DNA of 36,942 nt from Gammaproteobacteria bacterium (GTDB taxonomy: Bacteria > Pseudomonadota > Gammaproteobacteria > Steroidobacterales > Steroidobacteraceae), in the NCBI GenBank assembly GCA_028870705.1, contig JAGWPD010000242.1:1-36942 (forward strand), in the 5' to 3' direction. A model generated the notes under the pieces. It saw only the letters and a list, made by a program, of their open reading frames with translations, had not been told where the DNA came from and searched no databases. Shown piece by piece: positions 1 through 36,942 of this stretch (position 1 is the first letter of the stretch; the number at the start of each line of letters is the position of its first letter). A program made the position numbers and the translations under genes.

Positions 1-671
1 ATGAAGCTGAGCGAGTAGCGGTTGCCCTTGCCCTCGACCGGGTTGCCGACATTGTTGCGGGTGCGCTCGTAGTTGCCTGCGACGACCAGGCCCTTGTAGG
101 CGAGCGGATCGACCAGCCGGTTGTCGATGGTACCGGCCAGGCCCGCCGTCATCAGCGCCGCATCGCCGGTCTTGTACACCGTGGCGCCACCGATCAGCTC
201 GGCTGGATAAACGCTGAGGTCGACCGCGCGACTGTCGCCGGTGCTGGTCTGTTCGCGCCCGTTGAGCAGGTAGCCGTTGAAATCAGGTCCCAGGCCGCGG
301 ATGCTGACATTGGTCGCGAGGCCATTGCGGTCGCGCTGCGTGGTCACGCCCGGCAGGCGGGCCAGCGACTCGGCGATCGTCGTATCCGGCAACTTGCCGA
401 TGTCCTCGGCCGAGATGGCCTCGACGATCGTATCGGAATTCTTCTTGGTCGAGATCGCACTCTGGATGGCGGCGCGGATGCCGGTGACCACGACCTCTTC
501 GAGCGGCGGTGCAGCCGCGGCTCCGGTCGCCGGTTGGTCGGCGGTCTGCGCCTGGGCAGCGCCGGCCGCAGCCAGCAGCAGCACGGCGCAGCCGGTGGCG
601 GTCGAACTGACTGCAAACGCCGAACGGCGCGCAGCCGGCTGGGTCGGATAAAGCGTCTTGAACGTCTTCAC
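1..671 (-). CDS. TonB-dependent receptor, N-terminal part (cut by window edge)
   Basis: Outer-membrane active transporter powered by TonB, probably for the sugar handled by the neighbouring genes. Only about 223 N-terminal residues are in the window. It starts at a GTG (669-671) with an AAGGAG ribosome site 8 bases upstream (680-685). A signal peptide ends near AGAAQAQ. A TonB box-like stretch (EEVVVTG) follows, and then the plug domain with SAEDIGKLPDTTIAESLARLPGV and SIRGLGPDFNGYLLNGRE. This wording is typical of the TonB-Xanth-Caul subfamily found in carbohydrate loci of xanthomonads and caulobacters. The context is a secreted amylase, an alpha-glucosidase, sucrose phosphorylase and MFS permeases. 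A candidate operator and promoter lie upstream. The substrate, sucrose or a malto-oligosaccharide, is inferred from neighbours only. Confidence 0.93.
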   Translation of the reverse strand, partial: MKTFKTLYPTQPAARRSAFAVSSTATGCAVLLLAAAGAAQAQTADQPATGAAAAPPLEEVVVTGIRAAIQSAISTKKNSDTIVEAISAEDIGKLPDTTIAESLARLPGVTTQRDRNGLATNVSIRGLGPDFNGYLLNGREQTSTGDSRAVDLSVYPAELIGGATVYKTGDAALMTAGLAGTIDNRLVDPLAYKGLVVAGNYERTRNNVGNPVEGKGNRYSLSF

Positions 672-731
672 CAAGAATTCTCCTTGAGAAATTTCAGTTT
701 GCCGCCGCTTTCCCCTGAAGACTTGCGGCGC

Positions 732-747
732 CTCCCCCAGCGGGGAG
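732..747 (-). other. hairpin in the 5' leader of the TBDR
   Basis: CTCCCC (732-737) and GGGGAG (742-747) form a 6-bp GC stem with a 4-base loop, about 60 bases upstream of the receptor start. There is no T-run after it on the minus strand, so it is not a standard terminator. It may stabilise the leader or act in post-transcriptional control, but this is unproven. Confidence 0.4.
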
Positions 748-772
748 TGTTGTAAATAGTTCTCTACGGCGG

Positions 773-800
773 ATCTTAATGACAATCAGTTGCTTGCCAA
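773..800 (-). promoter_or_regulatory. candidate sigma-70 promoter for the TBDR
   Basis: Read on the minus strand there is TTGGCA (795-800), a 16-base spacer and TAAGAT (773-778). These match the -35 and -10 consensus at 5/6 and 4/6. The element lies between the operator-like palindrome at 807-820 and the receptor start at 671. It is a consensus match only. Confidence 0.4.
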
Positions 801-806
801 TCCTGC

Positions 807-820
807 TGCATACGTATTCA
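807..820 (-). promoter_or_regulatory. LacI-type operator-like palindrome, site 1
   Basis: The minus strand reads TGAATACGTATGCA, a near-palindrome with the central CG usual for LacI-family operators. The 11-base core GAATACGTATG recurs at 2286-2296 and at 7234-7244. This copy is about 136 bases upstream of the TBDR and just upstream of its candidate -35. Confidence 0.6.
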
Positions 821-834
821 TCAACCAAGATCGG

Positions 835-2220
835 CTATTGTTGCTTCCGCAACACACGAAATTCCCAGGCACCAAGCGACAGCGCCGGCAGCGCGGCGCC
901 CTGGCCCGTGGATGCATCCGCATAGCTGCCGTCGCCGGCATCGATGACGCCGACGAAGGGCTGTGGCGAGAGATTGATGGCCACGATCAGCTTTTCACCA
1001 GCATCCTGGCGGCTGAAACTGACGATGCGCGCTTCGTCGCTGTTGTGCAGCCAGCGCAGCTCGCCGCTGCGCAGCGCCGCGTGCGCCTTGCGCAACGCGA
1101 TGAGCTGTTGGAATACGCGCGGGTATTGCGGCCGCAGCTCGGCGCTCGGCCAGAACACCGGCAGTTTCTCGAACAGCGCCGGCGCGGCCGACTCGGTCGT
1201 GTCGCCTGCCTCCATGCCGTTGTAGAGCATCGGCACGCCATCGAGCGTGAACATCAGCGCCGCGGCCGCCAGCGCCGCCGGCTCGCCGAAACGCGCGATC
1301 GCGCGGTGCTGGTCGTGATTGTCGACGAAGCGCATGCGCAGCGCGCCGCGCGGGTACTGCGCCGCGTCGGCCAGCCACTGATCGCGCACGCTCGATGCCG
1401 GGCGGCCGCTCTGCAGCACATCGGCCAGCGTGCCGTAGAGCTTCCACGAGTAATCCACGTCGAAGGCCTTGACCAGGAGCTCCGGCGAATCGGCCTCCGC
1501 GAGCATCACGATACCGGGCTTGGCCGCATCGAGCGCGGCGCGCGCCGCTTCCCAGAAATCCGTCGGCACGCCGGCGGCAAAATCGCAGCGGAAACCGTCG
1601 AGGTCGAAGGCTTTCAGCCAGTGCACCAGCATGTCCTGCATGTAGCGGCGCAGGCCGGCGTTGGCGTAGTCGAGATCGGCGACGTCAGTCCAGTCCGGAT
1701 TGGGCGGAATGATGTGGCCACCCGCATCGTGCGTGTACCAGTCCGGGTGCGCCATCATCACCGAATCCCAGGCGGTGTGATTGGCGACGATGTCGATGAT
1801 CACCTTGAGATTGCGCTGGTGCGCTTCGCTCACAAGGCGGTGCAGGTCATCCGCCGTGCCATAGGCCGGGTCGATCGCATAGTAATCGCGCACCGCGTAC
1901 GGGCTGCCGAGCGTGCCCTTGCGTTTGAGCTTGCCCACGGGATGAATCGGCATCAGCCACAGGATGTTGACGCCCAGCTGCTGCAGCCGGTCGAGCTGCG
2001 CGGTCACGCCCTGGAAATCGCCGCGCGCCGAGAACGCGCGCGGGAAGATCTCGTAGATGACGCCATCGCGCACCCAGGCCGGGCTGCTGCGGGCCGCGAG
2101 CTGCGAATAATCGCGCGGCGGGGAATCGAGCGGCGTGGAATCGGCCACCGCGGTCCAGGAGGCCAGCAGGAGCCCGCCCGCCATGACGGCCAAGGCGCAG
2201 CGACGCAGCAATGCGTACAT
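835..2220 (-). CDS. secreted GH13 alpha-amylase-family hydrolase
   Basis: Glycoside hydrolase of family 13 that should cleave alpha-1,4-glucans or malto-oligosaccharides in the periplasm or outside. The product is 461 aa. All four GH13 regions are present: DIVANH (143-148), GFRCDFA with nucleophile D213, MLAEAD with acid/base E242, and FVDNHD with D303. The ATG at 2218-2220 is chosen over longer in-frame starts because it gives a clean signal peptide (MYALLRRCALAVMAGGLLLA, cleavage near TAVA-DS) and has a GGGGGAG ribosome site just upstream. It is divergent from the alpha-glucosidase gene, with operator site 2 between them. Its end lies 163 bases behind the TBDR start, so the two may be co-expressed. 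The exact substrate is not readable. Confidence 0.93.
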   Translation of the reverse strand: MYALLRRCALAVMAGGLLLASWTAVADSTPLDSPPRDYSQLAARSSPAWVRDGVIYEIFPRAFSARGDFQGVTAQLDRLQQLGVNILWLMPIHPVGKLKRKGTLGSPYAVRDYYAIDPAYGTADDLHRLVSEAHQRNLKVIIDIVANHTAWDSVMMAHPDWYTHDAGGHIIPPNPDWTDVADLDYANAGLRRYMQDMLVHWLKAFDLDGFRCDFAAGVPTDFWEAARAALDAAKPGIVMLAEADSPELLVKAFDVDYSWKLYGTLADVLQSGRPASSVRDQWLADAAQYPRGALRMRFVDNHDQHRAIARFGEPAALAAAALMFTLDGVPMLYNGMEAGDTTESAAPALFEKLPVFWPSAELRPQYPRVFQQLIALRKAHAALRSGELRWLHNSDEARIVSFSRQDAGEKLIVAINLSPQPFVGVIDAGDGSYADASTGQGAALPALSLGAWEFRVLRKQQ

Positions 2221-2283
2221 GTTCTCCCCCGTGGTTCCCCGTACAGACCGGCGACCATAGACGCAGCGCAACCCGGCCGTGAA

Positions 2284-2297
2284 TGAATACGTATGCG
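2284..2297 (+). promoter_or_regulatory. LacI-type operator-like palindrome, site 2
   Basis: TGAATACGTATGCG lies in the divergent region between the secreted amylase (start 2220) and the alpha-glucosidase. It shares the core GAATACGTATG with sites 1 and 3. Its position could control both genes. It overlaps the upstream in-frame ATG at 2279, which argues that this ATG is not the translation start. Confidence 0.6.
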
Positions 2298-2359
2298 CGC
2301 CTATCGACCGGGGGCCGGCAGCAGGTAAGCTGCCGCACGAACGCCCGAAGAGACCGGTC

Positions 2360-4030
2360 TTGAACAAGAATAAGCCAGCCGCATCAGCGCAGTTGCCCGC
2401 CACCGCGCCCGCGCACCTCTGGTGGCACGGCGGACTGATCTACCAGATCTATCCGCGCAGCTTCCTTGATTCCAATGGCGATGGCGTCGGCGATCTGCCG
2501 GGCATCATCAGCCGGCTCGACTACATCGCCAGCCTCGGCGTCGAGGCGATCTGGATCTCGCCGTTCTTCAAATCGCCGATGGCCGATTTCGGCTACGACA
2601 TCGCCGACTACCGCGCGGTCGATCCGCTGTTCGGCACGCTCGAGGATTTTGACCGCCTGCTCGCGAGGGCGCACGGCCTCGGCCTCAAGGTGATGATCGA
2701 CCAGGTGCTGAGCCACACTTCGGCCGAGCATCCCTGGTTCATCGAGAGCCGGAGCGATCGCGTAAATCCGCGTGCCGACTGGTACGTGTGGGCCGACCCG
2801 CGCCCCGATGGGGGCCCGCCCAACAACTGGCTGTCGATCTTCGGCGGCATCGCCTGGAAGTGGGAGCCGCGCCGCGCGCAGTACTACCTGCACAATTTCC
2901 TCAGCTCGCAACCGGACCTGAACTTCCACAACCCGCCGGTGCGGCAGGCGGTGCTCGACAACCTGCGCTTCTGGCTCGAGCGCGGCGTCGATGGCGTGCG
3001 GCTCGATGCGATCAACTTCTGCTTCCACGACCAGCAGCTGCGCAACAACCCGCCCAAGCCCGTCGAGCAGCGCACCGGCCGCGGCTTCCTGCCCGACAAC
3101 CCGTACGCGTACCAGTACCACGTGTACAACAACACGCGGCCGGAAAACCTGCCGTTCATCGAGGAACTGCGCGCGCTGATCGACCGCTACCCCGGCGCGG
3201 TGACGCTCGGCGAGATTTCCGCCGAGGATTCCAACGCCACGATGGCCGAGTACACACGGCCCGGCCGGCTGCACATGGGCTACAGCTTCGAGCTGCTGAG
3301 CAGCGAGCGGAGCCCCGCGCACATCCGCGCCACCGTCGAAGGCGCGCTCGCGGCCTCGCGCGTGGCCTGGCCCTGCTGGTCGATCTCGAACCACGACGTG
3401 CAGCGCGTGGTCACGCGCTGGGGTACTCCGCAGTCACCTCCGCACCTGGCAACTCAACTCACGGCGTTAGTCTGCTCGCTCCGTGGCGCGGTGTGCATCT
3501 ATCAGGGCGAGGAACTGGGGCTGCGCGAGGCCGACGTGCCCTTCGAGTCGCTCCGGGATCCGTACGGCAAGGCTTTCTGGCCCAACTTCAAGGGCCGCGA
3601 CGGCTGCCGCACGCCGCTCCCGTGGACGGACGCGCCGCGCGGCGGCTTCAGCACCGGCACGCCCTGGCTGCCGGTACCGACGGAGCAGCGCGCGCTCGCG
3701 GTCGAAGTGCAGGAGCGCAACCCGGCCTCGACGCTGCACGCCTTTCGTCGCCTGCTGCACTGGCGCCGGCAGCATCCGGCGCTGCTGTGGGGCGACATCG
3801 AGTTCCTGCTCGCGACCGATGAGGTGCTGGCGTTCACGCGCCACTACGAAGGCGAGCGCATCCTCGCGGCTTTCAACCTGTCAACGCGCGCTGCGACCGC
3901 CGAATTGCCCCGCGTGCTCGCGGGCACACCGCTCGCGGGACACGGCCTGCCGGACGGCAGGCTCGAAGGTGCGCGGCTGGCGATTCCGCCGCACGGCGTG
4001 CTGTACGTACGGCTCGCCTCTGGCGGCTAG
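2360..4030 (+). CDS. cytoplasmic GH13 alpha-glucosidase (GH13_23-like)
   Basis: Exo-acting alpha-glucosidase expected to release glucose from imported maltose, malto-oligosaccharides or sucrose-type alpha-glucosides. From the TTG at 2360 it is 556 aa with no signal peptide. GH13 regions: MIDQVLSHTS (112-121), DGVRLDAINF with nucleophile D216, TLGEIS with acid/base E285, and SISNHD with D346. The start WWHGGLIYQIYPRSFLDSNG and the region-I wording resemble Xanthomonas and Halomonas alpha-glucosidases. An in-frame ATG at 2279 would add 27 residues but sits in the operator-like palindrome. The TTG has a GAAGAGA stretch 6 bases upstream and leads straight into the family start, so I prefer it. 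The last four bases (ctag, 4027-4030) are shared with the convergent gene, each strand using them for its TAG. Confidence 0.92.
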   Translation: MNKNKPAASAQLPATAPAHLWWHGGLIYQIYPRSFLDSNGDGVGDLPGIISRLDYIASLGVEAIWISPFFKSPMADFGYDIADYRAVDPLFGTLEDFDRLLARAHGLGLKVMIDQVLSHTSAEHPWFIESRSDRVNPRADWYVWADPRPDGGPPNNWLSIFGGIAWKWEPRRAQYYLHNFLSSQPDLNFHNPPVRQAVLDNLRFWLERGVDGVRLDAINFCFHDQQLRNNPPKPVEQRTGRGFLPDNPYAYQYHVYNNTRPENLPFIEELRALIDRYPGAVTLGEISAEDSNATMAEYTRPGRLHMGYSFELLSSERSPAHIRATVEGALAASRVAWPCWSISNHDVQRVVTRWGTPQSPPHLATQLTALVCSLRGAVCIYQGEELGLREADVPFESLRDPYGKAFWPNFKGRDGCRTPLPWTDAPRGGFSTGTPWLPVPTEQRALAVEVQERNPASTLHAFRRLLHWRRQHPALLWGDIEFLLATDEVLAFTRHYEGERILAAFNLSTRAATAELPRVLAGTPLAGHGLPDGRLEGARLAIPPHGVLYVRLASGG

Positions 4031-4605
4031 TCCCGGCCCAGGCTCCGCTTCCACGCCTTCGCCACCTGCGAGGCGAAGCGCTCGATCGTCACGAACGCAT
4101 CTCCCCAGGGGCTGCCCGAGGGCGACACCGTGTCGAGTGACACCGCGTAGTAGTCGTAGTCGACGTGGTCGACCGCCTTGCCGGTGGCGTCACGCAGCAC
4201 CGCGTGCAGCCGGGCTCCGCCACGCGACACCGAGCGCACCGGATCCAGCGAGGGTTGCTGCGCGACCTGGAAGCGCGTCGGATGCGTGGGCACGGCATCG
4301 TCGATCGAGACTTCGATGTTCGCCTTCGCCGCATCGTCGAGCGTCGCGCCGGCGGCCCTGAGTTCGCGCGCCAGCTCGTCCGCTACCTCCTGCTGCAGCA
4401 CCTTCCCTTCGGCGATGCCGTAGCGGTCGTGCAACGCCTTCTGCAGGTCGGTGCCGATCGTCGCGGTCGGGACCCGGACACTGGCGGCGACGGCTGGCCA
4501 TGCCAGACACGCCGCCCCCAGCACGGCGATTGCGGCCAGGACGCTGGAGCGCCCGCGCCAGGGTGCGGATCTGTCAGCGGATCTGTCATTGCCTTTCATG
4601 TTCAT
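4027..4605 (-). CDS. hypothetical secreted protein
   Basis: A 192-aa protein of unknown function. A basic N-terminus and hydrophobic stretch (SVLAAIAVLGAACLAWPAVA) make a clear signal peptide with cleavage near AVAAS, so it should be periplasmic. The mature part is mixed alpha/beta with no cysteines, and includes a region around LHAVLRDATGKAVDHVDYDY that looks like beta strands. I recognise no domain. A second in-frame ATG two codons in (4599) is an alternative start. It shares its stop tetranucleotide with the alpha-glucosidase gene and is divergent from the LacI gene that follows. A role in sugar uptake is possible only by position. Confidence 0.75.
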   Translation of the reverse strand: MNMKGNDRSADRSAPWRGRSSVLAAIAVLGAACLAWPAVAASVRVPTATIGTDLQKALHDRYGIAEGKVLQQEVADELARELRAAGATLDDAAKANIEVSIDDAVPTHPTRFQVAQQPSLDPVRSVSRGGARLHAVLRDATGKAVDHVDYDYYAVSLDTVSPSGSPWGDAFVTIERFASQVAKAWKRSLGRD

Positions 4606-4680
4606 TACGCCTGTGTAAATTCAAGTGCTTAGTCCATCCGATCCCGCTATGGCATGATTCCCGGCGGGGGAATTTGGCAC

Positions 4681-5730
4681 ATGCAGGGCAAGGCAACTTC
4701 ATTCGACATTGCCTACCTGGCTGGAGTTTCACAGCCGACGGTCTCGCGTGCATTACGCGGCAGCCCGATGGTCAGCCTCGAGACGCGCAAGCGCATCGAG
4801 GCCATCGCCCAGCAGCTCAACTACAAGGTCGACAAGAACGCCTCGAACCTGCGTTTCCAGCACTCGCATACCATTGCACTGCTCCTGTTCGAGGATCCGA
4901 CCCCCGACGAGTCGCAGATCAACCCCTTCTTCCTGACGATGCTGGGCTCGATCACGCGCGCCTGCGCCAACCGTGGCTACGACCTGCTGATCTCGTTCCA
5001 GCAGATGTCGAGCGACTGGCACAAGGAATACGAGGACAGCCGCAAGGCCGACGGCATCATCCTGCTCGGCTACGGCGACTACCTCGCCTACCAGTCGCGC
5101 CTCGAGCAGCTGGTGAGCCAGGGCACGCACTTCGTGCGCTGGGGTGCGGTGCAGGCCGGCCAGCCCGGACTCTCGGTGGGCTGCGATAATTTTCGCGGCG
5201 GCTACGATGCCGCGCGCCACCTGCTCGGCCTCGGGCGCACGCGGCTCGCCTTCCTCGGCGATGCCTCGAACCATTACCCGGAATTCCTCGAGCGCTATCG
5301 CGGCTGCACCGAGGCCATCGCCGCGGTGGGTGGACAGGCCGATCCGGCCGCGCAGGTCGATGCGATCAGCACCGAACAGTCGGGGTTCGAGGCCGCCAAC
5401 GAACTGCTGGCGCGCAATGTTGCCTTCGACGCGATCGTCGCGGCCAGCGACCTGATCGCGATCGGCGCGATGCGGGCACTGCAGAGTCGGGGCGTCGATG
5501 TACCCGGGAAGGTCTCTATCGTAGGTTTCGATGATATCCCGGCCGCGAGCCTCACCAACCCGCCACTGACCACGGTGATGCAGGATACGCACCGCGCCGG
5601 CGAAGTGCTGGTGGAGACGCTCCTGCGGCTGCTCACCGAGCAGCACGCCGAGGGCACGGTGCTGCCGACTAGGCTGGTCGTGCGTCGTTCGTGTGGAGCG
5701 GCACCCGCAGCGCCAGCAGCCCGGCGATGA
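4681..5730 (+). CDS. LacI-family transcriptional regulator (sugar locus)
   Basis: DNA-binding regulator of 349 aa that should sense a sugar and control the surrounding uptake genes. The N-terminal helix-turn-helix reads FDIAYLAGVSQPTVSRALRG, followed by the hinge helix (NYKVDKNASNLRFQ) and a periplasmic-binding-protein-like effector domain with SIVGFDDIPAASLTNPPLTTV. The ATG at 4681 is preferred over 4654 because a GGGGGAA lies about 9 bases upstream and the HTH then begins at the usual position. The 3' end overlaps the convergent MFS gene by 62 bases. Likely targets are the GAATACGTATG palindromes at 807, 2284, 7232 and possibly 8702. The second LacI protein at 10580-11632 is a rival candidate. 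Confidence 0.95.
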   Translation: MQGKATSFDIAYLAGVSQPTVSRALRGSPMVSLETRKRIEAIAQQLNYKVDKNASNLRFQHSHTIALLLFEDPTPDESQINPFFLTMLGSITRACANRGYDLLISFQQMSSDWHKEYEDSRKADGIILLGYGDYLAYQSRLEQLVSQGTHFVRWGAVQAGQPGLSVGCDNFRGGYDAARHLLGLGRTRLAFLGDASNHYPEFLERYRGCTEAIAAVGGQADPAAQVDAISTEQSGFEAANELLARNVAFDAIVAASDLIAIGAMRALQSRGVDVPGKVSIVGFDDIPAASLTNPPLTTVMQDTHRAGEVLVETLLRLLTEQHAEGTVLPTRLVVRRSCGAAPAAPAARR

Positions 5731-7180
5731 GGAAGCACACGCCGCCGAGCACCAGCACCGCGATCGGTGCGCCGCCGAGGAATCGCCTGAGCACGAAACC
5801 CAGCACGCTGGCGGCCACCAGCTGCGGGATCACGATGAAGAAATTGAAGATGCCCATGTACACGCCCATCTTGCGCGCCGGCAGGCTGTCCGACAGCAGC
5901 GCATAGGGCAGCGAGAGTATCGAGGCCCACGCGAAGCCGATGCCGAGCATCGACGCGAGCAGCCAGTACGGGTCGCGGATCAGCGCCATCGAGATCAGCC
6001 CGCAGCCGCCCAGCCAGACGTTGATCAGGTGGCTGCGCTGGAGTCCGAGCGAGCGGACCATGAACGGGATCACCACCGCCGCCAGCGCCGCGAAACCGTT
6101 GTAGGCACCGAACAGGACACCGACCCAGTTGGCGCCGTCGTTGTACGCGGCCGAGGCCGGATCGCTGCTGTGGAAGTGCAGCTGCGTGACCGCGGGCGTC
6201 GTGTAGAGCCACATCGAAAACAGCGCCAGCCACGAGAAGAACTGCACCGGGATCAGCCGCCGCATCGTGCGCGGCATGTTGGCCAGGTCGCCCATGATCG
6301 TGCTGAAGAAGCCGCTCCCCGGGAACCAGGCATGCACCAGCTGCGCCAGGCCCCAGGCCAGCGCCATGCCGCTCACCAGGTACAGCTGCCGATCGAACTG
6401 ATACCTGGCCACTGTCACGATCGCGGCAAGGCCGAGCGCCATCCAGCCGAGCGCCTTGAAGACCTGCCCGCTGCCGCCGGCGGTGGCCGCTTCGGCGCCA
6501 TCCTTGTCGGGCACCGAGTCATCGAAGGCATGCAGCATTGCGGGCGGATACTCGCGCGTGCGCAGCACGGTCCAGCCCACGGCCGCGAGCAGCACCAGCG
6601 CGCCGAGATCGAAGGAGTAATAGAGCGTGTCGGGCACCACCGCGTGGCCGGCGGCATCGGTGCCGTGGTTGCTGACGCCCAGCCCGGCAAACATCCAGGG
6701 CAGCACGCTGGCCGCGACCGCACCGACACCGATGAAGAAACTCTGCATCGAGTAACCGGCCGGCCGCTGCGCCGGACCGAGCTGATCGCCCACGAAGGCG
6801 CGGAACGGTTCCATCGAGATGTTGATGGAAGCATCGAGCATCCATAGCAGCCCGGCGGCGATCCACAGCGTGCCCGAGCGCGGCATCGCCAGCAGCGCCA
6901 CGGAGGCAAGGATGGCGCCGACAAGAAAATAGGGCCGGCGCCGGCCAAGGCGCGTCCAGGTGCGGTCCGAGCAATAGCCGATGATCGGCTGCACCAGCAG
7001 CCCCGTCAGTGGCGCCGCGATCCACAGCGACGGGATGGCATCGAGGCTCGCACCCAGCGTCTGGAAGATGCGGCTGACATTGGCGTTCTGCAGCGCGAAG
7101 CCGAACTGCAGCCCGAGGAAGCCGAAGCACATGTTCCAGATCTGCCAGAACGTCAGTGTCGGGCGCGCGTTGTCGCTCAT
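5669..7180 (-). CDS. MFS sugar permease (SLC45/GPH-like, sucrose or maltose type)
   Basis: Inner-membrane transporter of 503 aa with about 12 hydrophobic segments. The N-terminal part has GFLGLQFGFALQNANVSRIFQTLGA and GYCSDRTWTRLGRRRPYFLVG, wording shared with bacterial SLC45-type and GPH cation symporters that import sucrose or maltodextrins. The ATG at 7178-7180 is preferred because a GGGGGA lies upstream and the longer reading frame runs antisense-like into the next gene. It should pass the sugar delivered by the TBDR into the cytoplasm for the alpha-glucosidase and sucrose phosphorylase. Operator site 3 is 52 bases upstream. It overlaps the 3' end of the LacI gene by 62 bases, end to end. 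The exact sugar is inferred. Confidence 0.92.
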   Translation of the reverse strand: MSDNARPTLTFWQIWNMCFGFLGLQFGFALQNANVSRIFQTLGASLDAIPSLWIAAPLTGLLVQPIIGYCSDRTWTRLGRRRPYFLVGAILASVALLAMPRSGTLWIAAGLLWMLDASINISMEPFRAFVGDQLGPAQRPAGYSMQSFFIGVGAVAASVLPWMFAGLGVSNHGTDAAGHAVVPDTLYYSFDLGALVLLAAVGWTVLRTREYPPAMLHAFDDSVPDKDGAEAATAGGSGQVFKALGWMALGLAAIVTVARYQFDRQLYLVSGMALAWGLAQLVHAWFPGSGFFSTIMGDLANMPRTMRRLIPVQFFSWLALFSMWLYTTPAVTQLHFHSSDPASAAYNDGANWVGVLFGAYNGFAALAAVVIPFMVRSLGLQRSHLINVWLGGCGLISMALIRDPYWLLASMLGIGFAWASILSLPYALLSDSLPARKMGVYMGIFNFFIVIPQLVAASVLGFVLRRFLGGAPIAVLVLGGVCFLIAGLLALRVPLHTNDARPA

Positions 7181-7202
7181 GGAGTCCCCCGGTCGAGGGC
7201 TC

Positions 7203-7231
7203 ATCCTAACGCTGCAGCACCGAGCTGTCCG
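7203..7231 (-). promoter_or_regulatory. candidate promoter for the SLC45-like permease
   Basis: On the minus strand CGGACA (7226-7231), a 17-base spacer and TAGGAT (7203-7208) give a weak sigma-70 match of 4/6 in each box. Operator site 3 abuts the -35. The element lies inside the 3' end of the sucrose phosphorylase gene, so the permease may have its own promoter in addition to read-through. Confidence 0.3.
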
Positions 7232-8702
7232 TACATACGTATTCAACGCCACGGCCGCCCCAGGGCGAGGCGCGCAGGCGCCAGCTGCCGGTGGTGAAAT
7301 CGGCCTCGAGTTGCGCGTAGTGGGTTCCCTGGCGCCAGTACAGCGCCAGCTGCTCGGCCGGCGTGTCTCCCAGATTGAACGCGCCGCCAAAGGCCGGATG
7401 CAGGTTGCGCAGGCGTATCAGTTCCAGCAGCGCTGCCACCACCGGGGTGCGCAGCTGCGACTCGAGCTCGGCCGGGCTGTAGTAATGACGGTTGATGTCG
7501 CGGCCCACGCCGGTACGCGCCAGCAGCGCCATGTCGTTCTGGCCCGCGAGCAGGCCCACGTAGTACACCTGCGGCACCCCCGGCAGGAAGAACTGGATCG
7601 CACGCGCCAGCAGATAGCCGCGGCGATCACGGCCCATCGCGTCGTAGAACGTGCAGTTGACCTGGTAGAGATCGAGGTTCGAGGCCGCCGCTCCGGTCGC
7701 GCGGCGGCTCTCACCCTGCGTGCGCCGGTGGATGATCTCGACCAGCTCATCGAGCTCCGCCGGCGGCACCAGACCCGGACGGCCCGCCCGATCACTCGCG
7801 TCGGCGCCGATGTCGATGATGCCGATGCCATCGTGCGTGTCGAGCACGGTCAGTGCATTGCGCGGCCGGATCCGGATCCACTCCTGCAAACAGGCCGCGG
7901 TGCGAAACGCCTGCGCATGCAGCAGCAGCGGTGGCAGCGCGAAGTCGTAGACCCAGTCGACGCGCGACGCGATCTCGATCTGCTTGCGGTAGTGGGAATG
8001 AATCTCGACCAGCACCTCGATGCCGAGGGCCTGCGCCTGGCGGGCGAACCCGGCGATAAACTCATAAGTTTCCGGCAGCATGAAGCAGCTGGTGCCCGCC
8101 TTCTTGATGGCGTAGCCGACCGCGTCGAGCCGCACCATGCGGATGCCGTTGGCCGCGAATGTCTCGAGGATGCGCGCCAGGTAGGCGCGCCCCTGCGCAT
8201 GCTGGACGTCGATGTCGACCTGCCGCGGCGTGAACGTGGTCCACAACGCCTGCCGCTCACCGCTGGCCAGCGTCGCTTCGGTGAACGGAGGTCCCGGACG
8301 TGGCCGGTAGATCGCCGCGAGCTGCGCCTCGCTGGCCCCGTCCGGGAACACGGCGGCGCGCGTCAGGAAGAGTCCGGCGTAGCTCGAGGCCGCGCCGTGC
8401 GCCAGGTAGTCGCGGAATTGCGGCGAGTCGGCGGAGATGTGGTTGACGATGACATCGCCCATCACCGCCAGGCTCCCGGTGAGCTGCTTGATGTCCTGCC
8501 AGGTGCCGAGGCGCGCGTCCACCTGGGTGTGATCGATGGGATCGAAGCCCGCATCGGCGCCATCGATGGGACTGAAGAAAGGCAGCAGGTGCACCCCGCC
8601 AAAAACGCCGCGCAGCGGCCCATCGAGGATGGCCCGCAACTCAGCGAGTCCGCCGCCGCCGAGCCGATCGACATAGGTAATGAGCTGTACCTGGTTCTTC
8701 AT
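7206..8702 (-). CDS. sucrose phosphorylase (GH13_18)
   Basis: Cytoplasmic enzyme that splits sucrose with phosphate into alpha-glucose-1-phosphate and fructose. The product is 498 aa, the family length, and begins with the family signature KNQVQLITYVDRLGGGGL. The catalytic residues are D193 (RLDAVGYA), E233 (LVEIHSHY) and D291 (LDTHDGIG), one residue off the numbering I recall for the Bifidobacterium enzyme (192/232/290). The substrate loop IYRPRPGPPF (131-140) is present. No ribosome site is evident, so the message may have a very short leader. Its 3' end holds operator site 3 for the downstream permease. Sucrose-6-phosphate or glucosylglycerate specificity, known in the same subfamily, cannot be excluded. 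Confidence 0.93.
   Translation of the reverse strand: MKNQVQLITYVDRLGGGGLAELRAILDGPLRGVFGGVHLLPFFSPIDGADAGFDPIDHTQVDARLGTWQDIKQLTGSLAVMGDVIVNHISADSPQFRDYLAHGAASSYAGLFLTRAAVFPDGASEAQLAAIYRPRPGPPFTEATLASGERQALWTTFTPRQVDIDVQHAQGRAYLARILETFAANGIRMVRLDAVGYAIKKAGTSCFMLPETYEFIAGFARQAQALGIEVLVEIHSHYRKQIEIASRVDWVYDFALPPLLLHAQAFRTAACLQEWIRIRPRNALTVLDTHDGIGIIDIGADASDRAGRPGLVPPAELDELVEIIHRRTQGESRRATGAAASNLDLYQVNCTFYDAMGRDRRGYLLARAIQFFLPGVPQVYYVGLLAGQNDMALLARTGVGRDINRHYYSPAELESQLRTPVVAALLELIRLRNLHPAFGGAFNLGDTPAEQLALYWRQGTHYAQLEADFTTGSWRLRASPWGGRGVEYVCTDSSVLQR
7232..7245 (-). promoter_or_regulatory. LacI-type operator-like palindrome, site 3
   Basis: The minus strand reads TGAATACGTATGTA with the core shared with sites 1 and 2. 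It lies inside the last codons of the sucrose phosphorylase gene, 52 bases upstream of the permease start. Because the same bases occur in frame in both places, the phosphorylase C-terminus and the 5' extension of the alpha-glucosidase frame both spell EYVC. Confidence 0.6.
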
Positions 8703-8715
8703 GATTGCGTATGCC
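8702..8715. promoter_or_regulatory. degenerate operator-like site 4
   Basis: TGATTGCGTATGCC, or GGCATACGCAATCA on the other strand, matches 11 of 14 positions of site 1. It touches the start codon of sucrose phosphorylase (8700-8702) and lies upstream of the divergent MFS gene. Binding here could repress both genes. The match is weaker than at the other sites. Confidence 0.4.
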
Positions 8716-8726
8716 GGCTGCGCCGC

Positions 8727-8732
8727 TATAAT
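8727..8732 (+). promoter_or_regulatory. -10 element TATAAT for the MFS gene at 8747
   Basis: A perfect TATAAT ends 14 bases before the ATG, so the transcript would start only a few bases upstream of the gene. A weak -35 (TTGCGT, 8705-8710) lies 16 bases upstream inside operator site 4. On the other strand the same bases give a weaker -10-like CATTAT toward sucrose phosphorylase. Confidence 0.5.
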
Positions 8733-8746
8733 GCAATCGATTTCAC

Positions 8747-9952
8747 ATGACTGTAAAGCCCACTAACGAACGGCTGCTGCGGGTGCTCACCTGCATGATG
8801 TTCCTCATGTTCGCCATGACCAGCGATGCGGTCGGCAGCGTCATCCCGAAGGTCATCGCGGAATTTCACCTCTCGCTCAAGGCCGGCGGGACTTTCCATT
8901 ACGTGCCCATGACCGCGATCGCGCTCGGGGCGATCCTGCTCGGCTTCCTCGCCGACGGCATCGGGCGGAAACGCACCATCATCGTCGGCCTGCTGCTCTA
9001 CGGCCTCAGTTCGCTGCTGTTTGCATTCGGCAGCAGCTTCGGCTTCTTCGTGGTGCTGCTCGCGCTCGCCGGCCTCGGCATCAGCATCTTCAAGATCGGC
9101 GCGCTGGCGCTGGTCGGGGATATTTCCCATTCGCCGCGGCAGCACACCTCGACCATGAACCTGATCGAGGGATTCTTCGGTGTGGGTTCGATCGCCGGCC
9201 CGGCGATCGTCGCGGCATTGCTGACGCAGGGGTTGTCCTGGAAGTGGCTGTATGTGGTGGCGGCCGTCATCTGCGCGGCGCTCACGCTGGTCGCGCTGGC
9301 CGTCCGCTACCCGCCCGTGACGCATCCGCCCGATGAACCCGTCAACCTCGCGCGTACGCTGCGCATGATGCGCGACCCCTGCGCGCTCGGCTTCTCGACG
9401 CTGATCATGCTGTACGTGGCGGTGGAAGTGGCCATCTACGTGTGGATGCCGACCTACCTGCAAGGCTACCACGGCAGTTACACCTGGCTGGCGACGTGGT
9501 CGCTGACCATCTTCTTCGTGCTGCGCGCCGGGGGTCGATTCCTCGGTATCTGGTTGCTGCAGCATTTCCACTGGGGAGCGGTCCTGGCGCTGCTGAGCTT
9601 CGCCGTTCTGGCCTGCTTCGCCGGCAGCCTTGCCGGCGGCGTCGGTACGGGCGTGCTGCTGCTGCCGTGTTCCGGCCTGTTCATGTCGATGCTGTATCCG
9701 ACGCTGAATTCAAAGGGCATCAGCTGCTTTCCGCGCTTCCATCACGGCGCGGTGGCCGGCGTGATCCTGTTCTTCACCGCGGCCGCGGCCGCAGCCGGCC
9801 CGCTGGCGATGGCGGCCGTCAGCGACGCCTATGGCGGCGCGCAGTATGGCTTTGCGCTGGCGACCGCATTCGCGGCGTTGTTGTGCGCCGGACTCGTGTA
9901 CAACTGGCTGCGTGCGCCCGCCGAGCGCCGGCTGGCGTCTGCCGGCGCGTAG
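8747..9952 (+). CDS. MFS sugar permease (possibly fucose-permease-like)
   Basis: Integral membrane transporter of 401 aa with about 12 hydrophobic helices. The loop FLADGIGRKRTIIVG (about residues 66-80) is the MFS motif between helices 2 and 3. FGVGSIAGPAIVAALLTQGLSWKWLYVVAA resembles the fucose/glucose/galactose symporter group. It diverges from sucrose phosphorylase with 44 bases between the starts, so it may import a hexose such as fructose or glucose or a related sugar. No signal peptide is needed. It ends 5 bases before the stop of the convergent MazE/MazF-like gene. The substrate is not determined by the sequence. Confidence 0.9.
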   Translation: MTVKPTNERLLRVLTCMMFLMFAMTSDAVGSVIPKVIAEFHLSLKAGGTFHYVPMTAIALGAILLGFLADGIGRKRTIIVGLLLYGLSSLLFAFGSSFGFFVVLLALAGLGISIFKIGALALVGDISHSPRQHTSTMNLIEGFFGVGSIAGPAIVAALLTQGLSWKWLYVVAAVICAALTLVALAVRYPPVTHPPDEPVNLARTLRMMRDPCALGFSTLIMLYVAVEVAIYVWMPTYLQGYHGSYTWLATWSLTIFFVLRAGGRFLGIWLLQHFHWGAVLALLSFAVLACFAGSLAGGVGTGVLLLPCSGLFMSMLYPTLNSKGISCFPRFHHGAVAGVILFFTAAAAAAGPLAMAAVSDAYGGAQYGFALATAFAALLCAGLVYNWLRAPAERRLASAGA

Positions 9953-9957
9953 CACTT

Positions 9958-10500
9958 CTACCGCACCAGGCCCAGGTACAGCGCCATCGCGCGATCGACC
10001 TCACGCTGCGTTTTCGCATCGATGGCACCGTAGACCATCCGGATCGCGCGGCGGGGAATCATACGCAGCTGATCGACCATGGCTTGTCCGTGGCATCCGA
10101 TGTTGACGCGCAGCAATGGCGCGCTGATGCGTCGCCGGTTGATCGGCAGGATCGCCACGAATTCGTGGCCGGCAAACAAGTCGTGCTGCACCAGCAAGGC
10201 GTGCGCCGGCATACGCACCAGGCACGCCCGCCCTCGACCCGATTCGAACGTGACCAGATTGCCGCGCTCCAGCGCGATCCACCGCCGGCGCATGCGCCGA
10301 CGCGGGCGCGGACCTTGGCCGGTGACCTGACCCTCGCCGACGACCAGGCATTGTCGTTTACATTCCGCTGCGAAGCCCGATGGTCTCGTGTCAGTCGCCC
10401 AGAGCTGGAATGGGCGCAGACCAGCATCGCGTTGACCTTCGCGGTGACGGCGAACGCGCCTGGCCAGCAGTTCGCGCTGATAGTCCTGAAATGTTTCCAT
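9958..10500 (-). CDS. MazE-like antitoxin / MazF-like toxin in one reading frame (fused or decayed)
   Basis: A 180-aa product that looks like two proteins joined. Residues about 10-55 (RRHREGQRDAGLRPFQLWATDTRPSGFAAEC) match the N-terminal half of MazE-family antitoxins, which usually read GLRPxQxWxPDTRxPGFAxE. Residues about 75-180 resemble MazF/PemK endoribonuclease toxins: ERGNLVTF near the start, HALLVQHDLF, and RRAIRMVYGAIDAKTQREVDRAMALYLGL at the end. The antitoxin's normal acidic toxin-binding tail is absent, replaced by an Arg-rich stretch around RPRRRMRRRW. In usual loci the two are separate, overlapping genes. This may be a deletion-made fusion or a pseudogene. An inverted repeat abuts the ATG, and there is no ribosome site. 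Confidence 0.65.
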   Translation of the reverse strand: METFQDYQRELLARRVRRHREGQRDAGLRPFQLWATDTRPSGFAAECKRQCLVVGEGQVTGQGPRPRRRMRRRWIALERGNLVTFESGRGRACLVRMPAHALLVQHDLFAGHEFVAILPINRRRISAPLLRVNIGCHGQAMVDQLRMIPRRAIRMVYGAIDAKTQREVDRAMALYLGLVR

Positions 10501-10530
10501 GCGTTACATGTACAGCAGTACATGTAACGC
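10501..10530. promoter_or_regulatory. perfect inverted repeat, likely TA autoregulation operator
   Basis: Two 13-base arms, GCGTTACATGTAC (10501-10513) and GTACATGTAACGC (10518-10530), flank a 4-base loop. Each arm contains its own palindrome TACATGTA (10505-10512 and 10519-10526), so the site can also be read as two operators 14 bases apart. It directly abuts the ATG of the MazE/MazF-like gene (10498-10500), as expected for an operator bound by an antitoxin. As RNA it would form a strong hairpin at the 5' end. Confidence 0.7.
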
Positions 10531-10579
10531 GCGGAATGCCACGAATGAGTCGTGTTGCGCCCGATTTGCGCTTGGCGCC

Positions 10580-11632
10580 TTAGGGCCTGTTCACACTTAG
10601 GACGTCGATGCGGCCGGTCGACTCGCGCAAGATCAGTTCCGCGGGCATGGTCGCCGAAGGAGCGTCCTCGCCCGCCATGCGGCGGAACAGCAGGTCGATC
10701 AGCATGCGCGCGCCGCGCTGCAGGTCCTGGCGCACGGTGGTCAACGGCGGGTTGGCGTGCGCCGCGAATGAAATGTCGTCGTAGCCGGCGACCGCGACAT
10801 CGCGCGGCACCGACATGCCGGCCGCGGTGATCGCGCGTACAGCGCTCAGTGCAATGACGTCGGTGGCGCCGAACACGGCATCGAAGCTGCCGGCCGAGCC
10901 GATGAACGCGCGCATCGCTTCGTAGGCCGTGTCGGCCGTGAGGTGCGCCGGCACGATGTGCGGCTGTATTCCCTGGCGGGCTGCGCGTTCATGCGCGAGC
11001 CGGTAGCCCTCGTAGCGCAGGCCGACCTCGGGCACGGCGGGGTCGCCGAGGAAGACGATGCGCCGGCGCCCGAGTGCGATCAGGTGCTCGACCGCCGCAC
11101 GCGCGCCGGCCACGTTGTCGGTGCCGACGGTGCAATAGCTCTGGCGCGGCAGGTGTCCGCCCCAGACCACCAGCGGCTTGTAACGGGCCGCGGCTTCCTC
11201 GAGCGCGGCATGCTCGGTGCTCTGCCCGATGACGACGATGCCATCGCTCTTGTGGCTGCCGATCAGGCGCAGCAGCCAGTCGTCCATCGGCGGCACGACC
11301 TTCTGCAGGAACATGCCGTAGCCGCGCTGGGTGATGCAATCGGCCAGGTGACCGAGCATCTCGGTGAAGAAGGGATCGGTCAGCGGCTGGCTGGTTTCGT
11401 GTCCCAGCGGAATGGCGACACTGATCGCCTGCGTGCGCTGCAGCCGCAGATTGCGCGCCGTGGAGTTGATGACGTAACCGCGCTCGCGCGCCAGGCGGCG
11501 GATCTCCTCGCGCTTGGCCGCGGCCACCAGCGGACTGCCGGCCAGGGCGCGCGACACGGTCGAGGCCGACACGCCGGCCAGGCGGGCGATGTCCGACATC
11601 CGGGCGGGTGTTTCCCGGCGTTTCTTGTTCAT
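10580..11632 (-). CDS. LacI-family transcriptional regulator (glycogen/maltodextrin block)
   Basis: Regulator of 350 aa. The HTH is MSDIARLAGVSASTVSRALAG (from residue 12), followed by the hinge helix GYVINSTARNLRLQRT and an effector domain with AVAGYDDISFAAHANPPLTTV. It may start at 11632 or at the second ATG (11599), which places the HTH at the very N-terminus in the usual way. The gene follows malQ on the same strand across a gap of 24 bases that is largely a 14-bp tandem repeat, so it is probably in the glgC-GH57-malQ transcription unit. It may control this unit or the sugar locus. The C-terminal part of the hinge resembles that of the LacI protein at 4681, so the two may share operators. 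Confidence 0.94.
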   Translation of the reverse strand: MNKKRRETPARMSDIARLAGVSASTVSRALAGSPLVAAAKREEIRRLARERGYVINSTARNLRLQRTQAISVAIPLGHETSQPLTDPFFTEMLGHLADCITQRGYGMFLQKVVPPMDDWLLRLIGSHKSDGIVVIGQSTEHAALEEAAARYKPLVVWGGHLPRQSYCTVGTDNVAGARAAVEHLIALGRRRIVFLGDPAVPEVGLRYEGYRLAHERAARQGIQPHIVPAHLTADTAYEAMRAFIGSAGSFDAVFGATDVIALSAVRAITAAGMSVPRDVAVAGYDDISFAAHANPPLTTVRQDLQRGARMLIDLLFRRMAGEDAPSATMPAELILRESTGRIDVLSVNRP

Positions 11633-11668
11633 GGCATTCGTTTCATGGCATTCGTTTCATGGCATTCG
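11631..11668. repeat. 14-bp tandem repeat, 2.7 copies, at the malQ-lacI junction
   Basis: The unit ATGGCATTCGTTTC occurs at 11631-11644 and 11645-11658, with a partial third copy at 11659-11668. On the minus strand each copy holds ATGCCATGAAACGA. The malQ stop falls in one copy, and the LacI start codon (11630-11632) overlaps the edge of another. The unit is not a multiple of three, so gain or loss of a copy changes the spacing of the two genes. Confidence 0.85.
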
Positions 11669-13027
11669 TCCGAAGGTCCCGTTCAATTCCCGATAATGCG
11701 CGGCCAGCGCGGCCGTGAGCGCGCCCTCGTTCATGCGCCAGCGCCAATTGTCGCCCACCGTGCCCGGCACGTTGTAGCGCGCCTCGCTCCCGAGCGACAG
11801 CAGGTCCTGCACCGGCACCATGGCCAGCACCGCCACCGAAGCCAGCGCCACGCGTACCAGCGCCTCCGGCATGGCGCCGGGCGTCGCGCCGGCATACCGG
11901 TCGATGCGCCGCGCCGTGGCGGCATCGAGCGAGCGGTACCAGCCGAGTGTGGTGTCGTTGTCGTGCGTGCCCGTGTAGACCACCGTGCGCTGGGTGAAGT
12001 TATGGGCGAGGTGTGGATTGCCGGCATCGCCATCGAAGCCGAACTGCAGCACGCGCATGCCCGGCAGGTCGAAGTCGCGCCGCAGCGCGACCACGTCCGG
12101 CGTGATGACGCCCAGGTCCTCGGCCACCAGCGGGAGCGATCCGAGCGCATGGGTCAATGCGGCGAGCAGGGCCGCACCCGGCGCGGGGAGCCACTGGCCT
12201 TCGCGCGCCGTGCGCGCGCCGGCCGGCACCGCCCAGTAACCGGCCAGGCCGCGAAAATGATCGAGCCGCAGCAGATCGAAGCGCTGCAGCTGGCCCGCGA
12301 CGCGCGTGCGCCAGAACGCAAAGCCGTCACGCTGCGCCTGGTGCCAGTCGTAGAGCGGATTGCCCCACAGCTGGCCGTCGGCGGCAAAATAATCGGGCGG
12401 CACTCCGGCGAGCATGGCCGGCTGCCCGTCCGGACACAATTGGAATTGCGCGCGCTGCGACCAGGTGGCCACCGAGTCGGGCGCGAGGTAGATCGGCAGG
12501 TCGCCGTACAGGCGCACGCCGCGCTCGTGGGCGTAATCGCGCAGCGCCCTCCATTGCCAGTCGAACTGCCACTGCTCGACGCGCAACGCCTGCAGTTCGC
12601 GCTCGAGCTGCTGCTTCGCCATGCGTAGCTCTTGCGGGTCTCGATCCCGCAGCGCAGCTGGCCAGGTCCACCACGGTGCGGCGCCGTGCGCGCGGCTCAG
12701 CGCCGCGAACAGCACGTAGTCCTCGAGCCAGGACTGCTGCGCCTCACGGAACGATTCGAACGACGCGCGCGCGTGCTCCGGCTCCGGCGCTTCGCCGCGG
12801 TCGATGAGCGAGGGGTTGCCGGCCTGGTCGGAACGCACCCAGTACGGCGATGCATCCGCGCCCACCGGGCCGAGCGGCAGCACCTGCCAGACGCTGAACC
12901 CGGCGGATGCCAGCCAGTCGATGAAGGAGCGCGCGGCGCGGCCGAGCGCGCCGTGCTCACCCGGGAGCGCGGCCGGATGCAGCAGCACGCCGCTGCGGCG
13001 CCGGTCGAGCACGGGCAGGCCCCTCAT
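11657..13027 (-). CDS. malQ: 4-alpha-glucanotransferase (GH77)
   Basis: Amylomaltase that disproportionates malto-oligosaccharides, moving glucan segments and freeing glucose. The product is 456 aa, slightly short for the family. Motifs: GFSVWQVLPLGP (43-54), RLDHFRG with nucleophile D256, LVAEDLG with acid/base E303, and TGTHDNDT near residue 355. Its ATG overlaps the stop of the GH57 gene (ATGA, 13024-13027), showing translational coupling. It probably works with the GH57 enzyme and the phosphorylase on linear glucans made during sugar import or glycogen turnover. The LacI gene follows 24 bases downstream. Confidence 0.96.
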   Translation of the reverse strand: MRGLPVLDRRRSGVLLHPAALPGEHGALGRAARSFIDWLASAGFSVWQVLPLGPVGADASPYWVRSDQAGNPSLIDRGEAPEPEHARASFESFREAQQSWLEDYVLFAALSRAHGAAPWWTWPAALRDRDPQELRMAKQQLERELQALRVEQWQFDWQWRALRDYAHERGVRLYGDLPIYLAPDSVATWSQRAQFQLCPDGQPAMLAGVPPDYFAADGQLWGNPLYDWHQAQRDGFAFWRTRVAGQLQRFDLLRLDHFRGLAGYWAVPAGARTAREGQWLPAPGAALLAALTHALGSLPLVAEDLGVITPDVVALRRDFDLPGMRVLQFGFDGDAGNPHLAHNFTQRTVVYTGTHDNDTTLGWYRSLDAATARRIDRYAGATPGAMPEALVRVALASVAVLAMVPVQDLLSLGSEARYNVPGTVGDNWRWRMNEGALTAALAAHYRELNGTFGRMP

Positions 13028-14706
13028 GCCTGCGCGCGCCGCATCACGCCGCCGCCCTCGGGCGCACCGCGTCCCACCGAGATCGCGTGGCGGAGCGCAT
13101 CGGGCGGCTCGCGGCCGAGCAGCCGGTACAGGCTCGCGAGCTGGTGACGGAACAGCCGATCGAAATCGCGCACCGCGAGATAAGGATTGTAGTCACCGAA
13201 CCACCAGAACCAGTCGGAGCTTTCGCACAGCGCGAGCTGGCGTTCGATCCGTTCGCGCTGCTGCGGCGTCGGCTGCCCGCCGGCCAGGACCGCGTCCACC
13301 GCGAGCTTCGCCTGCACCAGCAGGTCCCAGCCGGCGTTCTTGTCGCGATCGCCGATCCAGGTGGCCAGCGTGCCGTGCACCCAGCTGCCCGCGACCACCC
13401 GCGGCAGCGGGCGGCGCTCGGGCTGGCGCACGAGCACCTCGCCGAGCGTGGTGAGTTCGAGCTGCGGATGATCGGCGAGCGCTGCGTACAGGCCGTTCAG
13501 GAAGTAGTAGCCGTTGAACGGGAAATGCTCCCACGCGTTCTCGCCGTCGAGCGCGATCAGCGCCAGCGCCCCCGGTTCGTCAGCCTGCGCAGCCGCGAGC
13601 CGCTCGAGCTCGGCGATGAAATGCCGGACCGCATCATCGCCGTGCCAGCTCGAGTAGGTGAAGCCGATCAGGTCGGAGAGTTCGTCATGCCTGAAGCACA
13701 GGCTCAGCTGCCGCCCCGGCACCTGCCAGGCGTGCAGCTCGGGCACGCCGTCCGCGGACTCGAGGCAGCCGCGCAGCACGGCGCCGCCGCTCGCCACCCA
13801 GCGCATGCCATGGCCTTCGATGAGCTCGAGTGCGCGCGCGCTGATCGCGCCTTCCGAGGGCCAGCAGCCCGTGGGCGCGCGGCCGAACGCGCGCATGAAC
13901 ACGCGCCGTCCCTCCTGCATGTGCCAGGCCGCGCGCTGCTCGCCACCCGGGTAGCAGGCGGCCTGCGGGAGCGGTGCCGCCGGTACGGATTCACGCGCCG
14001 CGCCGAAGTCGAGCAGCAGCGGCAGGATCGGATGTGCGTAAGGAGACATCGACAGCTCGACCTGGCCGCGCTCGGCGAGCGCGCGGTAGCGGCCGAGGAG
14101 CCCGGCGAGCAGGTCGCCGATCAGCTCGAGCAGCAGCCGGCGGTGCGCCGCGCCGAACTCGCGTCCGCGTTCAATCAGCGTGGCGACGCGCGCATCGCTC
14201 CGCTTCACGGTCTCGCCAAGCCAGGCGATGTGGTACCAGAGGCCGAGGTCGCGCAGGTACTGATCCGAAGCGTAGCCTACGCTCTCGCGCGTGCCGCAGG
14301 ACTCGGCGAATGCCGCCAGTTCCGCGTACACCGGGTAGCGGTTGATCAGGTGTGCGCGCTGTGCGCGCAGGCAGGCCTGCAACAGCGCCAGGCGCGCGTC
14401 CGGCTCGACGGGCAGCGGCGCTTCCGACAGCACCGCGAGCACGGGGTCGGGCAGCGGCGCACCGCTCATGAGATGTTCGCTCACCCGTGCCGCCAGTTCC
14501 TCGAGCTGCTCGAGCAGGATCGGCGCGAAATTCACCACCGCGCGCGCGCGCGGATTGGCCTCCAGGTGCGCGGCCATGTCGGTGTAGTCCTTGATCGCGT
14601 GCAGGTAGGTCCACGGCAGGATGTATTCGCCGTTGGCCGGATCGCGATACTGCGGCTGGTGCATGTGCCAGAGCAGCACCACCGGGAAGCGATTGGCGCC
14701 GCTCAT
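13024..14706 (-). CDS. GH57 glycoside hydrolase (alpha-amylase/amylopullulanase type)
   Basis: Retaining alpha-glucan-active enzyme of 560 aa, cytoplasmic because no signal peptide is seen. GH57 motifs in order: HMHQPQY (14-20); CWPSEGAIS (281-289), whose E285 fits the catalytic nucleophile; and ALDGENAWEHFPFNGYYFLNGL, whose D387 fits the acid/base. The start at 14706 overlaps the glgC stop as ATGA, and its own stop overlaps the malQ start as ATGA, so it sits in the middle of a coupled unit. The neighbours suggest work on glycogen or maltodextrins, hydrolysing or transferring glucan chains. GH57 also includes branching enzymes and 4-alpha-glucanotransferases, so the exact reaction is open. 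Confidence 0.92.
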   Translation of the reverse strand: MSGANRFPVVLLWHMHQPQYRDPANGEYILPWTYLHAIKDYTDMAAHLEANPRARAVVNFAPILLEQLEELAARVSEHLMSGAPLPDPVLAVLSEAPLPVEPDARLALLQACLRAQRAHLINRYPVYAELAAFAESCGTRESVGYASDQYLRDLGLWYHIAWLGETVKRSDARVATLIERGREFGAAHRRLLLELIGDLLAGLLGRYRALAERGQVELSMSPYAHPILPLLLDFGAARESVPAAPLPQAACYPGGEQRAAWHMQEGRRVFMRAFGRAPTGCWPSEGAISARALELIEGHGMRWVASGGAVLRGCLESADGVPELHAWQVPGRQLSLCFRHDELSDLIGFTYSSWHGDDAVRHFIAELERLAAAQADEPGALALIALDGENAWEHFPFNGYYFLNGLYAALADHPQLELTTLGEVLVRQPERRPLPRVVAGSWVHGTLATWIGDRDKNAGWDLLVQAKLAVDAVLAGGQPTPQQRERIERQLALCESSDWFWWFGDYNPYLAVRDFDRLFRHQLASLYRLLGREPPDALRHAISVGRGAPEGGGVMRRAQA

Positions 14707-15980
14707 GCGGTCGCGATACTTCTCTGCAGCATCTCCGCGGTCACGAGCACGACACCGCCCTCGGTCACGTGGAAGCGCGCGGCATCGGCGCCGCGGTCGA
14801 CGCCGATCTGCATGCCGTCGGGCACCTCGCAACCCTCGTCGAGGATCGCCTGGCGGATCGTGCAGCCGGCGCCGATCTTGACGTTGGGCAGGATCACGGA
14901 ACGGTGCACGCTGGAGCGCTCGTCCACACGCACGTTCGAGAACAGCAGCGACTGGTTGATGACCGCGCCGGAGATGATGCAGGCGCCCGACACGATCGAA
15001 TTGATCGCCATGCCGCGGCGCCCGTCCTCGTCGAGGATGAACTTCGCCGAGGGCACGTGCGCCTGGTAGGTCCAGATCGGCCACTCCTCGTCGTAGAGGT
15101 TCAGCTCGGGCGCCACGTGCACCAGCTCGAGATTGGCCTCGTAGTAGGCATCGACGGTGCCGACATCGCGCCAGTAGTTCTGCGCGCGCGTCTTCACGTC
15201 GGTGAACGGATAGGCGAACACCTGCAGCGTGTCGATCGCCGGCGGGATGATGTTGCGGCCGAAATCGTGCTTCGAATCCTCCTGCTTCGCGTCCTCGATC
15301 AGGAGTTTCTCCAGCAGCCGGCCGTTGAACACGTAGATGCCCATGGAAGCGAGCGCCACATCGGCGCGCCCCGGTATGGGCTCCGGGCTCTTCGGCTTCT
15401 CGGCGAATTTCGTCACGCGGTTCCATTCGGTGACCGACAGCACGCCGAACTCGCGCGCCTTGTCGAGCGGCACCTCGACCACGCCGACGGTGATGTCGGC
15501 GCCCTTCTCGACGTGGTAGGCCACCATCGGGCCGTAATCCATCTTGTAGATGTGATCGCCCGCCAGCACCAGCACGTGCTTGGGCCGGTGCGCGCGGATC
15601 AGCTCGAGGTTCTGGTAGACGCAATCGGCAGTGCCGCGGTACCAGTGCTCGCCGATCTGCTGCTGCGCCGGCACCACGTCGACGAACTCGCCGAACTCGC
15701 CGCGCAGGTAGCTCCAGCCGCGCTGCACGTGCTGGATCAGCGACTGCCCCTTGTACTGCGTCATCAGGAAGATCTGGCGGATGCCCGAGTTCACGCAGTT
15801 CGACAGCGGGAAATCGATGATGCGGAACTTGCCGCCGAACGGAGTCGCCGGCTTGCAGCGGTTGATCGTCAGGTCGCGCAGCCGCTCGCCGCGGCCGCCC
15901 GCCATGATCACCGCCAGCGTGCCGCTGGTGAGCCGGCTGACATAGCGCCCGGACGAGGTTCTTGGGTTGGGTTTGGCCAT
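14703..15980 (-). CDS. glgC: glucose-1-phosphate adenylyltransferase
   Basis: Makes ADP-glucose from glucose-1-phosphate and ATP, the committed step of bacterial glycogen synthesis. The product is 425 aa, the usual length. The nucleotide-binding start is [13 protein letters not shown] (22-34), followed by [24 protein letters not shown], the substrate region [14 protein letters not shown] and a C-terminal left-handed beta-helix with [20 protein letters not shown]. The ATG at 15978-15980 gives the expected N-terminus. A TAAGAT box (15989-15994 on the minus strand) lies only 8 bases upstream, so the message may have almost no leader. It is divergent from glgB and first in the glgC-GH57-malQ unit. 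No glycogen synthase gene lies in this window. Confidence 0.97.
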
Positions 15981-16012
15981 CGCAATCGATCTTAAGGTGG
16001 GGCCCCGTCGAG

Positions 16013-16018
16013 TATAGT
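16013..16018 (+). promoter_or_regulatory. -10 element TATAGT for glgB
   Basis: TATAGT (5/6 match) ends 9 bases before the glgB ATG. A standard start site about 7 bases downstream would leave a leader of only a few bases. The 47-base gap between glgC and glgB must hold both divergent promoters. No good -35 was seen. Confidence 0.4.
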
Positions 16019-16027
16019 ACGCCCGCA

Positions 16028-18199
16028 ATGGCCAACTGGATCGACGATCTGGCGGTGGACCGGGCACGCATCGCCGATGGAACCCATCATGATCCGCACG
16101 GCGTGCTGGGCCTGCGCGAACGCGGTGGCGTCGCGACCCTGCTGGTCTATTTGCCTGCCGCCCGCTCGGCGAACATCGAGGGCCGGCTGGAACTGACCCG
16201 GGTCCCCGGGAGCGATTTCTTCCACTGGCAGGGTCCACCGAACGGCGAACTGCCCCGGCATCCGCGTATATGCTGGCGCGACAGCCATGACGCGCCGCGC
16301 GAACGCGTCGATCCCTACAGCTTCCTGCCCACCTTTGGTGCACGCGATCTGACCGCATTCAGCGGCGGCCATGAAGCGCGCGCCTGGCAATTCCTCGGCG
16401 CGCAATGCATGCGGGTGGACGAGGTGGATGGCGTGCGCTTCGCGGTCTGGGCGCCCAACGCCGAACGCGTCAGCGTCGTGGGTCCGTTCTGCGACTGGGA
16501 CGGCCGGCGGCTGCCGCTGCGGAGCCTTGGCGGCAGTGGCGTGTGGGAACTGTTCGTCCCCGGCCTGGGAAGCGGCGAATTCTACAAGTTCGAGCTGCGC
16601 CACCGCCTCACCGGCGCGGTGGTGCTGAAGACCGACCCCTATGGCCGCGCCACCGAGCTGCGGCCGGGCACCGCCTCGATCGTCTGCGACAGCCACTACG
16701 GCTGGGGCGATGGCGACTGGTTGCGCGCGCGCCGCGAGCGCGACTGGCTGCACGCGCCGATGAGCATCTACGAAGTGCACGCCGGCTCCTGGCGCCAGCA
16801 TGGCGACGGCCGTTTTTACAATTACCGCGAGCTGGCCGCCGAACTCATCCCTTACGTGCGCGCGCAGGGCTTCACGCACGTCGAACTGCTGCCGGTCACC
16901 GAACATCCGCTCGATGACTCGTGGGGCTACCAGACCACGGGATACTTCGCGCCCACCAGCCGCCACGGCTCACCCGACGAGCTGCGCCATTTCATCGACC
17001 AGTGCCACCAGGCCGGCATCGGCGTGCTGCTCGACTGGGTGCCGGGGCATTTTCCGCGCGATGCACACGGCCTGGCGCGCTTCGATGGCACCGCGCTGTA
17101 CGAATACGAGGATCCGCGCAAGGGCGAGCACGCCGACTGGGGCACGCTGATCTTCAACTACGATCGCCGCGAGGTGCGCTCGTTCCTGCTCTCCAGCGCC
17201 TGCTACTGGCTGGAGGAATTCCACTTCGACGGGCTGCGCGTCGATGCGGTCGCCTCGATGATCTATCTTGATTTCGGCCGCCGCGGCAATTTCGTGCCCA
17301 ACCGCCATGGCGGCCGCGAGAACCTCGAGGCGATCGACTTCCTGCGCTCGCTCAACGCCACCACGCACGCGCGCAACCCGGGCACCGTGACCATCGCCGA
17401 GGAATCCACCGACTGGCCGCAGGTCTCGCGACCCACGGATGCCGGGGGCCTGGGCTTCAGCATGAAGTGGAACATGGGCTGGATGCACGACACGCTCGAC
17501 TACTTCAAGGAGGACTCGCTCTACCGGCGCCATCACCACCAGAAACTCAGCTTCGGGATGATGTACGCCTACAGCGAGAACTTCGTGCTGCCCTTCTCGC
17601 ACGATGAGGTCGTGCACCTCAAGCGTTCGCTCCTCGGGCGCATGCCCGGCGACCGCTGGCAGCAGCTCGCCAACCTGCGTGCGCTCTACACCTATATGTG
17701 GGCCTTTCCCGGCAAGAAGCTGCTGTTCATGGGCGGCGAGTTCGCGCACCCCTGGGAGTGGAACTTCCGCGCCGCGCTCCCCTGGTGGCTGACCGATCAC
17801 GCCGAGCATGCCGGCGTGCAGCGCGCCATCGCCGACCTGAACCGGCTATACGCGCAGTGGCCGGCGCTGCACCGCTACGAGTTCGAGCCGCGCGGCTTCA
17901 GCTGGCTCGACTGCGACGACGCCAGCCACTCGACGCTCAGCTTCGCCCGCTGGTCCGAGCAGCAGCACCTGGTGGTCGCGCTGAACTTCACGCCGGTGCC
18001 GCGCCGCGGCTACCGCCTCGGCGTACCGCACGACGCCCGCTACCGCGAGGTGTTCAATTCCGACTCGGGCTACTACGGCGGCAGCAACCTCGGCAACGGC
18101 GAGGGCGCGCAGGCGGAGGCCGTGCCCTACCAGGGGCAGCCGCATTCCATCGTGGTGACGCTGCCGCCGCTGGCGGGCGTGATCTTTGCGCCGGGGTGA
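16028..18199 (+). CDS. glgB: 1,4-alpha-glucan branching enzyme (GH13_9)
   Basis: Cuts alpha-1,4 chains and re-attaches them as alpha-1,6 branches in glycogen. The product is 723 aa, normal for the two-module proteobacterial form. There is an N-terminal domain, a CBM48-type domain (about 130-225, [18 protein letters not shown]), and then the catalytic barrel: [11 protein letters not shown], [16 protein letters not shown] region with D406, VTIAEEST with E458, and [10 protein letters not shown]. The start at 16028 gives [20 protein letters not shown]; the longer frame from 15962 would run through the promoter. It diverges from glgC and converges on the phosphorylase gene, with 10 bases between the stop codons. 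In the cytoplasm it works with GlgC, a synthase not seen here, and GlgP. Confidence 0.97.
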
Positions 18200-18209
18200 G
18201 CGCGCCGGG

Positions 18210-20771
18210 TTACAGGCGCTTGATGAGCCCCATCTCGAGCGGGTGCCCCTGGAGCTCATGCTCCGGCCGCACGCGGAACTCGAGCTCGAACTGCCCCGAG
18301 GTCGGCGGTGCGGCGTCGAGCTCGAACACCAGCGAGCCGTCGCTGTCGGTTTCACCTGTGGGCTTGAGCCGCGCGCGCCAGGTCTCGTCCTGGGCGTCAC
18401 GGGCGTAGGACGACAGCGCCGGCCACTGCATGCGCGTGCGCGGCAGCGTGCGGCGGGCCATGAATTCCACTGCGACATCATCGGCGGCGAGCCCGTTCAG
18501 GTACACGGCGATGCGCTGGCGCAGGCGCGCCCCGCTCTGCAGCTCGGCCGCCGGCGCCGCCAGCGCGCGCAGGCTGACGCCGCCCCAGGCCTTGCGCACC
18601 CGCTGCTTCCAGGTGGCGAGCGTGCGGGCGCCCGCGTCGCGGCCCGCGGAAATGCGCGCGTGCTGGCGCGCGGCCGCCTGGTAGAGGCCGCGGTCGTAGT
18701 CGATGATCATGCGGCGCATGTTGAACTGCGGGATCACGGTCATCATCGCGCGCCGGCAGCGGCGCACCCATTCGGGCGAATAGCCTTGCGTGCCGCGCGC
18801 GTAGTAGAGCGGCACGACTTCTTCCTCGAGCGTGTCGAGCATCAGGTCGGCATCGAGCGCATCGCGCCGGTCGGCATCCTGCACCTGCGTGGCGGGCACG
18901 CCCCAGCCGTTGGTGCCGTCCCAGGCCTCGGCCCACCAGCCGTCGAGCACGCTGAGGTTCAGGCGCCCGTTGATCGCGGCCTTGATGCCGGAAGTGCCGC
19001 TCGCCTCGAGCGGCGCGATCGGGTTGTTGAGCCAGACATCGACGCCGGAGACCAGCCAGCGCGCCAGCTCGATGTCGTAGTCCTCGAGGAACACGACGTT
19101 GCCGGCAAACTCGTGGCTCAGCATCAGCTGCTTGATCTCGCGCAGCAGCTGCTGGCCGGGCTGGTCGGCCGGGTGCGCCTTGCCCGCGAACAGGAACAGC
19201 ACCGGACGTTCGGCGCCGTCGATGAGCCGGGCGAGCCGCGCGCGATCGCGCAGCAGGAGCGAGGCGCGCTTGTAGGTCGCAAAGCGGCGCGCGAAGCCGA
19301 GCGTGAGCACGTCCGGGCGCTGCGGATCGAGCAGCCGCGTGACGTGCCGCAGCTCCGCGACGCTCAGGCCCTGCGCGGCGTATTGCCGCCGCATGCGTTC
19401 GCGCACGCCGGCAAGCATGCGCGCTTTCACGTCCTGCGCGGTCTGCCAGAACTGCTGCTCGGGAATCCGCTCCAGCCCCTGCCAGAAGCCCGCGTCGTTG
19501 AGCCGCTCGCGCCAGTCGGCGCCGAGCTCGCGATCGAAGAAGCGCGCCCAGCTCTGCGCCAGGAAGGTCGGCACGTGCACGCCGTTGGTGACGTAGCCGA
19601 CCGGGTTCTCGGCCACCGGCACGTCGTTCCAATGGTCGGCGCACAGCTTGGCCGAGACGCGCCCGTGGATGCGGCTCACGCCATTGACGCGGCGCGCGCC
19701 GGCCAGCGCGAGGCGCGTCATGTTGAAGCCGTGTCCGCCGCCGGGGCCGCGCCCCAGCGCCACCACGCGCTCGGGCGGGAGCGCCGATTCGCGCAGGTAG
19801 CCGCTGAAGGTGCTGTGGAACAACTCGTCACCGAACACGTCGTGCCCGGCGGCCACCGGCGTGTGGGTCGTGAACACGCATTGCGGCGCGGCCGCTTCGA
19901 GCGCCGCGTCGAACTCGAGTCCGCGCGCCAGGCCTTCACGCAGCAGCTCGAGGATCAGGAAGGCGGCGTGGCCCTCGTTGATGTGCCAGACCGCGGGCGC
20001 GAGGCCCAGCGCACGCAGCGCACGCACCCCGCCGATGCCGAGGATCATCTCCTGGCGGATGCGCGCCGACTCGCCGCCGCCGTAGAGGCGATGGGTGATG
20101 TCGCGGTCTTCGTGCGTGTTCTCGGGGCAGTTGGTGTCGAGCAGGTAGACGGCCACGCGGCCGACCTGCGCGCGCCAGACCCGCGCGGTCACGTCGCGCT
20201 CGCCGATGCGCAGCTTCACGCTGAGGCGTTTGCCGCCGGCATCGTCCACCGGTTCGACCGGCAGGTCGCGCGCGTCGGTGTCGGCGTAGTCGGCATGCTG
20301 CACGCCTTCGCCATCGACGCGCTGCGTGAAATAGCCCTGGCGGTACAGCAGCCCTACCGCGATGAAATTCAGCCGCTCGTCGCTGGCCGCCTTGCAATAG
20401 TCGCCGGCGAGGATCCCCAGGCCCCCGGAGTAGATCGGGAAACTCTCGTGGAAGCCGTACTCCGCGCAGAAGTAAGCGACCAGCGGCTGGTCGCCGCGCG
20501 GCGCGACATTGACGTAGTTGTCGAGGTAGTCGACCACCTGGGCGTAGCGCTCCAGATAGATGGAGTCGTGCGAGGCGCGCTCGAGGCGGCTCTGGTCTAT
20601 GCAGCGCAGCATGAGGCGTGGGTTGCCGCCCACCTGCTCCCAGAGCTCGGGATCGAGGTCCTGGAACAGCGCGCGCGCCGGGCGGTGCCAGCTGAAGAAC
20701 AGGTTGGCTGCGAGCTCGGGCAGGCGGCCCAGGGACGCGGGGATCGGCGAGGTGACCTCAAGCAAATGCAT
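18210..20771 (-). CDS. glgP: alpha-glucan phosphorylase (GT35, DUF3417-type)
   Basis: PLP-dependent phosphorylase that releases glucose-1-phosphate from glycogen or maltodextrin ends. The product is 853 aa. The N-terminal part (about 1-90, LPELAANLFFSWHRPARALFQ) is the DUF3417 domain seen in the archaeal/actinobacterial type of alpha-glucan phosphorylase rather than the E. coli type. The glucan-site wording PIYSGGLGILAGDYCKAASD and the PLP region EASGTSGIKAAINGRLNLS contain the Schiff-base lysine motif GTSGxKA. The start lies 15 bases after the stop of the VapC-like toxin gene, so the three minus-strand genes can be co-transcribed. No clear ribosome site is seen. The symbol is by function; malP would be equally fair. 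Confidence 0.95.
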   Translation of the reverse strand: MHLLEVTSPIPASLGRLPELAANLFFSWHRPARALFQDLDPELWEQVGGNPRLMLRCIDQSRLERASHDSIYLERYAQVVDYLDNYVNVAPRGDQPLVAYFCAEYGFHESFPIYSGGLGILAGDYCKAASDERLNFIAVGLLYRQGYFTQRVDGEGVQHADYADTDARDLPVEPVDDAGGKRLSVKLRIGERDVTARVWRAQVGRVAVYLLDTNCPENTHEDRDITHRLYGGGESARIRQEMILGIGGVRALRALGLAPAVWHINEGHAAFLILELLREGLARGLEFDAALEAAAPQCVFTTHTPVAAGHDVFGDELFHSTFSGYLRESALPPERVVALGRGPGGGHGFNMTRLALAGARRVNGVSRIHGRVSAKLCADHWNDVPVAENPVGYVTNGVHVPTFLAQSWARFFDRELGADWRERLNDAGFWQGLERIPEQQFWQTAQDVKARMLAGVRERMRRQYAAQGLSVAELRHVTRLLDPQRPDVLTLGFARRFATYKRASLLLRDRARLARLIDGAERPVLFLFAGKAHPADQPGQQLLREIKQLMLSHEFAGNVVFLEDYDIELARWLVSGVDVWLNNPIAPLEASGTSGIKAAINGRLNLSVLDGWWAEAWDGTNGWGVPATQVQDADRRDALDADLMLDTLEEEVVPLYYARGTQGYSPEWVRRCRRAMMTVIPQFNMRRMIIDYDRGLYQAAARQHARISAGRDAGARTLATWKQRVRKAWGGVSLRALAAPAAELQSGARLRQRIAVYLNGLAADDVAVEFMARRTLPRTRMQWPALSSYARDAQDETWRARLKPTGETDSDGSLVFELDAAPPTSGQFELEFRVRPEHELQGHPLEMGLIKRL

Positions 20772-20786
20772 GGCGATTCGGGCTGC

Positions 20787-21185
20787 TTACCAGGCGGTCT
20801 TCAGGCCCAGCGCACGATAGGCGGTCAACTCTTTATCGCGCGTGACCAGGGTCCAATTGCGCTGCAGGCATTGCCAGATCAGCATGCGATCGAAGGGATC
20901 CTTGTGCGGCAATCGCGCCAGGCGATGGAAGCCAGCCGATTCCTCTGCCGATGGCGCCGATATGCTCAACCCCATTTGCCGTCCCGCGCCAACGAGATCT
21001 TCAGGGGTGCAGCCCCAGAGCCTGAGCTTGCCGATGGAGAATTTCAGGGCGATCTCCCAGAACGTAATCGTGCTGACATGCATTTCATTGGCCGGATTGG
21101 TGATCAGCCGGCGCGTGGCGGCGGACAGTTTTTCGGGTGCCAGCACGGCCCACAGAAAGCTGTGGGTATCGAGCAGCGCAATCAT
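20787..21185 (-). CDS. PIN-domain toxin (VapC-like ribonuclease)
   Basis: A 132-aa PIN-domain protein. Type II toxins of this group cleave tRNA or rRNA when free of antitoxin. The acidic metal-binding residues are in place: LLDTHSFLW (D6), TFWEIALK (the E of WEIA), HKDPFDRMLIWQ and TLVTRDKEL. The start overlaps the stop of the upstream antitoxin (ATGA, 21182-21185), which is typical of such pairs. The stop is 15 bases before glgP. VapC subfamily and RNA target cannot be read from the sequence. Confidence 0.92.
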   Translation of the reverse strand: MIALLDTHSFLWAVLAPEKLSAATRRLITNPANEMHVSTITFWEIALKFSIGKLRLWGCTPEDLVGAGRQMGLSISAPSAEESAGFHRLARLPHKDPFDRMLIWQCLQRNWTLVTRDKELTAYRALGLKTAW

Positions 21186-21421
21186 GATTTCAGAAGATCC
21201 TCATCCACCAACGCAAAGTTTCTGGCAAAGGCGACGCGCGCTTTCGACTTGAGGAGCCCGAGCGGACGCCTTTGCCGCGGCTGCAAGGCCGAATAGGGAA
21301 CCATGGCGGCAACCTTGCGGTGATTGCGCCCAAAGGAAACGATGATGGTCTCCCCGCCACGCACGGCATCCAGTGCCTCGGAGAAGCGGGTCTTGAAATC
21401 GCCGACGGTCATGGTCTTCAT
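21182..21421 (-). CDS. Phd/YefM-family antitoxin
   Basis: A 79-aa DNA-binding antitoxin. The N-terminal Phd/YefM fold reads MTVGDFKTRFSEALDAVRGGETIIVSFGRNHRKVAAMVPY, and a short C-terminal tail should block the PIN toxin encoded immediately after it. It would also repress its own promoter. The ATG at 21419-21421 follows a GGGGTG-rich stretch. A TTGACA-containing promoter lies upstream. Confidence 0.9.
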   Translation of the reverse strand: MKTMTVGDFKTRFSEALDAVRGGETIIVSFGRNHRKVAAMVPYSALQPRQRRPLGLLKSKARVAFARNFALVDEDLLKS

Positions 21422-21439
21422 GTCTGCACCCCGGCATCA

Positions 21440-21468
21440 ATTGTCCGCACCATTCCCCATGTTGTCAA
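21440..21468 (-). promoter_or_regulatory. candidate promoter of the antitoxin-toxin(-glgP) unit
   Basis: On the minus strand there is a perfect -35 TTGACA (21463-21468), a 17-base spacer and GACAAT (21440-21445, 4/6 to the -10). Transcription would start about 12-15 bases upstream of the antitoxin ATG. Confidence 0.5.
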
Positions 21469-21541
21469 CTTGACCTGTTAATTATGACGAGCCAGAGCGC
21501 GCGCGCTGATCGGCCGGGGCGCAGGCTTGGATATTTGAGGC

Positions 21542-22249
21542 GTGAATCTGTACATTCAGGAAATGGCTGACCCGGTAAGAGCTTGCGATTTTCGAAGCCG
21601 CTTGATCGATCCCGCGCGACCATTGCACCGCGTTGGCCAAGCGCTCATCGCGGCCAGCCTGATTATGGCTTGCGGTCAGGATCAAGCCGCCGGGGCAGGC
21701 GCTGTGGCAACCGCTTCAGTGCCAACCGCCGCCACGGCGGATCAGTGCCTGCCGGGCGAGCGCGGCTTCCTGCGCGCCAGGCTCAGGGGCGCGATCGAGG
21801 CCGACCTCGACTGGCGCGGCGCCGCGATCCAGTGCGAAGGTGGCGCGCGACCTGATGGCCGGGGCATCCGCGTCAGCTTCCTCGGTCCGGCCGATGCGCG
21901 CGGGCAGCGCCTGAGGCTCGTGTTCGGCATCGCTGCGGCGCCGGGCCATGCGCGCACGGCGACGGCGGCGACCAATGTCACGCTGATCGTCGAAGGCGCG
22001 GACCGCGTCTACACCACGGCCGGCGGCGAGCGCTGCGCGATCGACGCGCTGGTGCAGGAGCCGCTGCCGACCGCCGGACCACCCGCCGCCAGCCAGGAGA
22101 GCCGCCAGTACCGCGTCGCCGCGCGCGGCTACTGCATCGATCCGGCCGCGCTGCTCGATGGCAGCGCACGGGTGTACATCAATCGCTTCGATTTCGCGGG
22201 CGTGGCCCGCTTTGAGGACAACGATTTGCATGCAACGCGCCATGACTGA
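21542..22249 (+). CDS. putative lipoprotein of unknown function
   Basis: Up to 235 aa from the GTG at 21542; an ATG at 21563 and a TTG at 21602 are alternative starts with no clear ribosome site for any of them. A hydrophobic segment ends in a lipobox-like LIMAC (ALIAASLIMACGQ), so the mature protein probably begins at that cysteine and is membrane-anchored. The rest is Ala/Arg-rich with scattered cysteines (DQCLPG, QCEGG, ERCAID, YCIDP) that could form disulfides in the periplasm. I recognise no family. Its stop overlaps the start of the DUF192 gene by 8 bases, so the two are probably co-translated. Confidence 0.75.
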   Translation: MNLYIQEMADPVRACDFRSRLIDPARPLHRVGQALIAASLIMACGQDQAAGAGAVATASVPTAATADQCLPGERGFLRARLRGAIEADLDWRGAAIQCEGGARPDGRGIRVSFLGPADARGQRLRLVFGIAAAPGHARTATAATNVTLIVEGADRVYTTAGGERCAIDALVQEPLPTAGPPAASQESRQYRVAARGYCIDPAALLDGSARVYINRFDFAGVARFEDNDLHATRHD

Positions 22250-22703
22250 CATCCGACGCGGTCTCCTCGCCGGCCTGATGCTGTGGTCGCTGTCGGGCGC
22301 GGCCACGGCCGCAGACGAAGACATGCCGCGCTCTGCGCTCGAAATCCGCACCGCGCACGGGCACCAGCGGTTCAACATCCGCATCGCCGACACCGCAGCC
22401 CGGCAGGAACTGGGGCTGATGTTCCAGACCCGGCTGCCGGCCGATGAAGGCATGCTGTTTCCGCAGGCAAAGCCGCGGATCGTGAGCATGTGGATGAAGA
22501 ACACTTATATACCGCTCGACATGCTGTTCATCGACAGCCACGGCCGCATCGTCTGCCTGCTGGCCATGACCAAACCCCAGTCGCTCGAAATCCTCAGTTG
22601 CCCCAAACCGGTGAAGGCCGTGCTCGAGATAGGCGGGGGTGAGGCGGGCGAGCGGGGAATCCGGGTCGGAGACCGGGTGCTGTACGAACTGCACAAACCT
22701 TAG
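22242..22703 (+). CDS. secreted DUF192-family protein
   Basis: A 153-aa protein with a signal peptide (MTDIRRGLLAGLMLWSLSGA, cleavage near ATAADE) followed by a DUF192 domain: FNIRIADTAARQELGLMFQTRLPADEGMLF, MWMKNTYIPLDMLFID and the end VLEIGGGEAGERGIRVGDRV. DUF192 proteins are small beta-rich exported proteins found in many bacteria and archaea; their function is not established. The start at 22242 is preferred over 22230 because it yields a standard signal peptide. It overlaps the lipoprotein gene by ATGACTGA. Confidence 0.92.
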   Translation: MTDIRRGLLAGLMLWSLSGAATAADEDMPRSALEIRTAHGHQRFNIRIADTAARQELGLMFQTRLPADEGMLFPQAKPRIVSMWMKNTYIPLDMLFIDSHGRIVCLLAMTKPQSLEILSCPKPVKAVLEIGGGEAGERGIRVGDRVLYELHKP

Positions 22704-23054
22704 GAATCTTTGCACACCAAGGGTCCATGCGAAGCGAAGTGCTACACGCGTGACTGCAGTGTTGCATGAAAGCAACATAAGGTGTGGCGGTTCATTAAAT
22801 CAACCAACACCCGCCTTGTGCCGCTTAATTGCCGCATAATCCGCGCGTTGACTGCTGCGAAGGTTTTAGAAAAAGTCTACGGCGAATTGCGGAAGTTGCG
22901 TAGTTACTGCGAGTTGTGTTTAGCTTCGCGCCACTGCAATGCCGGTTGCAGGCGTCTGCTATGGGGGACTGCCAGCGAGCCGGCATTTCATCGTCCTTAA
23001 TCCAGAATCCGGAGCGGCGCTGCCGTTCATGAAAATCATAGGGGAGCCCTTGTA
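22704..23054. other. 351-base gap upstream of the second TBDR
   Basis: No convincing gene. It is less GC-rich than the flanks. It contains a short hairpin (TGTTGC 22760-22765 with GCAACA 22772-22777), a CATAAT box (22835-22840) and an isolated TTGACT (22848-22853), but no well-spaced promoter. The last bases hold a GGGGAG ribosome site for the receptor gene. It is probably the long promoter and leader region of the receptor. Confidence 0.5.
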
Positions 23055-25988
23055 ATGCAAAATTTGAATGGAATTGATTCCGGTTCCGGCCCTAGGGATC
23101 TGCGTAACGCGATCCGCTATGCGCTGGCCGCTGGAGCTGGAGCAGTAGCGAGTCTCGGCACGCAGTCCGCTGTGGCCCAAACGGCCCCGGAGTCGAAATC
23201 TGCCGACAACCAGGGCCTCGAAGAAGTCATCGTTACTGGCACGCGAATTCGCCGTGTGGACCAGGAGACCGCCAATCCGGTCATCACGATTTCCCATGAA
23301 AACATCGAAAAATCCGGCATCGCGAACATCGGTGATCTCGTGGCGCGTCTGCCCAGTGCGGCCGGCGCCGCGATCAACCCGGCGACCAACAACGGCGGCG
23401 GGTTCGGCGAGACCAACATCGAACTTCGCGGTCTTGAGGCCCGCCGTACGCTGATCCTTGTAGACGGCCGCCGCATCGGCATCGTCGGCGCAAGTGACGC
23501 GACTGACGTCAGCCAGATCCCGGTTTCCATGATTGAGCGTGTCGAAGTGCTGAAGGAGGGCGCAGGCGCCATCTACGGCTCAGACGCCATTGCCGGCGTA
23601 GTCAATTTCATCACGCGCAAGGACATCAACGGCCTGGAACTGCATGCCGACTACGGCGTGACCTCGCGCAATGACGGCGCACATAATTCCGTCAGCGCCA
23701 CCTTCGGCAGCGCCACCGACAAGATGAGTTTTGTTCTGGGTGGCAGCGTTTCCAAGCAGGACCAGGTATTCGCGGGCAACCGCGACTACTCTTCGCACGC
23801 GCTTTATTTCTACGGCGGTACCAGTGGCGTCGTCGTCGGCGGTTCGAGTCGCGTGCCGACGGGCCGCATTTTTCTGCCGGCGGGCAGCGCACTGCGCACG
23901 CAGTACGGCTGCAGTAGCCTTACGCGCGTTGCCGGCGCGGCCGGCACCGCCCCCGCCGACTATCGGTGCTTCAAGAATCCGGCCGACTTGTTCAATTACC
24001 AGCCGTACAACCTGATCATGACACCGCTCGAGCGCTCGGCGGTGTTTTCCAAGGTCAATTACGAAATCAACGATTACGCGGACGTGTACGCCAACGTGCT
24101 GGTCAACCGTACGCACTCCGGCTTCCACATTGCGCCGCTCCCATTCGACTCGATCAACGACGACATCACGCTTTCGAAGAACAGCATCTACAACATATTC
24201 GGCATCGATTTTGGCGGCATCTCGGGAGCCAACCCCGACTTTACTCTGCGCACCGTGGCTTTTGGCGATCGTAAGAGCGACACGGTTTCAGATAGTAAAA
24301 TCGTCAACGGGGGCGTGAAGGGCAAGCTCGCCGACACCGGCTGGAACTGGGACCTGAATCTCAGCTACAGCCGACTCGACCAGCTTGCGAACGTGACCGG
24401 CTATTATGCACATTCGTCACTCCAGGCTGCCGTGGGCCCATCGTTCATCGACGCCACTGGCACCCCAACATGCGGTACGCCGACAGCGCCGATCAGCGGT
24501 TGTATTCCTGTCAACTTATTCAATCCGACGGCGGCCGGCCAAGATGCAGCCATCAAGTCAGTGTCGGCTGACTACAACACCAACAACACCTCGACCTACA
24601 AGGCGGTCGCGCTGGATTTGAACGGTAAGGTGTACACGCTGCCGGCGGGCGACCTGCAGGCCGCGGTAGGTTTCGAATACAACGATCGCAAGGGGATTTT
24701 CAACGCCGACAGCATCGTGCAGGCGACGCCACCGTTGTACCTGACCTGCGGCCTCTCGCAGGAAACTTGCACCGGCAATACCAACGGCGGCTACAACAGC
24801 AAGCAGGAATACCTGGAACTGTATGTGCCGTTGCTCAAGGACATGCCGGCCGCGCATTCGCTGTCGCTCGACTACGGTTTGCGCCACGCCAACTACGAGT
24901 TATTTGGGTCCTCGACACGGTCCGACTTCAAAATCGAGTACCGGCCGATCAAAGACCTGCTGGTGCGGGGCACTTATTCGCAGATCTTCCGCGTGCCCAC
25001 CGTCTCCGACATCGCATCGAGCCCGGTTAATTCGTCGATTACCTTCAATGACCCATGCACCGGCCTAACGACGGCGCAGGCAACCGGTCCAAATGCCGCA
25101 AATATCGCGCTGGCCTGCGCGGGCGTTGTTCCCGGCACCAATTTTGCGCAGCCCAATGGTCAGATCACAGGCCTGCTGGAGAGCAATAAAAACGCAAAAC
25201 CGGAGACCGGTTCGGTCACTACTTACGGTTTCGTTTGGGAACCGCATCAGGTATCTGGTTTGTCGCTGGAAGTGGACATGTGGAGCTACACGATCAACGA
25301 ACTGATCACGACGCTCGATCCTAACTATTCGATCAATCAGTGCATCACTTCGGGCAACCCTTACTACTGCAGCCTCGTGCACCGCTATACCTCGGGCCCG
25401 AACTCGGGGCTGATCCTGGTGTTCGAATCACCGACCTTCAACATCGGTAGTCTGAAGACCGACGGCATGGATTTCGATGTTCGTTACAATCTGAAGGACA
25501 CGCGTATCGGTTCCTTCGCGTTCACGGCTGATGTTACCCGCGTCACCAAGTATGTGAACATTCCGGCGCCTGGGGCCGCGCCGGACGACAAACTGGGCAC
25601 CTATACCACTCAGTTCGGCAATATCAGCAAGCTGCGTGGGTTGATGACGGTTGGCTGGAACTATAAGAGGTTCGACGCGCTATTGACCGGTCGGTACCTC
25701 GGCGCGATTGATGTACCGCATCCGACCCGTTCGGGCAAGGATCCGACCGGCAAACCGTACGCGCCGGGCGCCGAGCCCCCGCTGCCGATCGCCTCGCAGA
25801 CATACTTAGACTTCGAGGTCGGGGTCAGCTTGCCGCACCAGGTCCGGTTCCAGCTGGGCGTGCGTAACTTGACCGACAAGCAGGCTCCGGTTCTCTACCA
25901 GAACAACGTGACCAACGCGAACACCGACGTGAACACCTACGACACGCTCGGGCGGCAGTACTTCGCGACTCTCGGCGCGAAGTTCTAA
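23055..25988 (+). CDS. TonB-dependent receptor, full length
   Basis: Outer-membrane transporter of 977 aa. The N-terminus is followed by a signal-like stretch (YALAAGAGAVASLGTQSAVAQ) and a TonB-box-like LEEVIVTGTRI. The plug domain (about 70-180) contains NIELRGLEARRTLILVDGRRIG and MIERVEVLKEGAGAIYGSDAIAGVVNFITRKD. The C-terminal barrel ends with an aromatic residue (YFATLGAKF), as expected for outer-membrane insertion. The barrel contains several cysteines (for example QYGCSSL, YRCFKN, CGTPTAPISGC), unlike most such barrels. A strong terminator follows. The next genes encode sulfotransferases and 2OG oxygenases, so the ligand may be their product or substrate, but it cannot be named. Confidence 0.95.
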   Translation: MQNLNGIDSGSGPRDLRNAIRYALAAGAGAVASLGTQSAVAQTAPESKSADNQGLEEVIVTGTRIRRVDQETANPVITISHENIEKSGIANIGDLVARLPSAAGAAINPATNNGGGFGETNIELRGLEARRTLILVDGRRIGIVGASDATDVSQIPVSMIERVEVLKEGAGAIYGSDAIAGVVNFITRKDINGLELHADYGVTSRNDGAHNSVSATFGSATDKMSFVLGGSVSKQDQVFAGNRDYSSHALYFYGGTSGVVVGGSSRVPTGRIFLPAGSALRTQYGCSSLTRVAGAAGTAPADYRCFKNPADLFNYQPYNLIMTPLERSAVFSKVNYEINDYADVYANVLVNRTHSGFHIAPLPFDSINDDITLSKNSIYNIFGIDFGGISGANPDFTLRTVAFGDRKSDTVSDSKIVNGGVKGKLADTGWNWDLNLSYSRLDQLANVTGYYAHSSLQAAVGPSFIDATGTPTCGTPTAPISGCIPVNLFNPTAAGQDAAIKSVSADYNTNNTSTYKAVALDLNGKVYTLPAGDLQAAVGFEYNDRKGIFNADSIVQATPPLYLTCGLSQETCTGNTNGGYNSKQEYLELYVPLLKDMPAAHSLSLDYGLRHANYELFGSSTRSDFKIEYRPIKDLLVRGTYSQIFRVPTVSDIASSPVNSSITFNDPCTGLTTAQATGPNAANIALACAGVVPGTNFAQPNGQITGLLESNKNAKPETGSVTTYGFVWEPHQVSGLSLEVDMWSYTINELITTLDPNYSINQCITSGNPYYCSLVHRYTSGPNSGLILVFESPTFNIGSLKTDGMDFDVRYNLKDTRIGSFAFTADVTRVTKYVNIPAPGAAPDDKLGTYTTQFGNISKLRGLMTVGWNYKRFDALLTGRYLGAIDVPHPTRSGKDPTGKPYAPGAEPPLPIASQTYLDFEVGVSLPHQVRFQLGVRNLTDKQAPVLYQNNVTNANTDVNTYDTLGRQYFATLGAKF

Positions 25989-26010
25989 GCAGAATCTGTT
26001 TGCAACTCTA

Positions 26011-26040
26011 GGCCGCGCGGACTTCCGCGCGGCCTTTTTT
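26011..26040 (+). terminator. rho-independent terminator of the second TBDR gene
   Basis: A perfect 10-bp GC stem, GGCCGCGCGG (26011-26020) and CCGCGCGGCC (26025-26034), has the loop ACTT and is followed by six T. It lies 22 bases after the receptor stop and 24 bases before the next gene, so that gene needs its own promoter. Confidence 0.95.
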
Positions 26041-26048
26041 ATTTCCCG

Positions 26049-26054
26049 TATCAT
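26049..26054 (+). promoter_or_regulatory. candidate -10 for the TPR-sulfotransferase gene
   Basis: TATCAT (5/6) ends 10 bases before the ATG at 26065, in the only 24 bases left after the terminator. Any -35 would fall inside the terminator stem, and none is recognisable. If real, the message is nearly leaderless. Confidence 0.3.
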
Positions 26055-26064
26055 TCGTGCCCGC

Positions 26065-27936
26065 ATGGCAGCACAGCCCCCAAACCCTGAGGTATACGCG
26101 GCACTCGCTACCGAACTGCTCGAGCAAGGTGATGTGCCAGGGGCCGAGGCGCAGTGCCGCGCGGCGCTGGCCATGAACCCGGGTCATGTCGGGGCACTCA
26201 GCATCCAGGGACTCCTGTTGCACAATACCAGCCGCTTCGATGAGGCCGAGGCTGTCTACATGCGCCTGGCTGCGCTGCAGCCGCAAGAGGGTCTCCACTG
26301 GATGAACGTGGGCACGGCGCGGCGCGGCGGTGGGCGTATCGACGATGCGTTGTCGGCCTACGCCCGGGCCGCAGCCCTGGGTGCGTCTTCGGCCGATTTC
26401 TACTACAACGTCGCGCTCGCGCACCTTGAGCGCAACGACTTGGAATCCGCGCGCGCTCTTTTGGCCAAGGCCCTTGCGCTTGCCCCCGAGGATACGGAGA
26501 TCCGCTTTCGCTACGCTCAGTGCTGCTACGACAGCCTGCGCCAGGACGAGGCACTCGCAGCGCTCACAGGGTGGGAGCAGTACGGCGCACCGACCCAGGC
26601 TCTGGCCGCCGAAATTGGCCACCTGCTGCTTAAACTCGGTGCAGCCAACGAGGCCGAAACGGCGTTGCGCCAGGCGACCGCCGGAGCCGAAGCGGATTTA
26701 CAGGCCAGGCTTGTGCTCGTACAGGTGCTCGAGCGCAGTAATCGGGTCGACGAGGCCAGGGGGGAATTGGAACGGCTGGCCGCCGAGCCTCGCGCCGCGG
26801 TGCTGGGCAGAGAATTGCAGCTGACCAAAGCCCGCATGGCGCATCGCGACAGGCAATACGACCTGGCGATCAGGATCTATCGGGAGGCTGTCGACGCCTG
26901 CACGGACTTGGCCAACCGGCATTTCTCGCTCTTCCCGCTCGCCAAGGCGCTGGATTCCGCGGGACGTTACGAGGAAGCCCACTCTGCGCTGCTCGAGGCT
27001 CACGCCTCCCAGGTCGAATACCTGCGCCAGGCCGCACCCATCACGGCATTGCGCGGAGCGCCGCTCATGGGGATCACTGAGTACAGCTGTAACAGCGGCG
27101 ATGTCGCCCTCTGGCGGGACGCGCATGCACCCGGACCGGAGGCCAGCCCCGTGTTCATCGTGGCTTTTCCACGCTCCGGCACCACGCTGCTCGAACTGGC
27201 CCTCGACGCCCACCCTCGGCTGCAGTCCATGGACGAACAGCCGTTCATGCAGAACGTGCTTGAGGACTTGGCCAGCACAGGCGCGCGATACCCGCTGGAG
27301 TTGAGCCAGCTGGGGACAGCCGACCTGGATCGCGCGCGGTCAGGCTACTGGGAAAGGGTGGGCCACAAGCTCACGCTCCGGCCAGGCCAACGCCTGGTCG
27401 ACAAGAACCCGCTCAACCTGCTTCGCCTGCCGGCAATACGTCGGGTGTTTCCCAACTCCCACATCCTGCTGGCGATCCGCCACCCCTGCGACGTCGCTCT
27501 CAGCTGCTACATGCAGCATTTCCGGGCTCCCGATTTTGCACTTATGTGCCGTGACCTGACTACACTCGCCACCGGCTTCCGGCGCGCCTTTGATTTCTGG
27601 TACCAGCAACAGGCCATGCTTGCGGCCAATGTGCTCGAGCTGCGATATGAACGGTATGTCGCGGATTTTGACGCGCAGTCACGCGGCATCATTGAATTCC
27701 TCGGATTGCCCTGGCACGACGCGGTACTGACGCCCGGCCAGCAGGCGCTGCGCAAAGGCTTCATCAGCACGCCCAGTTATACGCAGGTGGTGCAGCCTGT
27801 GAATGACCGCTCGGTGGGCCGCTGGCAGCGGTATCAGCACCACTTTGCAAGTGCGCTGTCGGTATTGCAGCCCTACCTCCAGCGCTGGGGCTACGCTGGC
27901 TTGGCGGCAGGCTTGAGCGGCTCGAACAGCAGGTAG
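26065..27936 (+). CDS. TPR-repeat sulfotransferase
   Basis: A 623-aa two-part protein. Residues about 1-320 are tandem TPR helices (for example ALSIQGLLLHNTSRFDEAEAVY and DFYYNVALAHLERNDLESARALL), a protein-binding scaffold. Residues about 360-610 are a PAPS-dependent sulfotransferase: the 5'-phosphosulfate loop is VFIVAFPRSGTTLLE (363-377) and the 3'-phosphate motif is IRHPCDVALSCYMQHF (471-486). It has no signal peptide, so it should act in the cytoplasm. The architecture resembles bacterial tyrosylprotein-sulfotransferase-like proteins; acceptors of the TPR-fused forms are largely unknown. The 3' end overlaps the convergent 2OG oxygenase gene by 46 bases. It is the first enzyme gene after the TBDR and its terminator. 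Confidence 0.93.
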   Translation: MAAQPPNPEVYAALATELLEQGDVPGAEAQCRAALAMNPGHVGALSIQGLLLHNTSRFDEAEAVYMRLAALQPQEGLHWMNVGTARRGGGRIDDALSAYARAAALGASSADFYYNVALAHLERNDLESARALLAKALALAPEDTEIRFRYAQCCYDSLRQDEALAALTGWEQYGAPTQALAAEIGHLLLKLGAANEAETALRQATAGAEADLQARLVLVQVLERSNRVDEARGELERLAAEPRAAVLGRELQLTKARMAHRDRQYDLAIRIYREAVDACTDLANRHFSLFPLAKALDSAGRYEEAHSALLEAHASQVEYLRQAAPITALRGAPLMGITEYSCNSGDVALWRDAHAPGPEASPVFIVAFPRSGTTLLELALDAHPRLQSMDEQPFMQNVLEDLASTGARYPLELSQLGTADLDRARSGYWERVGHKLTLRPGQRLVDKNPLNLLRLPAIRRVFPNSHILLAIRHPCDVALSCYMQHFRAPDFALMCRDLTTLATGFRRAFDFWYQQQAMLAANVLELRYERYVADFDAQSRGIIEFLGLPWHDAVLTPGQQALRKGFISTPSYTQVVQPVNDRSVGRWQRYQHHFASALSVLQPYLQRWGYAGLAAGLSGSNSR

Positions 27937-28487
27937 GTAGAAATAATGTACTTGTCGCCCGACTGCGGCGGCGCGCCTTCGTGCTGGTACATCCAATAGG
28001 GCGGGAAGATCAGCAGTCGGCCGGCCTTTGGTACAATTTCGCGCCCAATCTCGGGAAAGCGCGTCTGGCCTCCCGTCGCGACATCGTTTAGATACCACAT
28101 CAACACCAGGTACCGGTTCGCGACGAAGTCGACCGCGTCAAAATGCAATTGGAACTGCTCCTCAAGACCGGGCCGGTAACGCTTGATCACAAGGTCAGAA
28201 ATCAGCGGCGTGTTCGGAATTGGTATGCTAAGGCCGATGTCGCGGTTGTAGCGCTCGAGCGCCCTATCAATGAATTGGCGGAACATCTGCAGGAAGGCCT
28301 GATCTGACATGCGTGTCACGTTCAACTCAGTCCAGCCCGACTGCTCCAGGCCAGCGCGGACTTTGCGGCCGTTGGGCTTCTGGAATCGTTGCAGGGAATT
28401 GAAGGACGCGATGAGCTGCCGGCATAAGTGGTCGCTCAGGTCGTTGTCGTAGGAGCGCACATAATGGTTGAGATCTGCGTGGTTCAT
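27891..28487 (-). CDS. 2-oxoglutarate/Fe(II) oxygenase, prolyl-4-hydroxylase-like
   Basis: A 198-aa oxygenase of the prolyl-4-hydroxylase type. The iron ligands are H115 and D117 (QLHFDAVDF) and H169 (MYQHEGAPP), and K179 (GDKYIIST) fits the 2-oxoglutarate-binding basic residue. The sequence RYLVLMWYLNDVATGGQTRFP is typical of the group. It should hydroxylate a peptide or small-molecule carbon using oxygen. The start at 28487 is used because longer frames read antisense through the TPR-AspH gene. It lies head to head with that gene (13 bases between start codons) and tail to tail with the TPR-sulfotransferase. Confidence 0.88.
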   Translation of the reverse strand: MNHADLNHYVRSYDNDLSDHLCRQLIASFNSLQRFQKPNGRKVRAGLEQSGWTELNVTRMSDQAFLQMFRQFIDRALERYNRDIGLSIPIPNTPLISDLVIKRYRPGLEEQFQLHFDAVDFVANRYLVLMWYLNDVATGGQTRFPEIGREIVPKAGRLLIFPPYWMYQHEGAPPQSGDKYIISTYLLFEPLKPAAKPA

Positions 28488-28500
28488 GGTCGGGAAAATT

Positions 28501-29775
28501 ATGACGTCCGCCGCTGAAGCGCAACAGCTGTTGCGCCAAGGCCGCGTGGCCGAGGCCGAGCGCGCATTCCTCAAGATACTGGACTCCGAGCCCAATCATG
28601 TCGAGGCGCTGAACGTGGCGGCGCTGATCGCGCTACGAAATGGCGATGCCCCGCGTGCGCTCGAACTGCTGCAGCGCGGCGTGGTGATTGAACCTGCCAA
28701 TGCGATCACGCGGCATCACCTGGGACTGGCGCAGGAAGCCGTGGGCGACTTGCAGGCTGCTGCCGAGGCCCAAGCCGCCGCCGTGCAGGCAGCGCCGCAG
28801 TTGCATATCGCGCGGCTGCACCTTGGCCGCGCGCTCGAGTTGCTCGGCCGCCATAGCGACGCAGTCGTCCAGTATGCGCGCGCCCTGGCCGATGCACAGC
28901 AGCAGGGTCGATGGCTCAATGCCGACACGACACCCAAGCCGTTACAGCCGATCATCGCGCACGCCGTGGTGCAGGTCCGCACCGGGCGGCGCGCGGCATT
29001 CCAGCAGCTGTTTACCCCTATCCAGGAACGATACGGCGCCGACTCGCTCGAGCGAGTCGAGAAATGCCTGCGCGTTTATTTTAATGAAGAGGCGGCCGTG
29101 CATCCGGATCCGCGACAACATCCCAGCTTTCTGTATTTTCCCGATTTGCCAACCAGCGCCTACCTCGATCTGTCCATGTGCCCCTGGCTGCCAGCACTGG
29201 AAGCGCGGACGGCGGAAGTCCGCGCCGAGATGCAGGCACTGTTGCCATCTGCGCAGGGCCGAGAACGGGTGTTCGACTCAGACGAACTCGAACAGGTCAA
29301 CTTGCGCGGTCTCGACGCGCCGCCGAGCTGGAACGGCTACTATTTCTACCGGCACGGCGTGCGCCGTGCGGAGAACTGCCAGGCCTGCCCGAAAACGGCG
29401 GCCGCGCTCGAGATGCTGCCGCTCGCGCGGATCAGGGAACACGGACCCGAGGTGCTCTATTCGGTCTTCACGCCTGGCACGCACCTGTTGCCGCACCGGG
29501 GCGTGACCAACACACGGCTGGTGGGACACTTGCCACTCATGGTACCGGACAATTGCATATTGAATGTGGGCGGCGAACGTCACCAATGGAAGGAAGGCCG
29601 GGTCGTCGTGTTTGACGACACTTACGAGCACGAAGCCTGGAATCACAGCAACCGGACCCGGGTGGTGATGATATTTGATATCTGGAACCCGAACTTGACC
29701 GAGGCGGAGCGGGCCGCGGTGACCGATCTCATCGGTGAAATCGGCAATTTCCGTCACGCCACCGAAGCTGCGTGA
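28501..29775 (+). CDS. TPR-repeat aspartyl/asparaginyl beta-hydroxylase
   Basis: A 424-aa protein with TPR helices at about 1-135 and an AspH-type 2OG oxygenase domain at about 215-410. The catalytic segment HRGVTNTRLVGHLPLMVP (332-349) carries the first iron histidine H332 in the HxG-like form of the AspH family. The second is H377 in DDTYEHEAWNHS, and R387 fits the 2-oxoglutarate site. In animals this family hydroxylates Asp/Asn in EGF-like domains; bacterial targets are mostly unknown. A CxxC (NCQACP, 292-297) lies before the catalytic part. The ATG at 28501 is chosen because it starts the TPR fold; upstream ATGs overlap the divergent gene. It is first in a tight three-gene operon. Confidence 0.92.
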   Translation: MTSAAEAQQLLRQGRVAEAERAFLKILDSEPNHVEALNVAALIALRNGDAPRALELLQRGVVIEPANAITRHHLGLAQEAVGDLQAAAEAQAAAVQAAPQLHIARLHLGRALELLGRHSDAVVQYARALADAQQQGRWLNADTTPKPLQPIIAHAVVQVRTGRRAAFQQLFTPIQERYGADSLERVEKCLRVYFNEEAAVHPDPRQHPSFLYFPDLPTSAYLDLSMCPWLPALEARTAEVRAEMQALLPSAQGRERVFDSDELEQVNLRGLDAPPSWNGYYFYRHGVRRAENCQACPKTAAALEMLPLARIREHGPEVLYSVFTPGTHLLPHRGVTNTRLVGHLPLMVPDNCILNVGGERHQWKEGRVVVFDDTYEHEAWNHSNRTRVVMIFDIWNPNLTEAERAAVTDLIGEIGNFRHATEAA

Positions 29776-29793
29776 CGCCCCGCGGAGAATCAC

Positions 29794-31611
29794 GTGCGAT
29801 TGCCGCAGCCTTTCATACGCCTGCCAGTCCGGTTTGACGCTGCGCAATTGCGAGACGAAGTATCAGCAATGCCAGCGAGCGCCTGGGCGATGCATCCCAA
29901 TGAAATCGAGGGCAACAGCTCGGTCCGGTTAATCAGTGTCGACGGCGGCGAGAACGACGACGTCAACGGCGTCATGATGCCGACCGCGCACCTGCGCAGC
30001 TCTCCGTATATCCGCCAGGTGCTCGCCGGATTCGCCGTTGTGTGGGGTCGCTCGCGCCTGATGCGGCTGGCTCCAGGTGCCGAGGTTCCGCAGCACTCTG
30101 ATATTAACTATCACTGGTTCTCGCGCGTTCGCCTTCACATTCCAGTGGTCACGAGTCCGGAAGTGCGCTTCTTCTGCGGCGAACAGGACGTTCACATGGC
30201 GGCTGGTGAAGCCTGGCTGTTCGACAACTGGCGTCCACATCGGGTTATAAATCCCGCCAGTCAGGAGCGCATACACCTGGTGGCGGACACCTCCGGCACG
30301 GCTGCGTTCTGGCAGTTTGCATTAAGCGCGCTCGGCCCCAGCCAAGGCGATCAGCTGCGCGCATACCAGCCCGGCCTGGAAACCGCATTGCTTACTGAGC
30401 GCACGATATTGCGGCCTGTCATGTCGCCGGCTGAAGTGGAATTCCTGATCCTCGACCTGCGCGCCGAGCTCACCACGGCGGCCAATGCGCCCGAGCAACC
30501 TGCGCGCATTGCCAATCTCCACGCGGTGCTGGAAGGTTTCTGCAAGGATTGGCGGCAGCTTTACCTGCTGCATGGCGAGGCGCCCAGCGGCTGGTACGAC
30601 TTCACGCGGCTGCGCGACGGCCTGCGCGAGGTCGCACGCAACCTCGCCGAAGACCTGATTACGCGCAGCAACAGGGTCGGCGCCTTCAAAGTCCTGGAAG
30701 GGCGCGTGTTGCGTGCGGCACTTTCGCTGCCCGAGCCTGTGCCGGCGTCCGCGCCGGCCACCGGACCATTGCGCTCGCCAAATCTCGAGCGGCCCGTATT
30801 CATCGTGGCGGCGCCGCGTTCAGGCAGCACGCTACTGTTTGAGACCCTGGCCGCAAGCGAACAGCTCGTGACCTTGGGCGGTGAAGCGCATTGGCTGGTG
30901 GAAAGCATTCGCGAGTTGCAGCTCGGTATGCCCAGTGTGGAGTCGAACCGCCTGCTGGCCGAGCACGCCACACCGACGGTCGCTGCAAAAATCATGGCGC
31001 AGATCGGCGAGCAGCTGCGCGATTCCTCCGGCAACCCAGTGGCTCTGCACAGTACGGTGCGCTTCCTGGAAAAAACGCCGAAGAATGCGCTGCGCATTCC
31101 TTTTTTCGACCGGCTCTTTCCAGACGCCCTGTTTATCTTTCTGTGGCGTGATCCACGCGAAAATCTGGGCAGCATCATGGACGCATGGGAGTCCGGCCAA
31201 TTGAGGACCTACAGCGTCTTAGCGGGTTTCGAGGGGCCATGGTCTATGTTGCTGCCACCGGGCTGGCCGGCCATGCGCGGGCGGCCGCTTGAAGAAATCG
31301 CCGCCTTTCAATGGGAAACAACCAACCGGACCGTGCTCGACGATCTGAAATTGATGCCGCGGCAGCGCTGGACCAGTCTCAGTTACTTCGAGCTACTCGC
31401 GGATCCGGTGCGCGCCGTGCGGCGCCTTTGTCAATTCATGGAGATCCAGGCCGACCCTGCATTGTTGCGGCGCGCGAACGGCCCCCTGCCGCTGTCGCGC
31501 TTCACACTGACTCCTCCGACCGCAGATAAATGGCGCCGCAACGAGGCGGCAATCCGGCGCATGCTGCCCTCGATCGACGCCACCTGGCAACGGCTGAGAG
31601 CGCTGGCCTAG
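29794..31611 (+). CDS. AspH-like oxygenase fused to a sulfotransferase
   Basis: A 605-aa bifunctional protein. Residues about 1-170 form an AspH/cupin-type 2OG oxygenase with H101 and D103 (PQHSDINYHW), H149 (WRPHRVIN) and R159. Residues about 332-600 form a sulfotransferase with PVFIVAAPRSGSTLLFETLA (334-353) as the phosphosulfate loop and WRDPRENLGSIMDAW (451-465) as the 3'-phosphate motif. A helical linker of about 150 residues joins them. One chain could hydroxylate and then sulfate the same substrate. It starts with GTG, with a GGAG ribosome site (29784-29787) 6 bases upstream. It lies 18 bases after the TPR-AspH gene, and its TAG is immediately followed by the ATG of the methyltransferase gene. 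Confidence 0.9.
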   Translation: MRLPQPFIRLPVRFDAAQLRDEVSAMPASAWAMHPNEIEGNSSVRLISVDGGENDDVNGVMMPTAHLRSSPYIRQVLAGFAVVWGRSRLMRLAPGAEVPQHSDINYHWFSRVRLHIPVVTSPEVRFFCGEQDVHMAAGEAWLFDNWRPHRVINPASQERIHLVADTSGTAAFWQFALSALGPSQGDQLRAYQPGLETALLTERTILRPVMSPAEVEFLILDLRAELTTAANAPEQPARIANLHAVLEGFCKDWRQLYLLHGEAPSGWYDFTRLRDGLREVARNLAEDLITRSNRVGAFKVLEGRVLRAALSLPEPVPASAPATGPLRSPNLERPVFIVAAPRSGSTLLFETLAASEQLVTLGGEAHWLVESIRELQLGMPSVESNRLLAEHATPTVAAKIMAQIGEQLRDSSGNPVALHSTVRFLEKTPKNALRIPFFDRLFPDALFIFLWRDPRENLGSIMDAWESGQLRTYSVLAGFEGPWSMLLPPGWPAMRGRPLEEIAAFQWETTNRTVLDDLKLMPRQRWTSLSYFELLADPVRAVRRLCQFMEIQADPALLRRANGPLPLSRFTLTPPTADKWRRNEAAIRRMLPSIDATWQRLRALA

Positions 31612-32763
31612 ATGGCCATCCTGCTTGTGTTTGCTCCCGATGCGCTTGTCCGCTTTCGCGGCGGCCACGTGCTGATTCACACCAGCAATCCCGGCATGCC
31701 GGCCTTCGAGACTGACAATCCGGCACTCATTGCATGGGTCTGCCAATTCGCCCGACCGGCGGATCCCGACCAATTGCGCATGGCGCTGCCCGCCTCGGAT
31801 CGCACGGTGGCCGGGCAGGTGCTCGATTACCTGCGGCGCAGCGGCGTACTGGTGGCGACTGACCAGTCAGATGAGGGCACACCCAACGCCGCGGAACGCA
31901 GCGGTCGCACACAGGAAAAACTGCGTGCCCTGGCGCGCAGCACCTATGAACTCGCCTGCGACCTGCTCGGTATGGGTCCGGCGGCTGAGCAGGAACTGGT
32001 GCGCGCCAGCGGAATCGGCGTGGAACAGCGGTTGCTAGGCATGTTGGCCGCGACCGATGGCCTGCGCAAGGAGCTGCAGTCCATGCGCGCATCGGCAGTG
32101 GCTATGCAGCTCCAAGGCCTGCAGATAGATGCCCGTGCGCGTGGATTGAAGCTGCACATCGGTTGCGGCCAAGGCCATCTGCCCGGATGGATCAACATCG
32201 ACGTGCATCCGGCGCCGCTGGCCCTGAACGTGCTGCGCGGACTGCCGTTCAGCGATGCCTCGGCAGAGTTTGTTTTCGTTTCGCACTTGCTCGAGCATCT
32301 CTATTTCCCGCGTGACGTGCAGCCCTTCCTCGCCGAGCTGCGGCGCGTGCTCGCTCCGGGTGGCATCGTACGCATTGTGGTGCCAGACATCGGCAAGTGC
32401 ATCGAGGCTTACGTGCGAAATGACCGGGATTTCTTCGCCAGCCGCCGAGAGACCTGGCCATGGTGGCCGAGCAATCCGACGCGGTTGGAGGACTTCCTTG
32501 CCTATGCGGGCGCGGGCCCCGAGCCCGCCTTCCTGTTCGAGTCGCATAAGTACGGCTATGACTTTGAAACGTTGCAGCGCGTGCTCAACGACGCGGGCTT
32601 CGTGTCAGTGATTGAGTCTGGTTACATGGCAAGTGAACACATGGCGCTTCGCGTAGATGAGATCAGCGCCGTAGCGCGGGCCACTTACGGTCAGCGTCAC
32701 TATTCGTTGTTCGTCGAGGCCAGCGGCATTGCCTGGGCGGGCTCCGGGGCGCCGAATTCATAG
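31612..32763 (+). CDS. SAM-dependent methyltransferase with a PqqD/RRE-like N-terminal domain
   Basis: A 383-aa protein. The C-terminal half is a class I methyltransferase: LKLHIGCGQGHLPGWINIDV (179-198) binds SAM, then LPFSDASAEFVFVSHLLEHL and LRRVLAPGGIVRIVVPD. The N-terminal 85 residues (LLVFAPDALVRFRGGHVLIHT, then ALIAWVCQFARPADPDQLRMAL, then VAGQVLDYLRRSGVLVA) have the strand-strand-helix layout of PqqD-type winged-helix domains, which bind peptide substrates in RiPP pathways. That match is by pattern only. It directly abuts the preceding stop (TAGATG), so it is translationally coupled to the hydroxylase-sulfotransferase. The 3' end overlaps the convergent sulfotransferase by 64 bases. 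Confidence 0.85.
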   Translation: MAILLVFAPDALVRFRGGHVLIHTSNPGMPAFETDNPALIAWVCQFARPADPDQLRMALPASDRTVAGQVLDYLRRSGVLVATDQSDEGTPNAAERSGRTQEKLRALARSTYELACDLLGMGPAAEQELVRASGIGVEQRLLGMLAATDGLRKELQSMRASAVAMQLQGLQIDARARGLKLHIGCGQGHLPGWINIDVHPAPLALNVLRGLPFSDASAEFVFVSHLLEHLYFPRDVQPFLAELRRVLAPGGIVRIVVPDIGKCIEAYVRNDRDFFASRRETWPWWPSNPTRLEDFLAYAGAGPEPAFLFESHKYGYDFETLQRVLNDAGFVSVIESGYMASEHMALRVDEISAVARATYGQRHYSLFVEASGIAWAGSGAPNS

Positions 32764-33440
32764 CCGTGACGTTCGATCACCTCGGCGTCGCGCAGGGCGA
32801 CCAATTCGCGCAGGGCGTCGCTGTAGTAGTTCGTGTAACCATCATGGCGTGAAGTATTGCGTGGTGCCGCGACGGCGATGAAATTCATCATCTCCTCGCC
32901 CACCGCCTGGCCTGCCGCGGTCAGCATGTCAGGCAGCGCGTCGCGCAGTTCTTCCGAGCGTCCGATGCGCACTTGGGCGCCGACGCCGCCATACATGTAG
33001 CGATAGAGGTAGCTGTAGAAACCGAGCCGACTGCCACGAATCGGGGCCAACGCGGCCTTTGGCAGATTTAGCCCCTGATTGCTGTACGTGGACGGTAACG
33101 CGCGCAGCACCAGATCGAGCCGGATACTGCCCGCTCCCAGGTCCAACATGTTGCGCAAAGTGTCGCCAAAATCGAGCCGGCCGTCATCACTGAGGATGCG
33201 ATAGAGAAAATTTGGGTTGGCCTGCTGCTGCTGGAACGAATACCAAGAGACGTAGTAGCTCCAAGGATTGCGCACGAAACCCAGAATCGGCAGGTGCCTC
33301 GCTTCCTGCGGGATCATGTTGCGCGGCAGGTGATATCCCACCTGGCGCGCTTCGGGCAGGAAGCGCAGCAGGCACTCATTGACGAAGGTGCCACCCGACT
33401 TGTGCAGGTGCAGGAACACCAGGCGACTGGTCATGATCAT
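32700..33440 (-). CDS. sulfotransferase family protein (short form)
   Basis: A 246-aa single-domain sulfotransferase. The phosphosulfate loop is VFLHLHKSGGTFVNE (8-22) and the 3'-phosphate motif is GFVRNPWSYYVSWYSF (54-69). The HLHKSGGT wording is like the heparan-sulfate or chondroitin-type (Sulfotransfer_2-like) group rather than the APRSGST/FPRSGTT type of the two other sulfotransferases here, so it may act on a different acceptor. The start is 33440 or 33434, with no strong ribosome site. It is the first of the enzyme genes on the minus strand beyond the operon and overlaps the methyltransferase gene end to end. Confidence 0.9.
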   Translation of the reverse strand: MIMTSRLVFLHLHKSGGTFVNECLLRFLPEARQVGYHLPRNMIPQEARHLPILGFVRNPWSYYVSWYSFQQQQANPNFLYRILSDDGRLDFGDTLRNMLDLGAGSIRLDLVLRALPSTYSNQGLNLPKAALAPIRGSRLGFYSYLYRYMYGGVGAQVRIGRSEELRDALPDMLTAAGQAVGEEMMNFIAVAAPRNTSRHDGYTNYYSDALRELVALRDAEVIERHGYEFGAPEPAQAMPLASTNNE

Positions 33441-33493
33441 AGTGGCGCCAGTGCCTGCCGGGTGAATCGGCTGTGGGCCAGGACCGATCCGGC

Positions 33494-33871
33494 CTATTTA
33501 CCCTGCGGCGGCGCTACCTGCGTCGTGATGTACTGCAACCGGCGCTGAGTCTCCTCGCGCAATGCAATCATTTCACCTTCCGTCATGCAGGTATTATCGT
33601 GTTGCAGGTGCGAGCCGAGCTTAATGTTCGAGCTACAATAGAGTGTCCTGCCGTTGCTGTCGACCAGCTTGTAGCCCAGGCGCTTCAGGCCGACTATCTC
33701 CTCGGCGCTAAGCCTGCTCACGGGCACCACGTGCAAGCCAGCTGCGGGAGCCGCTGGGGGCGCAGCCAAGGTCGGGGCGGCCGCCGGTATCGCAGGCGCA
33801 GGCGCACTGGCACATCCGGCCAGGGTCAGGGTCAATCCGAAGGTTAAAACGAGGGATCTCAAGTTGCGCAT
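33494..33871 (-). CDS. small lipoprotein, unknown function
   Basis: A 125-aa lipoprotein. The ATG at 33869-33871 gives a lipoprotein signal (MRNLRSLVLTFGLTLTLAGC) with lipobox LAGC and has GAGG upstream. An Ala/Pro-rich linker follows, and then a compact C-terminal part with GYKLVDSNGRTLYCSSN and DNTCMTEGEMIALREE. The two cysteines about 17 residues apart could form a disulfide. Similar short exported proteins with a 'LYC...TCMTE' ending occur in related gammaproteobacteria, as far as I recall, without known function. It lies between two minus-strand enzyme genes of the modification island. Confidence 0.85.
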   Translation of the reverse strand: MRNLRSLVLTFGLTLTLAGCASAPAPAIPAAAPTLAAPPAAPAAGLHVVPVSRLSAEEIVGLKRLGYKLVDSNGRTLYCSSNIKLGSHLQHDNTCMTEGEMIALREETQRRLQYITTQVAPPQGK

Positions 33872-33961
33872 TCGGTACCTCGGGAAAGCAGGATCACACG
33901 ATAATCCCTGTAATACATCGATGCAACCGCACAGCGGGCCTCGATTCGCCGGCACGCGCCG

Positions 33962-34606
33962 CTACGAGTGCACAACAGCCCGTATGTGAGCCTCCACGCG
34001 GCTGTCGAATTGTCCCAAGCCCCGGTCGCCTTGTTGCAGCAGTACCAGCAACTCCGCAGCGGGCAGGAAATCGCAGATCAAGTGAGTGCGGGCAACGGTA
34101 GTGTGCTCATTCCAAACGCCGTGCATTGCATTATTGTTGAGTACCCAGACCTCTCCCGGCCGCATTACGTAGACTCGAGAACCGGACAGCATCCAAGCTC
34201 GCTCATGCGTGACCACGGGCACGTGCACGCGCAGGGATTTGGAAAAGTACGCGGCCTTGTCTACGTGTGGTGCCACCGTTGCACCGGGCGGAAGCCGCGC
34301 CAACAGGCAACGCAACGGCGGCGCTGGAATCAGCGTACGGATGATTTCCTGCACGTATGGCAGGTATTGCAGTGCCGGCCGGTCCTCGACTAGCCGGTCG
34401 CCCTCGGCGGGTGCATGCCCGCGCAGAAAAACCGCCTCGGCCGGTTGATGCACGCCGACGCGTCCGCCGCGGCTACCCCAAAAATTATCGGGCAGACCCT
34501 CTACATCGCGCCGCAAGCGCTCGCCGTCGACCTGCAGCGTCAGGCGTGCGCAGCCGCCCACCAGATTGTCCTTGTCGAGTACTGCGTAGCCAGGTAAGTC
34601 GAGCAT
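33962..34606 (-). CDS. AspH-like 2OG/Fe(II) oxygenase
   Basis: A 214-aa single-domain oxygenase. The iron ligands fit H114, D116 (VAPHVDKAAYF) and H162 (NAMHGVWNE), and R173 (VARTHLICDF) fits the 2-oxoglutarate site. This layout, LLARLPPGATVAPHVD followed by LRVHVPVVTHERAWML, matches the oxygenase half of the fused protein at 29794-31611, so the two are paralogous domains. The ATG at 34606 is used; an in-frame ATG at 34669 would add 21 residues with no signal peptide. The longer open frame beyond it is antisense to the next genes. No strong ribosome site is seen. Confidence 0.88.
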   Translation of the reverse strand: MLDLPGYAVLDKDNLVGGCARLTLQVDGERLRRDVEGLPDNFWGSRGGRVGVHQPAEAVFLRGHAPAEGDRLVEDRPALQYLPYVQEIIRTLIPAPPLRCLLARLPPGATVAPHVDKAAYFSKSLRVHVPVVTHERAWMLSGSRVYVMRPGEVWVLNNNAMHGVWNEHTTVARTHLICDFLPAAELLVLLQQGDRGLGQFDSRVEAHIRAVVHS

Positions 34607-34753
34607 GCAACAATGATAGCCGAGATCCGTGCTGAACCGGCACGGCGGGCTTGTACCGCCGTGCCGCATGAGCGCAATATCTGGCCGCACGCGGCTGGTC
34701 GATTCCCGCGTTTCATTGGAGCACATCAAAATGTTGCCCCGCACACAGAGGTT

Positions 34754-35095
34754 ATGTCCGACGCTGGCCGTACTGTTTTCGTGACGATGAGCATTGCGCA
34801 CGCCACCACGTCCGAGACCCCCAACCTCTACAGCGCCGCGGAGCTGCTTCCCGGCCGCAGCGCCGGGGACCTGCACCGCAACGCGCTCGACCACCCGGCC
34901 GAGATCCTGCGCCTTAGCGGGATCCGCCGCGACATGCGGGTCGCCGACTTCCTCGCCGGCGATGGCTACTTCAGTGAACTGCTGAGCAACGTGGTCGGTC
35001 CCGGCGGACGCGTGCTCATGATCAACAAGGAGCCGATGCTCGGCAAGACCGATCGATTCGTGCTGGTGCTGAGGAAGCAGCCACCGCATCACTAG
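34754..35095 (+). pseudogene. remnant of a COG4798-type predicted methyltransferase
   Basis: A 113-aa frame. Residues about 25-90 match the start of the exported predicted methyltransferases of this type: HRNALDHPAEILRLSGIRRDMRVADFLAGDGYFSELLSNVVGPGGRVL. The next residues (GKTDRFVLVLRKQ) match the very end of the same family, so the middle of about 120-150 residues seems to be missing, in frame. The SAM motif has DFLAGDGY where DLGAGGGY is usual. The normal signal peptide is also absent. I judge it a decayed gene, although a short expressed protein is possible. It sits between the divergent oxygenase gene and the S10 peptidase gene. Confidence 0.6.
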
Positions 35096-35122
35096 CGGAA
35101 CACACAGGAAACTGGAGTCGCC

Positions 35123-36775
35123 ATGATTGAAGTCAGGAACACGCTGATTCACGTTGCCACATGCGCGCTGCTGGGTGCGGCGCCGATTGCGCGATCTGCA
35201 CCCGCAGTGGGCGCCGTCGCCAGCAAGGCCGAGTCGGCCGCGCCGACAACACCAGCAACGCCGGCATCCATTGCGGCCGCGGCTGCGCCCGAACTTTTTG
35301 CAGTCGAAGATCGGTTGAGCGAAGGCTCGGTCACGATCGGCGGACGCAGAATCGACTACCAGGCGCATGCGGGCACGCTGGTCGTGCACGGCCGGGGCTG
35401 GGACGATGTGCCGCAGAACGCGGACAAGGACGCCAAAGTGCCGCCCGCCGAGGCGAGCATGTTCTACACCGCCTATTTCGCCAAGAATCCCGGCGCGGGA
35501 GCGCGCCCGGTCACCTTCCTGTTCAACGGCGGGCCTGGCTCCTCGACGATCTGGCTGCACATGGGCGCGTTCGGCCCGAAGCGGGTGCTGACACCAGGCG
35601 ATACACATCCGGGCGCCGCGCCGTACACGGTGGTCAACAACGAGTACAGCCTGCTCGATGCGAGCGACCTGGTATTCGTCGATGCGCCCGGCACCGGCTA
35701 CAGCCGTATCAGCGGCAAGGACCGGGAGAAGGAATTCTTCACCATCGACGGCGATGCGCACGCCTTCGCCGAATTCATCCAGCAATTCCTGTCAAAGTAC
35801 GGGCGCTGGAACTCGCCGAAATTCCTGTTTGGCGAAAGCTATGGCACGACACGCGTTGCCAGGCTGATCGCGATGCTGGAGACCGAGAAGTTCATCGACT
35901 TCAACGGCGTCGTCAATCTCTCGCAGATCGAGATCTTCGATGCCAACGCCGATACGGCCGAATCCAATCCGGGCGTCGACCTGCCCTACCTGGTGGCGCT
36001 GCCCTCCTACGCCGCCACCGCCTGGTACCACCATCGCACCACGAACGCGCCGGCCACGCTGCCGGCCTTGCTGGCTGAGGTCGAGCAGTTCGCCATGCAC
36101 GACTACGCCCTCGCATTGCTGGCGGGCTCGACGCTGGATGCGGCCACGCGCCATGCCATCGCCTCGAAACTGCATGACTACACCGGCCTGCCGGTGGATT
36201 ACATCGAGAAGGCCGACCTGCGCATAGACGTGGGTGAGTTCGCGCAGAACCTGCGCGCCGACGGCGAGGCCACGGTCGGCCGGCTCGATACGCGCTTTAC
36301 CGGTCCCACCATAGACTTGCTGAGCAAGGAAGCGGACTACGATCCGCAGTTCGCCGCCGTCGGCTCGGCTTACGTTTCCGCCTTCAACGACTATGCGCGC
36401 GGCACGCTGGGGTTTGCACCGGACCGCAGTTTCAGACCCTTGCCGGCAGAGATCAACAAGGCCTGGACAGCCACGAGCGAGCACGTCTCGCTGCTGCGCG
36501 TGAAGGCGCCGAACCTGCTGCCCGACCTGGCCACGGCCATGAAGTACAACCCGCGTCTCAAGCTGATGCTCAACGCCGGATACTACGATCTGGCCACGCC
36601 GTATTATGAGGGCGTGTACGAATTGAACCACCTGCCCATCCCCGACCAGCTGCGCGCCAACATCGAGACGAAGTTCTATGAGTCGGGCCACATGGTGTAT
36701 GCGCACGAGCCCTCGCTCAAGGCCTTGCACGCGAACGTGGCCGACTTCATCCGGCGCGCTTCGCAGCCGAACTGA
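35123..36775 (+). CDS. secreted S10-family serine carboxypeptidase
   Basis: An exported peptidase of 550 aa. A signal-like N-terminus (IHVATCALLGAAPIARSA) is followed by an Ala/Pro/Thr-rich linker to about residue 58. The S10 features are in order: oxyanion NGGPGSS (135-141), catalytic S239 in FGESYGTTR, D489 in NAGYYDLATPYY, and H523 in YESGHMVYAHEPS. These enzymes remove C-terminal residues from peptides, here probably in the periplasm or outside. The ATG has a GGAG ribosome site upstream. It lies 27 bases after the methyltransferase remnant. A link to the modification island is positional only. Confidence 0.95.
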   Translation: MIEVRNTLIHVATCALLGAAPIARSAPAVGAVASKAESAAPTTPATPASIAAAAAPELFAVEDRLSEGSVTIGGRRIDYQAHAGTLVVHGRGWDDVPQNADKDAKVPPAEASMFYTAYFAKNPGAGARPVTFLFNGGPGSSTIWLHMGAFGPKRVLTPGDTHPGAAPYTVVNNEYSLLDASDLVFVDAPGTGYSRISGKDREKEFFTIDGDAHAFAEFIQQFLSKYGRWNSPKFLFGESYGTTRVARLIAMLETEKFIDFNGVVNLSQIEIFDANADTAESNPGVDLPYLVALPSYAATAWYHHRTTNAPATLPALLAEVEQFAMHDYALALLAGSTLDAATRHAIASKLHDYTGLPVDYIEKADLRIDVGEFAQNLRADGEATVGRLDTRFTGPTIDLLSKEADYDPQFAAVGSAYVSAFNDYARGTLGFAPDRSFRPLPAEINKAWTATSEHVSLLRVKAPNLLPDLATAMKYNPRLKLMLNAGYYDLATPYYEGVYELNHLPIPDQLRANIETKFYESGHMVYAHEPSLKALHANVADFIRRASQPN

Positions 36776-36800
36776 GCGCTCGGCACGGCCCGCTCGCAGC

Positions 36801-36942
36801 ATGTCGCGCCTCGCCAACCAGCTGACTGAAGCCGTCCTTGAGCTGCGCGCTGCAGGTGCGCGCTTCGCCCTCATCGGCGGGCTGGCGCTCGCGGCGCACA
36901 AAGTCGTAAGGGGAACGCAGGACATCGATTTGCTGGTCGACG
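36801..36942 (+). CDS. nucleotidyltransferase-like protein, N-terminus only (cut by window edge)
   Basis: The first 47 residues of a gene running off the window: MSRLANQLTEAVLELRAAGA, then FALIGGLALAAHKVVRGTQDIDLLVD. The GG..A......R.T.DIDLL pattern is that of the nucleotidyltransferase fold of AbiEii/MNT-type proteins, some of which are toxins in toxin-antitoxin pairs. No clear ribosome site is seen. The C-terminus and any partner lie outside the window. Confidence 0.75.
   Translation, partial: MSRLANQLTEAVLELRAAGARFALIGGLALAAHKVVRGTQDIDLLVD

Follow-up and report, generated by a model that had tools for sequence, protein, structure and literature searches.

We found that a TonB-dependent receptor (TBDR) gene and a set of genes encoding sulfotransferases and 2OG/Fe(II) oxygenases form a co-inherited cassette whose linkage is real, and that the receptor of this cassette constitutes a dedicated subfamily. 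The analysis started from a window of 36 942 nucleotides (the whole stretch of DNA examined) from a gammaproteobacterium of the family Steroidobacteraceae and was extended to loci of other genomes.

Gene content of the cassette

An initial sequence-only reading had proposed three PAPS sulfotransferase domains, four 2OG/Fe(II) oxygenase domains and one methyltransferase downstream of the TBDR gene. All of these were recovered by Pfam searches and fold comparison. The TBDR gene (23055–25988, plus strand; Plug domain 1.5e-22, barrel 3.3e-25) is followed on the same strand by genes for a TPR-Sulfotransfer_3 fusion of 623 residues (TPR-ST; 26065–27936; PF13469 2.3e-34), for a TPR-Asp_Arg_Hydrox protein of 424 residues with an Asp/Asn beta-hydroxylase domain (TPR-AspH; 28501–29775, with an ATG start codon at 28501; PF05118 5.4e-44), for a fusion of AspH and Sulfotransfer_3 domains of 605 residues (AspH-ST; 29794–31611; PF05118 3e-14, PF13469 3.7e-22), and for an accessory protein of 383 residues which combines an RRE-like amino terminus (about residues 1–85) with a class I methyltransferase (31612–32763; PF08241 2.2e-9). 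The domains and their totals were thus as proposed, while the proposed gene arrangement had to be corrected in two respects. Three enzyme genes are located on the minus strand: those for the prolyl-4-hydroxylase-like (P4H-like) oxygenase (198 residues; 27891–28487; PF13640 3.3e-10), the short stand-alone sulfotransferase (246 residues; 32700–33440; Pfam 0.09 only, assigned by AF2 model and fold matches) and the stand-alone AspH-like oxygenase (214 residues; 33962–34606; PF05118 3.8e-14). Further, a small gene had been overlooked (33494–33871, minus strand), which encodes an exported Cys-pair protein of 125 residues, recognized by a profile of its relatives and a candidate substrate or partner of the enzymes.

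A terminator-like stem-loop (26010–26035, plus strand; 11-pair stem with 10 G-C pairs and a T-rich tail) separates the receptor gene from the enzyme genes; the region shows no overall excess of such sites (13 found versus 10.5 ± 3.6 in shuffled sequences). A promoter scan of the region gave three sites where 2.9 were expected, and no Rfam elements or tRNAs were found in the window. A Fur box was not detected in the window with up to three mismatches to the E. coli consensus, which may not fit this host. Two MFS proteins are encoded upstream of the cassette; apart from these, a Pfam scan of 20 window proteins gave no NRPS, PKS, NIS synthetase or exporter family. Neither a leader peptidase nor a dedicated exporter is present among the nine cassette proteins, none of them is a glycosyltransferase or lipid enzyme according to Pfam, and PHROGs returned only general oxygenase, methyltransferase and unnamed matches. 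The adjacent S10 carboxypeptidase-like gene (35123–36775) was not found to be conserved together with the cassette in other loci. An APS kinase for PAPS supply is encoded in the window's own genome (4.2e-66).

Linkage across genomes and the receptor subfamily

The AspH-ST fusion was found in 16 loci outside the Caulobacterales, 12 of which include 10 kb of upstream sequence. All 12 contain the TBDR, TPR-ST and TPR-AspH genes, and the order of these core genes is constant across genera with different surroundings, which rules out chance clustering. The proposed linkage with the TBDR therefore stands; it could have been refuted by genes lying apart in related genomes, where they are in fact linked. 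The core order is kept in the 15 loci other than the window, at 38–62% identity to the window proteins. For the four core proteins, the distances between pairs of the 16 loci follow similar rank orders (rho 0.74–0.88, not corrected for the species tree). Loci numbered below 39 were omitted from the synteny lists as short duplicates, and L044/L045 (G027) from two of the locus lists, among them that for the small protein, as they lie on the same contig as L064.

The genes for the methyltransferase, the short sulfotransferase, the last AspH and the P4H-like protein are each missing in some cassettes. The methyltransferase lies outside the conserved core, with full-length copies in three loci (the window, L081 and L087), and such copies were found in cassettes only. 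In the Caulobacterales, the fusion occurs without adjoining TBDR, TPR-ST and TPR-AspH genes in nine loci with 10 kb flanks (Brevundimonas-type genomes). Among five such genomes, three have no match at all to the small protein and two have no AspH-type match, so that the fusion is to be expected to have some substrate outside the cassette there. Both the stand-alone fusion in Caulobacterales and the accessory genes missing from some cassettes argue against one shared cassette-encoded substrate.

In three genomes, 19 of 27 sulfotransferase matches, those of the cassette included, have a Plug match at most 8 kb away, as measured from the starts of the domain matches. With the cassette sulfotransferases excluded this applies to 14 of 21; the upper-bound expectation for such a fraction is 0.16–0.22.

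The cassette receptors score 582–1087 bits against the window TBDR (one truncated copy, 719), whereas other receptors in the fetched loci do not exceed 302 bits. Cys-286, Cys-305, Cys-565 and Cys-572 are present in 16 of 16 cassette receptors but in only 0–10% of 10 others. Many Asp, Asn, Tyr, Ser and Thr positions are also specific for the subfamily. As this is expected for orthologues, these sites neither support nor refute the TBDR itself as substrate of the enzymes, a role which we regard as quite unlikely.

Catalytic domains, RRE-like fold and small Cys-pair protein

The catalytic residues had been judged intact, and the motifs of sulfotransferases and oxygenases indeed proved to be conserved among relatives. 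The best PDB sulfotransferase matches of TPR-ST (residues 363–611) are human TPST1/2 (phmmer 8.5e-18). In AspH-ST, the motif R342-S343-G344-S345 and the oxygenase residues H101, D103, H149 and R159 are invariant in 23 sequences. Its PDB profile matches are the CurM sulfotransferase (3.4e-15), L-proline cis-4-hydroxylase (4.7e-10) and TPST1 (1.6e-7), the top match of the sulfotransferase part being CurM, a polyketide sulfotransferase. The weakest assignment by sequence is that of the short ORF at 32700–33440, for which fold comparison supports a sulfotransferase: the AF2 model (pLDDT 89.1) has SULT1C3 as best Foldseek match (E 4.7e-5, probability 1.00) and reaches a VIA Z of 10.3 against sulfotransferase structures (rmsd 3.5, 177 aligned residues), and across 14 sequences H13-K14 and R57 do not vary and S15-G16 hardly vary.

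Among the oxygenases, the P4H-like protein matches the prolyl 4-hydroxylase of PDB entry 3itq (profile, 1.7e-12) and has H115, D117, H169 and K179 invariant in 18 sequences, while residues 274–407 of TPR-AspH match human ASPH in PDB (1e-30). The nearest solved relatives of TPR-ST, TPR-AspH and the P4H-like protein, namely TPST, ASPH and prolyl-4-hydroxylase, thus all are protein modifiers. The stand-alone AspH (H111, D113, H159 and R170 invariant in 13 sequences) has L-proline cis-4-hydroxylase as top PDB profile match (8.9e-11). Both this domain and the oxygenase part of AspH-ST resemble hydroxylases of free L-proline more closely than they do ASPH, and one of the two has a match, below cut-off, to a model for hydroxylases of nonproteinogenic amino acids.

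The amino terminus of the methyltransferase, which had been suspected to be RRE-like, has no Pfam match, but the suggestion is supported by its predicted fold. This matches RiPP recognition elements (best Foldseek E 4.7e-3), ranks 1–25 all being RiPP enzymes by title, with VIA Z values of 9.9 for ThcOx, 8.7 for the PbtF RRE and 8.4 for TbiB1. The fold also matches BmdC, an NRPS oxidase (Z 8.8), and the model, built from three sequences, has a mean pLDDT of 50.3 and is poor outside the amino terminus.

The small Cys-pair protein was found in 13 cassettes and is absent from five, four being undecidable. Two Cys residues and a C-x-T motif are invariant in 17 sequences, and the window copy contains a lipobox-like LAGC. 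It belongs to no Pfam family, and NCBIfam gave nothing specific. In G000, G016 and G042 its profile matches at the cassette copy only, and there is a single match in the window's own genome. The other precursor ORF candidates are mostly shadow ORFs of conserved genes or come from closely related genomes; among the matches listed, none shared more widely stood out. We regard the small protein as the leading, still doubtful, candidate for the substrate of the cassette enzymes, while another, unrecognized peptide in this role appears very unlikely.

Possible substrates and relation to known systems

We favour, at somewhat less than an even chance, an explanation in which oxygenases and sulfotransferases modify an exported cassette polypeptide before export and the product works with the TBDR. 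The polypeptide would be hydroxylated by the oxygenases and sulfated by the PAPS sulfotransferases in the cytoplasm, a site suggested by the cofactors PAPS and 2OG together with the lack of recognized signal peptides. In some versions of the cassette, methylation would come in addition. The target chain would be held by the TPR domains and, where present, by the RRE-like domain fused to the methyltransferase, and the modified product would act with the cassette TBDR at the outer membrane. Enzyme activity, a polypeptide as substrate and its tie to the function of the receptor are inferred. In favour of the explanation are the linkage in 12 of 12 loci, the co-ranking core distances, the protein-type relatives of TPR-ST, TPR-AspH and the P4H-like protein, the RRE-like domain, the small protein in 13 cassettes, the APS kinase, and, apart from the two MFS proteins, the lack of NRPS, PKS and exporter in the scan. 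Counting against this explanation are the two AspH-like domains nearer to L-proline hydroxylases, the fusion standing alone in nine Caulobacterales loci, the five cassettes devoid of the small protein, the lack of leader peptidase and dedicated exporter in the cassette, and the limits of the RRE-like assignment (no Pfam match, low pLDDT, fold shared with BmdC).

Alternatively, the enzymes could produce or modify a small molecule, siderophore-like or derived from amino acids, which is imported by the TBDR as its ligand; such a role has been suggested for the cytoplasmic oxygenases CciO, PiuC and YbiX beside CciT, PiuA and Fiu. Caulobacter CciT strictly depends on CciO for its function, the models being ligand synthesis, inhibitor removal and ligand oxidation (PMC12004947). 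The L-proline hydroxylase relatives and the CurM match of AspH-ST would fit such a ligand as well. However, no NRPS, PKS or NIS synthetase was found among the 20 scanned window proteins, nor a Fur-box-like site in the window (E. coli consensus only), three cassette enzymes have protein modifiers as nearest solved relatives, and the RRE-like domain would be left without a role; we consider this explanation possible, if on the unlikely side. It is unlikely that the enzymes have no joint substrate and belong to separate pathways whose genes have come together where TBDR-linked modules tend to insert, at a hot spot. Different TBDR/TPR-ST/TPR-AspH modules do occupy the equivalent chromosomal neighbourhood in L042, L047 and L053, accessory genes are gained and lost between cassettes, and the Caulobacterales fusion manages without a cassette, but the constant core order in genera with different surroundings speaks against mere gathering. 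Moreover, the AspH and sulfotransferase reactions appear to belong together because both domains are fused in one protein or, in Peiella (L077), split into two adjacent genes. A cell-surface lipid or polysaccharide, hydroxylated and sulfated by LpxO/OlsC-like and carbohydrate-sulfotransferase-like enzymes next to a TBDR present for another reason, is highly improbable: TPR-AspH matches the OlsC (5e-29) and LpxO (7.5e-21) models, both below cut-offs, but the cassette is devoid of glycosyltransferases and lipid enzymes, and TPST and CurM are the closest relatives of the sulfotransferase domains in TPR-ST and AspH-ST.

The claim that no described pathway has such a gene set agrees with our search of the open-access literature, in which no description of a hydroxylation-sulfation cassette was found. 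Human ASPH, the Asp/Asn hydroxylase of EGF domains, has the same order of TPR and oxygenase domains as TPR-AspH, the similarity covering the oxygenase part. In contrast to human ASPH, the bacterial protein has no recognized signal peptide, and no EGF domain was found. TPR-ST can be aligned with TPST1/2 along the length of its sulfotransferase domain. Its TPR fusion sets it apart from the protein-tyrosine sulfotransferases TPST and bacterial RaxST, and a RaxX-RaxA-RaxB set was not seen. Of the features of RiPP clusters, an RRE domain on a modifying enzyme is matched by fold only and in three loci, the leader peptidase and dedicated exporter not at all among the nine cassette proteins. Methanobactin operons encode the TBDR MbnT and a peptide product of the RiPP type, two Group II operons also the sulfotransferase MbnS (PMC3621798). 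The cassette resembles them in having TBDR and sulfotransferase in one locus. A methanobactin operon can be rejected, as neither MbnB (DUF692) nor MbnC was matched when 20 window proteins were searched against Pfam and 10 of these against NCBIfam as well; likewise, no short MbnA-like precursor was recognized and no MATE exporter is present.

In CciT-CciO of Caulobacter and the related pairs Fiu-YbiX and PiuA-PiuC, too, a TBDR gene is conserved beside that of a cytoplasmic 2OG/Fe(II) oxygenase (PMC12004947, PMC12004943). This adjacency, found here in all 12 eligible fusion loci, is what the cassette shares with CciT-CciO. These pairs have one oxygenase, whereas the cassette has four oxygenase and three sulfotransferase domains besides TPR and RRE-like domains; a Fur-box-like site was not found in the window by the E. 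coli consensus, which may be unsuited to the host. Why cytoplasmic 2OG/Fe(II) oxygenases stay beside TBDR genes is a standing question, and the Caulobacter receptor fails to work without its oxygenase (PMC12004947). For CciT-CciO, a cell-tethered siderophore has been postulated. The cassette goes far beyond this TBDR-oxygenase pairing in that it has its own receptor subfamily, fused domains and a candidate for an exported substrate. It therefore opens the question to tests in bacteria that can be cultured, such as the non-pathogenic carriers Solimonas aquatica, Peristeroidobacter agariperforans and Ideonella alba. Should the substrate be a polypeptide, this would be a combined hydroxylation and sulfation of a bacterial envelope protein or peptide, for which we found no description in the open-access literature searched. 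More specifically, and improbably, the small protein could be a ribosomal, surface-held ligand which is hydroxylated, sulfated and sometimes methylated in the cytoplasm, then exported, lipid-anchored in some species, and which binds a metal ion or other cargo and hands it to its own TBDR. Such a ligand would represent a new class of modified proteins and a genetically encoded counterpart of the tethered siderophore postulated for CciT-CciO.

Conservation of the cassette

The sequence-only reading had placed the sulfotransferase (ST), oxygenase and methyltransferase genes in one linked set beside a TonB-dependent receptor (TBDR; 23055–25988, plus strand). The AspH-ST fusion (29794–31611, plus), which joins an AspH-like oxygenase to a Sulfotransfer_3 domain, was scanned against 84,980 species genomes. 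This returned 30 loci, 16 outside and 14 inside Caulobacterales/Alphaproteobacteria by record title. Linkage was borne out: the receptor subfamily, TPR-ST (26065–27936, plus) and TPR-AspH (28501–29775, plus) accompany the fusion in all 12 non-Caulobacterales loci with 10 kb upstream, the receptor lying at the opposite end of the cassette in L081. The remaining 4 of the 16 loci lie on short contigs: L060 and L063 are truncated yet fit the pattern, L087 is truncated at the fusion, and L062 is the exception, with no TPR-AspH in its 1.1 kb upstream. The other genes are less constant: the prolyl 4-hydroxylase-like gene (P4H; 27891–28487, minus) occurs in 11 of the 14 loci covering its place, the short sulfotransferase (32700–33440, minus) in 11 of 16, the stand-alone AspH (33962–34606, minus) in 10 of 16, and the methyltransferase (31612–32763, plus) in two of 16 loci plus the window. 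The order is represented by 296 genomes, of which two have a match to the methyltransferase over its full length, the window's own and G269 (the source of the L087 contig); two further genomes match in the methyltransferase domain only. For the four core proteins, pairwise distances across 16 loci correlate with rho 0.74–0.88, values that still include the species-tree effect, and this correlation shows co-inheritance.

Of the 27 Sulfotransfer_3 matches in three members of the family, 19 are no more than 8 kb away from a TBDR Plug match (expected fraction at most 0.16–0.22), as are 14 of 21 when cassette members are left out. The AspH-family matches in the three genomes, 11 in number, all fall in the cassette or the adjoining TBDR array. 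Coupling of TBDR, sulfotransferase and AspH is thus a habit of the family, of which the cassette is the most elaborate form among the loci fetched. Loci L042 and L053 carry several TBDR, TPR-ST and TPR-AspH genes in side-by-side arrays, which suggests that receptor-enzyme modules duplicate together.

Predicted catalytic sites and structural relatives

The catalytic residues had been thought intact, and the predicted iron, 2OG and PAPS motifs are indeed invariant in alignments of relatives. The candidate iron ligands and 2OG-binding residues are H101, D103, H149 and R159 in the fusion (23 sequences, in which the PAPS loop R-S-G-S is also invariant), H111, D113, H159 and R170 in the stand-alone AspH (13 sequences), and H115, D117, H169 and K179 in P4H (18 sequences). 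In the short sulfotransferase H13, K14, G17 and R57 are invariant (14 sequences). TPR-AspH, read by eye, has an H-x-G plus distal H pattern, which we take to be that of ASPH.

The closest solved structures are TPST1 for TPR-ST (8.5e-18), human ASPH for TPR-AspH (1e-30), the prolyl 4-hydroxylase 3itq for P4H (1.7e-12) and L-proline cis-4-hydroxylase for the stand-alone AspH (8.9e-11). The fusion matches the CurM sulfotransferase over a limited region (3.4e-15), as well as L-proline cis-4-hydroxylase (4.7e-10) and TPST1 (1.6e-7). By sequence, the short sulfotransferase finds SULT alone, at 0.05; its modelled fold is clear, with matches that include TPST2 (Z 9.6) and glycopeptide sulfotransferases. 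These relatives point to protein substrates for three of the enzymes, and for two domains they would allow a small molecule or an unbound amino acid.

For the methyltransferase, AF2 gave a model of low overall quality (pLDDT 50.3, from an alignment of three sequences), in which blocks within residues 1–80 score 63–86. The RRE-like fold that had been proposed for this amino terminus is upheld, as modelled, by two structure comparisons. In Foldseek, ranks 1–25 are all RiPP-biosynthesis enzymes by title (best 4.7e-3, none at or below 0.001). VIA gives ThcOx (Z 9.9), TigE (8.9), the NRPS-linked oxidase BmdC (8.8), the PbtF RRE (8.7) and TbiB1 (8.4), and matches outside the RiPP/BmdC group begin at Z 7.0. 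A Pfam search with the domain gave no match. The domain may bind a leader; BmdC is an example of such a domain serving an NRPS.

A small exported protein and the candidate substrate

The earlier gene list was correct for the enzymes but had overlooked a small exported protein (33494–33871, minus). It has a signal-like amino terminus, a Pro/Ala-rich stretch and a carboxy-terminal motif with two invariant Cys residues and C-x-T. It is present in 13 cassettes (the window, L041, L059, L060, L061, L062, L066, L067, L068, L072, L074, L083 and G016; the L074 match is weaker, 1e-8) and absent from five (G046, L063, L064, L069 and L081), a tally that leaves out four unjudgeable cassettes (L039, L046, L065 and L087). 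Genomes G000, G016 and G042 contain no match besides the cassette copy; weaker matches occur elsewhere in G018 (one), G046 (one) and G027 (two). Relatives occur close to other TBDR modules as well (L054, L056, and second copies in L059 and L083). Small proteins of this kind are probably common among sphingomonads. As read from the sequences, a lipobox-like LAGC is present in the window copy; other copies resemble typical secreted proteins.

Both PAPS and 2OG are found in the cytoplasm, and none of the enzymes carries a recognised signal peptide, so modification of the target would take place within the cell. Only two products of the cassette are exported, the receptor and the small protein. 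We tentatively propose, at somewhat less than even chances, that a polypeptide is hydroxylated and sulfated in the cytoplasm, with the small protein as first candidate; a polypeptide is favoured by the protein-type enzymes, the TPR domains and the RRE-like domain. That the substrate is instead a small molecule is the main alternative and seems less likely to us; the proline-hydroxylase-like domains speak for it, as does the precedent of the Caulobacter receptor CciT, whose function depends on the cytoplasmic oxygenase CciO. The models discussed for that pair are ligand synthesis, inhibitor removal and ligand oxidation, with a cell-tethered siderophore among the proposals (PMC12004947). CciT is reported to be still produced without CciO, which argues against a need for the oxygenase in receptor synthesis, not against modification (PMC12004947).

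Methanobactin operons, as described in PMC3621798, share a TBDR and a sulfotransferase with the cassette; no match to their MbnB/MbnC core was found among the window proteins scanned. No description of the gene set was found in searches of the open-access full-text literature, subscription papers and preprints being outside the scope. We file the cassette as a new form of TBDR-linked oxygenase system and do not assign it to methanobactin, to Rax or to an established RiPP class.

Solitary fusions and surroundings of the locus

Nine Caulobacterales loci with flanks of 10 kb carry the fusion without any cassette partner. Among five of these genomes, two have a small-protein match, away from the fusion, and three an AspH-type relative of TPR-AspH. 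The fusion can thus work without the cassette receptor and small protein. In Peiella (L077:10001–11854) it is divided into two adjacent genes, and L085:9077–11656 and L088:8936–11599 encode TPR-ST-ST proteins whose second ST region is 57% identical to the ST part of the fusion. An exported protein of about 200 residues is conserved beside the solitary fusion in Caulobacterales (L070:11694–12404, with relatives in L071, L073, L076, L077 and L078); a family search gave nothing past a weak lipoprotein-site match.

The assembly to which the window belongs, as contig C197, totals 2.99 Mb in 343 contigs. Upstream of the TBDR, at 835–20771, the Pfam scan revealed a glycogen/starch block of alpha-amylases, 4-alpha-glucanotransferase, GH57 and phosphorylase, to which inspection of the translation adds a branching-enzyme ORF. 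A block of phosphorylase, branching enzyme, GH57 and glucanotransferase also adjoins the island in G046 and G027 (L043, L045, L064), probably as inherited synteny. Between block and TBDR (21542–22703) lie a small exported-protein ORF without Pfam match and a DUF192 gene (3.6e-30). This pair also adjoins TBDR/TPR-ST/TPR-AspH islands in L040, L043, L045, L047, L048, L059, L060, L061, L064 and L083, and some loci hold a different TBDR module there, as if the site were a hot spot.

A strong terminator-like hairpin sits between the TBDR and the enzyme genes. Other loci also have P4H on the minus strand between TPR-ST and TPR-AspH; in the window its start codon and the divergent one of TPR-AspH are 13 bases apart (28487–28501). 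An ORF at 34613–35095, with no Pfam match, resembles a class I methyltransferase that keeps its two ends and lacks the middle, and is perhaps a decayed gene. The TBDR itself has two additional Cys pairs (286/305 and 565/572), present in all 16 cassette receptors and rare among 10 others.
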